Assembly: GCA_964019135.1 (NCBI GenBank)
Contig: OZ025255.1
Location: 43,368,811 to 43,432,810 of the forward strand
From: Arenicola marina
Taxonomy: Eukaryota; Annelida; Polychaeta; Arenicolidae
Length of the DNA stretch: 64,000 nucleotides
Reading direction: 5' to 3'
Of this stretch, positions 1-64,000 are shown in pieces (the first letter of the stretch is position 1; each line of letters starts with the position of its first letter). The notes below the pieces were generated by a model. That model ran no database searches and was not told the origin of the DNA. It saw only the letters and a list, made by a program, of their open reading frames with translations. The position numbers and the translations under genes were made by a program.

Positions 1-84
1 ATGTGGAAAGACTCAACAAAGAAACTGTTTTGTGTTTACACAATTTGTACTTATTTTATTTCTGCTTACAGACCGCCAATCACC

Positions 85-246
85 ATGCCAACAATATTAA
101 TGTTGGATTGTTCCCTGTCAATGACACGTCCAGTGCATTCAGGAGAAACCAAGGAGGAATTTGATCGTCGCAGCTTGGCCATTAGTGGTATTTCAACATT
201 CCTTGATTACCTCACTGCTAAGTGCAAGTTGGAATTTGTCTCTTTG
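85..246 (+). CDS. INTS14: INTS14 coding exon 1
   Basis: Residues 1-54. Contains the VWA metal-binding motif DCSLS and ends KLEFVSL before the donor GTGAGT at 247. Ends in phase 0. Confidence 0.95.
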
Positions 247-3200
247 GTGAGTAGTATCTGCATCTGAATATTTCCTGAAGAATTTGTATCAACATCTTTA
301 CTCTGTGCCATGTGAGAAAGGCAAGGTAACATGCTAAGAGGCACATTATAAAATTAATTAAACATAAATTCAATTAAAAAGTTAAATTATGGTGATACAT
401 AAACTCCTAAAAGCAAATACTGCATTTAATTCATGGTTACGATCACCCTATAATTTGTGTCCATGTCTTTGTTGCCTTGCTCAAGGGAGATAATGTCCAG
501 TATTGTCTATCTAAGATAGGAGAGCCTCCCTAGCTCAGCTGGTTAGCAAGCTGAGCTGCAGATCAACATGTCATAGGTTCAAACCCAGGAGGCTTTTTGG
601 CCCAATGCGCACAGCAGCGGTATAAAACACTCAGCACTTGATTTTTTTGTCTCTATTACATCATTTTAATGTGGTTTTCCTGGTTATAGGTTGAGTTTTC
701 GGCGATGTGGGTTCAGAGCGTGCCCTTTACTCGCGACTACGACCAGGTGAAAGCGGCGCTCAGCAAGACCACTGAAAACTTCCTCTTCAACAAGACTTGT
801 ATTGAGACCGCCTTGGCTGGGATCAGCGCGCCAGTCATTGAGGAGTGGGGTTACAACTCAACGTGTCAGGTAGGTAATCCCTGCCTTGGCCTCTCTTCTA
901 CGCCCACTAAATTATGAAAAATGCGAGCTCACTACCTGCATATTGTTGTGTGTTATGTACCTCGGCATAGCAGGCAAAAACAAACTAATACTCATTTATA
1001 TGTATATGCTTAATATGATGTTTATAAGCTGTGCACTTGTTATGCATTGCCTTCCACATCGTACAATGGCAACTCGTCTGAGCTTGATGACGCTTATAAA
1101 TATTTTGTTTTGTTTTTGTAAACTTCATTTATTTAGCGAGGTTATAAGCAGCGCATACACATCTTAATTACTACCTCGAAATTGTATCGCATGCAGTAGA
1201 ATCTATCACAAGCAATGAAGGATAATTGATACCTCAAAAACATTTTAGTATGCTACCTCCATGAAAACACTGGCGAATATTTTAATTTGCATCGGACTCC
1301 TTCATTGTGTCCGGAGGTTCCGTGGCCATACTTAGCCTACCGGTATTTTCCATAAAAACAGAGTTTATCATTGGGTTCCAAACATTCCCTCCTTCCCTCC
1401 GGGCGCGCTCTCTAGTTATTACTGTTGAACTATGTCCTCTCCTGTCCAGGTGCTGCTGATCACCGATGGCAACACGGGGGTTGGTGAGGGTTCCCTCAAG
1501 CACTCCCTGCAGACGGCTTTCAGCCGCCACCCCTCACCCGACCAGCCCAGGTTCCCGCTGCCCTACCAGTTTCCATGCAAGCTGCACGTGCTCTGCTTGG
1601 CCTCCCATGGCGACCGTCACGCGGAGGCCTCGCTACCGCTCTACCAGAAGTTGATTGACATTAATGGACAGGGCGGGCAGGTCTTCTTGCCAGAGGGACA
1701 GCTGGGCTTGAAGTCTGCCCAGGGTATGTTCACCAAACTGGCGGAGAACTATTATCACCCGTTCTACGGGGTACTCAAGTGCGGAAACCTCAAGTGCAAT
1801 ATGCAGATCTTTCCCGCGCCGGAGGATTATAAAAAGTAAGTTTGATATCCTTTGTAAGCTGTAAGAGTTGAATCTGACCCGTAGAACCGCCAATGCGTGG
1901 GAAAGCGGTTCTACGTATAGTCAACGCTTCTGGGTTTTGTTCGTTGACATACACAGGACCAGTGCAGGCGTAAGGTTCCGTTAAAGCCCAATGAAATGAA
2001 ACCTGCACGCTGCGTAAGCACGTAATAGCCGAGTTGCATAGGTCATTTTGGCGTTGGAAAGATCAACGAGAACGGACAACGTTTATTGGAGCTATGCGCG
2101 CAGAGCGAACTCTGTATCACAAACACATTTTTCACGGTAGTTTTAGGCATAAGGTGTCATGGCGCCACCCAAAGTCAGGTCATTGGCATCAGCTACATCT
2201 GATCGTAACAAAACGGCGAGATCTGTCCCGTGTCCTAAACACACGAGCGTATCACAGCGCAGATTGCGATACCGATCACTCGCTTGTCGGGAGCAGGGTA
2301 ATGATTACCACTAGGAAAATCTATACCACTAAACATAAATCTCAATCTCGGATTGACTCACTTGGCACGCAGGAGAGCGACAAGCGTCGTCTCTTTCGAC
2401 AAACGTTGGAGTAGACGCTGCCAGCCAATCAACAATCTTCTGATATAGAAAAATGCTCTGCCATTTACGGCTGCGTTGACATCGTTCGGGAAAATGAAAT
2501 CTGTCAACAAGGATTGGTTCGCCACTCACTCAGCAGAGATTATTGAAGCCAAAAATGAAAAACACAAACAACACAATCAAAATCCGACAAACACGTATCT
2601 GTTACAGCTGAGGCTGGCGAGAAATGCAGTACAAAAAGCAGCGCGTTATTGCGCCTATCAGTACTGGATAAACCTTTGCGAGGAGATCCAGGAGGCGTCC
2701 GATAGAGGGAATATGCGAGCAATGTATACCGGAATTAAGAAAGCCCTGGGCCCCAAGGTCACTAAAGGTGATTACGGATCGTAGCAAGCAGTTGTCTCGC
2801 TGGGTGGAACACTATGTCTCATTGTACGCGCACGAGTCTCATGTATCGGCAACGGCGCTTGACGCATTACCCCGACTGCCGGTCATAAACGATCTGGACA
2901 GAGTTCCCTCAGTTCGCGAGCTGAGTGATGCAATCGATTTCTTGGGCAGCGGGAAATCGCCTGGCAATGACAGGATTCCCGCTGAATAAATAAAGTGTGG
3001 GAAAACTTTGTTGCTCCCTCATCTTCACCAACTTCTCGTCCTTTGCCGGAACAACCGTATTGTTCCACAGGACATGCGTGATGCGAATATAGTTACTCTA
3101 CAAAAACAAAGGGGACCGGGGTGATTGTAACAATTACCGCGCAATATCACTCTAAATAAGTGTTACTGGTAAGCTCTTCGCCAGAATTGCCTTAAAGAGA

Positions 3201-6200
3201 CTGCAACTTCTTGCTAATAGAGTATATCCTTAAGCGCAGTGTGGATTCAGACCTGGACGATCGACTGTTGACATGATATTTTCGTTGCGTCAACTCCAAG
3301 AGAAATGTAGAGAACAGCACAAGCCCCTCTACCTTGCTTTTGTTGATCTTACCAAGGCTTTTGATGCTGTCAGCCGATCTGGCTTGTACAAAATCTTGTA
3401 GTCTATTGGCTGCCCCCGCAGACTACTTAACCTTATCCGCTCCTTTCATGAACACTCGTTCAACACAGTACAGTTCGACGGAGCTACGTCCGAGAGCTTC
3501 CAAGTCAGAAATGGCGTGAAGCAGGGTTGTATCCTTGCTTTATTTGGCATCTCCTTCTTTATGCTTCTTTATTTGGCATCTCCTTCTTTATGCTTCTTTC
3601 TCACGCATTTAATGAGGATGCGGAGGGTGTTTACCTGCACACCAGATCTGATGGGAAGCTGTAAAACCTTTCAAGATTGCGCGCTAAGTCCAAGCGAAGG
3701 CGCTTCCTAATAAAAGAACTGCTATTCGCTGACGACGGAGCGTTGGTTGCGCACTCAGAAAGCCAGCTGCAGAGACTCATGGATCGGCTCTCAAATGCGT
3801 GTACTTTATTGGCTTTGACTATTAGTGTTAAAAAAACAGTCGTGCTGAGCCAAGGGGCTATCACACCGCCAGTGATTACCCTTAACAAGTTGCCTTTAGA
3901 GGTGGTTAATACGTTTTGTTACCTGGGAAGTACCGTCACGAATAATCTATCCCTGGACGAGGAAATAAATACTCGAATTGGAAAGGCAGCCACCATGTTT
4001 GGTAGGTTGAACAAACGTGCTTGGCGTAATTCAAAACTTACCATTCGCACAAAGATGCTAATCTACAGGGCGTGCGTTCTAAGTAGCTTGCTGTATGGCA
4101 GTGAAACGTGGACTACGTATTGTAGCCAAGGAAGGAAATTGAATAACTTCCATTTTCGTTGCCTGCGAAACATTTTAGGCATATCTTGGCAAGACAAAGT
4201 CACGAATGCTGAAGTGTTAGCCAGGGCCAACCTACCAAGAATTCTTGCTCTTGTGAAGCAAAGTCGTCTGCGTTGGCTTGGGAAAGTTCATCGTATGCAG
4301 GATGAAAGCATTCCTAAGGATGTGCTATACGGTGAACTCGCCGACGGCAAAAGGCCAACTGGACAGCCAAAGCTTAGGTTTAAGGATGTTTGTAAGCGGG
4401 ACATGAAGGCTTTCGGCATTGATCCAGATTCTTGGGAGGATCTGGCATCCCAAAAGAGGGGATGGGCACGTGTCGGGCGTGACGGAATGGCCCACCACGA
4501 CGGGCTTTGGTTTGTGAAACTGGACTTGAAACGCCAATCTAGGCGTCCACCAGCGAGCACAAACCAGGATCTATCGACAGGTCACCGTTGCGATGACTGT
4601 GGTAAGCTCTGTCGATCACAGATAGGCTTTTTCAGTCATAAACGTAAATGCCGTGTTACGAAACTTAAACCAAACAAAGCTGCAAATCCATCGTCTTTCG
4701 CAGACGGACGGATGCCAACAACAACAGAATCCCGCAACAGTGTTTCTGTGGAAGGTTACACCTGCTGGTATACGCGATATAGAGGGTGCTGATTTTATGT
4801 GTTGTTATGTATTTGACGGGATATTGCATTTTGATCCCGTAGCTCTTGTGTGTGTGATAAATCCTTATTTGACAAAAGGTGTTTGGGTCGACACTGCCTA
4901 CACTATAGGAACTGACGGTTATTAATCGTGGAGCCTCTTGTTCAGAATTTGTTTATCGTTGATTGCTTGCAAACCTAAAGGGTTACGGTAACATCATGTG
5001 TAATTAATGTGTCATGTATTGTTGTTTTTTAGGGATCGGGATTTCCATCGAGTCGAGAAATCCATGTCGAGAACTATCGAGATTTGTGGCTTTTTGGATA
5101 CTATAGATTTGGGCAGTCCGCCCTTCACATCCCGACACTTGGTCCTGCCCGTCACTGGTAACGTGGGTGAGTGTCTGAGACTGACCTGATGGGGCGGGCG
5201 GGCGGGGGGCGTGGGGGGAGGGGGCTGGGGGCTGGAGTTAGGGTCTGGATACGGTAGATTTGGTGTAGTTCGCCCTTCACATCCCGACACCTGGTGCTGC
5301 TGAACCCTGACACCCTGTACATATAATGGCAAATGTATACATGTTTGACACGCTCTGTATACATCAGTAAGAAGTTAGCCGTTTGAAACCCCTGTATACA
5401 TGTATGGCAATATAACACCGTATCCTACAGTAATCGGGCCATAACCATTTGAGAAACCCTGTATACACCAATAATAGGCCCTCAGAGACTGTATATATTT
5501 GGGTGGTTGACTAACCTATGGCACGGTGTTGGTCCTCAGAAGGGGACTTCGGGGTCGGGAAGCACGAAATATCCAGAGACGAGGAGGAGGAAACGGACGA
5601 CGGCAAGATAGCGGCCTTCACAGTCTTACTGCATGGCAGTCTGAAGGTGGAGGGTATGGTGGCCCTGACCCAACTGGCGTAAGTGTGAAGGTGGAGGGTA
5701 TGGTGGCCCTGACCCAACTGACGTAAGTGTGAAGGTGGAGGGTATGGTGGCCCTGACCCAACTGGCGTAAGTGTGATGGTGGAGGGTATGGTAGCCCTGA
5801 CCCAACTGGCGTAAGTGTGAAGGTGGAGGGTATGGTGGCCCTGACCCAACTGGCGTAAGTGTGATGGTGGAGGGTATGGTAGCCCTGACCCAACTGGCGT
5901 AAGTGTCAAGGTGGAGGGTATGGTGGCCCTGACCCAACTGGCGTAAGTGTGAAGGTGGAGGGTATGGTGGCCCTGACCCAACTGGCGTAAGTGTGAAGGT
6001 GGAGGGTATGGTAGCCCTGACCCAACTGGCGTAAGTGTGAAGGTGGAGGGTATGGTGGCCCTGACCCAACTGGCGTAAGTGTGAAGGTGGAGGGTATGGT
6101 GGCCCTGACCCAACTGGCGTAAGTGTGAAGGTGGAGGGTATGGTGGCCCTGACCTAACTGGCGTAAGTGTGAAGGTGGAGGGTATGGTAGCCCTGACCCA

Positions 6201-9200
6201 ACTGGCGTAAGTGTGAAGGTGGAGGGTATGGTGGCCCTGACCCAACTGGCGTAAGTGTGAAGGTGGAGGGTATGGTAGCCCTGACCCAACTGGCGTAAGT
6301 GTCAAGGTGGAGGGTATGGTAGCCCTGACCCAACTGGCGTAAGTGTGAAGGTGGAGGGTATGGTGGCCCTGACCCAACTGGCGTAAGTATGAAGGTGGAG
6401 GGTATGGTGGCCCTGACCCAACTGGCGTAAGTGTCAAGGTGGAGGGTATGGTAGCCCTGACCCAACTGGCGTAAGTGTGAAGGTGGAGGGTATGGTGGCC
6501 CTGACCTAACTGGCGTAAGTGTGAAGGTGGAGGGTATGGTAGCCCTGACCCAACTGGCGTAAGTGTGAAGGTGGAGGGTATGGTGGCCCTGACCCAACTG
6601 GCGTAAGTGTGATGGTGGAGGGTATGGTGGCCCTGACCCAACTGGCGTAAGTATGAAGGTGGAGGGTATGGTGGCCCTGACCCAACTGGCGTAAGTGTGA
6701 AGGTGGAGGGTATGGTGGCCCTGACCTAACTGGCGTAAGTATGAAGGTGGAGGGTATGGTGGCCCTGACCCAACTGGCGTAAGTGTGATGGTGGAGGGTA
6801 TGATAGCCCTGACCCAACTGGCGTAAGTGTGAAGGTGGAGGGTATGGTGGCCCTGACCCAACTGGCGTAAGTGTGAAGGTGGAGGGTATGGTTTCCCTGA
6901 CCCAACTGGCGTAAGTGTGAAGGTGGAGGGTATGGTGGCCCTGACCCAACTGGCGTAAGTGTGAAGGTGGAGGGTATGGTTTCCCTGACCCAACTGGCGT
7001 AAGTGTGAAGGTGGAGGGTATGGTGGCCCTGACCCAACTGGCGTAAGTGTGAAGGTGGAGGGTATGGTAGCCCTGACCCAACTGGCGTAAGTGTGAAGGT
7101 GGAGGGTATGGTGGCCCTGACCCAACTGGCGTAAGTCTGAAGGTGGAGGGTATGGTGGCCCTGACCCAACTGGCGTAAGTGTGAAGGTGGAGGGTATGGT
7201 GGCCCTGACCCAACTGGCGTAAGTGTGAAGGTGGAGGGTATGGTGGCCCTGACCCAACTGGCGTAAGTGTGAAGGTGGAGGGTATGGTAGCCCTGACCCA
7301 ACTGGCGTAAGTGTGAAGGTGGAGGGTATGGTGGCCCTGACCTAACTGGCGTAAGTGTGAAGGTGGAGGGTATGGTAGCCCTGACCCAACTGGCGTAAGT
7401 GTGAAGGTGGAGGGTATGGTGGCCCTGACCCAACTGGCGTAAGTGTGAAGGTGGAGGGTATGGTGGCCCTGACCCAACTGGCGTAAGTGTGAAGGTGGAG
7501 GGTATGGTGGCCCTGACCCAACTGGCGTAAGTGTGAAGGTGGAGGGTATGGTGGCCCTGACCTAACTGGCGTAAGTGTGAAGGTGGAGGGTATGGTAGCC
7601 CTGACCTAACTGGCGTAAGTGTGAAGGTGGAGGGTATGGTGGCCCTGACCCAACTGGCGTAAGTGTGAAGGTGGAGGGTATGGTGGCCCTGACCCAACTG
7701 GCGTAAGTCTGAAGGTGGAGGGTATGGTGGCCCTGACCCAACTGGCGTAAGTGTGAAGGTGGAGGGTATGGTGGCCCTGACCCAACTGGCGTAAGTGTGA
7801 AGGTGGAGGGTATGGTGGCCCTGACCCAACTGGCGTAAGTGTGAAGGTGGAGGGTATGGTGGCCCTGACCCAACTGGCGTAAGTATGAAGGTGGAGGGTA
7901 TGGTGGCCCTGACCCAACTGGCGTAAGTATGAAGGTGGAGGGTATGGTGGCCCTGACCCAACTGGCGTAAGTGTGAAGGTGGAGGGTATGGTAGCCCTGA
8001 CCCAACTGGCGTAAGTGTGAAGGTGGAGGGTATGGTGGCCCTGACCCAACTGGCGTAAGTGTGAAGGTGGAGGGTATGGTAGCCCTGACCCAACTGGCGT
8101 AAGTGTGAAGGTGGAGGGTATGGTGGCCCTGACCTAACTGGCGTAAGTGTGAAGGTGGAGGGTATGGTGGCCCTGACCCAACTGGCGTAAGTGTGAAGGT
8201 GGAGGGTATGGTAGCCCTGACCCAACTGGCGTAAGTGTGAAGGTGGAGGGTATGGTGGCCCTGACCCAACTGGCGTGAGGTGTGAAGGTGGAGGGTATGG
8301 TAGCCCTGACCCAACTGGCGTAAGTGTGAAGGTGGAGGGTATGGTGGCCCTGACCCAACTGGCGTGAGGTGTGAAGGTGGAGGGTATGGTGGCCCTGACC
8401 CAACTGGCGTGAGTGTGAAGGTGGAGGGTATGGTGGCCCTGACCCAACTGGCGTGAGGTGTGAAGGTGGAGGGTATGGTGGCCCTGACCCAACTGGCGTA
8501 AGTGTGAAGGTGGAGGGTATGGTAGCCCTGACCCAACTGGCGTAAGTGTGAAGGTGGAGGGTATGGTGGCCCTGACCCAACTGGCGTAAGTGTGAAGGTG
8601 GAGGGTATGGTGGCCCTGAGCCAACTGGCGTAAGTGTGAAGGTGGAGGGTATGGTGGCCCTGACCCAACTGGCGTAAGTGTGAAGGTGGAGGGTATGGTG
8701 GCCCTGACCCAACTGGCGTAAGTGTGAAGGTGGAGGGTATGGTGGCCCTGACCCAACTGGCGTAAGTGTGAAGGTGGAGGGTATGGTGGCCCTGACCCAA
8801 CTGGCGTAAGTGTGAAGGTGGAGGGTATGGTTTCCCTGACCCAACTGGCGTAAGTGTGAAGGTGGAGGGTATGGTGGCCCTGACCCAACTGGCGTAAGTG
8901 TGAAGGTGGAGGGTATGGTGGCCCTGACCCAACTGGCGTGAGGTGTGAAGGTGGAGGGTATGGTTTCCCTGACCCAACTGGCGTAAGTGTGAAGGTGGAG
9001 GGTATGGTGGCCCTGACCCAACTGGCGTAAGTGTGAAGGTGGAGGGTATGGTAGCCCTGACCCAACTGGCGTGAGGTGTGAAGGTGGAGGGTATGGTGGC
9101 CCTGACCCAACTGGCGTGAGGTGTGAAGGTGGAGGGTATGGTGGCCCTGACCCAACTGGCGTAAGTCTGAAGGTGGAGGGTATGGTGGCCCTGACCCAAC

Positions 9201-12200
9201 TGGCGTAAGTGTGAAGGTGGAGGGTATGGTGGCCCTGACCTAACTGGCGTAAGTGTGAAGGTGGAGGGTATGGTGGCCCTGACCCAACTGGCGTAAGTGT
9301 GAAGGTGGAGGGTATGGTGGCCCTGACCCAACTGGCGTAAGTGTGAAGGTGGAGGGTATGGTGGCCCTGACCCAACTGGCGTAAGTGTGAAGGTGGAGGG
9401 TATGGTGGCCCTGACCCAACTGGCGTAAGTGTGAAGGTGGAGGGTATGGTGGCCCTGACCCAACTGGCGTAAGTGTGAAGGTGGAGGGTATGGTGGCCCT
9501 GACCCAACTGGCGTAAGTGTGAAGGTGGAGGGTATGGTTTCCCTGACCCAACTGGCGTAAGTGTGAAGGTGGAGGGTATGGTGGCCCTGACCCAACTGGC
9601 GTAAGTGTGAAGGTGGAGGGTATGGTGGCCCTGACCCAACTGGCGTGAGGTGTGAAGGTGGAGGGTATGGTTTCCCTGACCCAACTGGCGTAAGTGTGAA
9701 GGTGGAGGGTATGGTGGCCCTGACCCAACTGGCGTAAGTGTGAAGGTGGAGGGTATGGTAGCCCTGACCCAACTGGCGTGAGGTGTGAAGGTGGAGGGTA
9801 TGGTGGCCCTGACCCAACTGGCGTGAGGTGTGAAGGTGGAGGGTATGGTGGCCCTGACCCAACTGGCGTAAGTCTGAAGGTGGAGGGTATGGTGGCCCTG
9901 ACCCAACTGGCGTAAGTGTGAAGGTGGAGGGTATGGTGGCCCTGACCTAACTGGCGTAAGTGTGAAGGTGGAGGGTATGGTGGCCCTGACCCAACTGGCG
10001 TAAGTGTGAAGGTGGAGGGTATGGTGGCCCTGACCCAACTGGCGTAAGTGTGAAGGTGGAGGGTATGGTGGCCCTGACCCAACTGGCGTAAGTGTGAAGG
10101 TGGAGGGTATGGTGGCCCTGACCCAACTGGCGTAAGTGTGAAGGTGGAGGGTATGGTGGCCCTGACCCAACTGGCGTAAGTGTGAAGGTGGAGGGTATGG
10201 TGGCCCTGACCCAACTGGCGTAAGTCTGAAGGTGGAGGGTATGGTGGCCCTGACCCAACTGGCGTAAGTGTGAAGGTGGAGGGTATGGTGGCCCTGACCC
10301 AACTGGCGTAAGTGTGAAGGTGGAGGGTATGGTGGCCCTGACCCAACTGGCGTAAGTCTGAAGGTGGAGGGTATGGTTTCCCTGACCCAACTGGCGTAAG
10401 TGTGAAGGTGGAGGGTATGGTGGCCCTGACCCAACTGGCGTAAGTGTGAAGGTGGAGGGTATGGTGGCCCTGACCCAACTGGCGTAAGTGTGAAGGTGGA
10501 GGGTATGGTGGCCCTGACCCAACTGGCGTAAGTGTGAAGGTGGAGGGTATGGTGGCCCTGACCCAACTGGCGTAAGTGTGAAGGTGGAGGGTATGGTGGC
10601 CCTGACCCAACTGGCGTAAGTGTGAAGGTGGAGGGTATGGTGGCCCTGACCCAACTGGCGTAAGTCTGAAGGTGGAGGGTATGGTTTCCCTGACCCAACT
10701 GGCGTAAGTGTGAAGGTGGAGGGTATGGTGGCCCTGACCCAACTGGCGTAAGTGTGAAGGTGGAGGGTATGGTGGCCCTGACCCAACTGGCGTAAGTGTG
10801 AAGGTGGAGGGTATGGTGGCCCTGACCCAACTGGCGTAAGTGTGAAGGTGGAGGGTATGGTGGCCCTGACCCAACTGGCGTAAGTGTGAAGGTGGAGGGT
10901 ATGGTGGCCCTGACCCAACTGGCGTAAGTGTGAAGGTGGAGGGTATGGTGGCCCTGACCCAACTGGCGTAAGTGTGAAGGTGGAGGGTATGGTGGCCCTG
11001 ACCCAACTGGCGTAAGTCTGAAGGTGGAGGGTATGGTTTCCCTGACCCAACTGGCGTAAGTGTGAAGGTGGAGGGTATGGTGGCCCTGACCCAACTGGCG
11101 TAAGTGTGAAGGTGGAGGGTATGGTGGCCCTGACCCAACTGGCGTAAGTGTGAAGGTGGAGGGTATGGTGGCCCTGACCCAACTGGCGTAAGTGTGAAGG
11201 TGGAGGGTATGGTGGCCCTGACCCAACTGGCGTAAGTGTGAAGGTGGAGGGTATGGTGGCCCTGACCCAACTGGCGTAAGTGTGAAGGTGGAGGGTATGG
11301 TGGCCCTGACCCAACTGGCGTAAGTGTGAAGGTGGAGGGTATGGTGGCCCTGACCCAACTGGCGTAAGTGTGAAGGTGGAGGGTATGGTGGCCCTGACCC
11401 AACTGGCGTAAGTGTGAAGGTGGAGGGTATGGTGGCCCTGACCCAACTGGCGTAAGTGTGAAGGTGGAGGGTATGGTGGCCCTGACCCAACTGGCGTAAG
11501 TGTGAAGGTGGAGGGTATGGTGGCCCTGACCCAACTGGCGTAAGTGTGAAGGTGGAGGGTATGGTGGCCCTGACCCAACTGGCGTAAGTCTGAAGGTGGA
11601 GGGTATGGTTTCCCTGACCCAACTGGCGTAAGTGTGAAGGTGGAGGGTATGGTGGCCCTGACCCAACTGGCGTAAGTGTGAAGGTGGAGGGTATGGTGGC
11701 CCTGACCCAACTGGCGTAAGTGTGAAGGTGGAGGGTATGGTGGCCCTGACCCAACTGGCGTAAGTGTGAAGGTGGAGGGTATGGTGGCCCTGACCCAACT
11801 GGCGTAAGTGTGAAGGTGGAGGGTATGGTGGCCCTGACCCAACTGGCGTAAGTGTGAAGGTGGAGGGTATGGTGGCCCTGACCCAACTGGCGTAAGTGTG
11901 AAGGTGGAGGGTATGGTGGCCCTGACCCAACTGGCGTAAGTGTGAAGGTGGAGGGTATGGTGGCCCTGACCCAACTGGCGTAAGTGTGAAGGTGGAGGGT
12001 ATGGTGGCCCTGACCCAACTGGCGTAAGTCTGAAGGTGGAGGGTATGGTGGCCCTGACCCAACTGGCGTAAGTGTGAAGGTGGAGGGTATGGTGGCCCTG
12101 ACCCAACTGGCGTAAGTGTGAAGGTGGAGGGTATGGTGGCCCTGACCCAACTGGCGTAAGTCTGAAGGTGGAGGGTATGGTGGCCCTGACCCAACTGGCG

Positions 12201-15110
12201 TAAGTCTGAAGGTGGAGGGTATGGTGGCCCTGACCCAACTGGCGTAAGTGTGAAGGTGGAGGGTATGGTAGCCCTGACCCAACTGGCGTAAGTGTGAAGG
12301 TGGAGGGTATGGTGGCCCTGACCCAACTGGCGTAAGTGTGAAGGTGGAGGGTATGGTGGCCCTGACCCAACTGGCGTAAGTGTGAAGGTGGAGGGTATGG
12401 TGGCCCTGACCCAACTGGCGTAAGTGTGAAGGTGGAGGGTATGGTGGCCCTGACCCAACTGGCGTAAGTGTGAAGGTGGAGGGTATGGTGGCCCTGACCC
12501 AACTGGCGTAAGTGTGAAGGTGGAGGGTATGGTGGCCCTGACCCAACTGGCGTAAGTGTGAAGGTGGAGGGTATGGTGGCCCTGACCCAACTGGCGTAAG
12601 TGTGAAGGTGGAGGGTATGGTGGCCCTGACCCAACTGGCGTAAGTGTGAAGGTGGAGGGTATGGTGGCCCTGACCCAACTGGCGTAAGTCTGAAGGTGGA
12701 GGGTATGGTGGCCCTGACCCAACTGGCGTAAGTGTGAAGGTGGAGGGTATGGTAGCCCTGACCCAACTGGCGTAAGTGTGAAGGTGGAGGGTATGGTGGC
12801 CCTGACCCAACTGGCGTAAGTGTGAAGGTGGAGGGTATGGTAGCCCTGACCCAACTGGCGTGAGGTGTGAATGGCGTATAGTGTTGTAAACACTATATAT
12901 TATAAGTGTTGCTGTAAATACAAAAATAGTGCGATTTTAAGTATGAGTTATGTGTCGCCTAATTTCTTGACGGTTTATGGATGTTGCTATGACAGAGAAT
13001 TGCCCTTCACGCTTCAGGGAGGACTGGTTTGGCGCCTTATACTCCTTCGCCGACAACAAGAAGAAATCCAACTTGGTGCTCTCTGTCTTTGAACCAGGTG
13101 AGAGTTGTTGTGTGACATCTAGAACTTCGCTGATACCTGTCATAGTATACTGTGTGATATTGACATTGATATATGACATTGTCCAGAAAGATAAAGAAAC
13201 AATGGCGATGGTGAGGATTTTCAATTCGGCTCCGAATTTCGTAGAAACCACGCGGAGCAGTGGGGCTGGTGGAATCACCCATGTGTGACATATAGAGCTG
13301 CTCTCTTGCCGGTAATCTTCTCGACGTACCGTTATTATACTGTTATCTCACTACATGGAAGCTCCATTTATCAGTGTCGTTAAGTACGGAATGGCCCACT
13401 AGAGGGCGACACTGTATTGGTGCTATGCCGGTAGGTACCGTCCGTCAGAATTGGGCGAAAGCAACGACCATCTCGGGGTAGCAAGCGACCAGCTATGTTC
13501 AGAACATGCTAGAGAACTAAAAATTTATGACATGTAGTTCTTACCATTGTTACTGCTGGATAAGATACAATTTCACTGGATTCAAAGTGTTGTTTCGCAA
13601 ATTGCCCCACACTGCAGGCGTTGACGTGATAACTTGGCTGGGCTGCCTCAACCACCTGGCTCCCATCGACGACTTCGCCACGCCCCCTTACGGCGAAGAC
13701 GACAACAAGACGCCCTTCCCCGTCAAACCCCTGGATCGCCGCAGCTACGCCCAGAACTGTGTCGTCTGGATCAGGCAGGCGGGACTGCAGGTAGGAGGAC
13801 GCCGCCTTCTGGATGCCAAGTGCCAAAGTCGACATGTGTCCGCCCAGCCATTTATACGGGGCCGGCGCGACAGCTCAGTGGGCTAGAGCGCTCGCATTGA
13901 GTGCTTTGGTCACCTGAGAGCCTAACGGCACGTGGGTCGGTGGTTCGAGCCCCGCTGTGGTCATGTCTGTGTGGTCGCAGTATAAAGATTTCATGTCTTT
14001 CTTCGTAAGAGTAGGGGGTTACCCCCGGGGACATGGCTCCACCCTCCCTTCCTTCTCCCATTGACGCGATATGACCAAAAGTGGTTAAAGCGTCCTGAAT
14101 AACCAACCAACCAACCAGCCATTTATACGTATAATAATTGTCAATCAAATGTTTAGCGGCTTCCTTACTGTGCTATCCTTTCAACATTATTATTTCAATA
14201 TAGTCGTCCCGTATGGCATATTAGTTTTATTATGATTATTATGATTAAGCTTATTTTTATTATTATTTGGATGATTATGATTATAATAATTATTATTTGT
14301 TAGTATTAGATCTATACAGATGCAACTGTCGCTTCGTTTACAAGTTACGAAGATGAAAGCAATTTGTAATCCACTCGATTTGTATAGATATACGTTCTCT
14401 CCCATTTGTGAAAACGATGTCTTTTTTATATATTTGTTTTAGGCTGACATTCAGAAGATTTTGAGGAACGCAAGAAAGTTACCAGAGAAGCAACAACATT
14501 TCTACAAGGTAGATTGTTATAACTCACTCACTGACGGACAGGGACGCACATGAGACGCACACGTGACACACGAGTAACGCACACGTGACGCACGCGTGAC
14601 GCACATGTGATCATATGGCAGCGGAAAGTGCGTTTCTAGTATTTCCTCTTGGGGGAAACAATCTCTTGCTTACGTGAACAAGATTTGCTGTTGACACAAG
14701 CACAGCGCTGGACTAGCCTTAGTTTTATGGCGGTAGGACGGGTACACGTCTGAACAGGTGTTGTCCGACTTCTAGCTGTCCTACAACCAACGAACAGCTG
14801 GAGTAAATTCAAGGCTGACAGACTTCGCAGCCATGTCGCCAAGTATGCACCATTCAGTTATTGATTTCATGATTTGTTTGATTTGCAGGAGTTGAACCGG
14901 CTTAAGAGAGCGGCGCTGTCCTTTGGTTTCCACGAGCTGCTGGACACGGTGGCCCAGCTGTTACAGAGGGAGTGCTCCATGTTGCCTGGTAACGCACACC
15001 CAGACGCCTCCTTACAGCTGGCCCACGCGGCCTCCGCTCTGACGTCAGACGCCGCTCGGGAGGTGACCTCCACGATCGCACCGATGAGGACTCACTTCTC
15101 GGGCGAGTGA
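85..15110 (+). CDS. INTS14: Integrator complex subunit 14 (nine coding exons)
   Basis: Subunit of the nuclear Integrator complex, which cleaves snRNA 3' ends and attenuates paused RNA polymerase II; in the family INTS14 pairs with INTS13 and INTS10. Nine exons join with consistent phases into 1542 nt (513 aa plus stop); human INTS14 is about 518 aa. A von Willebrand A domain (about residues 2-205) opens with MPTILMLDCSLSMTRP, carrying the DxSxS metal-site motif. A beta-barrel region follows (about 210-360, including LLHGSLKVEGMVALTQL and the KKKSNL block), then an alpha-helical C-terminus (RSYAQN, ELNRLKRAALSFGF, HPDASLQLAHAA). The start is chosen because it gives the MPT... start of the family; an acceptor AG at 70-71 puts only 13 nt of 5' UTR in this exon, so an upstream non-coding exon lies outside the window. 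The gene looks intact. Intron 5 is swollen by a minisatellite made from exon 5 itself. Confidence 0.97.
523..594 (+). repeat. tRNA-like sequence (SINE head or tRNA relic) in INTS14 intron 1
   Basis: 72 nt with perfectly paired 7-bp ends (AGCCTCC / GGAGGCT), an A-box-like TAGCTCAGCTGGTTAGC and a B-box-like GGTTCAAACCC. The anticodon and T stems do not pair well, so I do not call it a functional tRNA gene. Confidence 0.5.
690..869 (+). CDS. INTS14: INTS14 coding exon 2
   Basis: Residues 55-114 of the VWA domain: VEFSAMWVQSVPFTRDYDQV matches the human stretch around VPFTRDY. Acceptor TATAG, donor GTAGGT; phase 0 at both ends. Confidence 0.96.
870..1449 (+). other. INTS14 intron 2, nothing recognised
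   Basis: AT-rich sequence between exons 2 and 3 with no repeat, RNA gene or coding stretch that I can support. Confidence 0.6.
1450..1835 (+). CDS. INTS14: INTS14 coding exon 3
   Basis: Residues 115 to about 243. VLLITDGNTGVGEGSLKHSL is the second conserved VWA block; LKCGNLKCNMQIFPAPE starts the beta-barrel. Donor GTAAG at 1836; ends in phase 2. Confidence 0.96.
2015..4722 (+). mobile_element. 5'-truncated APE-type non-LTR retrotransposon (LINE) in INTS14 intron 3
   Basis: Degraded LINE in the same orientation as the host gene. Visible parts in order: the end of an APE endonuclease (SWRHPKSGHWHQLHL ... SADCDTDHSLVGSRV, about 2150-2310); reverse transcriptase pieces (VRELSDAIDFLGSGKSPGND at 2911-2970; LLFADDGALVAHSESQLQRL at 3722-3781; TFCYLGSTVTNN; SLLYGSETW); and a C-terminal zinc-knuckle-like CDDCGKLC...FFSHKRKC (about 4590-4650). 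The 3' end is near GATGCCAACAACAAC. The reading frame is broken many times upstream of 3677; the last 371 codons are open. Clade is uncertain (RTE/I-like; the family is often annotated as craniofacial development protein 2-like). Confidence 0.88.
4723..5032 (+). other. End of INTS14 intron 3
   Basis: Unique sequence between the LINE 3' end and exon 4; I see no feature beyond the T-rich acceptor tract before 5033. Confidence 0.5.
5033..5166 (+). CDS. INTS14: INTS14 coding exon 4
   Basis: About residues 243-287, including IEICGFLDTIDLGSPP and SRHLVLPV, which match human IVGFIDIADISSPP and SRHLVLPI. Acceptor TTTTTTAG, donor GTGAGT at 5167; phase 2 in, phase 1 out. Confidence 0.95.
5192..5245. 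repeat. G-rich tract downstream of the exon 4 donor
   Basis: Runs of three to six G on the + (transcribed-sense) strand starting about 25 bp after the donor, enough for a G-quadruplex in the pre-mRNA. Confidence 0.5.
5246..5312 (+). repeat. Decayed duplicate of INTS14 exon 4 inside intron 4
   Basis: Shares with exon 4 (5095-5160) the string TGGATAC..TAGATTTGG, then CGCCCTTCACATCCCGACAC and TGGT.CTGC. About 65 bp with roughly 75-80% identity by eye. Not a usable exon. Confidence 0.7.
5540..5678 (+). CDS. INTS14: INTS14 coding exon 5, source of the 44-bp minisatellite
   Basis: About residues 288-333: an acidic linker (RDEEEETDDGK) then FTVLLHGSLKVEGMVALTQL. Acceptor CCTCAG, donor GTAAGT at 5679. 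The last 37 exon bases plus the donor form the unit of the array that fills the next intron. Reading past the donor meets TAA at once, so the first donor (or one giving the same frame) must be used. Confidence 0.95.
5641..12870. repeat. 44-bp minisatellite made from INTS14 exon 5 end plus 5' splice site, about 164 copies
   Basis: Each unit repeats the last coding bases of exon 5 (codons for LKVEGMVALTQL) followed by GTAAGT, or in 45-bp units GTGAGG. Single-base variants distinguish units (TGGCCC, TAGCCC, TTTCCC; GTGTGAAGG against GTCTGAAGG), and blocks of variants recur as higher-order repeats. The array begins inside the exon and occupies almost all of intron 5. The minus strand has no stop in the unit, so very long open frames there are artefacts. 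Confidence 0.98.
13018..13097 (+). CDS. INTS14: INTS14 coding exon 6
   Basis: About residues 334-360: EDWFGALYSFADNKKKSNLV, against human EWHGMLYSQADSKKKSNLM. Acceptor CTTCAG, donor GTGAGA; phase 2 in, phase 1 out. It sits about 150 bp beyond the end of the minisatellite. Confidence 0.96.
13098..13617 (+). other. INTS14 intron 6, nothing recognised
   Basis: No repeat or RNA feature that I can support; ordinary intron sequence between two well-supported exons. Confidence 0.5.
13618..13790 (+). CDS. INTS14: INTS14 coding exon 7
   Basis: About residues 361-418: PYGEDDNKTPFPVKP then RSYAQNCVVWIRQAGLQ, close to the human order. Acceptor CTGCAG, donor GTAGGA; ends in phase 0. Confidence 0.96.
13859..14114 (+). 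mobile_element. Full-length tRNA-derived SINE with 15-bp target-site duplication
   Basis: About 256 bp. The tRNA-like head has an A box (CAGCTCAGTGGGCTAGAGC) and B box (GGTGGTTCGAGCCCC); the body contains GGGGACATGGCTCCACC and GACGCGATATGACC; the tail is (AACC)n. It is flanked by a 15-bp direct repeat, CCAGCCATTTATACG, at 13844 and 14115. It lies in INTS14 intron 7. Confidence 0.93.
14443..14508 (+). CDS. INTS14: INTS14 coding exon 8
   Basis: Residues 419-440: ADIQKILRNARKLPEKQQHF, near-identical to human. Acceptor TTTTAG, donor GTAGAT; phase 0 at both ends. Confidence 0.96.
14536..14612. repeat. Short tandem repeat of GACGCACACGTG type
   Basis: About six degenerate 11-12 bp units shortly after the exon 8 donor. 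Confidence 0.6.
14889..15110 (+). CDS. INTS14: INTS14 coding exon 9 with stop
   Basis: Residues 441-513: ELNRLKRAALSFGFHELLDT, then RECSMLPGNAHPDASLQLAH and a THFSGE C-terminus (human ...LHTDFSGSS...). Stop TGA at 15108. Confidence 0.96.
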   Translation, partial: ELNRLKRAALSFGFHELLDTVAQLLQRECSMLPGNAHPDASLQLAHAASALTSDAAREVTSTIAPMRTHFSGE

Positions 15111-15755
15111 GGAAGGCGAGACGATATCGTGTGAAACCACCGTTAAAGTTAACGCTCTGTAGGATCCCGGCGTTCATCGAGGAAAGCGGCGCTCAGAACA
15201 CTTTAACACTACGCGAATAGGGTGACGTCATATCCAAATTCACGATGCTCGTCCTCAGAAATTATTAAGGATCACGAGTTGTGACGCCATATCTAAGTTC
15301 AGGAGTTGTGACGTCATACATATGTTGAGGAGCTGTGACGTCATATTCGAGTTGACCAATTGTGACGCCTTATCCAAATGCTCCGTGTAAGTCTTCGGAT
15401 ATTGATAAGCCTGACATCTGGCGTGACGTCATACAACAAGAGGCTGCATGCGGTCCGTGAGGAGACACCGACGTCTGGCCTATGGCGTGACGTCACATCG
15501 ACAGACATCCCCAGGTGCAGTGACCCATGACCGCGTGCGGGGCGGGCGGCGCCCTGTTGCCTGGAGTGCGAACCCCTCGGGCGGCCCCGTGGACCAGGTC
15601 CGGAGGCCGTGGGAAGGCGACGTCAGTGGGACACGTGACGTCTTCAGGGTCCCTGTAAGCCGGCAAGTGGTGTCCCCAAGCTGGGGAAGAGGGCTCGGTC
15701 AAGGTCAAGGGAAGGGACGCGCCAAGCCAATAAAGTTGTGACAGATATCCATCTG
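15111..15755 (+). other. INTS14: INTS14 3' UTR with spaced TGACGTCA boxes
   Basis: Non-coding stretch from the stop codon to about 20 bp past the AATAAA. Between 15220 and 15440 the octamer TGACGTCA and near-misses (TGACGCCA) recur about every 30-50 bp in a degenerate repeat with ATATCCAAAT / ATATCTAAGT flanks. Confidence 0.6.
15729..15734 (+). terminator. INTS14: Polyadenylation signal AATAAA of INTS14
   Basis: Canonical AATAAA about 620 bp after the INTS14 stop, followed by a GT-rich stretch (AAGTTGTGACAG). It is the first good hexamer after the stop codon. Confidence 0.7.
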
Positions 15756-15923
15756 GTTCTGTTATAATTTGTACAACCATGATAGTCATCTTGTTGCGTT
15801 GTAAATTGCGTTGGTTTAAAGTATTTGCGCCATGGCGTAAATAATATCCGATTGGCAAATGCATATGAAAGATAAATATCTTACCAATAATTTGATACCC
15901 TTCTGCTATTTTTCAAACACGTA

Positions 15924-16247
15924 CTCCTGCCGAACGACCTCTTCAATGAGCACCTCCCATTTATTACGGGCATCGCGAATTAGCAAGAAATGCCTAAAAT
16001 GCTTCGCAGGCAACGAAGATGGAAGTTGTTTAACTTTCTTTTCTTGGCCACAATATGTAGTCCACGTTTCACAGCCATACAGCAGGCTACTTACAACACA
16101 CGCCCTCTAGATTAACATTTTGGTGCGAATGGTTAGTTTTGAATTTTTCCAAGCACGTTTGTTTAACCTGCCAAAGGTGGTGGCTGCCTTCCCAATGCGA
16201 GTATTGATTTCTTCGTCCAGGGAAAAATTATCCGTGACTGGTACATT
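15924..16247 (-). mobile_element. Inverted 5' segment of a twin-primed LINE copy
   Basis: On the - strand this reads SLDEEINTRIGKAATTFGRL then NKRAWKNSKLTIRTKM, the same family as the LINE in INTS14 intron 3 (its positions about 3927-4187). It faces the direct segment at 16304. The two ends overlap by about 12-14 bp of LINE sequence around TTAGGCATTTCTTG, the usual mark of twin priming. Confidence 0.9.
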
Positions 16248-16249
16248 TT

Positions 16250-16303
16250 ATGGTGGCCCTGACTCAACTGGCGTAAGTCTGCAGGTGGAGGGTATGATGA
16301 CAT
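16250..16303. repeat. Single stray unit of the INTS14 44-bp minisatellite at a LINE inversion junction
   Basis: About 48 bp match the array unit with three or four differences: TGGTGGCCCTGACTCAACTG, then GCGTAAGTCTGCAGGTGGAG, then GGTATGATG. It lies exactly between the inverted and direct LINE halves, 3.4 kb from the array. Confidence 0.9.
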
Positions 16304-16860
16304 GTTAGGCATTTCTTGGCAAGACAAGGCAACAAATGCCGACGTGTTAGCCAGGGCCAACCTACCGAGCATTCTTGCTCTTGTGAAACAACGACGTCTT
16401 CGTTGGCTTGGAAAGGTTCATCGAATGCAAGATGAACGCATTCCAAAGGATGTGCTCTACGGTGAGCTTGCCGATGGCAAAAGGCCAACTGGACGGCCAA
16501 AGCTCAGGTTTAAGGAGGTTTCCAAGCGTGACATAAAGCTTTCGGCATCGATACAAATTCTTGGGAGGACCTAGCATTCGAAAAGAGGGAATGGTCACGT
16601 GTCGTGCGTGAGGGAATGGCCCACCACGACGGGCTCTGGTTTGACAAACTGGACTTGAAACGCCAATCTAGGCACCCAGTGAGTATAAACCAAGACCTAT
16701 TGACAGGTCATCGATGCGACTACTGCAGGAAGCTCTGTCGGTCACAGATAGGATTGTTCAGTCATAGGCGCAGATGCCGCGACGCAAATCGTTATCACTT
16801 GAAATCTGACAAAGCTGCAAAATCCATCGTCTTTCGTAGACGGACGGATGCCAACACCGC
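16304..16860 (+). mobile_element. Direct 3' segment of the twin-primed LINE copy
   Basis: Encodes LGISWQDKATNADVLARANL, LRWLGKVHRMQDERIPKDVL and the C-terminal CDYCRKLCRSQIGLFSHRRR knuckle, about 85-90% like the intron 3 copy by eye. At least one frame break after about 16540. The 3' end at GATGCCAACACC matches the end of the other copy. Confidence 0.9.
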
Positions 16861-19400
16861 GAATTAGCATCAGCGCGCGTGACGTCAAAGGGAAACCCAA
16901 TATGGCTACATGGCTGTACATAGTTCTTGCGGGTTCTATTTCCGGTTTGAGTGCTGGGAACCGGCCGGCTGCGCGGTTTGTGCGTGAAGAATCGAGTGGG
17001 TGTGAACATATTTTTGTTTGCTTTGGTCCAGACATTCCTAAGTATAGATTTTAATATATTTAAAGGTAAGACATTAATCTCCATGATACATGTTTTATCC
17101 GTTGGAAGCGTTGGAATATCAGCGATGTTAACATTTCCACCAAAAAACAACATGGTCCTCGCCTGATCAATGGGCCAGCCATAGATACCGCGCGCAGACA
17201 TACGATTCTTGATGATTATTACGTCATACGACAGGGAAAAGCCGACACAGCACATTAGCTCGCCCGACACTGACGGTCACTCATAGAATAGCCGCATTTT
17301 GGTTTATCATCTGTCTAACCGCTCCTATATTACATAAACCTACTCGGATGGTTATCATACTGATCTACCCATTAAATTCAGTGGTTTGTTGTGGATCCAA
17401 GGACAGCTTTAGCCAATTGTTTGTGTGAAGTGAGTGAAGGCCGACAACCGGAAGGTAGGCAGCACGTACAGGCCGTTGGATGCTATAGCATTGACGTATT
17501 TTTATTTGTTGTGGACAATACCAACGAAATAATTATCCCTAATTTGGAAATAGCAGCACAATCTAAATAGTGTGAAATATTGATAAATAAAGGATAATTA
17601 TTGCGCATCCATATTAATTCTACGGGTTTTCCCCACATACTTCAGGAGCATCGTCGACCAGATTTTAAAATCCTGATGCGGGACTGCTCTGGACCCCACT
17701 TATAAATAATTAAACAGTACAAACATCGACTAAAATTGATTTATTAACCACTGTAGCGGACTTAGAAATACAGTACTCAATATACTAGCAAGACCACACA
17801 TCTGCAAAACTCTTACGCAGTCTATAAAATGAGTACCAGTCTTAAATAAGCATACAAAATATACGGACTTCCTGCAGCTAAAATCATCGCAAGATGCCAA
17901 ACTCTGTAAAATGGGTAAGATTCTTGAATAAGGTAGATAACTATACAAAACGGCTTCACCTAAAACCGCCATCACATGGCACGACAGAAACACTCCTTTA
18001 ATTTTGATATCGGCTCTTCGTTTGGCACCGTCAACACACCAATAGGTCTCGCTCGCGTGAAGCTTGTCACACTGGGGTGCTATATAAGCAGCTTGGCCGT
18101 GTCATGCGGACATTGTTCGTTGGTAACGCAGCAGTTAATCCCATTATAAACGACGTTGATTAGTGTGCTCTAAAAAGAAACCGTGAAGTCAACAGTGGAG
18201 AAAATGCCTTCCACACTTACTTTACCGCAATGGTATCTAATACCAAACGTTCAACTGCGAAATGACAAAAAAAATCGATGTACATTACTTAGTATCAACA
18301 TATCTTAACCAAGGGAGCCTGAAGAATAAACCTGAAGAAAACGATAAAGAGTTAATGGTAATAATAAGAACAGGACGCCAAGGTCACAAAGGTGCCAAGG
18401 TCAGGCGGATCCAACACAGGTATCACCGAGGTCGAACGCTTAGTTAAATTCATATTTGATAATCCAAACAAAAAGTAAAAGAGCGCCACCTACATTAGAC
18501 ATCACGTGACTAATGACATGCTTTCCGATTGTCTAAGACCTGTTGACGAGAACTGATAAACTAAAGACTGGGAATTCACTCAACAGTAAATTGAATAAAA
18601 TACTTCAGTGTTAATTTCATACGTGTAAATAGTTGCACCAGAAGCGTGAGACTCAACCTATCTATCAGAAGAAAAGCGTCAAAAAGACTTGGAGAAGGTA
18701 GTTGACATTTATAAAGTGATAAAACATGTTATAAACTAGAAGATATGTCTCGCATATTGATAAAACCTCCAACTCAAAAGTACGTCAAATAAACATTTGT
18801 GCACTATGTTTAAAAACGAACGTTGCCGATATGTGTGTCTACATTGTAACTTCTATCTACTAAGTCAATTTCTGAACGCTAGTTGGCAAGTATTCACAAG
18901 AAAACATGTAATTACACTTCTACTGGTAGAAACAACACCACCGTAGTCACCAACTCAACAACAACGGAACAAATACATCTTTTAAAAGTATTGCAATCGA
19001 AACATATTTTTCTGTTAATAAAAGCGGAATGACTAAATCTTCAGAAAGTCTTCACAATAAACTCGATTTCCTGGTGCCAAAGGGAAGCATTGGGTAAGTG
19101 GCGAAGTTTCACAAGTACGACAACGATACGAAATACTTCATACACTAAACAATCTAAGACACATTTTTATATTAATACAATGTATACGTAATCCAATACA
19201 TTTATGCTACTTAGCAATTTATAACTCTGTTTCGTTTCAAAATGTTCGCAGTACGAGGACTCGTCTTGTGTATAAACCTGTGGCAGGCACGGGGATTCCC
19301 TTTTGTGTGCCTCACGTCGCCAGTACACACCTCACTGACGCTCGCCCACGTGACTCAACTCGACTAAATGCTCGGATCCCATGACAACCCTGCCACTCCA
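16861..19400. other. Intergenic AT-rich stretch, no gene recognised
   Basis: Lies between the LINE remnant and the 3' end of the A2M/TEP gene. All open frames here are short and show no family I know. One TATA-like site is listed separately. Confidence 0.55.
18081..18088 (+). promoter_or_regulatory. Isolated TATA-box-like TATATAAG
   Basis: TATATAAG in a GC-richer setting (GGGGTGC before, GCAGCTTGG after) within an AT-rich intergenic region. No convincing gene follows, so it may be a relic or chance. Confidence 0.2.
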
Positions 19401-19424
19401 GAGGAATGCTAACAACGCAGGTGT

Positions 19425-19575
19425 GGCTTTCGCTTGTCGCTTTCGCTTGTCGCTTTCGCTTGCCGCTTTTAATTGTCGCTTTCGCTTGTCGCTTTCGATT
19501 GTCGCTTTCAATTGTCGCTTTCACATATCACCTTCACTTGTCGCTTTCACATATCACCTTCACTTGTCGCTTTCA
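19425..19575. repeat. 13-bp minisatellite (GCTTTCGCTTGTC)
   Basis: About 11 degenerate tandem units of 13 bp, with variants TTTCAATTGTC and TTTCACATATCACC towards the right end. Confidence 0.85.
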
Positions 19576-20250
19576 TGCGAAACCTTATACCTTGACACAC
19601 AGACTAAGAACAGAACCTGATGTCCCGCGACTGCCTTCCCTTCCGCGGACTGACAGACACCGACCCGTACCACCCCCTATCTACCGCACACTTCCTGTAT
19701 GCGTCCTCTGTGAAACAACCGCCGCTAACAAGACAGACCCCTCACTTCACGTTCACCATTCATAGCAACAACCTACCAAATATAGTGTATAAGCATGTAA
19801 CGGACCGTAGATAATGCCAGTGTCACGATAATAGCAGCTATAGGTTTATCCCGGTGCCCGTGCTCTCCATGGTAACGTGCGACACAGCAACCCAACATAT
19901 AATACCCCAATAATATGACCTTGGCCTTAGTATGTACTTGTGACACAAACAACCGACAAGGAGGACTTGTGTACATACATACTTTCTGTTTTTTGTCTCC
20001 CCGTCAGTTGTCGATATCACCCGGCCGATTAGCTCACACCACCATTGCCCCGCGTTATGTATCGCAGACCGCTCCCGTCACAGTAACCAGTATTATTACA
20101 TATAACATATCAATGCCAATGCGACCCTAGTCGACCCCGCGGGCTGATATTTCTAGATTTATCTAACTGTGTGACAGCCTGCGGGAGCTCTCCCCCCCCC
20201 CCCTGCCCCTCTCTCTCCCCTCCAGTCGCTGCTGCCCTCTCCCTCGCATT
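19576..20250. other. Likely 3' flank of the A2M/TEP gene
   Basis: Sequence downstream of the A2M/TEP stop on the - strand. No AATAAA was found close by on that strand; the nearest weak variant is GATAAA at about 20158-20163. A C-tract lies at 20192-20202. Confidence 0.35.
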
Positions 20251-20254
20251 CTCT

Positions 20255-20418
20255 TCAAAGGTCTCGCACCTTCTTATCGCACTTCTTGCGCCTTTTCTTC
20301 AGTTTCTTCTCGACGGCCTTGGAGTTGGGCATCAGTGTGACATCCTCATCCAGACGGAGACTCTCGGCCTCCAGGATCTCGGAACTGCCAACCACCGCCA
20401 GAACGTTCTTCGTGGAGC
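20255..20418 (-). CDS. A2M/TEP last exon: end of NTR-like domain and stop
   Basis: [20 protein letters not shown] then [20 protein letters not shown] and a basic [14 protein letters not shown] tail, then TGA. This fits the last strand, helix and final Cys of C345C/NTR domains (YLIMG...LD...C). Acceptor CACAG; phase 1 in. Confidence 0.85.
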
Positions 20419-23400
20419 CTGTGACAGAGACATCATCGCCATATGAGACCCCTAAGTAATTGATTGGTTGATCGGTTGGTCCAGCGGAAACGATTCAAAC
20501 AACAAGATATATCCATGGTAAGATTTCGAGAGCAGGATGGGTTTATCGCAGCACAAGTCTTCAATGTATTATAGCTGGAACCAAGGCGAGGTAACTGGTC
20601 TGGTATATTGTCAAAAGTTGCTAATTTGTTCAGGTCATACAAGAGCATACATGGTGTAAGTTACAGGGCGTGATTGGTGGTTTTTGCATTGCGACCTATC
20701 GTACCGTATACATATGGTCTTAATTAGAGTGAAATATCTGTGGCCGTCTAGCTCACGTATTACTCACGTCTAGCATTCACAAAATAGACACTCCATCTTG
20801 GCGTGAACCATGATTGCAGGCTGGCTCACATGCCAGCCACGCCCGGCATTCACACAATGATCACTATCTTAGCGCGTTATATGACCAGAATAAAGACCCC
20901 ATATTTTTCGTCGCAAAGACTACGGGATTACTCCCGGAGACATGGCTCTTTCTATTTTAACCCTTCCCATTCCATATATGACGTACTGATGCTAGAGCGT
21001 CCTATATAAAGGAACCCACTAGGAGCGAGTCCCCCGGACTGACCGTCAATGATGGGGCACTCGCAGTCAGAGTCCATCTCGGGTTGCACGTCGATATCGA
21101 GCTTCGTCCGCTTGGCGGCGCGCAGGTCGTAATAAACGCGGAACTTTCCCTTTCCACGACGCCGCAACTTGTACACTAAACAACAAAAACATCAACTAGG
21201 TAAGTGAGTAGCTGCCCAGTAATGGTGAACACTACAGGTACGCACACAATGCCAGGACTGCAGTATTCTCGCTGTACACAAGGGTCACATCACAGAGATA
21301 CATAGGGGGATAGTTTATCGCAACTTTAACGTCACGCGCAAAACATGCGGCTGCTTTTTTCCACTTCCGAAGTAAACAATATCACAGAAAAGCCAAATGT
21401 TCTGCTTTCCTAATACGAAGAGTCTGCATCACCGAAATATTAATGTTAAACTTTGAAATCCGGTAAAAAAAGTTACCTGATGACAACAATCAAAAGCCTA
21501 TGTATCAGTGACATGTAAATATTGGTAGTAACTGAACTCAGGAAATAACCTTTTGCTACGTGACTTAACAACCGACCACGTGACTCACCGTGAGAGGCGT
21601 CACAGTAGAGGTCATCCAGGTCATCGGGAACTTCCGCCAGACAGCGAGGGCAGCTGCTGAAGACCTGCGATAACATTGGAGTGATAACTTATACGATACG
21701 ATGCCATACCTAAACTGTCTGCTGATCAACACGAATTTATTCCAGGACGAATTCAAGTTATATATCACACACATAAAATACCACACATTTTAAATATCAT
21801 ACACACAAAATATCTCACATTTTAAATATATCAAATATCTCACATTTTAAATAGCGCACATGTTAGACATACACAAAATATCTCACATTTTAAAAATCAT
21901 ACACACAATATATATCACATTTTAAATATCTCATAATTGGAAAAATCACACACTTAAAATATATCACTTTTCAAAATTTATCGTACACGTTATATATATA
22001 TGGCAGACATATATAAGCCATGGCACACAAATACAGCACGGCTATTACGTAATGTTCACAATGTCTAGCCTCTTCCGCAGCTGTCGGCTTCAATAGGGGT
22101 TTGTGAAGCAGACTAACACATTATTTATGTAATTTAATAACCCGTATTTACAAAATGGCGCAACGAATTATACTTTAGCTGATAGGATGCCACTGGTGGG
22201 GGGGGCAGGGGACGGGGGGCAGGGGGCGGGGGGCAGGGGGCGGGGGGCAGGGGACGGGGGTGCAGGGCTCTCACCTCGACTAGGGGTGGGTCCACGGTAT
22301 CGTTGCGGAAGTCTGTCCGTAACGGGCCGACCTGACCCCCCTCCACATGGTCTCCCTCGTTGTCGTCGTCATGTCTGCCCCAGTTCTTGGGGGGTCTGAC
22401 GGGCTGTCGGACCTGGACCACGCCTCCCTGGTCGAACCCATCCGGTGGGTTGAGGGGAATCTCCTCCTTCGTGCCGCAGATCGTCGGCAGGTTGTACATC
22501 CTGTACACGTGGCTGTTGGCTGTAACAAGTTAGTTTTACATCTTGTACACGTGGCTGTTGGCTGTAACAAGTTAGTTTTACATCCTGTACACGTGGCTGT
22601 TGGCTGTAACAAGTAAGATTTACAATCTGTACACGGGGCTGTTGGCTGTAACAAATTAGTTTTACATCTTGTACACGTGGCTGTTGGCTGTAACAAGTTA
22701 GTTTTACATCCTGTACACGTGGCTGTTGGCTGTAACAAGTAAGATTTACAACCTGTACACGTGGCTGTTGGCTGTAACAAGTTAGTTTTACATCTTGTAC
22801 ACGTGGCTGTTGGCTGTAACAAGTTAGTTTTACATCCTGTACACGTGGCTGTTGGCTGTAACAAGTAAGGTTTACATCCTGTACACGTGGCTGTTGGCTG
22901 TAACAAGTTAGATTTACATCTAGTACACGTGGCTGTTGGCTGTAACAAGTAAGGTTTACATCCTGTACACGTGGCTGTTGGCTGTAACAAGTAAGGTTTA
23001 CATCCTGTACACGTGGCTGTTGGCTGTAACAAGTAAGGTTTACATCTTTACACGTGGCTGTTGGCTGTAACAAGTTAGTTTTACATCCTGTACACGTGGC
23101 TGTAACAAGTAAGGTTTACATCTAGTACACGTGGCTGTTGGCTGTAACAAGTAAGGTTTACATCTTGTACACGTGGCTGTAGGATGTAACAAGTAAAGTT
23201 TACATCTTTACACGTGACTACACGTGGCTGTTGGCTGTAACAAGTAAGGTCTACATCCTGTACACGTGGCTGTTGGCTGTAACAAGTAAGGTCTACATCT
23301 TGTACACGTGGCTGTTGGCTGTAACAAGTTAGGTTTACATCTTGTACACGTGACTACACGTGGCTGTTGGCTGTAACAAGTAAGGTTTACATCTTGTACA

Positions 23401-26400
23401 CGTGACTACACGTGGCTGTTGGCTGTAACAAGTTAGGTTCACATCCTGTACACGTGGCTGTAGGCTGTAACAAGTTAGATTTACATCTTGTACACGTGAC
23501 TACACGTGGCTGTTGGCTGTAACAAGTTAGGTTTACATCCTGTACACGTGGCTGTTGGCTGTAACAAGTTAGGTTTACATCTTGTACACGTGGCTGTTGG
23601 CTGTAACAAGTTAGGTTTACATCCTGTACACGTGGCTGTAGGTTGTAACAAGTTATTTAAGGATAGAAATAAAGTTACTGATGTAAAGTTATAATTAACA
23701 TTAATCTGTAAATGGACATATGGGGGAGGGGCCTGAGAATGACAGACCTTTATCATAGGGGGAGGGGCCTGAGAATGACAGACCTTTATCATAGGGGGAG
23801 GGGCCTGAGAATGACAGACCTTTATCATAGGGGGAGGGGCCTGAGAATGACAGACCTTTATCATAGTAGTCGTAGATGAGAACGACTTTCTCCTTGGGGT
23901 CCCGGGTCTCTTGTTCCTGGTGGACCTCGAACGACAGACACTTCTCCGTGCGGTCCATCTGCGACAACACAGCGAGAAATACCGAGATTATGACGAGAAA
24001 TATTAGTCTGTTAGGCCACCATTGGATACATTGTATACAAGCCTCCCGGGACTGTGCGATGGTGTTGGATTAAACACGCCCCAGGTGCTGGGATTCAAAC
24101 CTGGTAATCTGTTAATATGCGTCTACTAACGATATCTTTTCGTCCAATAATTGATATTTTCGTCTAATAACAAGATACAGTACTTTCGCCTATTAAAAAT
24201 ATACAGTACTTTCGTCTATTAACAATATATATTTGTCTGCTAACAATGCATATATAAGACCTAATTATAATACACATGATATCCCATATAATTTACAAGA
24301 GGTGGGGGGGAGGGATGGCAGGCGATATTAACATGGTCCTGCTATCTTTGTGGCAGTTGCACCAGTGGGGGGGGGGGGGGCGCGAACCCCTGGTACGATG
24401 GCTGGCCTGGTAGAGCTAACTCGACAAACCAGACCAAAAGCCGTACATCCACCAAGCAGGCCCGGAGTGGGCTAGAGCCCCCAGGTGGGGGGAGGGGGGG
24501 GGGTGCTACAGACTTCAATAGGTGCCTCCATAATGTTAAATTCCGCAGCGTCCGGTGGCTAGGGGCCCGCGGGGTGCAGATTGGCACTCACCTCGTCAAA
24601 GTAGAAGTTGACTCCGGCTGAGCTGGTTGACCCGTCCATCAGGTCGTATCTTTTCAGACCCAGCGATGTGTCCTGGCGTAACTGTCAACAAACAAAGGGA
24701 AGGGGTTGGTGTGAGGGGAGGTTCAGACTTTACCCTTTACGGTCACAGGACACCTCGATGACGTCAGCAAGGGATACCCGATGCCAGCGCACCACTCCTG
24801 TGCCTGTGCCAAGTTGTGAATATCTTTCATCTCTCGGTCGTCACACCCGTTACCTCGCGTGCTCCAGGTCATTGGGAGCAACCATCAATGCCGTTAGTGC
24901 GGGAGGGGGGGTTTAGCCCGAAGTCGTTCGCACGGTGGGGGGCGCGAAACTCTAAACTCTGGCTGGTCTGCCAGAGCTCATGTTAACGCCCTACCCATCA
25001 GACCATTACTTTGGCGGCATCACGCTACAGTCCCACGCCATGCCGCCGCATGGTCTTGCTTTTATTCCATGGAACAAGACTCGTTGAACAATGTACCATC
25101 GCAATGTTGTAGCCTGAATGCGAACCACGCTGTCAGTATTTTATAACATAAATCCAGAACTGAGAACTGCAAATACATGACCTATAAATGAACGGTCTAA
25201 GACTGACAAAAATAGAATGAAAGGTCTAAGACGAACAAAAGTTTAATTAACGGTCTAAGACGAACAAAAGTAAAATTAACTGTCTAAGACGAACAAAAGT
25301 AAAATTAACTGTCTAAGACGAACAAAAGTAAAATTAACTGTCTAAGACGAACAAAAGTAAAATTAACTGTCTAAGACGAACAAAAGTAAAATTAACTGTC
25401 TAAGACGAACAAAAGTAAAATTAACTGTCTAAGACGAACAAAAGTTAAATTAACTGTCTAAGACGAACAAAAGTAAAATTAACTGTCTAAGACGAACAAA
25501 AGTAAAATTAACTGTCTAAGACGAACAAAAGTAAAATTAACTGTCTAAGACGAACCAAAGTACTCCTCGTACTTCAAGCAGTTTTGGCATTCAAAGGTTG
25601 ACTAAAAGTGGCGCCCTCTGACCTTGTCCAGAGATTCCTTGACAGGGACCCAGCCTGTGACCATCTTCACTTCAATGACCGCCATGTCAGTAGCCAGGCG
25701 ATTACCAGTGTATCTGAAACAAGGTCACATGGTATCGGGTTTATAAATGAGGTCGTACAGCACTATATGATGACGTATTTAATCAATCAACAATATCAAT
25801 TCCATCCATACATTCAGCATTGAGTTACACATCCTTCACGCTCACTCTCACTGTAAGCGTTTCACATTGTTTCATAAGAGTCGCGAAACATTTAAATACG
25901 CATAGCGCTTTATCTGGCCGCTAGATGGCCCCACCTGGCACAGACGTTGATGACTCGCCGCTCGCAGTGACTCGTTCTGGCACTCCGCACCTCCAGGGAG
26001 AAGGCTGGTACCGGGTTGCTGTTGTCCTCTTCCACGTGGTACTTCATAGTCGTCTGAAGATACACGGTTTAGTTTCCATGACAACTACAGTACGTTTATA
26101 TTAACCACGTGGTACTTCGTAGTCGTCTGAAGCTGTAGGATTCGGTTTCCATGACAACTACGTCTATATGATCCACGTCGTCTTTGTCGTCCGAAGGGTT
26201 CCGTTTCCATGACAATGGTAGTATCATTGATATTAAACACGTGGCAGTTATCCTCATGTTCTAAAGATACAGGATATTACGTATTGAAACATGCCTCTCT
26301 GGGCACGCTCGGTAAACCGAAGTCGCTCGGTAAACCGGAGTCGCTCGGTAAACCGGAGAGACTCCGGTTTATCGAGCGTGCCCAGAGAGGCATGTTTCAG

Positions 26401-29400
26401 GGCTACTCCAGCCCTACCTGTATGAAGACGCAGCCTTGGCCTGTGGTGGTGAAGGCCAGCTTGTTGGGCAGGACGATCTCCTGTCTCTGCAGCAGCAGCT
26501 TGTTGCCGGGGTCCACTTGGAAGCTGCGGTGGAGGCCACTGCCACGGACCTCCACTGAGAGATTTGTCCCCGTGCTGTAGATCAGGCTGGCGAACTTGGC
26601 GAGGGCCTGCAGGGCCACCACGGTGTCCTGGAACAGAAGGGGGGTCAGAGAGGGGGGTTAGCCTAGGACTGGCGAACTTGGCGAGGGCCTGCAGGGCCAC
26701 CACGGTGTCCTGGAACAGAAGGGGGGTCAGAGAGGGGGGTTAGCCTAGGACTGGCGAACTTGGCGAGGGCCTGCAGGGCCACCACGGTGTCCTGGAACAG
26801 AAGGGGGGTCAGAGAGGGGGGTTAGCCTAGGACTGGCGAACTTGGCGAGGGCCTGCAGGGCCACCACGGTGTCCTGGAACAGAAGGGGGGTCAGAGAGGG
26901 GGGTTAGCCTAGGACTGGCGAACTTGGCGAGGGCCTGCAGGGCCACCACGGTGTCCTGGAACAGAAGGGGGGTCAGAGAGGGGGGTTAGCCTAGGACTGG
27001 CGAACTTGGCGAGGGCCTGCAGGGCCACCACGGTGTCCTGGAACAGAAGGGGGGTCAGAGAGGGGGGTTAGCCTAGGACTGGCGAACTTGGCGAGGGCCT
27101 GCAGGGCCACCACGGTGTCCTGGAACAGAAGGGGGGTCAGAGAGGGGGGTTAGCCTAGGACTGGCGAACTTGGCGAGGGCCTGCAGGGCCACCACGGTGT
27201 CCTGGAACAGAAGGGGGGTCAGAGAGGGGGGTTAGCCTAGGACTGGCGAACTTGGCGAGGGCCTGCAGGGCCACCACGGTGTCCTGGAACAGAAGGGGGG
27301 TCAGAGAGGGGGGTTAGCCTAGGACTGGCGAACTTGGCGAGGGCCTGCAGGGCCACCACGGTGTCCTGGAACAGAAGGGGTGTACACATAGTACCTACAT
27401 GTATAGACATAGTACCTAAATGTGTACACATAGTACCTAAATGTGTACACATAGTACCTAAATGTGTACACATAGTACATACATGTGTACACATAGTACC
27501 TAAATGTGTACACATAGTACCTAAATGTGTACACATAGTACCTAATCGTCGAGCGTGCCGAGCTTCACCCACCTGAGTGGAGACGAATCCACCTTCGGCG
27601 TTCCTTTGTGACGTCATCCACTTAACGATGGGTCTGGCCGTGATGACGCTGGTGCTGCCCCCCTGTGACAGGAAGGCCATCAGAGCATACGCCGTCATTT
27701 CCACGTCGGCAGAGGGCGCTTGGTGTCTTCTCCAGCTGTCGTCGTCGGCGGTAGGGGGCTCGTCGGCGGTAGGGGGCGCGTTGGTGTCCGACTTGCTCCA
27801 GTACATGACGCCGCCTAGAGGCCGAGATTACAGCATTACAGCGATGACACGTGACTCTAAGTGACGTTACCCCAGGGTTGTCAGTTATTGGTGTACACCA
27901 TAAATACATGTTGATCTAGTTGAACCTGTTACTAAAGTCGGATTTAGGCCGCTTCTGGGCGCCCAAGGGCTAAACTGGTCCAAGGAACTTCCCGGGATGA
28001 TGGATGATGAACGGATGCAACATACCCCAGGTTATGTTCCCAGGGCCGGATTCTAACCCAGGACCTACTGATCTGCCGTCTAGTTAGTGCACTAGCCACT
28101 ACACCAGGGAGTTGGTTGGATGGTTGGCATCCGTCCGTCTGCGTACGACGACGGATTTCCTATACTGTACGCGGCACAGCAATAAGAACTAGGTACGTAC
28201 TGCTATACTTATCACACTGGTGATGCGTACCGTGTTCGTGGGCCATGCCTCTGAGTCGGTCGAGGGCGGGCGTGACGTAGGGGTTTCCCTCTCCCAGCAT
28301 GCTGTAGGCGTAGGCCACCAGCGCCATGGTGTAGGAGTCGTCCCATGTCTGCATGTTGATACACTGAACAGCCTGCTCTACCACCGGGTCCTGGAACACA
28401 CCACACATACACCGTGACTCACCGTGACAGGGGTGCGGGCACTGCGCGTGACTCACCGTGACAGGGGCGCGGGGCACTGCGCGTGACTCACCGTGACAGG
28501 GGTGCGGGCACTGCGCCTGACTCACCGTGACAGGGGTGCGGGCACACCGCGTGACTCACCGTGACAGGGGTGCGGGAGCTGCGCGTGACTCATCGTTACA
28601 GAGGTGCGGGCACTTCGCGTGACTCGCCGTGACAGGGGTGCGGGCACTGCGCGTGACTCACCGTGACAGGGGTGAGGGACACCGCGCGTGACTTACCGTG
28701 AGAGGGGTGCGGGCACTGCGCGTGACTCATGGTAACAAGGGTGCGGGATACTGCGCGTGACTCACCGTGACAGGGGTGAGGGACACTGCGCGTGACTCAC
28801 CGTGACAGGGGTGCAGGCACACCGCGTGACTCACCGTGACAGGGGTGCGGGAGCTGCGCGTGACTCGCCGTGACAGGGGTGCGGGCACTGCGCGTGACTC
28901 ACCGTGACAGGGGAGCGGGACACTGCGCGTGACTCACCGTGAGAGGGGTGCGGGCACTGCCCATGACTCACCGTGACAGGGGTGCCAGCCTCGAGGAGGG
29001 CGACTAGGACGAAGGCGGTGAGGGGCGCGGGGTTCTCGCCGGATGCCGACAGACCTCCCTTCATGTCACTGTGAATTACACGGCCAATCTGGGGAGGAGT
29101 AAATACAAAAATACATATATGCAAATATGGCGTCAGTGTCGACAAATATGACGTCATCGTCGACAAAATAAACAACAACACACTACATGTATATCTCATG
29201 TAACAATATCTGCGCTAAGCAGCCGTGTAAAAGACATGCAACACCTATCTGGAGCGACATACAACAGTACCACACGTAGGCCCCAAGCAGGATGGGGGCC
29301 CACTTTTCATGGTACATCTTTCTGTTCTGCCTCAAACTAAATCTGTTCGTACCACAGAAACTGGAATACCACAGAAACTGGAGTACCACAGAAACTGGAG

Positions 29401-32400
29401 TACCACAGAAACTGGAATACCACAGAAACTGGAATACCACAGAAACTGGAATACCACAGAAACTGGAATACCACAGAAACTGGAGTACCACAGAAACTGG
29501 AATACCACAGAAACTGGAGTACCACAGAAACTGGAATACCACAGAAACTGGAATCCTCGATTCGAAAACTGGGTCCTCGACTATACCTGCGGGAAGCAGC
29601 CATTTTCGAGCTGTCTGGAACGGATCCACTCAATGCTCATGTACAGGTCGTCGTCGCTGATGTAGATGAAGGGTCTGGCCTCGGCGAAGGACTTGACCAC
29701 GAAGGCCGTGAGCCACATACTGCCTTCGGGATCAGAGGTACCGAAGGCGCTGAACGAACTGTCGAGATGGCGGTAGTTCAACTCGCGCTGGTAACCTAGC
29801 AACCATCACAATAGAAACACAAATGTGACGCCTGAGCACTGAGTGAACGGGTATGAGACATTGTTGTACATGTGGTTGTAGTGGAAGAAGAGGAGGCCGA
29901 TCGTACCAGTGTGGTAACAAGTGTCCAAATGGAACGCCCATAAAACAGCCTCCGTGTAATACATTAAAAGTTGCAATAATAATACATAACAATAACAAAT
30001 AACAAACAGATCGAACCGTATTTGTCGACATTTTATAGATGTACCTAACATGTTTCCTCTATTTCAATATTATGACATTTTACATCATGCATTACTTTAG
30101 ATATGATAATATAAAATCCTAACCGGCAGTATAAGCTGAGCACATTGGACTTGACATGGTGGAATAAAAGCATACAGTACAAAGTTCATAATGTGTTCCA
30201 TGCATGGTGAAATAAGGCATATTGGTGGTGCTGACCGGTTTTCATGAAGTTCAGTGACTTGGTCCTGATCTCGGTCGTCACTTGGTCGGTGCTCGTCAGG
30301 TACTGCATCACGAAGATGTTGGGTGCGAACAGGATCATGTTCTGTTCCCCGCACCCCGTCGGCATCCTCAGCAGACTGTCCAGGCCAGACAGCGAGGAGC
30401 CCATGACGTCACCTAGCGTAACCAAGGACAACGCGCGCGGTACACGCATTAAATCAGACGCCACAACGAGAAAGATTGTCCCAGCTGGTGACGAATGGTA
30501 TTATGACGTATTATATAAAATGCCACGATTTTAATGCATGTTGGGTGTGTTTTATGCCATGTTTGTCCACATGAAGGGTCACTCGGGCCACAAAACCTCC
30601 TGGGGTAACCAATGGAGTGGGATGAAACGTGCCCAAGGTGTAGGGGCCAGGGCGCTAACCCATGTTGACCTGTTGATCTGTAGCCCGGCCCTAAACCACC
30701 CCCGTGGATTTAGACTTTACTTTGCCCTTTAACTGAGGTTATAAGGTTAAAAGAGCCTGAGTAGGTGAGCCCGTAACGCAGCGGGCGCAGATCGAACCCA
30801 GTATGAGCGGATTGGGGCAGCTGCATACATCCGCCCACACGTCATCCCAGGAGATACTGCCTTGGGCCCGTGTGTCCCATATATATGTGGACACAGGCGG
30901 CTTTAGACACCAATGTGACCCCCATTATATACAGAAGACCTATATTTCGGCTGTAATGGACTGACATGGAGGAGACAGCTTACCGATGACTGAGACGTAT
31001 CCCCGGGCGGAGTCGGCCACCAGGTTGGCGGGCAGCTCCAGGTCGACCTCCTCCACGACCACACCGTCCTCTGTAGGGTAGGATGTCACAAGGTGGGGTT
31101 ACAGATTGGGGGGTACAGTGTGGGGGGTACAGAGTGGGAGTACAGAGTAGGGGGTACAGGGTGGGGGGTACAGAGTGGGCGTACAGAGTGGCGATACAGA
31201 GTGGGGTGTACAGATCGGGGGTATAGAGTGGGGATACAGAGTGGGGGTACAGAGTGGGGTGTACAGATCGGGGGTACAGAGTGGGGGATACAACGTGGGG
31301 GGTACAGAGTGGGGGTACAGAGTGAGAGGTACAGAGTGGAGGTACAGAGTGGGGGTACAGAGTGGGGAGTACAGAGTGGGTACAGAGTGGGGGTGCAGAG
31401 CGTACACAGTTCTAACAACGAATGTCATCAAGGAAACAGAACTAGGAGTCTATCCCATAGGCTAGAGCAAACATATATGTTTACACGAACTGCACTATCG
31501 CGAATCCCCTGCGTTATACCTTAATGAAGGATGGAGCTCTTGCTCTTACTCTGTATCATTAGGCAAGTAACTACAGAAGAGACCAGCCTTCCCGCAATAC
31601 CAACGCCTCAGAACCATCATACATATTTATAATAATCAAGTTCAAGCGTCACTTAAGCTGTCGCTGTACTGTCAAAGAAGCGTCTCGTAGCAATACATAT
31701 TAAAGTCGGCATCTCTGAAGAAGTCTTAAGGAATCTTACCCGTGGGACAGATGAAAGAGCTGACGGCCTTCTCCTCTTCAATACCCTCAGGCTGTAAGTA
31801 ATAACCAATGTTAAAATGTCTTTACGGTTTGCGGTAACTTGGAATTGTCACTCCAACGGCTATCTGCCATATCAGCACGGTTCACGGTTCTACCCAAGCT
31901 AATTGATACCAATTGTTATAGTACCAATAGCAGAGGAATTGACAAACATCTGCTCACATTCGAAAATGTTACAGTCTCCTGGGCCATTACCTCGACCAGC
32001 AGGGGGCGGACCACGGAATATTAAAAGTTATAGTACAGCTGGGCAGTAGCAGGGTACGGTGTATGTTAAGGGCCATTACCTCGACCAGCAGGGGGCGGAC
32101 CACGGAATATTAAAAGTTATAGTACAGCTGGGCAGTAGCAGGGTACGGTGTATGTTTAGGGCCATTACCTCGACCAGCAGGGGGCGGACCACGGAATATT
32201 AACAGTTATAGTACAGCTGGGCAGTAGCAGGGTACGGTGTATGTTAAGGGCCATTACCTCGACCAGCAGGGGGCGGACCACGGAATATTAAAAGTTATAT
32301 TACAGCTGGGCAGTAGCAGGGTACGGTGTATGTTTAGGGCCATTACCTCGACCAGCAGGGGGCGGACCACGGAATATTAACAGTTATAGTACAGCTGAGC

Positions 32401-35400
32401 AGTAGCAGGGTACGGTGTATGTTTAGGGCCATTACCTCGACCAGCAGGGGGCGGACCACGGAATATTAAAAGTTATAGTACAGCTGGGCAGTAGCAGGGT
32501 ACGGTGTATGTTTAGGGCCATTACCTCGACCAGCAGGGGGCGGACCACGGAATATTAAAAGTTATAGTACAGCTGGGCAGTAGCAGGGTACGGTGTATGT
32601 TTAGGGCCATTACCTCGACCAGCAGGGGGCGGACCACGGAATATTAAAAGTTATATTACAGCTGGGCAGTAGCAGGGTACGGTGTATATTTAGGGCCATT
32701 ACCTCGACCAGCAGGGGGCGGACCACGGAATATTAAAAGTTATAGTACAGCTGGGCAGTAGCAGGGTACGGTGTATGTTTAGGGCCATTACCTCGACCAG
32801 CAGGAGGCCGACCACGGAATATTAAAAGTTATATTACAGCTGGGCAGTAGCAGGGTACGGTGTATATTTAGGGCCATTACCTCGACCAGCAGGGGGCGGA
32901 CCACGGAATATTAAAAGTTATAGTACAGCTGGGCAGTAGCAGGGTACGGTGTATGTTTAGGGCCATTACCTCGACCAGCAGGAGGCCGACCACGGAATAT
33001 TAAAAGTTATAGTACAGCTGAGCAGTAGCAGGGTACGGTGTATGTTTAGGGCCATTACCTAGACCAGCAGGGGGCGGACCACGGAATATTAAAAGTTATA
33101 GTACAGCTGAGCAGTAGCAGGGTACGGTGTATGTTTAGGGCCATTACCTCGACCAGCAGGGGGCGGACCAGGGCATCACGGGCGCCTGTTTCAGAGCTCA
33201 TCAGCCGGTTGCCACATGTGCCATCATTACTGACAGAGATTGCCTGTAACAGAAACATTAACACACATCAATCAGCAGTCTTTAAGCACCCTGAACGTGT
33301 CTCCAGGCTGGATAACTACAGATATAACTATAAGTCAGTCTTTAAGCCCCCTCAACGTGTCTCAAGGCTAGATGACCACATATATAACTATAAGTCAGTC
33401 TTTAAGCCCCCTGAACGTGTCTCAAGGCTAGATGACCACATATATAACTATAAGTCAGTCTTTAAGCACCCAGAAAGTGTCTCCAGGCTAGATGACCACA
33501 TACATAAGTCAGTCTTTAAGCCCCCTGAACGTGTCTCCAGGCTAGATGACCACATATATAACTATAAGTCAGTCTTTAAGCACCCAGAAAGTGTCTCCAG
33601 GCTAGATGACCACATACATAAGTCAGTCTTTAAGCCCCCTGAACGTGTCTCCAGGCTAGATGACCACATATATAAGTCAGTCTTTAAGCCTCCTGAACGT
33701 GTCTCCAGGCTAGATGACCACATATATAATTATAAGTCAGTCTTTAAGCACCCAGAAAGTGTCTCCAGGCTAGATGACCACATATATAACTATAAGTCAG
33801 TCTTTAAGCACCCAGAAAGTGTCTCCAGGCTAGATGACCACATACATAAGTCAGTCTTTAAGCCCCCTGAACGTGTCTCCAGGCTAGATGACCACATATA
33901 TAACGACAAGTCAGTCTTTAAGCCCCCTGAACGTGTCTCAAGGCTAGATGACCACATATATAACTATAAGTCAGTCTTTAAGCACCCAGAAAGTGTCTCC
34001 AGGCTAGATGACCACATACATAAGTCAGTCTTTAAGCCCCCTGAACGTGTCTCCAGGCTAGATGACCACATATATAACGATAAGTCAGTCTTTAAGCCCC
34101 CTGAACGTGTCTCAAGGCTAGATGACCACATATATAACTATAAGTCAGTCTTTAAGCACCCAGAAAGTGTCTCCAGGCTAGATGACCACATACATAAGTC
34201 AGTCTTTAAGCCCGCTGAACGTGTCTCCAGGCTAGATGACCACATATATAAGTCAGTCTTTAAGCCCCCTGAACGTGTCTCCAGGCTGGTGAGCCCACCT
34301 TGACGGTGACGTTGACTTCCCCCAGCGCCGTGGGGACCAGGTTGTAGCGGTGGGTGACCGACTCCTTGCCGCATACACAGACCGTCTCCCGCCGATCCTG
34401 CCTGTTAGCCAGGGAGTAGAGGGTGCTGGAGGCCAGGGACAGCTTGATCTGGGGAGAACACGGGGGTTATAATAGTTATAGGGGTGAAGATGGGGGCCAG
34501 AGTGTACAGGGTGCTGGAGGCCAGGGACAGCTTGATCTGGGGAGAACACGGGGGTTATAATAGTTATAGGGGTGAAGATGGGGGCCAGAGTGTACAGGGT
34601 GCTGGAGGCCAGGGACAGCTTGATCTGGGGAGAACACGGGGGTTATAATAGTTATAGGGGGTGAAGGTGGAGGTCAGGGAGTACCGGGTGCTGGAGGCCA
34701 GGGACAGCTTGATCTGGGGAGAACACGGGGGTTATAATAATTATAGGGGGTGAAGGTGGAGGTCAGGGAGTACCGGGTGCTGGAGGCCAGGGACAGCTTG
34801 ATCTGGGGAAAACACGGGGGTTATAATAGTTATAGGGGTGAAGATGGGGGCCAGAGTGTACAGGGTGCTGGAGGCCAGGGACAGATTAATCTGGGAAAAA
34901 CACGGGGGTTATAATAGTTATAGGGGGTGAAGGTGGAGGTCAGGGAGTACCGGGTGCTGTAGGCCAGAGACAGCTTGATCTGGGGAAAACACGGGGGTTA
35001 TAATAGTTATGGAGGGTGAGGATGGGGGCCAGGGAGTACAGGGTGCTGAAGGCCATGAAAGGCTTGATCTGGGGAAAACATGGGGGTTATAATAGTTATA
35101 GAGGGTGAGGATGGGGGCCAGGGAGTACAGGGTGCTGGAGGCCGGGGACAGCTTGATCTGGGGAGAACATGGGGGTTAATAATAGTTATAGGGGGTGAGG
35201 ATGGGGTAGGTGGGATCTGGTGGGATGATCCGTAGCAGACAATAAGAAATAATATAAGAAACTAAATTTTGCATGATATAGGGTGGTAATTGCAACACTA
35301 TACATAACTGCGGGAACATTAAACGTTTAATGCAGCGGCAAATAATTATAGAGCTTAAGATGGTGATTGCTGCAGTACATGGAGGGGAGCGGGGGGGGGG

Positions 35401-38400
35401 GAGGGGGAGGGGGTACCGCGAAAAACAACAACGATTGCTAAATGGAATGTGAATGCCTGCAACGATAGCAGAAACCGCTTCCCATAGGAATAGATTAATA
35501 ATAGTGCTACATAAAGCCTATATCGCTCAAGGGGATGCCCCCCCCCCCCGCCCCCACTGGAGTAACCGTCAAGCGGCACTTACGGCGAGACACTCGTCGA
35601 GGTAGTTGAAGACGGTGACTGGCAGGGCGATGGTCTCGCCCCTGATCACGGAGTAGGGCAGGGTATAGGAGAGGAAGAAGGGTTGGAAGGCGGTGACACG
35701 TGCCGGGGCTGCCACGCCCAACCCGGTCTCGCTATTGGTGCAGAAGGCGTTGGCCACCCACTCGGTGATGGTGTGGGGAAGTGTCTCCTTCAAGTCCTGC
35801 CGCCCAGAGTCACTGCAACAACGGATGGAGGAATGGAGGGATGGAAAGAGAGTCACTGCAACAACGGATGGAGGAATGGAGGGATGGAAACAGAGTCACT
35901 GCAACAACGGATGGAGGAATGGAAGGATGGAAACAGTCACTGCAACAACGGATGGAGGAATGGAGGGATGGAAACAGTCACTGCAACAACGGATGGAGGA
36001 ATGGAGGGATGGAAACAGTCACTGCAACAACGGATGGAGGAATGGAGGGATGGAAACAGTCACTGCAAAAACGGATGGAGGAATGGAGGGATGGAAACAG
36101 TCACTGCAAAAACGGATGGAGGAATGGAGGGATGGAAACAGTCATTGCAACAACGGATGGAGGAATGGAGGGATGGAAACAGTCATTGCAACAACGGAGG
36201 GAGGAATGGAGGGATGGAAACAGAGTCACTGCAACAACGGATGGAGGAATGGAGGGATGGAAACAGTCATTGCAACAACGGATGGAGGAATGGAGGGATG
36301 GAAACAGTCATTGCAACAACGGATGGAGGAATGGAGGGATGGAAACAGTCATTGCAACAACGTATGGAGGAATAGAGGGATGGAAACAGTCATTGCAACA
36401 ACGGGTGGAAGAATGGAGGAATGGAAACAGTCACTGCAACAACGGATGGAAGAATGGAGGGATGGAAACAGTCACTGCAACAACGGATGGAGGAATAGAG
36501 GGATAAAAACAGTCATTGCAACAACGGATAGAGGAATGGAGGAATGGAAACAGTCACTGCCACAACAGGTGGAGGAATGGAGGAATGGAAACAGTCACTG
36601 CAACAACGGATGGAGGAATGGAGGGATGGAAACAGTCATTGCAACAACGGATGGAGGAATAGAGGGATGGAAACAGTCATTGCAACAACGGATGGAGGAA
36701 TGGAGGGATGGAAACAGTCACTGCAACAACGGATGGAGGAATGGAGGAATGGAAACAGTCACTGCAACAACGGATGGAGGAATGGAGGGATGGAAACAGT
36801 CATTGCAACAACGGATGGAGGAATGGAGGGATGGAAACAGTCATTGCAACAACGGATGGAGGAATGGAGGGATGGAAACAGTCATTGCAACAACGTATGG
36901 AGGAATGGAGGGATGGAAACAGTCATTGCAACAACGGATGGAGGAATGGAGGGATGGAAACAGTCATTGCAACAACGGATGGAGGAATGGAGGGATGGAA
37001 ACAGTCATTGCAACAACGGATGGAGGAATGGAGGAATGGAAACAGTCACTGCCGCAACAGGTGGAGGAATGGAGGAATGGAAACAGTCACTGCAACAACG
37101 GATGGAAGAATGGAGGGATGGAAACAGTCATTGCAACAACGGATGGAGGAATGGAAACAGTCATTGCAACAACGGATGGAGGAATGAAGGGATGGAAACA
37201 GTCACTGCAACAACGGATGGAGGAATGGAGGAATGGAAACAGTCACTGCCACAACAGCTGGAGGAATGGAGGAATGGAAACAGTCACTGCAACAACGGAT
37301 GGAAGAATGGAGGGATGGAAACAGTCATTGCAACAACGAATGGAGGAATGGAGGGATGGAAACAGTCACTGCAACAACGGATGGAGCAATGGAAACAGTC
37401 ACTGCCACAACGGATGGAGCAATGGAAACAGTCACTGCAACAACGGATGGAGGAATGGAGGGACGGAAACAGTCACTGCAACAACGGATGGAGCAATGGA
37501 AACAGTCACTGCAACAAGGGATGGAGGAATAGAGGGATGGAAACAGTCACTGCAACAAGGGATGGAGGAATAGAGGGATGGAAACAGTCACTGCAACAAC
37601 GGATGGAGGAATGGAGGGATGGAAACAGAGTCACTGCAACAACGGATGGAAGAATGGAAACAGTCACTGCCACAACAGGTGGAGGAATGGAGGAATGGAA
37701 ACAGTCACTGCAACAACGGATGGAGGAATGGAGGGATGGAAACAGTCACTGCAACAACGGGTGGAAGAATGGAGGAATGGAAACAGTCACTGCAACAACG
37801 GATGGAGGAATGGAGGGATGGAAACAGTCACTGCAACAACGGATGGAGGAATAGAGGGATAAAAACAGTCACTGCAACAACGGATGGAGGAATGGAGGGA
37901 TGGAAACAGTCACTGCAACAACGGATGGAGGAATGGAGGGATGGAAACAGTCACTGCAACAACGGATGGAAGAATGGAGGGATGGAAACAGTCACTGGAA
38001 CAACGGATGGAGGAATGGAAACAGTCACTGCAACAACGGATGGAGGAATGGAGGGATGGAAACAGTCACTGCAACAACGGATGGAGGAATGGAAGGATGG
38101 AAACAGTCACTGCAACAACGGATAGAGGAATGGAGGGATGGAAACAGTCACTGCAACAACGGATGGAGGAATAGAGGAATGGAAACAGTCACTGCAACAA
38201 CGGATGGAGGAATGGAAACAGTCACTGCAACAACGGATGGAGGAATAGAGGGATGGAAACAGTCACTGCAACAACGGATGGAGGAATAGAGGGATGGAAA
38301 CAGTCACTGCAACAACGGATGGAGGAATGGAGGGATGGAAACAGTCACTGCAACAACGGATGGAGGAATAGAGGGATGGAAACAGTCACTGCAACAACGG

Positions 38401-41400
38401 ATGGAGGAATGGAGGGATGGAAACAGTCACTGCAACAACGGATGGAGGAATGGAGGGATGGAAACAGTCACTGCAACAACGGATGGAGGAATGGAGGGAT
38501 GGAAACAGTCATTGCAACAACGGATGGAGGAATGAAGGAATGGAAACAGTCACTGCCACAACAGGTGGAGGAATGGAGGAATGGAAACAGTCACTGCAAC
38601 AACGGATGGAGGAATGGAGGGATGGAAACAGTCATTGCAACAACGGATGGAGGAATGGAGGGATGGAAACAGTCATTGCAACAACGGATGGAGGAATGGA
38701 GGGATGGAAACAGTCACTGCAACAACGGATGGAGGAATGGAGGAATGGAAACAGTCACTGCCACAACAGGTGGAGGAATGGAGGAATGGAAACAGTCACT
38801 GCAACAACGGATGGAAGAATGGAGGGATGGAAACAGTCATTGCAACACCGGATGGAGGAATGGAGGGATGGAAACAGTCATTGCAACAACGGATGGAGGA
38901 ATGGAGAGATGGAAACAGTCACTGCAACAACGGATGGAGCAATGGAAACAGTCACTGCAAAAACGGATGGAGGAATGGAGGGATGGAAACAGTCACTGCA
39001 ACAACGGGTGGAAGAATGGAGGAATGGAAACAGTCACTGCAACAACGGATGGAAGAATGGAGGGATGGAAACAGTCACTGCAACAACGGATGGAGGAATA
39101 GAGGGATAAAAACAGTCACTGCAACAACGGAGGGAGGAATGGAGGAATGGAAACAGTCACTGCAACAACGGATGGAGGAATGGAGGGATGGAAAAAGTCA
39201 CTGCAACAACGGATGGAGGAATAGAGGGATGGAAACAGTCACTGCAACAACGGATGGAGGAATGGAGGGATGGAAACAGTCACTGCAACAACGGATGGAG
39301 GAATGGAGGGATGGAAACAGTCACTGCAACAACGGATGGAGGAATGGAGGGATGGAAACAGTCATTGCAACAACGGATGGAGGAATGGAAACAGTCACTG
39401 CCACAACAGGTGGAGGAATGGAGGAATGGAAACAGTCACTGCAAAAACGGATGGAAGAATGGAGGGATGGAAACAGTCATTGCAACAACGGATGGAGGAA
39501 TGGAGGGATGGAAACAGTCATTGCAACAACGGATGGAGGAATGGAGGGATGGAAACAGTCACTGCAACAACGGATGGAGGAATGGAGGAATGGAAACGGC
39601 CACTGCCACAACAGGTGGAGGAATGGAGGAATGGAAACAGTCACTGCAACAACGGATGGAAGAATGGAGGGATGGAAACAGTCATTGCAACAACGGATGG
39701 AGGAATGGAGGGATGGAAACAGTCATTGCAACAACGGATGGAGGAATGGAGAGATGGAAACAGTCACTGCAACAACGGATGGAGCAATGGAAACAGTCAC
39801 TGCAACAACGGATGGAGCAATGGAAACCGTCACTGCAACAACGGATGGAGGAATGGAGAGATGGAAACAGTCACTGCAACAACGGATGGAGGAATGGAGG
39901 GATGGAAACAGTCACTGCAACAACGGATGGAGGAATGGAGGGACGGAAACAGTCACTGCAACAACGGATGGAGGAATGGAAGGATGGAAACAGTCACTGC
40001 AACAACGGATGGAGGAATGGAGGGATGGAAACAGTCACTGCAACAACGGATGGAGGAATGGTGGGATGGAAACAGTCACTGCAACAACGGATGGAAGAAT
40101 GGAGGGATGGAAACAGTCACTGGAACAACGGATGGAGGAATGGAAACAGTCACTGCAACAACGGATGGAGGAATGGAGAGATGGAAACAGTCACTGCAAC
40201 AACGGATGGAGGAATGGAAGGATGGAAACAGTCACTGCAACAACGGATGGAGGAATGGAGGGATGGAAACAGTCACTGCAACAACGGATGGAGGAATGGA
40301 GGGATGGAAACAGAGTCACTGCAACAACGGATGGAGGAATGGAAGGATGGAAACAGTCACTGCAACAACGGATGGAGGAATGGAGGGATGGAAACAGTCA
40401 CTGCAACAACGGATGGAGGAATAGAGGAATGGAAACAGTCACTGCAACAACGGATGGAGGAATAGAGGGATGGAAGCAGTCACTGCAACAACGTATGGAG
40501 GAATGGAAGGATGGAAACAGTCACTGGAACAACGGATGGAGGAATGGAAACCGTCACTGCAACAACGGATGGAGGAATAGAGGGATGGAAACAGCCACTG
40601 CAACAACGGATGGAGGAATAGAGGGATGGAAACAGTCACTGCAACAACGGATGGAGGAATGGAGGGATGGAAACAGTCACTGCAACAACGGATGGAGGAA
40701 TAGAGGGATGGAAACAGTCACTGCAACAACGGATGGAGGAATGGAGGGATGGAAACAGTCACTGCAACAACGGATGGAGGAATGGAGGGATGGAAACAGT
40801 CACTGCAACAACGGATGGAGGAATAGAGGGATGGAAACAGTCACTGCAACAACGGATGGAGGAATGGAGGGATGGAAACAGTCACTGCAACAACGGATGG
40901 AGGAATGGAGGGATGGAAACAGTCATTGCAACAACGGATGGAGGAATGAAGGAATGGAAACCGTCACTGCCACAACAGGTGGAGGAATGGAGGAATGGAA
41001 ACAGTCACTGCAACAACGGATGGAAGAATGGAGGGATGGAAACAGTCATTGCAACAACGGATGGAGGAATGGAGGGATGGAAACAGTCACTGCAACAACG
41101 GATGGAGGAATGGAGGGATGGAAACAGTCACTGCCACAACAGGTGGAGGAATGGAGGAATGGAAACAGTCACTGCAACAACGGATGGAAGAATGGAGGGA
41201 TGGAAACAGTCATTGCAACAACGGATGGAGGAATGGAGGGATGGAAACAGTCATTGCAACAACGGATGGAGGAATGGAGAGATGGAAACAGTCACTGCAA
41301 CAACGGATGGAGCAATGGAAACAGTCACTGCAACAACGGATGGAGGAATGGAGAGATGGAAACAGTCACTGCAACAACGGATGGAGCAATGGAAACAGTC

Positions 41401-44400
41401 ACTGCAACAACGGATGGAGGAATGGAAACAGTCACTGCAACAACGGATGGAGGAATGGAGAGATGGAAACAGTCACTGCAACAACGGATGGAGGAATGGA
41501 GGGATGGAAACAGTCACTGCAACAACGGATGGAGGAATGGAGGGACGGAAACAGTCACTGCAACAACGGATAGAGCAATGGAAACAGTCACTGCAACAAC
41601 GGATGGAGGAATGGAGGGATGGAAACAGTCACTGCAACAACGGGTGGAAGAATGGAGGAATGGAAACAGTCACTGCAACAACGAATGGAGGAATGGAGGG
41701 ATGGAAACAGTCACTGCAACAACGGATGGAGGAATAGAGGGATAAAAACAGTCACTGCAACAACGGAGGGAGGAATGGAGGGATGGAAACAGTCACTGCA
41801 ACAACGGATGGAGGAATGGAAGGATGGAAACAGTCACTGCAACAACGGATGGAGGAATAGAGGGATGGAAACAGTCACTGCAACAACGGATGGAGGAATG
41901 GAGGGATGGAAACAGTCACTGCAACAACGGATGGAGGAATGGAGGGATGGAAACAGTCACTGCAACAACGGATGGAGGAATGGAGGGATGGAAACAGTCA
42001 TTGCAACAACGGATGGAGGAATGGAAACAGTCACTGCCACAACAGGTGGGAGAATGGAGGAATGGAAAGTCACTGCAACAACGGATGGAAGAATGGAGGG
42101 ATGGAAACAGTCATTGCAACAACGGATGGAGGAATGGAGGGATGGAAACAGTCATTGCAACAACGGATGGAGGAATGGAGGGATGGAAACAGTCACTGCA
42201 ACAACGGATGGAGGAATTGAGAAATGGAAACAGCCACTGCCACAACAGGTGGAGGAATGGAGGAATGGAAACAGTCACTGCAACAACGGATGGAAGAATG
42301 GAGGGATGGAAACAGTCATTGCAACAACGGATGGAGGAATGGAGGGATGGAAACAGTCATTGCAACAACGGATGGAGGAATGGAGAGATGGAAACAGTCA
42401 CTGCAACAACGGATGGAGCAATGGAAACAGTCACTGCAACAACGGATGGAGGAATGGAGAGATGGAAACAGTCACTGCAACAACGGATGGAGCAATGGAA
42501 ACAGTCACTGCAACAACGGATGGAGCAATGGAAACCGTCACTGCAACAACGGATGGAGGAATGGAGAGATGGAAACAGTCACTGCAACAACGGATGGAGG
42601 AATGGAGGGATGGAAACAGTCACTGCAACAACGGATGGAGGAATGGAGGGACGGAAACAGTCACTGCAACAACGGATGGAGGAATGGAAGGATGGAAACA
42701 GTCACTGCAACAACGGATGGAGGAATGGAGGGATGGAAACAGTCACTGCAACAACGGGTGGAAGAATGGAGGAATGGAAACAGTCACTGCAACAACGGAT
42801 GGAGGAATGGAGGGATGGAAACAGTCACTGCAACAACGGATGGAGGAATAGAGGGATAAAAACAGTCACTGCAACAACGGATGGAGGAATGGAGGGATGG
42901 AAACAGTCACTGCAACAACGGATGGAGGAATGGAGGGATGGAAACAGTCACTGCAACAACGGATGGAAGAATGGAGGGATGGAAACAGTCACTGGAACAA
43001 CGGAATGGAAACAGTCACTGCAACAACGGATAGAGGAATGGAGGAATGGAGGGATGGAAACAGTCACTGCAACAACGGATGGAGGAATGGAGGGATGAAA
43101 ACAGTCACTGCAACAACGGATGGAGGAATAGAGGGATGGAAACAGTCACTGCAACAACGGATGGAGGAATGGAGGGATGGAAACAGTCACTGCAACAACG
43201 GATGGAGGAATGGAGGGATGGAAACAGTCACTGCAACAACGGATGGAGGAATGGAGGGTTGGAAACAGTCACTGCAACAACGGATGGAGGAATGGAAACA
43301 GTCACTGCAACAACGGATGGAGGAATGGAGGAATGGAGGGATGGAAACAGTCACTGCAACAACGGATGGAGGAATGGAAGGATGGAAACAGTCACTGCAA
43401 CAACGGATGGAGGAATGGAGGGATGGAAACAGTCACTGCAACAACGGATGGAGGAATAGAGGGATGGAAACAGTCACTGCAACAACGGATGGAGGAATGG
43501 AGGGATGGAAACAGTCATTGCAACAACGGATGGAGGAATGGAGGGATGGAAACAGTCATTGCAACAACGGATGGAGGATGTCTTAGGCCATCTTTGTGAA
43601 CACCCCAAAGGGTGTCTGCGTCCAGAGCAAAATTCAAAATAGCTGCCGGTGGAAATCAGAGGGAGGCCCTTTAGGCCATATTTGCGCCCACGATGGGTAA
43701 AACCTCTCGCGACAACGAAATGCGTGGTGGCATGGTTCGAACCATTGATCTGCCGCTCCGCCAGCTTAGCAGCAGAGATTGGGCGCTTCTTTTGGCATCT
43801 CGCACAGCCTCATTTATAATTATTACAATAAAGAATTTTTATTCAAATAAAAAATAACAAAATAATTAAGAATAAAGTAACAAATCCGCTTAACAGTTAT
43901 CTTTTCCTTTGTAAAATTCAAATAACAAAGCTTTCTGCAAAAACAATTTTCAAAACAACATGTGACAAATTACCCACTGTAATTTAAATAATCGATTAAC
44001 TGACATATGGTATATATAGTGCATTGGTTCTAGTGCGACAAGGGTTTATCTCGACATGATATTTGTGCGGAGATAAAGCCATTTGGGACGAGAAGGAATG
44101 TCACATGCATTTTGTCGCACGAGTCCCAGTCAAATTAAACCCTGGAGCGGTGATAATCGAATGTGCCACGGCCTTACCGAATATCGAATATCGGCAAACC
44201 ATACTTACCCGATGCTAATCAGGTCCCACAACCATGTCTCCGGGAAGAACGCTCGCAATTCCACCTGTTTGCTGCCAGATGGTCCTTCGACATCTTCTAT
44301 TTCCTTACTAACTTCGCCTTGGGATGGGGCCGATGCACCTGTGGGAACGCCAGCGTCTAGGTCAACAGATCAAACTAGATTTTGTTGTTGTTAATAAAAA

Positions 44401-47400
44401 ATCTATATTTATTTACTATCGAAACAATATTACAAAATCAAAGCATCATTAGGACATAGCGATAAATGTATAGCATGTTTATATATAGCTAACAATACTT
44501 AGTACATTTGTTGTACATAATTATTTAATAATTTCTTCTTATATATAAGTGTAGATGTAGACTACACTTCAATTAAGTATGTCGAAAACTGCACAGAAGT
44601 AACTTATTAATGGTAAAACGACTGGAGTTTGTGTCTTCCTTCTTAATGGGTTATACGCTGAATCACATTGCACATTAGATTAATATATAAAAATACATGA
44701 GTAATGAGCATCATCATTATATGCACTTGACATGACATTAAGACGAAGACGGTTGGTTGGAGAGTTGGCATTTTAACTATAAAATGACATTATATCGCGT
44801 CAATGGGAATAAAAGTGCGATGGTAGAGCGGACCTATGTCGTCGGGACAATCGTTTAAGAAGGAGGACATATTTATCAGACATAAATACATGCAGGCCTA
44901 CTTGTGAGGGGCAAATGTATCCAAGCGACATTTCCAATGTAATCGCGGTACATGGAGATCGCTTTGCATATTAAATAGTCCCTTGTATGAAATTCGAGAT
45001 TCAAGATTCAAAAACATTTATTCGTCAAAAATATTTAATTGTATACATGAGTGAACATAAAAGGAAAGGTAAACACCACTTTGACGCAATAGACTAATTT
45101 TGGTTAAAGACCGCTATAATCAGGGGCCACCGGTATGACCGGACATAACGACTATAGACTATATACAAACACAGCCCATGGTACTGTGTAGCGAAGGGTA
45201 CTGTGTAGCGAATGGTACTGTGTAGCGAATGGTACTAATGGTACTGTGTAGCGAATGGTACTGTGTAGCGAAGGATAAGTGTGTAGCGAATGGTACTGTG
45301 TAGCGAATGGCACACTGTAACGAATGTTAAGTGTGCAACGAATGGTACTGCGTAGGTGGTGCTGCCTACTATGCCGCATGGAACGCTAACAAGAACGTCG
45401 TCACTACTTCACGTAACAGCGCATGCAAGTAGCCAAGACACATGCCATTTAAAAAACGAACGCGGATATGAGGCATAAAGAACGATGTCATAGGCCGAGT
45501 GACCGGAAGAAGCCACAGCACGCACGCGCAGCTTGACCTCTGTCCGGGCGTTCAACTTGAAGGTCGCGTGGAAGCAACAGGTTGGGGCGGGGGTGGGTGG
45601 GTGGGGTAGGTTACCCACCAGATTTACACGAATTTGAATTAAAAAAAGGACGACACGATCGCAACGTATCACAGCTTGGTTTCCAATGCAACATCCGACA
45701 ACGCCATACCCACCCACTCACTAGCTGGGGCGGCAGACACACAAGACGGCTCGGGGCACCGCATTCCCGTAGCAACTAGCTTGAAATGTTGCCGAGCATC
45801 GCCAAAGCACGGCGTTGTGATGAAAGTAGCGTCGGTGGTTGTTGTGGTTGGTTAACCCGGTCTCATACAATGGGGTCTCCGATACACGACCGCAAATATA
45901 CGCCAAGAGCGCAAAGGGGTGCATGGTCGGTTCTGTTATACACTGCCACACAAGGGATTCGAACCAATGACATATAAAACCCTTATAACAAAAGCACAGG
46001 AATCTTGTAGGCAGGCTACGCAAGGTACGCATTAAGCGCTATAGAAGATAAATGCAGTCAGTCTGCTGATATCATCAATATCATTGGCGGAAGCATAATC
46101 TTGATAGAGGAAGACCTGATCCCTTATTGGGAGGTGACTAATTTACCAAAAATGTTGTTGACGTGACCAAAGATATGGGAAAGAAAGACGATACTGAAGA
46201 GGAGCAGTCAACCCACAAAGCCCTGCAGTATCACAAATATCACAAATTCGTTGTGACGCCTGTCAAACATATCTTTATCGTAGAGATCGACAGACACAGG
46301 GCTGTACTGTCTGGAGGGTGCCGCCTGTCAAACAGATCTTTATAGTAGAGATCAACAGACACAGGGCTGTACAGTCTGGAGGGTGCCGCCTGTCAAACAG
46401 ATCTTTATAGTAGAGATCGACAGACACAGGGCTGTACAGTCTGGAGGGTGCCGCCTGTCAAACAGATCTTTATCGTAGATATCATGCCGTTTAGTATCAA
46501 GACGATTGAGACTTTTTTCTGATTTGTTCTCCAAGTTGTTTTCCAAGGTGACATCTGCCATTCACATTCTTGGTCGTACGCGGTAGCTGGCGTGGTCGTG
46601 CCCGATCGTCCCTACCTGGGAGGCTTGCGAGGTACATTACTGGATATCTGCAGGGACGGGTCTCCATGGTGACGTCACTTAGCACCACAAGGCGAACATC
46701 CTGTGTTAAGGTTAAGGACAACTCACTTACACAGGTACTAAATAACAACAGCATAGATGATGTCTTGGAGAGGGCGGAATGAGGACTTGGTGGATGGAGT
46801 GAGGTCTTGGTGGCTGGTGTGGGGTCTTGGTGGCTGGATTGGGATCTCGGGGGAGTGATGTGAGGTCTTGGTGGCTGGAATGGGGTCTTGATGGCTGGAG
46901 TGGGGTCTTGATGGTTGGAGTGGGGTCTCGGGGGAGTGGTGTGAGGTCTTGGTGGATGGAGTGGGGTCTTGGTGGCTGGAGTGGGGTCTTGATGGTTGGA
47001 GTGGGGTCTTGGTGGCTAGAGTGGGGTCTCGGGGGAATGGTGTGAGGTCTTGGTGGATGGAGTGGGGTCTTGGTGGCTGAAGTGGGGTCTTGGTGGATGG
47101 AGTGGGGTCTTGGTGGATGGTATGGGGTCTTGGTGCCTGAAGTGGGGTCTCGGGGGAGTGATGTGAGGTCTTGGTGGCTGGAGTGGGGTCTGGTTGGGTA
47201 GGTGGGATCTGGGTCGCTGGAGTGATATGAAGTCACTCGTAACAGGAACTCATACCAGCAATGACGACACAATCCAATATCAAGACATCAATCAATCCAG
47301 AAAGTACCAATGACGTCACACTACAATATAAAGATATCAATCATGCCAGGAAACCAAGAGCAGCAATAACGTCACAGTCCAATATCATGACGTCACTCGT

Positions 47401-50400
47401 GACAGGAACGAATACCAGCAATGACGTCACACTCCAATATGAAGACGTCATTCGTGACAGGAACTCATACCAGCAATGACGACACACTACAATAAAAAGA
47501 GATTAATCATGCCAGGAAACTAAGAGCAGCAATGACGTCACAACCAGCCACCGCATATCCGATAACCTAACCGAAGTTCTGGCCGCAAACAACCAATGCG
47601 CCATCATAGCGGAGCGACACCATCACTATCAGACAGGGCATGGAATGAACTGTTTGGTGTTTTGGGCCACATTTGAAACACACGAAGGCAAATTGGGCCC
47701 AGACACATCCCGGGACAATACAATGGGGTTGGATGAAACAGGCCTCAGATGCCGGAGCCGGGGCGCGAACCCACGAACTGTGGGTCCGCAGCTCGGGTCG
47801 CTAAGTCATTGAGCCTATCATGCACGGACACGACCCCAGGTCATGACGTCATAATGAAGTCACATGGGAGCCGTGTTATGACGTAATAATGAAGTAACAT
47901 GGGAGCCGTCTCATGACGTCATAATGAAGTCAGATGGAAGCCGTGTCATGACGTCATCATGAAGTCACATCGGAGCCGTTTCATGGCGTCATAATGAAGT
48001 AACATGGGACCGTGTCATGACATCATAATGAACTCACAAAGGAGCCGTGTCATGACGTCATAATGAATTCACATGGGAGCCGTGTTATGACGTCATAATA
48101 AACGCGCAAGCGAGCCGTGTCATGACATAATAAATTCACATAGGTGCCATGTCATGATGTCATAATGAAGTCACATGGGAGCCGTGTCATGACGTAATAA
48201 TGAAGTCACAAGAGAGCCGTGTCATGACGTCAGAAGGGATTTACATGAGGGCTATGTCACGACGTCAGAAGGGAGCCGTGATATTTCAACCCTCAACGCC
48301 CTATATGACATATATGTGTAACCAGATATAACCAGGAGGCTAATCATAATTAGAAAGTCGTGCTCTTTGGGTACGTGCCTTGACTGCGCAGTATTTACTC
48401 CGCTAATGCGTTTCAAATGAAGATAACCTAACGTGTCGCCTCCGAGCGTGGTGATGAAGGGGACAGTGGAGGAAGTGTGTGGTGATGGGGCGGGTCGGTA
48501 GGGACGTTAGACGTGGGGGTCGCAGGGGCACGGATGGCGTCAGAGAAGTGTGACTAGAAGGAAGGGCTGTTAGGAGCACCTATTCAAACAGACCTGGCAG
48601 CCCCATGGGTCCATCCTGTCCACCTCTAGGGGGAGAGTAGTAAACCAGGTTCTGTCTCGTGCACGGCCGGGTCTGCACTGTGACGTCAGAGAGGACCAAC
48701 ATGCCGGCGTTCTGCGGTAACAAAATGGGTCAGTGTTCAGCTAGAGCGCCTTGTGGGTAACGAGCGTAATGCGGTCAACCAGCGACCCCGCCACGTTGAC
48801 CTGGACGAAAATAGTCCGGTTGCGTAGTGATTCTATCCATACAAAGGAACCACGTTGTCTCCAGTGTGAAGAACTGCAACGGCAAGCAAGGAGGGGCCCT
48901 CAAAAGTCGAGCACTCTAGCACTCCAGCTGAGGGTAGTGAGTGTTCGACCACTGCGCGGCGCGGTTGGCAACTTCCGGTGGCCTGATCCTGAAGGTGAAG
49001 GTCGCTAAGTCGGGCAGAAGACACATGGTTGACACACGCCAAGTGCGCTGCCGCCATCGCCTTGGTAACGGTTACAACGGAGCTATGTGTTGGGGGCACT
49101 GAGGAGAGATAAAAAGCGCGGCGGACAGCGACACACAAACATCGGTTCACTTGATCGCGTCGTCGTCTGTCGCAAAGTAGACACTGTGTGTAGAAGACAT
49201 GTGATTAAGTGTGTGAGGGGAGGGTGCTGGGTGGAGGTGGGGGTGCGGTGAGCCGCGCTGGTTCTTCTTTTCCAACAGGTCAATGGCTTCTGCCCCCACC
49301 TGGTGCCATGGCGACGTTGTCTCTGAAGATCATACCCGGCATCGCGCCCATGAGCGGGGAATCAACCATGATCGAGTCAAACATGGGATGTCTGCAGGGC
49401 CGGGTCTCCATGGTAACGTCGGTCAGAGTGAACACGCCGGCCTCCTGTGTAGAAACAGGCCGTATTGCTTTATGTAACACACAGCTGAAATCACAAGGTC
49501 ATTCGCCAAGGTCAGACTCGGCGCCGGGGCCGGCCCCGGATAGTACGGACACCAGTCACCAGGGCGCAGGGCAGTCGCAGAGGACCCGCCGGCTCTAGCT
49601 CCACTCTCATCCCCGAATGTCGCTCGCCAGGGAGCGCGCCGACGGCGGCTTTTCTCAGCCAGCTTCCGGACGATAGATGGGTGTTTTGGTGAGCTACCCT
49701 AAGTCCGCACACATGTGGGGCAATAAGGTGAATACCACAGGAAGCACTCCCTAGCGACGCCGGGAATCGAACCCAACCCAATCCAAACTCCTCGCGCTAC
49801 CCACTGAGCTACCAGGCTTCCCCCAGCCTGTGATCGACCCGATGCTTTGAGGCATTGTTTGTGAGGAGGCGAAACAAACGGGACCCACGGTTAACGCGAC
49901 ACTCGCCAAGGCAGGCGAGGACACACGTGACAACACCAGGACAACACGTGACACAAAGGACATGGGGACGGGTAAACGGGCCGTCATCATTCCGTCTAGG
50001 CCAACATCGAACACACATGCACAGCTAAGTCCCGACCACAGACACCGTGCTCCACCGAAAGGGAGGAACGGGGAGTGGGGGGGGGGGGGCGAGAGAAGGG
50101 AGAGAGAGCGGTTACCTACCCCGGGAACCCGGCGAGCTCTTCCTTCTAAGGAAGGTACGCTCATACATGACCCGGGGATGCCTGCAGGGCCTGGTGCTCA
50201 GGATCAAGTCACTCAGCACCACGACGCCCTCCTCCTGCGCAGCCCAGCCAGCACCAGCAAGAAAACAACAACGTCATACATACACACAGTCTGGAGGGTG
50301 CCGCCTGTCAAACAGATCTTTATAGTAGAGATCGACAGACACGGGGCTGTACTGTCTGGAGGGTGCCGCCTGTCAAACAGATTTCTATAGTAGAGATCGA

Positions 50401-53400
50401 CAGACACAGAGCTGTACAGTCTGGAGGGTGCCGCCTGTCAAACAGATCTTTATAGTAGAGATCGACAGACACGGGGCTGTACTGTCTGGAGGGTGCCGCC
50501 TGTCAAACAGATCTTTATAGTAGAGATCGACAGACACGGGGCTGTACTGTCTGGGGGTTGCCGCCTATCAAACAGATCTTTATAGTAGAGATCGACAGAC
50601 ACCGGGCTGTACAGTCTGGAGGGTGCCGCCTGTCAAACAGATCTTTATAGTAGAGATCGACAGACACGGGGCTGTACTGTCTGGAGGGTGCCGCCTGTCA
50701 AACATATCTTTATAGTAGAGATCGACAGACACAGGGCTGTACAGTCTGGAGGGTGCCGCCTGTCAAACAGATCTTTATAGTAGAGATCGACAGACACGGG
50801 GCTGTACTGTCTGGAGGGTGCCGCCTGTCAAACAGATCTTTATAGTAGAGATCGACAGACACGGGGCTGTACAGTCTGGAGGGTGCCGCCTGTCAAACAG
50901 ATCTTTATAGTAGAGATCGACAGACACGGGGCTGTACTGTCTGGAGGGTGCCGCCTGTCAAACATATCTTTATAGTAGAGATCGACAGACACAGGGCTGT
51001 ACTCTCTGGAGAGTGCCGCCTGTCAAACAGATCTTTATAGTAGAGATCGACAGACACAGGACTGTACAGTCTGGAGGGTGCCGCCTGTCAAACAGATCTT
51101 TATAGTAGAGATCGACAGACACAGGGCTGTACTGTCTGGAGGGTGCCGCCTGTCAAACAGATCTTTATAGTAGAGATCGACAGACAGGGTTGTACAGTCT
51201 GGAGGGTGCCGCCTGTCAAACAGATCTTTATAGTAGAGATCGACAGACACAGGGCTGTACAGTCTGGAGGGTGCCGCCTGTCAAACAGATCTTTATAGTA
51301 GAGATCGACAGACACAGGGCTGTACAGTCTGGAGGGTGCCGCCTGTCAAACAGATCTTTATAGTAGAGATCGACAGACACCGGGCTGTACTGTCTGGAGA
51401 GTGCCGCCTGTCAAACAGATCTTTATAGTAGAGATCGACAGACACCGGGCTGTACTGTCTGGAGGGTGCCGCCTGTCAAACAGATCTTTATAGTAGAGAT
51501 CGACAGACACCGGGCTGTACTGTCTGGAGGGTGCCGCCTGTCAAACAGATCTTTATAGTAGAGATCGACAGACACCGGGCTGTACAGTCTGGAGGGTGCC
51601 GCCTGTCAAACAGATCTTTATAGTAGAGATCGACAGACACGGGGCTGTACAGTCTGGAGGGTGCCGCCTGTCAAACAGATTATTATAGTAGAGATCGACA
51701 GATACGGGGCTGTACAGTCTGGAGGGTGCCGCCTGTCAAACAGATCTTTATAGTAGAGATCGACAGACACGGGGCTGTACTGTCTGGAGGGTGCCGCCTG
51801 TCAAACAGATCTTTATAGTAGAGATCGACAGACACGGGGCTGTACAGTCTGGAGGGTGCCGCCTGTCAAACATATCTTTATAGCAGAGATCGACAGACAC
51901 GGGGCTGTACAGTCTGGAGGGTGCCGCCTGTCAAACAGATCTTTATAGTAGAGATCGACAGACACAGGGCTGTACTGTCTGGAGGGTGCCGCCTGTCAAA
52001 CAGACCTTTATAGTAGAGATCGACAGACACAGGGCTCTACTGTCTGGAGGGTGCCGCCTGTCAAACATATCTTTATAGTAGAGATCGACAGACACAGGGC
52101 TGTACAGTCTGGAGGGTGCCGCCTGTCAAACAGATCTTTATAGTAGAGATCGACAGACACGGGGCTGTACTGTCTGGAGGGTGCCGCCTGTCAAACAGAT
52201 CTTTATAGTAGAGATCGACAGACACGGGGCTGTACTGTCTGGAGGGTGCCGCCTGTCAAACAGATCTTTATAGTAGAGATCGACAGACACCGGGCTGTAC
52301 TGTCTGGAGGGTGCCGCCTGTCAAACAGATCTTTATAGTAGAGATCGACAGACACAAGGCTGTACAGTCTGGAGGGTGCCGCCTGTCAAACAGATCTTTA
52401 TAGTAGAGATCGACAGACACGGGGCTGTACTGTCTGGAGGGTGCCGCCTGTCAAACAGATCTTTATAGTAGAGATCGACAGACACGGGGCTGTACTGTCT
52501 GGAGGGTGCCGCCTGTCAAACAGATCTTTATAGTAGAGATCGACAGACACGGGGCTGTACTGTCTGGAGGGTGCCGCCTGTCAAACATATCTTTATAGTA
52601 GAGATCGACAGACACAGGGCTGTACTCTCTGGAGAGTGCCGCCTGTCAAACAGATCTTTATAGTAGAAATCGACAGACACAGGGCTGTACAGTCTGGAGG
52701 GTGCCGCCTGTCAAACAGATCTTTATAGTAGAGATCGACAGACACAGGGCTGTACTGTCTGGAGGGTGCCGCCTGTCAAACAGATCTTTATAGTAGAGAT
52801 CGACAGACACAGGGCTGTACAGTCTGGAGGGTGCCGCCTGTCAAACAGATCTTTATAGTAGAGATCGACAGACACAGGGCTGTACAGTCTGGAGGGTGCC
52901 GCCTGTCAAACAGATCTTTATAGTAGAGATCGACAGACACAGGGCTGTACAGTCTGGAGGGTGCCGCCTGTCAAACAGATCTTTATAGTAGAGATCGACA
53001 GACACCGGGCTGTACTGTCTGGAGAGTGCCGCCTGTCAAACAGATCTTTATAGTAGAGATCGACAGACACCGGGCTGTACTGTCTGGAGGGTGCCGCCTG
53101 TCAAACAGATCTTTATAGTAGAGATCGACAGACACCGGGCTGTACTGTCTGGAGGGTGCCGCCTGTCAAACAGATCTTTATAGTAGAGATCGACAGACAC
53201 CGGGCTGTACAGTCTGGAGGGTGCCGCCTGTCAAACAGATCTTTATAGTAGAGATCGACAGACACGGGGCTGTACAGTCTGGAGGGTGCCGCCTGTCAAA
53301 CAGATCTTTATAGTAGAGATCGACAGACACGGGGCTGTACTGTCTGGAGGGTGCCGCCTGTCAAACAGATCTTTATAGTAGAGATCGAAAGACACCGGGC

Positions 53401-56400
53401 TGTACAGTCTGGAGGGTGCCGCCTGTCAAACAGATCTTTATAGTAGAGATCGACAGACACGGGGCTGTACAGTCTGGAGGGTGCCGCCTGTCAAACAGAT
53501 TTTTATAGTAGAGATCGACAGACACAGGGCTGTACTGTCTGGAGGGTGCCGCCTGTCAAACAGATCTTTATAGTAGAGATCGACAGACACCGGGCTGTAC
53601 TGTCTGGAGGGTGCCGCCTGTCAAACAGATCTTTATAGTAGAGATCGACAGACACAGGGCTGTACAGTCTGGAGGGTGCCGCCTGTCAAACAGATCTTTA
53701 TAGTAGAGATCGACAGACACAGGGCTGTACTGTCTGGAGGGTGCCGCCTGTCAAACAGATCTTTATAGTAGAGATCGACAGACACCGGGCTGTACTGTCT
53801 GGAGGGTGCCGCCTGTCAAACAGATCTTTATAGTAGAGATCGACAGACACAGGGCTGTACAGTCTGGAGGGTGCCGCCTGTCAAACAGATCTTTATAGTA
53901 GAGATCGACAGACACAGGGCTGTACTGTCTGGAGGGTGCCGCCTGTCAAACAGATCTTTATAGTAGAGATCGACAGACACAGGGCTGTACAGTCTGGAGG
54001 GTGCCGCCTGTCAAACAGATCTTTATAGTAGAGATCGACAGACACAGGGCTGTACAGTCTGGAGGGTGCCGCCTGTCAAACAGATCTTTATAGTAGAGAT
54101 CGACAGACACCGGGCTGTACTGTCTGGAGAGTGCCGCCTGTCAAACAGATCTTTATAGTAGAGATCGACAGACACCGGGCTGTACTGTCTGGAGGGTGCC
54201 GCCTGTCAAACAGATCTTTATAGTAGAGATCGACAGACACCGGGCTGTACTGTCTGGAGGGTGCCGCCTGTCAAACAGATCTTTATAGTAGAGATCGACA
54301 GACACCGGGCTGTACAGTCTGGAGGGTGCCGCCTGTCAAACAGATCTTTATAATAGAGATCGACAGACACGGGGCTGTACAGTCTGGAGGGTGCCGCCTG
54401 TCAAACAGATCTTTATAGTAGAGATCGACAGATACGGGGCTGTACAGTCTGGAGGGTGCCGCCTGTCAAACAGATCTTTATCGTAGACATCATGCCGTTT
54501 AGTATCAAGACGATTGAGATTTTTTCTGATTTGTTCTCCAAGTTACAGGTGACATCTGCCATTCGCATTCTTGGTCGGATGTGGTAGCTGGCGTGCAGCA
54601 TTCTTGGTCGGATGTGGTAGCTGGCGTGCAGCATTCTTGGTCGGATGCGGTAGCTGGCGTGCAGCATTCTTGGTCGGATGCGGTAGCTGGCGTGCAGCAT
54701 TCTTGGTCGGATGTGGTAGCTGGCGTGCAGCATTCTTGGTCGGATGCGGTAGCTGGCGTGCAGCATTCTTGGTCGGATGCGGTAGCTGGCGTGCAGCATT
54801 CTTGGTCGGATGTGGTAGCTGGCGTGCAGCATTCTTGGTCGGATGTGGTAGCTGGCGTGCAGCATTCTTGGTCGGATGTGGTAGCTGGCGTGCAGCATTC
54901 TTGGTCGGATGCGGTAGCTGGCGTGCAGCATTCTTGGTCGGATGTGGTAGCTGGCGTGCAGCATTCTTGGTCGGATGCGGTAGCTGGCGTGCAGCATTCT
55001 TGGTCGGATGTGGTAGCTGGCGTGCAGCATTCTTGGTCGGATGCGGTAGCTGGCGTGCAGCATTCTTGGTCGGATGTGGTAGCTGGCGTGCAGCATTCTT
55101 GGTCGGATGTGGTAGCTGGCGTGCAGCATTCTTGGTCGGATGTGGTAGCTGGCGTGCAGTCACATGCACTATCTCGTCGTGCCCGATCGTACCTACCTGG
55201 GAGGCTTGCGAGGTACATTACTGGATATTTGCAGGGACGGGTCTCCATGGAGACGTCACTTAGCACCACAAGGCGAACATCCTGCGTTAAGGTTAAGGAC
55301 AACTCACTCACACAGGTACTAAGTAACAACAACAGAGATGATGTCTTGGAGAGGGCGGAATGAGGACTTGGTGGATGGAGTGAGGTCTTGGTGGCTGGAG
55401 TGGGGTCTTGGTGGATGAAGTGGGGTCTTGGTGGCTGGAGTTGGGTCTTGGTGGCTGGAGTTGGGTCTTGGTGGATGGAGTGGGGTCTTGGTGGCTGGAG
55501 TTGGGTCTTGGTGGCTGGAGTGGGGTCTTGGTGGCTGGAGTTGGGTCTTGGTGGCTGGAGTTGGGTCTTGGTGGCTGGAGTTGGGTCTTGGAGGCTGGAG
55601 TTGGGTCTTGGTGGATGGAGTGGGGTCTTGGTGGCTGGAGTTGGGTCTTGGTGGCTGGAGTGGGGCCTGGTTGGGTGGCTGGAGTGGGGTCTGGTTGGGT
55701 GGCTGGAGTGGGGCCTGGTTGGGTGGCTGGAGTGGGGCCTGGTTGGGTGGCTGGAGTGGGGTCTGGTTGGGTGGCTGGAGTGGGGCCTGGTTGGGTGGCT
55801 GGAGTGGGGTCTGGTTGGGTGGCTGGAGTGGGGTCTGGTTGGGTGGCTGGAGTGGGGTCTGGTTGGGTGGCTGGAGTGGGGTCTGGTTGGGTGGCTGGAG
55901 TGGGGTCTGGTTGGGTGGCTGGAGTGGGGTCTGGTTGGGTGGCTGGAGTGGGGTCTGGTTGGGTGGCTGGAGTGGGGTCTGGTTGGGTGGCTGGAGTGGG
56001 GTCTTGGTGGCTGGAGTGGGGCCTGGTTGGGTGGCTGGAGTGGGGCCTGGTTGGGTGGCTGGAGTGGGGTCTGGTTGGGTGGCTGGAGTGGGGTCTGGTT
56101 GGGTGGCTGGAGTGGGGTCTGGTTGGGTGGCTGGAGTGGGGTCTGGTTGGGTGGCTGGAGTGGGGTCTGGTTGGGTGGCTGGAGTGGGGTCTGGTTGGGT
56201 GGCTGGAGTGGGGTCTGGTTGGGTGGCTGGAGTGGGGTCTGGTTGGGTGGCTGGAGTGGGGTCTGGTTGGGTGGCTGGAGTGGGGTCTGGTTGGGTGGCT
56301 GGAGTGGGGTCTGGTTGGGTGGCTGGAGTGGGGTCTGGTTGGGTGGCTGGAGTGGGGCCTGGTTGGGTGGCTGGAGTGGGGTCTGGTTGGGTGGCTGGAG

Positions 56401-59400
56401 TGGGGTCTGGTTGGGTGGCTGGAGTGGGGTCTTGGTGGCTGGAGTGGGGTCTTGGTGGCTGGAGTGGGGCCTGGTTGGGTGGCTGGAGTGGGGTCTGGTT
56501 GGGTGGCTGGAGTGGGGTCTGGTTGGGTGGCTGGAGTGGGGTCTTGGTGGCTGGAGTGGGGTCTTGGTGGCTGGAGTGGGGCCTGGTTGGGTGGCTGGAG
56601 TGGGGTCTGGTTGGGTGGCTGGAGTGGGGTCTGGTTGGGTGGCTGGAGTGGGGTCTTGGTGGCTGGAGTGGGGCCTGGTTGGGTGGCTGAAGTGGGGTCT
56701 GGTTGGGTGGCTGGAGTGGGGTCTTGGTGGCTGGAGTGGGGTCTGGTTGGGTGGCTGGAGTGGGGTCTGGTTGGGTGGCTGGAGTGGGGTCTGGTTGGGT
56801 GGCTGGAGTGGGGCCTGGTTGGGTGGCTGGAGTGGGGTCTTGGTGGCTGGAGTGGGGTCTGGTTGGGTGGCTGGAGTGGGGCCTGGTTGGGTGGCTGGAG
56901 TGGGGTCTGGTTGGGTGGCTGGAGTGGGGTCTTGGTGGCTGGAGTGGGGTCTGGTTGGGTGGCTGGAGTGGGGTCTTGGTGGCTGGAGTGGGGTCTGGTT
57001 GGGTGGCTGGAGTGGGGTCTTGGTGGCTGGAGTGGGGCCTGGTTGGGTGGCTGGAGTGGGGTCTGGTTGGGTGGCTGGAGTGGGGTCTGGTTGGGTGGCT
57101 GGAGTGGGGTCTGGTTGGGTGGCTGGAGTGGGGTCTGGTTGGGTGGCTGGAGTGGGGTCTTGGTGGCTGGAGTGGGGCCTGGTTGGGTGGCTGGAGTGGG
57201 GCCTGGTTGGGTGGCTGGAGTGGGGTCTTGGTGGCTGGAGTGGGGCCTGGTTGGGTGGCTGGAGTGGGGCCTGGTTGGGTGGCTGGAGTGGGGCCTGGTT
57301 GGGTGGCTGGAGTGGGGTCTGGTTGGGTGGCTGGAGTGGGGCCTGGTTGGGTGGCTGGAGTGGGGTCTTGGTGGCTGGAGTGGGGTCTGGTTGGGTGGCT
57401 GGAGTGGGGTCTGGTTGGGTAGCTGGAGTGGGGTCTTGGTGGCTGGAGTGGGGTCTGGTTGGGTGGCTGGAGTGGGGTCTGGTTGGGTGGCTGGAGTGGG
57501 GTCTGGTTGGGTGGCTGGAGTGGGGTCTGGTTGGGTGGCTGGAGTGGGGCCTGGTTGGGTGGCTGGAGTGGGGTCTGGTTGGGTGGCTGGAGTGGGGTCT
57601 GGTTGGGTGGCTGGAGTGGGGTCTGGTTGGGTGGCTGGAGTGGGGTCTTGGTGGCTGGAGTGGGGCCTGGTTGGGTGGCTGGAGTGGGGTCTGGTTGGGT
57701 GGCTGGAGTGGGGTCTGGTTGGGTGGCTGGAGTGGGGCCTGGTTGGGTGGCTGGAGTGGGGTCTGGTTGGGTGGCTGGAGTGGGGTCTGGTTGGGTGGCT
57801 GGAGTGGGTTCTGGTTGGGTGGCTGGAGTGGGGTCTGGTTGGGTGGCTGGAGTGGGGCCTGGTTGGGTGGCTGGAGTGGGGTCTGGTTGGGTGGCTGGAG
57901 TGGGGTCTGGTTGGGTGGCTGGAGTGGGGTCTGGTTGGGTGGCTGGAGTGGGGTCTGGTTGGGTGGCTGGAGTGGGGTCTTGGTGGCTGGAGTGGGGTCT
58001 GGTTGGGTGGCTGGAGTGGGGTCTTGGTGGCTGGAGTGGGGTCTGGTTGGGTGGCTGGAGTGGGGTCTTGGTGGCTGGAGTGGGGTCTGGTTGGGTGGCT
58101 GGAGTGGGGTCTTGGTGGCTAGAGTGGGGTCTGGTTGGGTGGCTGGAGTGGGGTCTGGTTGGGTGGCTGGAGTGGGGTCTGGTTGGGTGGCTGGAGTGGG
58201 GTCTGGTTGGGTGGCTGGAGTGGGGTCTGGTTGGGTGGCTGGAGTGGGGTCTGGTTGGGTGGCTGGAGTGGGGTCTTGGTGGCTGGAGTGGGGTCTGGTT
58301 GGGTGGCTGGAGTGGGGTCTTGGTGGCTGGAGTGGGGTCTGGTTGGGTGGCTGGAGTGGGGTCTTGGTGGCTGGAGTGGGGTCTGGTTGGGTGGCTGGAG
58401 TGGGGCCTGGTTGGGTGGCTGGAGTGGGGTCTGGTTGGGTGGCTGGAGTGGGGTCTTGGTGGCTGGAGTGGGGTCTGGTTGGGTGGCTGGAGTGGGGTCT
58501 TGGTGGCTGGAGTGGGGTCTGGTTGGGTGGCTGGAGTGGGGTCTTGGTGGCTGGAGTGGGGTCTGGTTGGGTGGCTGGAGTGATATCAAGACGTAACTCG
58601 TGACAGGAACTCATATCAACAGCAATGACGTCACAACCAGCCACCGCATATCCGATAACCTAACCGAAGTTCTGGCCGCAAACAACCAATGCGCCATCAT
58701 AGCGGAGCGACACCATCACTATCAGACAGGGCATGGAATGAACTGTTTGGTGTTTTGGGCCACATTTGAAACACACGAGGGCAAATTGGGCCCAGACACA
58801 TCCCGGGACAATACAATGGGGTTGGATGAAACAGGCCTCAGATGCCGGAGCCGGGGCGCGAACCCACGAACTGTGGGTCCGCAGCTCGGGTCGCTAAGTC
58901 ATTGAGCCTATCATGCACGGACACGACCCCAGGTCATGACGTCATAATGAAGTCACATGGGTTAGGAGCAGAAGCCGGGGCGCGAACCCACGAACTGTGG
59001 GTACAATCTTGAGAACATTTTTTATGTGAAGGGAACATTTACCGTTACTGTTGGGACAATATTATGGGATCAATGCTAAGCTTATTTTAATTTGTCTACC
59101 TTCGTGCAAATCTAAATCTATAGATAATGTGGGGCAACAAATGTCCTAATTTACAATGTATCGTGTGGAAGGTATGGCAGACTCATTACAGACAATGTTT
59201 CAAAAAAAATCAGAAAACTGGTCTACATTGACCATTGAATGCATTGATCTATTAAATGCAACAACATTTCGAATTCAGAACGAACAATAAATTTCATGTA
59301 TTAAATTGATTTCTTAACAACATGTCACACTTTTTCTGCACCTGGTCTCATGTAAACATATTTTGGCTGGAGGCTAACGACAAGGACGTCGTGCTCCTTG

Positions 59401-62400
59401 GGTTCGTGCCTAGACTGCGCCGTATCAACTCAGCTAATGCGTTTTAAATTAAGACAACTTAACGTGTCGCCTCCGAGCGTGGTGATGAAGGGGACAGTGG
59501 AGGAAGTGTGTGGTGTTGGCTGGTTGGTTGTATATTCAGGCCGCTTGAAACACTTTTGGTCATATCGCGTCAATAGGAGAAGGAAGAGAGAGTGGAGCCA
59601 TGTCCCCAGGGGGAAACCCCCTACTCTTTGCGAGGAAGGACATGGGATCTTTATGCTGCGACCACATAGACATGGCCACAGCGGGGCTCGTTAGGCTCTC
59701 AGGTGGCCAGAGCACTCAATGCGAGCGCTCGAGCCCACTGGGCTATCGGGCCGGCCCCTGTGGTGATGGGGCGGGTCGGTAGGGACGTTAGACGTGGGGG
59801 TCGCAGGGGCACGGATGGCGTCAGAGAAGTGTGACTAGAAGGAAGGGCTGCTAGGAGCACCTATTCAAACAGACCTGGCCGCGCCATGGCTCCCTCCTGT
59901 CCATGCGAGTTGTCAAAGTGCCTAGGGCTAGGGAGAGAGTAGTAAACCCGGTACCGTCTCGTGCACGGCCGGGTCTGCACTGTGACGTCAGAGAGGACCA
60001 ACATGCCGGCGTTCTGCGGTAACAAAATGCGTCAGTGTTTAGCTAGAGCGCCTTGTGGGTAACGAGCGTAATGCGGTCAACCAGCGACCCCGCCACGTTG
60101 ACCTGGACGAAAATAGTCCGGTTGCGTAGTGATTTTATCGTTACATAGGAACCACGTTGTCTCCAGTGTGAAGAACTGCAACGGCAAGCAAGGAGGGGCC
60201 CTCAAAAGTCGAGCGATCCACCACTCCAGCTGAGGGGAGTGAGTGTTCGACCACTGCGCGGCGCAGTTGGCAACTTCCGGTGGCCTGATCCTGAAGGTGA
60301 AAGTCGCTAAGTCGGGCAGAAGACACATGGTTGACACACGCCAAGTGCGCTGCCGCCATCGCCTTGGTAACGGTTACAACGGAGCTATGTGTTGGGGGCA
60401 CTGAGGAGAGATAAAAGAGCGGCGGACAGCGACACACAAACATCGGTTCACTTGATCGCGTCGTCGTCTGTCGCAAAGTAGACACTGTGTGTAGAAGACA
60501 TGTGATTAAGTGTGTGAGGGGAGCGTGCTGGGTGGAGGTGGGGGTGGGGTGAGCCGCGCTGGTTCTTTTTTCCCAACAGGTCAATGGTTTCTGCCCCCAC
60601 CTGGTGCCATGGCGACGTTGTCTCTGAAGATCATACCCGGCATCGCGCCCATGAGCGGGGAATCAACCATGATCGAGTCAAACATGGGATGTCTGCAGGG
60701 CCGGGTCTCCATGGTAACGTCGGTCAGAGTGAACACGCCGGCCTCCTGTGTAGAAACAGGCCGTATTGCTTTATGTAACACACAGCTGAAATCACAAGGT
60801 CATTCGCCAAGGTCAGACTCGGCGCCGGGGCCGGCCCCGGATAGTACGGACACCAGTCACCAGGGCGCAGGGCAGTCGCAGAGGACCCGCCGGCTCTAGC
60901 TCCACTCTCATCCCCGAATGTCGCTCGCCAGGGAGCGCGCCGACGGCGGCTTTTCTCAGCCAGCTTCCGGACGATAGATGGGTGTTTTGGTGAGCTACCC
61001 TAAGTCCGCACACATGTGGGGCAATAAGGTGAATACCACAGGAAGCACTCCCTAGCGACGCCGGGAATCGAACCCAACCCAATCCAAACTCCTCGCGCTA
61101 CCCACTGAGCTACCAGGCTTCCCCCAGCCTGTGATCGACCCGATGCTTTGAGGCATTGTTTGTGAGGAGGCGAAACAAACGGGACCCACGGTTAACGCGA
61201 CACTCGCCAAGGCAGGCGAGGACACACGTGACAACACCAGGGCAACACGTGACACAAAGGTAAACGGGCCGTCATCATTCCGTCTAGGCCAACATCGAAC
61301 ACACATGCACAGCTAAGTCCCGACCACAGACACCGTGCTCCACCGAAAGGGAGGAACGGGGAGTGGTGGGGGGGGGGGAGAAGGGAGAGAGAGCGGTTAC
61401 CTACCCCGGGAACCCGGCGAGTTCTTCCTTCTAAGGAAGGTACGCTCATACATGACCCGGGGGTGCCTGCAGGGCCTGGTGCTCAGGATCAAGTCACTCA
61501 GCACCACGACGCCCTCCTCCTGCGCAGCCCAGCCAGCACCAGCAAGAAAACAACAACGTCACACAACGCGGGCCACCAGTGACGTCACGTGGACGCGGTG
61601 GGTTAGGGGAGGCGTAGGGGGTGGGGGTGGGGAAGCGGGCCCTGGATGGGGAATACCTAGCCCCAGTTCCGTGGCTGCAGGACGGGCAAAAATCTGATAG
61701 GTCCCGTCAGATTTTTGCCCGCCCTACAGCCACGGAACGGGGCTAGGGAACACCTAGGTACCATCATCAGATCGTATAATAGTCACTACTCTACACGCTG
61801 TTGCCATTACATGTCAATCGTTTGGACTATAATGCGTCAGGCATCGGGGGTCGTGACGTCACAATGATAGATTCAACGTATACCATCATCAGGTGACCAT
61901 TTTGGTCTAACATGAGGTAATATTAGTAAACTGCTATTATTAACAACTATTAGTAAGCAACATTGTCATATATACCCTATATAGTTAAAGAGTGTATCCA
62001 CCCAGTATTACTTGAAATGGTTATCCACTTGCTCAGAGTTATAAATATACTAATCAACGCCATATTACTTTATTATCCATTCGTCTCACTTCAAATACGT
62101 GCCTCAATGTCATGTTGCCTCATCGTTCATTGGAACACTCTGCTGTTCAACGCCAACTATCTACTTCGATCCGTTTCACTTCAAATACCAAATCCACGTT
62201 ATAGCACCTCATGATTTATTTTAATAGTTTTACTTCAAATATGCAAAAACCTTAAATACTTTATGCTATAGCATATTACCTTAGTATCAACTTCAATAAA
62301 CTTTCACTAAAAATACGCCATGTTACCGTATGATGCATTTTGACCGCCGCTGAACGTACCGTGAAGGCGTGGATCGCGTCGTAGTAGTCCGAATACGAGG

Positions 62401-62954
62401 GCCCACCCCACGGGGCAATGCTGCGGGGCCCACGGCGGGGGGGTTTGACAGGGGGGAGGGGTGGCTGGCGGGACTCACGCTCCGCCTCCTCTGTCAGCAA
62501 CAAGGACACAAGGCACACAGCGTAAGCACCAAGCCAGGACAGAAATACAGGCATACATCTATAAGTGTTTTTAGTGTTGTTGCTTATCGGTTACGTTTCA
62601 CGACCATTCATCGGGTATGCCTCGCAATATCCTGTTGTGCTGGGGATAGTTTGATATCTGATCACCAAAGTAGGGCTATTTATAAGGCTTACATCGATTT
62701 TACAATAGGAAGTCCCTTTAAATGCGTCTATACTGTATTTTGCATCAATAGTCTTACTTTGAATAATAGCCTTGGTGCTATTAGTATCAAGGAAGGGCCT
62801 CCAATAAGACATATTTAATGAGGGCTGAGGAGGCAACTGGCTCGCCATTTAACCCTTTCTCACCTTCCTCTCGAAGCTTCTTCATGCAATATTCGTCTCC
62901 TTCATACATCCGACTGTTGCCGCTCTTCCTATACTCATTCAAGTAGCCAAAGAT
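20255..62954 (-). CDS. A2M/TEP-family thioester protein with alternative bait exons and C-terminal NTR-like domain (3' part of gene)
   Basis: Secreted protease-trapping or opsonin-like protein of the alpha-2-macroglobulin/thioester family. In the window 22 constant exons plus one of eight bait exons join in frame, 3216 nt with the 115-nt bait exons (about 1071 residues). Order on the - strand: pre-bait exons (62.9, 62.4 kb), alternative bait exons, [10 protein letters not shown] (44.2 kb), MG7 ([28 protein letters not shown]), CUB halves, TED with thioester GCGEQN and catalytic-type His ([10 protein letters not shown]), MG8 receptor-binding domain (NFYFDE ... LIYDYYDK), an acidic linker, then a Cys-containing NTR/C345C-like domain ending in a basic tail. 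Human A2M has Asn at the His position and no NTR; complement C3 has both His and NTR but no bait region. CPAMD8-like, invertebrate TEP or A2M-like are all possible. The N-terminus is outside the window. Confidence 0.95.
20419..21043 (-). other. A2M/TEP intron before the last exon
   Basis: Mostly unique sequence; the only element seen is a SINE 3' fragment near its right end. Confidence 0.5.
20885..21006 (+). mobile_element. SINE 3' fragment, same family as the INTS14 intron 7 SINE
   Basis: Shares ACTACGGGATTACTCCCGGA, GACATGGCTC, ATATGACGT and AGCGTCCT with the full-length copy, in the same order. The tRNA head is missing. Confidence 0.7.
21044..21175 (-). CDS. A2M/TEP exon: NTR-like domain core
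   Basis: [20 protein letters not shown] ... [11 protein letters not shown]. The (C)xxxVYK start and CECP pair resemble NTR domains such as the C3 stretch VDYVYKTRLVKV...KC. Acceptor TTTAG, donor GTCAGT; phase 1 at both ends. Confidence 0.85.
21589..21664 (-). CDS. A2M/TEP exon: start of NTR-like domain
   Basis: [20 protein letters not shown] then CDASH. A CxxC pair and a third Cys just before the VYK of the next exon. Acceptor CGCAG, donor GTGAGT; phase 0 in, phase 1 out. Confidence 0.85.
21775..21975. repeat. AT-rich 28-30 bp degenerate tandem repeat
   Basis: Units of the form ACACACAAAATATCTCACAT then TTTAAATAT, six to seven copies, in an A2M/TEP intron. Confidence 0.75.
22197..22265. repeat. 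14-bp G-rich tandem repeat next to an A2M/TEP donor
   Basis: Units CAGGGGGCGGGGGG, about five copies, starting about 10 bp after the donor at 22274. The transcript is C-rich; the + strand could form G-quadruplexes. Confidence 0.8.
22275..22519 (-). CDS. A2M/TEP exon: end of receptor-binding domain and acidic linker
   Basis: [20 protein letters not shown] continues from YDYYDK, then an acidic/Pro-rich linker ([14 protein letters not shown]) to PPLVE. Phase 1 in (GTTACAG then CC), phase 0 out. Its first about 30 bases and acceptor are the unit of the adjoining 42-bp minisatellite. Confidence 0.88.
22490..23655. repeat. 42-bp minisatellite carrying an A2M/TEP 3' splice site, about 28 copies
   Basis: On the - strand each unit reads TTACTTGTTACAG (acceptor) then CCAACAGCCACGTGTACAGG, the first bases of the exon at 22519. 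Upstream copies run into TAA after about nine codons, so only the proximal acceptor leads into the exon. Confidence 0.95.
23698..23872. repeat. 36-bp minisatellite carrying an A2M/TEP 5' splice site, about 4.5 copies
   Basis: On the - strand each unit contains TATGATAAAG then GTCTGTC, the end of exon 23856-23958 and its donor. The unit is 12 codons ([12 protein letters not shown]) and stays open in the exon frame. Confidence 0.95.
23856..23958 (-). CDS. A2M/TEP exon: receptor-binding domain strand (LIYDYYDK)
   Basis: [20 protein letters not shown] then [14 protein letters not shown], matching human A2M ...LSLFFTVLQDVPV...VKVYDYYE. Acceptor CGCAG, donor GTCTGT; phase 0 in, phase 1 out. The donor region is tandemly repeated downstream. 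Confidence 0.92.
24030..24118 (-). mobile_element. tRNA-derived SINE head (fragment)
   Basis: On the - strand a B-box-like CCAGGTTTGAATCCCAGC follows GATTA; no clear body or target duplication. Confidence 0.4.
24340..24500 (-). mobile_element. tRNA-derived SINE-like sequence with G-runs
   Basis: On the - strand GTTAGCTCTACCAGGCC and GGGGTTCGCGCCCC resemble A/B boxes. It is bounded by poly-G runs at 24367-24379 and 24486-24502. Confidence 0.4.
24592..24681 (-). CDS. A2M/TEP exon: receptor-binding domain
   Basis: [20 protein letters not shown] then [10 protein letters not shown], equivalent to human ...SSNHVLIYLDKVS. Acceptor GACAG, donor GTGAGT; phase 0 at both ends. Confidence 0.92.
24910..25015 (-). 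mobile_element. tRNA-derived SINE-like head
   Basis: On the - strand TGGTCTGATGGGTAGGGCG (A-box-like) and AGAGTTTCGCGCCCCCC (B-box-like), about 70 bp. Confidence 0.45.
25190..25560. repeat. 29-bp minisatellite, about 13 copies
   Basis: Units TAAGACGAACAAAAGTAAAA then TTAACTGTC, highly uniform, ending about 60 bp from the donor of the exon at 25623. It does not include the splice site. Confidence 0.95.
25623..25713 (-). CDS. A2M/TEP exon: receptor-binding domain start
   Basis: [20 protein letters not shown] then [10 protein letters not shown], very close to human YTGSRSASNMAIVDVKMVSG. Acceptor TTCAG, donor GTCAGA; phase 2 in, phase 0 out. Confidence 0.95.
25935..26053 (-). CDS. A2M/TEP exon: CUB to MG8 linker
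   Basis: [20 protein letters not shown] then [19 protein letters not shown], aligning with human TSLKYNILPEKEEFPFALGV. Two Cys as in the family. Acceptor TTCAG, donor GTGGGG; ends in phase 2. Confidence 0.93.
26030..26270. repeat. Three to four degenerate ~70-bp copies of an A2M/TEP exon start and acceptor
   Basis: CACGTGGTACTTCATAGTCG then TCTGAAG and GGTTTCCATGACAACTAC recur at about 26030, 26105 and 26172 with a weaker copy near 26240. The first is the true start of exon 25935-26053 with its acceptor. Confidence 0.8.
26286..26398. repeat. Inverted repeat (34-bp arms) just after an A2M/TEP donor
   Basis: GAAACATGCCTCTCTGGGCA then CGCTCGGTAAACCG pairs with its complement at 26365-26398 with one mismatch. 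The loop holds two more copies of the CGGTAAACCGGAGTCGCT motif and an inner AACCGGAG/CTCCGGTT palindrome. Confidence 0.9.
26418..26627 (-). CDS. A2M/TEP exon: end of TED and second CUB half
   Basis: [20 protein letters not shown] ... [15 protein letters not shown] ... [10 protein letters not shown]; human has DTVVALHALSKYGA ... VTGEGCVYLQ. Acceptor TTCCAG, donor GTAGGG; phase 0 at both ends. Ten identical acceptors lie in tandem; only this proximal one leads into the full exon in frame. Confidence 0.95.
26589..27378. repeat. 82-bp minisatellite carrying an A2M/TEP 3' splice site, ten acceptors
   Basis: On the - strand each unit reads CCCCCCTTCTGTTCCAG (acceptor) then the first 47 bases of exon 26418-26627 (codons [13 protein letters not shown]). 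Copies are almost identical. 82 is not a multiple of three, so upstream acceptors would shift the frame. Confidence 0.97.
27379..27545. repeat. 21-bp minisatellite, about 8 copies
   Basis: Units TGTACACATAGTACCTAAA(TG), lying between the 82-bp array and the donor at 27572. Confidence 0.95.
27573..27814 (-). CDS. A2M/TEP exon: TED helices
   Basis: [20 protein letters not shown] ... [20 protein letters not shown] ... [20 protein letters not shown], matching human VEMTSYVLLAY and KWITKQQNAQGGFSSTQ. The PPTAD(E/D) pair is a small internal duplication. Phase 1 in, phase 0 out. Confidence 0.95.
27925..28120 (-). mobile_element. tRNA-derived SINE
   Basis: On the - strand an A box (GTGTAGTGGCTAGTGCAC), a B box (GGGTTAGAATCCGG) and a body with CATCCCGGGAAGTTCCTTGG and TTGGGCGCCCAGAAGCGGCC. 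Confidence 0.75.
28231..28390 (-). CDS. A2M/TEP exon: TED helices
   Basis: [20 protein letters not shown] then [20 protein letters not shown] and [13 protein letters not shown], equivalent to human HPVVRNALFCLES ... TKALLAYAFALAG. Phase 0 in, phase 1 out (donor GTACGC). Confidence 0.94.
28395..28984. repeat. 34-bp minisatellite carrying an A2M/TEP 5' splice site, about 17 copies
   Basis: On the - strand each unit reads CACCCCTGTCACG then GTGAGTCACGCGCAGTGCC, the end of exon 28972-29088 and its donor. More diverged than the other arrays (GAGAGG, TTACAG variants). Confidence 0.93.
28972..29088 (-). CDS. A2M/TEP exon: TED with catalytic-type histidine
   Basis: [20 protein letters not shown] then [29 protein letters not shown] matches C3 VIHQEMIGGL, whose His catalyses transfer of the thioester acyl group to hydroxyls; human A2M has Asn here. 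Phase 0 at both ends. The donor (GTGAGT) and last exon bases are the unit of the downstream 34-bp array. Confidence 0.94.
29345..29560. repeat. 17-bp minisatellite, about 13 copies
   Basis: Units ACCACAGAAACTGGAAT or ACCACAGAAACTGGAGT, ending about 25 bp from the donor at 29586. Confidence 0.95.
29587..29795 (-). CDS. A2M/TEP exon: TED helices
   Basis: [20 protein letters not shown] ... [20 protein letters not shown] ... [14 protein letters not shown], close to human GYQRQLNYKHYDGSYSTFGE and TWLTAFVLKTFAQARAYIFI. Acceptor GCTAG, donor GTATAG (weaker than most here); phase 1 in, phase 0 out. Confidence 0.95.
29796..30235 (-). other. A2M/TEP intron upstream of exon 29587-29795
   Basis: AT-rich unique sequence; no feature recognised. 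Confidence 0.5.
30236..30412 (-). CDS. A2M/TEP exon: thioester motif GCGEQN
   Basis: [20 protein letters not shown] then [20 protein letters not shown]. The GCGEQN thioester is intact and the context matches human [20 protein letters not shown]. Phase 1 in (CTAG then GT) and out (donor GTCAGC). Confidence 0.97.
30565..30720 (-). mobile_element. tRNA-derived SINE
   Basis: On the - strand the order is GGGCCGGGCTACAGATC, a B-box region ATGGGTTAGCGCCCTGG, then GTTTCATCCCACTCCATTGG and TTGTGGCCCGAGTGACCC. The body matches the copies at 47.6 and 58.7 kb. Confidence 0.65.
30750..30935 (+). mobile_element. tRNA-derived SINE-like sequence
   Basis: GTAACGCAGCGGGCGCAGATCGAACCCA then CACGTCATCCCAGGAGATA and CCTTGGGCCCGTGTG; same body order as the SINE at 30.6 kb but opposite strand. 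Split for length: the tRNA-like head is 30760-30810. Confidence 0.5.
30984..31070 (-). CDS. A2M/TEP exon: CUB to TED link
   Basis: [20 protein letters not shown] then [10 protein letters not shown], matching human VSEELSLKLPPNVVEESARA. Acceptor CTACAG, donor GTAAGC; phase 1 at both ends. Confidence 0.94.
31090..31395. repeat. 13-16 bp minisatellite (GGGGGTACAGAGTG)
   Basis: About 20 degenerate units; on the - strand a strong pyrimidine tract (CACTCTGTACCCCC), ending about 20 bp from the acceptor at 31071. Confidence 0.9.
31396..31739 (-). other. A2M/TEP intron remainder
   Basis: Unique sequence between the 14-bp array and exon 31740; nothing recognised. Confidence 0.5.
31740..31791 (-). CDS. 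A2M/TEP short exon: first CUB half
   Basis: 17 codons, [17 protein letters not shown], matching human PEGLEKETTFNSLLCPS. Acceptor TTACAG, donor GTAAGA; phase 0 in, phase 1 out. Confidence 0.94.
31970..33170. repeat. 89-bp minisatellite carrying an A2M/TEP 5' splice site, about 13 copies
   Basis: On the - strand each unit includes TGGTCCGCCCCCTGCTGGTC then GAG and the donor GTAATGGCCC, the end of exon 33148-33243. Units differ by a few bases (AGGAGG, TATATTTAGG variants). Confidence 0.97.
33148..33243 (-). CDS. A2M/TEP exon: first CUB half, source of the 89-bp array
   Basis: [20 protein letters not shown] then [12 protein letters not shown], matching human ...DTVIKPLLVE. Acceptor TTACAG, donor GTAATG; phase 0 at both ends. 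Its last 23 bases and donor are copied about 13 times downstream. Confidence 0.94.
33268..34290. repeat. 51/60-bp minisatellite filling an A2M/TEP intron, about 18 copies
   Basis: Units begin AGTCTTTAAGCCCCCTGAAC then GTGTCTCCAGGCTAGATGAC and a variable CACATATATAACTATA part. About 20 bp of non-repeat sequence is left next to the acceptor at 33243 and 8-10 bp next to the donor at 34298. Confidence 0.97.
34299..34448 (-). CDS. A2M/TEP exon: MG7
   Basis: [20 protein letters not shown] ... [20 protein letters not shown] ... [10 protein letters not shown], aligning with human VQLEASPAFLAV...HCICANG...SLGNVNFTVS. Acceptor CCCCAG, donor GTGGGC; phase 0 at both ends. Confidence 0.93.
34420..35190. 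repeat. 88-bp minisatellite carrying an A2M/TEP 3' splice site, about 9 copies
   Basis: On the - strand each unit includes TTCTCCCCAG or TTTTCCCCAG then ATCAAGCTGTCCCTGGCCTC and CAGCACC, the start of exon 34299-34448. Confidence 0.96.
35191..35583 (-). other. A2M/TEP intron remainder with poly-G and poly-C runs
   Basis: Unique sequence with a G-run at about 35390-35412 and a C-run at about 35539-35550; no gene. Confidence 0.5.
35584..35812 (-). CDS. A2M/TEP exon: MG7, next to the 41-bp array
   Basis: [20 protein letters not shown] ... [20 protein letters not shown] ... [20 protein letters not shown]; human has PDTITEWKAGAFC and [20 protein letters not shown]. Acceptor GTTGCAG, donor GTAAGT; phase 2 in, phase 0 out. 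The first bases and acceptor are part of the 7.8 kb repeat. Confidence 0.96.
35807..43577. repeat. 41-bp minisatellite carrying an A2M/TEP 3' splice site, about 190 copies
   Basis: On the - strand each unit is a pyrimidine tract (TCCATCCCTCCATTCCTCCA) then TCCGTTGTTGCAG and TGACT, the acceptor and first bases of exon 35584-35812. Shorter 33-bp units (lacking GAGGGATG) and variants GCAATG / CCACAACAGG are mixed in. Plus-strand open frames reading [16 protein letters not shown] are products of the repeat. Confidence 0.98.
43650..43805 (-). mobile_element. tRNA-derived SINE
   Basis: On the - strand GCTGCTAAGCTGGCGGAGC (A-box-like), ATGGTTCGAACCATGCC (B box) and a body with GGTTTTACCCATCGTGGGCG. 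Confidence 0.65.
43806..44208 (-). other. A2M/TEP intron, AT-rich
   Basis: No repeat or gene recognised between the SINE and exon 44209. Confidence 0.5.
44209..44338 (-). CDS. A2M/TEP exon: constant exon following the bait region
   Basis: [20 protein letters not shown] then [22 protein letters not shown]; human has TVRKYFPETWIWDLVVV. Starts in phase 1, matching the phase-1 end of every bait exon (the split codon is Gly); ends in phase 2 before GTAAGT. Confidence 0.95.
44752..44870 (-). mobile_element. SINE 3' fragment
   Basis: On the - strand TTCCCATTGACGCGATATAA and a CCAACCAACC tail match the 3' half of the INTS14 intron 7 SINE. Confidence 0.6.
44992..45060 (-). mobile_element. Possible 3' end of a CR1/L2-like LINE
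   Basis: On the - strand the sequence reads AATAAATGTTTTTGAATCTT then GAATC, resembling the short tandem tails of CR1/L2 elements. No coding part present. Confidence 0.3.
45175..45345. repeat. 17-bp minisatellite (GGTACTGTGTAGCGAAT)
   Basis: About ten units, diverging towards the right end. Confidence 0.85.
45838..45990 (-). mobile_element. Degenerate tRNA-derived SINE
   Basis: B-box-like TTGGTTCGAATCCCTTGTG on the - strand and a GGTTGGTT/AACCAACC end on the other side. Confidence 0.45.
46268..46483. repeat. 65-bp minisatellite, short array (about 3 copies) of cassette copy 1
   Basis: Same unit as the array at 50.3-54.5 kb (CTGGAGGGTGCCGCCTGTCA then AACAGATCTTTATAGTAGAG), next to bait exon b8. 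Confidence 0.95.
46616..46700 (-). CDS. Alternative bait exon b8
   Basis: [20 protein letters not shown] then VMYLASLP plus one base. The LSDVxxxTRPC framework is the counterpart of the strand before the bait in A2M. Short hydrophobic bait. Acceptor CACAG, donor GTAGGG; phase 0 in, phase 1 out. Pairs with b4 (two amino-acid differences). Confidence 0.9.
46785..47220. repeat. 20-bp minisatellite of cassette copy 1
   Basis: About 20 irregular units of GGTCTTGGTGGCTGGAGTGG type; counterpart of the 3.2 kb array in copy 2. Confidence 0.9.
47255..47530. repeat. Degenerate ~65-bp repeat with ATGACGTCAC boxes
   Basis: CAATGACGTCACACTCCAAT, ATCATGCCAGGAAAC and GTGACAGGAACTCATACCAG recur three to four times. 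Confidence 0.7.
47615..47830 (-). mobile_element. tRNA-derived SINE (cassette copy 1)
   Basis: On the - strand the tRNA-like head has B box GTGGGTTCGCGCCCCGG; body GTTTCATCCAACCCCATTG, then TGTCTGGGCCCAATTTGCC. Present at the same place in copy 2, so inserted before the duplication. Confidence 0.75.
47845..48290. repeat. 35-bp minisatellite containing TGACGTCA, about 13 copies
   Basis: Units GTCATGACGTCATAATGAAG then TCACATGGGAGCCGT. Only the first unit exists at the matching place in copy 2. Confidence 0.92.
48594..48711 (-). CDS. Alternative bait exon b7
   Basis: [18 protein letters not shown] then [21 protein letters not shown]. Acceptor CCGCAG, donor GTCTGT; 118 nt, phase 0 in, phase 1 out. 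The GPMGL string looks like a metalloprotease-type site (inference). No start codon is needed because it is internal. Its paired copy b3 has the same framework but a different bait. Confidence 0.88.
49300..49444 (-). CDS. Alternative bait exon b6
   Basis: [20 protein letters not shown] then [20 protein letters not shown] and RDNVAMAP. Met-rich bait. Acceptor CACAG, donor GTGGGG; 145 nt, phase 0 in, phase 1 out. Identical to b2. Confidence 0.9.
49655..49822 (-). mobile_element. tRNA-derived SINE (cassette copy 1)
   Basis: On the - strand CCTGGTAGCTCAGTGGGTAG (A box) and TTGGGTTCGATTCCCGGCG (B box), with body TAGGGTAGCTCACCAAAAC. Confidence 0.75.
50120..50234 (-). CDS. Alternative bait exon b5
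   Basis: [20 protein letters not shown] then [18 protein letters not shown]. Basic bait with RRK, suited to trypsin- or furin-like proteases (inference). Acceptor GCGCAG, donor GTAGGT; 115 nt, phase 0 in, phase 1 out. Confidence 0.9.
50288..54495. repeat. 65-bp minisatellite, about 65 copies
   Basis: Units CTGGAGGGTGCCGCCTGTCA, AACAGATCTTTATAGTAGAG, ATCGACAGACACAGGGCTGT, ACAGT. Variants at CAGGG/CGGGG/CCGGG and ACAGT/ACTGT form repeating blocks. It marks the junction between the two cassettes. Confidence 0.98.
54562..55165. repeat. 33-bp minisatellite, about 18 copies
   Basis: Units CATTCTTGGTCGGATGTGGT then AGCTGGCGTGCAG, ending 32-37 bp from the b4 donor. Present as one diverged unit at 46566-46600 in copy 1. 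Confidence 0.97.
55197..55281 (-). CDS. Alternative bait exon b4
   Basis: [20 protein letters not shown] then VMYLASLP. Paralogue of b8 with T to S and R to K changes. Acceptor ACGCAG, donor GTAGGT; 85 nt, phase 0 in, phase 1 out. Minisatellites lie 37 bp past its donor and about 75 bp before its acceptor. Confidence 0.9.
55358..58582. repeat. 20/24-bp minisatellite, about 140 copies
   Basis: Mixture of GGTCTTGGTGGCTGGAGTGG and the 24-bp GGTCTGGTTGGGTGGCTGGA(GTGG). The left end is all 20-bp units, the rest mainly 24-bp. On the - strand it is a continuous pyrimidine-rich tract with frequent CAG. Confidence 0.98.
58716..58928 (-). mobile_element. tRNA-derived SINE (cassette copy 2)
   Basis: Copy of the element at 47.6 kb with almost no differences. 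A 40-bp piece of its head (GGGGCGCGAACCCACGAACT then GTGGGTAC) is repeated at 58975-59008. Confidence 0.75.
59010..59370 (-). other. Copy-2-specific intron stretch
   Basis: AT-rich sequence with no counterpart in cassette copy 1, where the 35-bp TGACGTCA array lies instead. No gene seen. Confidence 0.55.
59516..59758 (-). mobile_element. tRNA-derived SINE inserted after cassette duplication
   Basis: Same family as the SINE at 13859 (GACGCGATATGACCAAAAGT, GGGGACATGGCTCCAC). Flanked by 7-bp repeats TGTGGTG at 59509 and 59759; copy 1 has a single TGTGGTG with no insert (about 48478). About 19 bp covering the B box (GTGGGTCGGTGGTTC) are missing. Confidence 0.93.
59875..60013 (-). CDS. Alternative bait exon b3
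   Basis: [18 protein letters not shown] then [20 protein letters not shown] and QEGAMARP. 139 nt, 21 nt longer than its paralogue b7. Acceptor CCGCAG, donor GTCTGT; phase 0 in, phase 1 out. Confidence 0.88.
60601..60745 (-). CDS. Alternative bait exon b2
   Basis: Same sequence as b6: [20 protein letters not shown] then the Met-rich bait. Acceptor CACAG, donor GTGGGG; phase 0 in, phase 1 out. Confidence 0.9.
60956..61123 (-). mobile_element. tRNA-derived SINE (cassette copy 2)
   Basis: Duplicate of the element at 49655-49822 with the same A and B boxes. Confidence 0.75.
61405..61519 (-). CDS. Alternative bait exon b1
   Basis: [20 protein letters not shown] then [18 protein letters not shown]; differs from b5 by one amino acid (N for S) and one silent change. 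Acceptor GCGCAG, donor GTAGGT; phase 0 in, phase 1 out. Confidence 0.9.
61656..61747. repeat. Near-perfect inverted repeat (41-42 bp arms, 9-nt loop)
   Basis: CCTAGCCCCAGTTCCGTGGC then TGCAGGACGGGCAAAAATCT GA pairs with 61707-61747; three or four mismatches or bulges. Lies about 140 bp upstream of bait exon b1 on the - strand. Confidence 0.92.
61748..62359 (-). other. Intron between the first bait exon and the pre-bait constant exon
   Basis: AT-rich; the phrase TTACTTCAAATA / CACTTCAAATAC recurs about every 80 bp (62090, 62170, 62230), suggesting an old degenerate repeat. No gene. Confidence 0.4.
62360..62490 (-). CDS. A2M/TEP constant exon immediately before the bait exons
   Basis: [20 protein letters not shown] then [24 protein letters not shown] Pro/Arg-rich segment. 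Acceptor GACAG, donor GTACGT; phase 1 in, phase 0 out, which matches the phase-0 start of all bait exons. Confidence 0.88.
62491..62863 (-). other. Intron between the two pre-bait exons
   Basis: Unique AT-rich sequence; nothing recognised. Confidence 0.5.
62864..62954 (-). CDS. A2M/TEP constant exon, most upstream one seen
   Basis: [20 protein letters not shown] then [10 protein letters not shown]. Acceptor TTGCAG, donor GTGAGA; phase 0 in, phase 1 out. I do not recognise a specific motif, but splice sites and phase connect it to the next exon. Confidence 0.8.
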
Positions 62955-63177
62955 CTGCAACAAATACATCGAACTTTTACGCAATGTTAGATTTGCTCGC
63001 AAGTAGCCAGTATGACGTCATCGACGTCCTAATCAACATGGCCCATAATCATAACGAAATCATGACTCCCTTATTTTCAGACGCCACCTTCTGAGCCCTG
63101 TGGGAGGTCTGGTCTGTTACCGCTCTGAGAGAGAGCAGGGCTATGGACGATGTGCAGTTCACGCCTCCTTCCCACAT
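62955..63177 (-). other. Intron upstream of the most upstream A2M/TEP exon seen
   Basis: No further exon could be supported before the window edge; the next upstream exon is probably outside. Confidence 0.4.
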
Positions 63178-63405
63178 ATAGGTCGGGTCACCCCGTGGCC
63201 TAGTGGGCAGCGCGCTCGCTCCGCTAAGCCAGCCAGAGCGGCCGGTGCGCGGTTCGAGCTCCGCACGTGTGCAAATATGTATTCTCGCAGGCTGATGACC
63301 CCACGTCCGTATTTCGCAGCGTAGACTGGTACGTCCCGGAGACCTGGCTCCAATCTCTACCCTGCCTCTTCTCGTCACGATATGACATACATAGGTCCAG
63401 GGTTC
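63178..63405 (+). mobile_element. tRNA-derived SINE, divergent member
   Basis: A box (CGTGGCCTAGTGGGCAGC) and B box (GCGGTTCGAGCTCCGC), then a body with CCCGGAGACCTGGCTCCA and TCACGATATGAC, parallel to the SINE at 13859. Confidence 0.8.
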
Positions 63406-63744
63406 CCACAGAAAACACAAAAACGAATTCCCTGATTTTTCCCTGATTTCTCCCTGAGCCATTGAAAGTTTCCCTGAGTTACTGCAGAACATGTGGCCTT
63501 CACCCCTCCCCCCCCCCATGTAGCCGCACAGACCAAACAATAACCCTTAATTGTTGGGCAGCACTGTGATACAATTCTGGTGGGGGTTCTGCGGATGGCC
63601 CTTGATGCCTGAGGGAGCGGAAATTCATGTTAAATACGATACACCACTATAGAACGGATATTTGAAAACTTGTGACTGGTGAGGGGGGCGCTCAAAATGA
63701 TATGCGTTCATAGAGCAGGGGCTTGCCACGAATAAATACCCCTT

Positions 63745-63925
63745 CCAGTGGATTTTGGCTGTAAAACGCCCCAACCGAGCAGATATTTTGGCAGCAAAAC
63801 CTCTACTGAGCAGATTTTGGCGGTAACATGCTCCGACTGAGCGGATTTTGGCGGTGAAGCGCCCCGACTGAGCGGATTTTGGTGGTAAAGCACCCCGACC
63901 GAGCAGATTTTGGTGGTGAAAAAAG
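63745..63925. repeat. 31-bp minisatellite, about 6 copies
   Basis: Units GATTTTGGCGGTAAAACGCC then CCGACTGAGCA, diverged by 10-15%. Confidence 0.9.
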
Positions 63926-64000
63926 GTGCTTTACTGCGGAACCTCCCGGCTCACAGTAACATCCCCCCCCCCGGGATTACAATCCTCCTTCAGCCAAGGA

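What the first reader, a model, noticed from the sequence alone, without database searches (positions are those of the whole stretch)
46616..61519. Eight phase-locked alternative bait exons in an A2M/TEP gene, in two tandem four-exon cassettes
Seen: eight - strand exons with good acceptors and donors (b1-b8), each 1 mod 3 in length (115, 145, 139, 85, 115, 145, 118, 85 nt), each starting in phase 0 and ending in phase 1. All share an LSD/LTD...TRPC framework followed by a different peptide. The exon before them ends in phase 0 and the exon after starts in phase 1, and none of the eight bridges two others without a frameshift. Known: in A2M the segment after this strand is the bait that proteases cut, and in some arthropod and bivalve TEPs this region varies by alternative splicing. 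Inference: a mutually exclusive bait cassette enforced by reading frame, giving at least five clearly different bait types (basic RRK, Met-rich, Tyr/GPMGL, Tyr/His, short hydrophobic).
Basis: partly seen in the sequence, partly recalled or inferred. Interest (0 to 1): 0.9.

Follow-up and report, generated by a model that had tools for sequence, protein, structure and literature searches.

The report
Swappable bait exons in macroglobulin gene
An animal alpha-2-macroglobulin gene, which makes a protein that traps protein-cutting enzymes, carries eight interchangeable exons for the bait those enzymes bite; this is a known kind of immune gene, here with a recently doubled set of exons in which one bait has changed far faster than the DNA around it.

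Summary
Eight - strand exons (115, 145, 139, 85, 115, 145, 118, 85 nt) have AG/GT borders, run from phase 0 to phase 1, and fit between exons 62490-62360 and 44338-44209. I modelled 18 invariant exons plus one bait exon. Each of the 8 single choices gives an open 856-876 aa frame; 0 of 247 multi-exon choices and 0 of 1 all-skipped choice do. The protein matches A2M/A2ML1 best, with TED, GCGEQ and receptor domain, and the exons lie where A2M has its bait.

The eight are four exons in two copies. Introns of the b1-b3 block differ at 1.7% of sites. b2 and b6 give identical peptides; b1/b5 and b4/b8 differ by one and two residues. The exception is b3/b7: its bait part differs at 11 of 64 sites, all amino-acid changing, plus a 21-nt in-frame gap (Fisher p 8e-8 against introns).

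Mutually exclusive bait exons are already published (snail BgTEP2: twelve over 30 kb; others in scallop, fly, shrimp, tick), so this is a new member of a known kind. Splicing itself is unobserved, no shared docking site was found, and a haplotype assembly artefact is not excluded for the second cassette.

The parts
62864..62954 (-). invariant exon (91 nt), second before the bait cassette; its 5' phase is set by the frame used
   Evidence: AG/GT borders and frame
62360..62490 (-). invariant exon before the bait exons, 131 nt, phase 1 to 0
61405..61519 (-). bait exon b1, 115 nt; bait part basic ([21 protein letters not shown])
60601..60745 (-). bait exon b2, 145 nt; Met-rich
59875..60013 (-). 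bait exon b3, 139 nt; Tyr/His
55197..55281 (-). bait exon b4, 85 nt; short hydrophobic
50120..50234 (-). bait exon b5, copy of b1 (2 of 115 nt differ; one residue, N to S)
49300..49444 (-). bait exon b6, copy of b2 (145 of 145 nt identical)
48594..48711 (-). bait exon b7, copy of b3 with a diverged bait part (11 nonsynonymous changes, 21-nt in-frame gap; GPMGL type)
46616..46700 (-). bait exon b8, copy of b4 (two residues differ, both before the last 31 nt, which are identical)
44209..44338 (-). invariant exon after the bait exons, phase 1 to 2; rest of the bait and [14 protein letters not shown]
23856..35812 (-). 15 further invariant exons (A2M domain, TED with GCGEQ, receptor-binding domain): 35812-35584, 34448-34299, 33243-33148, 31791-31740, 31070-30984, 30412-30236, 29795-29587, 29088-28972, 28390-28231, 27814-27573, 26627-26418, 26053-25935, 25713-25623, 24681-24592, 23958-23856
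   Evidence: frame, borders and homology; C-terminal exon(s) below 23856 not resolved
59759..61565 (-). duplicated block, copy 1 (b1-b3 with introns)
   Evidence: 96.1% identical to copy 2 over 1824 columns
48478..50280 (-). duplicated block, copy 2 (b5-b7 with introns)

Best explanation
This is an alpha-2-macroglobulin-type gene with a cluster of mutually exclusive bait exons. A full-length product needs exactly one exon from the cluster. That exon gives the last strand before the bait (the LSD...TRPC framework) and the first part of the bait itself; the shared next exon gives the rest of the bait and the FPETWLW strand. Choosing another exon changes which proteases can cut the bait and so spring the trap, while the thioester and receptor domains stay the same. 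The cluster grew by tandem duplication of a four-exon cassette, after which one pair (b3/b7) diverged almost only in its bait part. Shown from sequence: borders, phases, open frames, domain family, duplication (in the assembly as given) and the focused b3/b7 divergence. Inferred: use in transcripts, exclusion at the splicing step, different protease targets, and diversifying selection as the cause.
For: Frame: 8 of 8 single choices open through 18 other exons, 0 of 248 other choices open. Family: Pfam TED_complement E 8.1e-96, A2M E 4.2e-28, A2M_recep E 5.6e-18; best solved relatives A2ML1 and A2M (571 bits each) over CD109 (416), TEP1 (251) and C3 (236). Position: the exon's Cys aligns with the Cys before the A2ML1 bait, and FPETWLWDL follows; a strand like AGVVVLSN lies before the bait in 46 of 73 prokaryotic stretches under a pattern made after seeing L001, without a chance control. 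Duplication and focused change: introns 24/1408 mismatches, b1/b5 2/115, b2/b6 0/145, b3 framework 0/54, b3/b7 bait part 11/64, 11 nonsynonymous and 0 synonymous at the two best gap placements, Fisher p 8e-8 against introns. Precedent for mutually exclusive bait exons: PMC7016707, passages read.
Against: No transcript data could be reached. The frameworks of b1-b4 differ by pooled pS 0.48 and pN 0.30, only moderate purifying selection, and in one of six pairs (b1/b4) pN 0.34 is not below pS 0.32. The fast change is seen in one pair only: b2/b6 is unchanged, b1/b5 has one amino-acid change, and the two changes of b4/b8 lie before its bait tail, which is identical. The b3/b7 pair and the cut after codon 18 were chosen by me after seeing the peptides. 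No docking site shared by all the exons was found. From the coordinates, introns between bait exons are 587 to 4962 nt and all borders are GT-AG, so neither steric blocking nor mixed splice-site types (both recalled mechanisms) explains exclusion; the splicing mechanism remains open.
Confidence: 0.85

Rival explanations
1. The second cassette is an assembly artefact: two haplotypes of one four-exon cassette were joined in series, so each chromosome has four bait exons, and b3/b7 are alleles.
For: Intron difference of 1.7% is within what outbred invertebrates show between alleles (recalled). The junction lies beside a 65-bp tandem array (50289-54491), a hard place to assemble.
Against: The block starts sharply 46 nt upstream of b1/b5, while the flanking exons 62490-62360 and 44338-44209 were each located once on the - strand. 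The copies differ by a 240-bp insertion present only in cassette 1 and by array lengths (for example 65-bp arrays of 64.7 and 3.6 copies). Divergence is patchy: the longest stretch between two mismatches is 654 positions (P 5e-5 against random placement), which fits gene conversion between neighbours; but alleles can also differ in these ways.
Confidence: 0.2
2. b3 and b7 differ because one of them received its bait part by gene conversion from another exon, not because of point changes under selection.
For: TEP genes are known for conversion (PMC2576239, passages). The change is confined to one segment.
Against: Neither tail has a donor elsewhere in the window at E 0.05; b7's tail still aligns weakly with b3's own tail (86% over 29 nt). 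A donor outside the window cannot be excluded.
Confidence: 0.3
3. Some of the eight are dead exons, and only one or a few are spliced.
For: No RNA evidence. b2/b6 and the bait tails of b4/b8 are redundant. Donors of the b2 and b3 types (gtgggg, gtctgt) are not the strongest.
Against: All eight are open and keep length 1 mod 3, even across the 21-nt difference. Their donor matches are 6-8 of 9, the same range as the other 18 exons of the model.
Confidence: 0.2
4. The exons are joined in series (several per transcript) as repeats.
For: None found.
Against: 0 of 247 multi-exon choices stay open.
Confidence: 0.02

Closest known systems
Biomphalaria glabrata BgTEP2 (PMC7016707, passages read)
   Same: Tandem mutually exclusive exons (12 over 30 kb) encoding the bait-like region, variable in length and sequence around conserved residues.
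   Different: [quoted passage not shown] here the conserved framework is at the N-terminal end, and the cluster is a doubled cassette.
Biomphalaria glabrata BgA2M (PMC7016707, passages read)
   Same: A2M gene with alternative bait exons.
   Different: Three variants, coded by one or two exons (17 and 18), against eight single exons here.
Chlamys farreri CfTEP, Drosophila Tep2, Fenneropenaeus chinensis A2M-2, tick A2Ms (as described in PMC7016707 and PMC7962413, passages read)
   Same: Bait or hypervariable region varied by alternative exons or splice variants (6 mutually exclusive exons, 5 isoforms, 6 variants, several variants).
   Different: Different lineages and counts; no cassette duplication is mentioned in the passages I read. 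The original papers were not opened.
Human A2ML1 / A2M (PDB 7q1y, 7von; named from recall as human, the call gives only molecule names)
   Same: Pre-bait Cys, FPETW after the bait, thioester GCGEQ, receptor domain.
   Different: I did not examine the human gene structure.

Membership tests
alpha-2-macroglobulin (A2M) subfamily | A2M, TED and receptor-binding domains | tested here: met
alpha-2-macroglobulin (A2M) subfamily | closer to A2M/A2ML1 than to CD109, TEP1 or C3 | tested here: met
   571 bits against 416, 251 and 236; no tree was built
alpha-2-macroglobulin (A2M) subfamily | intact thioester motif | tested here: met
   GCGEQ in exon 30412-30236
alpha-2-macroglobulin (A2M) subfamily | bait region cut by proteases, trapping activity | not testable with these tools
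   needs protein
alpha-2-macroglobulin (A2M) subfamily | N-terminal MG domains and signal peptide | not tested
   5' half of the gene lies beyond the window
mutually exclusive exon cluster | homologous tandem exons of the same phase class | tested here: met
mutually exclusive exon cluster | exactly one exon per open transcript | tested here: met
   8 of 8 singles, 0 of 248 others
mutually exclusive exon cluster | transcripts each with one of the exons | not testable with these tools
   no RNA data
mutually exclusive exon cluster with docking/selector RNA | one site able to pair beside every exon | tested here: inconclusive
   only two introns were scanned for the site; the candidate at 45.7 kb beats all 150 matched shuffles at 2 of 16 flanks, b2 and its copy b6 downstream

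The most novel reading that the evidence does not exclude
The bait repertoire of an invertebrate A2M grows by duplication of whole multi-exon cassettes inside one gene, followed by bait-only positive selection on single duplicate exons (b3/b7: 11 nonsynonymous, 0 synonymous and a 7-codon gap against 1.7% in the introns), while conversion keeps the rest of the cassette alike; this would be a readable birth-and-divergence engine for protease-trap specificity.
Probability: 0.45. Interest if true: 0.55.

Novelty: new member of a known kind. Interest (0 to 1): 0.42.

Why it matters
If transcripts confirm it, one gene makes several protease traps with different triggers and otherwise identical effector parts. 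The cassette duplication gives a clean comparison: nearly identical introns and frameworks beside one bait that has changed about ten times faster. That makes the question of what drives bait diversity testable with a few expressed variants.

Tried and rejected
Docking/selector RNA pairing as the cause of exclusion: in the first scan 3 of 4 combinations beat all 24 shuffles (the fourth did not, 11 of 24), at two places. One place is a self-overlap, because the upstream flank of b1 and the scanned intron both hold the hairpin near 61.7 kb. The other, at 45.7 kb, was checked against 300 other segments (mean -38.2, 1% point -49.7; 5 of 16 flanks were beyond it, but the controls were not matched for composition), then against matched shuffles: 2 of 16 flanks (b2 and its copy b6, downstream) beat all 150; b3 upstream is equalled by 3, b6 upstream by 7, b2 upstream by 8, and the other 11 flanks by 18 or more of 150. 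The site itself was picked as the best of its intron. No site shared by all exons.

A ninth, decayed bait exon near 45.71 kb ([13 protein letters not shown] then stop): noted by eye; E 0.042 as a lone peptide against a nominal 1950 pieces, 5.1 bits and E 0.45 in its own 260-aa piece. It was missing from the list because the whole piece failed the cut. By eye it has no acceptor in the right phase. Rejected as probable chance.

Tandem arrays tied to exon borders: of 11 arrays that I picked by hand from the listing between 23.7 and 44.4 kb, 6 hold an exon border, but circular shifts average 5.2 (P 0.43). Not an association. The 'whole exon inside' count printed comes from a faulty test and is not used.

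Rfam (0 matches at gathering scores in 43500-64000) and the tRNA scan (0) gave nothing. Viral contigs: 2 pattern matches, 0 relatives.

Literature: seven searches. One search (with 'exon duplication') found 0 papers. Of 8 listed I opened 4, of 2 both, of 1 that one, of 9 two, of 3 all, of 10 three. Seven papers in all, passages only.
Full report
Check of the observation. The eight exons are present as described. Each has an AG acceptor and a GT donor, a length of 1 mod 3, and an open frame that starts in phase 0 and ends in phase 1. The exon before them (62490-62360) ends in phase 0 and the exon after (44338-44209) starts in phase 1. To go beyond chance I modelled the rest of the gene in the window: one more exon upstream and fifteen more downstream, down to 23958-23856, with borders and phases that all agree. 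With any one of the eight bait exons the model is open for 856-876 aa. I then tried all 256 subsets: 8 of 8 singles are open, 0 of 247 larger sets and 0 of 1 empty set are open. A framework profile lists no further strong member in six frames of the window. It was built from six of the eight, and one search shows that it can miss weak domains, so only the absence of further strong members is informative.

What the gene is. Pfam finds the A2M domain, the TED domain and the receptor-binding domain; a fourth row, SVA, is below its curated cut-off. Among 59 matched distinct PDB sequences the best are A2ML1 and A2M at 571 bits, then CD109 at 416; another A2M entry has 356, TEP1 251 and C3 236. The thioester motif GCGEQ is intact. 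In the A2ML1 alignment the Cys of TRPC falls on the Cys just before the bait, and FPETWLWDL follows. In prokaryotic relatives fetched by the TED (80 loci kept of 105 relatives) a strand such as AGVVVLSN lies before the bait: 46 of the 73 stretches that could be read match a pattern that I made after seeing L001, with no chance control (a narrower pattern matched 4 of 74). So each alternative exon most likely starts at the last conserved strand before the bait, which explains why all eight repeat the framework, and runs into the bait. The end of the bait is in the shared exon.

How the cluster arose. Block 61565-59759 (b1-b3) and block 50280-48478 (b5-b7) are 96.1% identical. An intron stretch further on, 58961-58620 against 47868-47527, is 99.7% identical, while another, 59519-59351 against 48488-48317, is 84.3%. 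In the aligned block introns differ at 24 of 1408 sites, b1/b5 at 2 of 115, b2/b6 at 0 of 145 and the b3/b7 framework at 0 of 54 (gap columns left out: 17 in introns, 21 in b3). The b3/b7 bait part differs at 11 of 64 sites plus one 21-nt in-frame gap. All 11 changes are nonsynonymous, 0 synonymous, on about 47 and 16 sites, under either of the two best placements of the gap; the next placement gives 12.2 and 0.8. Fisher p against introns is 8e-8. I chose the pair and the cut after codon 18 after seeing the peptides. Outside that part the mismatches are clustered: the longest distance between two is 654 positions (P 5e-5 against random placement), which suggests a conversion tract. Cassette 1 has a 240-bp insertion between b3 and b4 that cassette 2 lacks, with a related copy at 13858-14113. 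Neither b3 nor b7 has a donor for its tail elsewhere in the window. Not every exon behaves so: b2/b6 is unchanged, b1/b5 has one amino-acid change, and b4/b8 has two, both before its tail, which is identical. The fast change is a property of one pair only. Among the four old exons the frameworks differ by pooled pS 0.48 and pN 0.30; in one of six pairs (b1/b4) pN is not below pS.

Mechanism. The reading frame guarantees that only one-exon transcripts encode the whole protein; others should be truncated. That does not show how splicing avoids them. From the coordinates, introns between bait exons are 587 to 4962 nt, too long for steric blocking (recalled mechanism), and all are GT-AG. I found no docking site shared by the exons; b2 and its copy b6 alone pair better than all matched shuffles with a site picked as the best of its intron. 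Protein-level effect, inferred: baits rich in Arg/Lys (b1/b5), Met and hydrophobic residues (b2/b6), Tyr/His (b3), Tyr and GPMGL (b7) or short hydrophobic (b4/b8) would be cut by different proteases.

Comparison with what is known. PMC7016707 (passages read) reports twelve mutually exclusive tandem exons in BgTEP2 over 30 kb, alternative bait exons in BgA2M and alternative cleavage-site exons in BgCD109, and cites five isoforms in Drosophila Tep2, six variants in shrimp A2M-2 and six mutually exclusive exons in scallop CfTEP. PMC7962413 (passages) describes tick A2M bait splice variants. PMC2685406 (passages) reports putative additional exons in Daphnia TEP2. [quoted passage not shown] PMC9363628 (passages) finds strain differences concentrated in the bait region of a snail A2M. 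In PMC6650032 and PMC12939704 the passages shown add no mutually exclusive bait exons. Hence: a new member of a known kind. The doubled cassette and the clean b3/b7 contrast are the parts I did not see in these passages. That is not a claim that they are absent from print: the library is open-access only, and only asked for exon duplication.

Limits. The host is unknown and no genome is held for it. No RNA could be examined. The 5' half and the last exon(s) of the gene are not modelled. A haplotype artefact for cassette 2 stays possible (about 0.2).

Noticed in passing
35808-43578: A 41-bp tandem array of about 194 copies repeats the acceptor and first five bases of exon 35812-35584; arrays at 23717-23866, 26587-27380 (82 bp, 100% matches), 28413-28985, 31981-33170 and 34408-35206 also hold a splice border. 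6 of 11 hand-picked arrays hold one, not more than circular shifts give (P 0.43).
   Followed up: partly
61770-61650: Long foldback (fold -92.7 kcal/mol for 136 nt) about 130 nt upstream of b1, outside the duplicated block.
   Followed up: partly
59759-59520: 240-bp insertion in cassette 1 with an empty site in cassette 2 and a related copy at 13858-14113; looks like a short interspersed element.
   Followed up: partly
61125-61000 and 49824-49699: tRNA-like promoter boxes (recalled motif) in the b1-b2 and b5-b6 introns, identical over 126 nt; the tRNA scan finds no tRNA.
   Followed up: no
29088-28972: The exon has VIHSDMKGG, whose His aligns with LLHTAMKGG of A2ML1; by recall this is the catalytic His place of C3, which would favour ester bonds to hydroxyl groups.
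   Followed up: no
L001-L080: A2M-like proteins of Chloroflexota, Planctomycetota, archaea and others are 45-54% identical (best segment) to this animal TED segment; many share the pre-bait strand and FPETW.
   Followed up: partly
5638-12871: 44-bp tandem array of about 164 copies below the modelled gene.
   Followed up: no
16106-15909: Translation SLLYGCETWTTY resembles the end of a non-LTR retrotransposon reverse transcriptase (recalled motif).
   Followed up: no
45715-45675: [13 protein letters not shown] followed by a stop resembles a bait framework but is not significant (E 0.45 in its piece).
   Followed up: yes
21500-23700: Possible C-terminal exons ([12 protein letters not shown]..., [19 protein letters not shown]) whose phases I could not join to exon 23958-23856.
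   Followed up: partly
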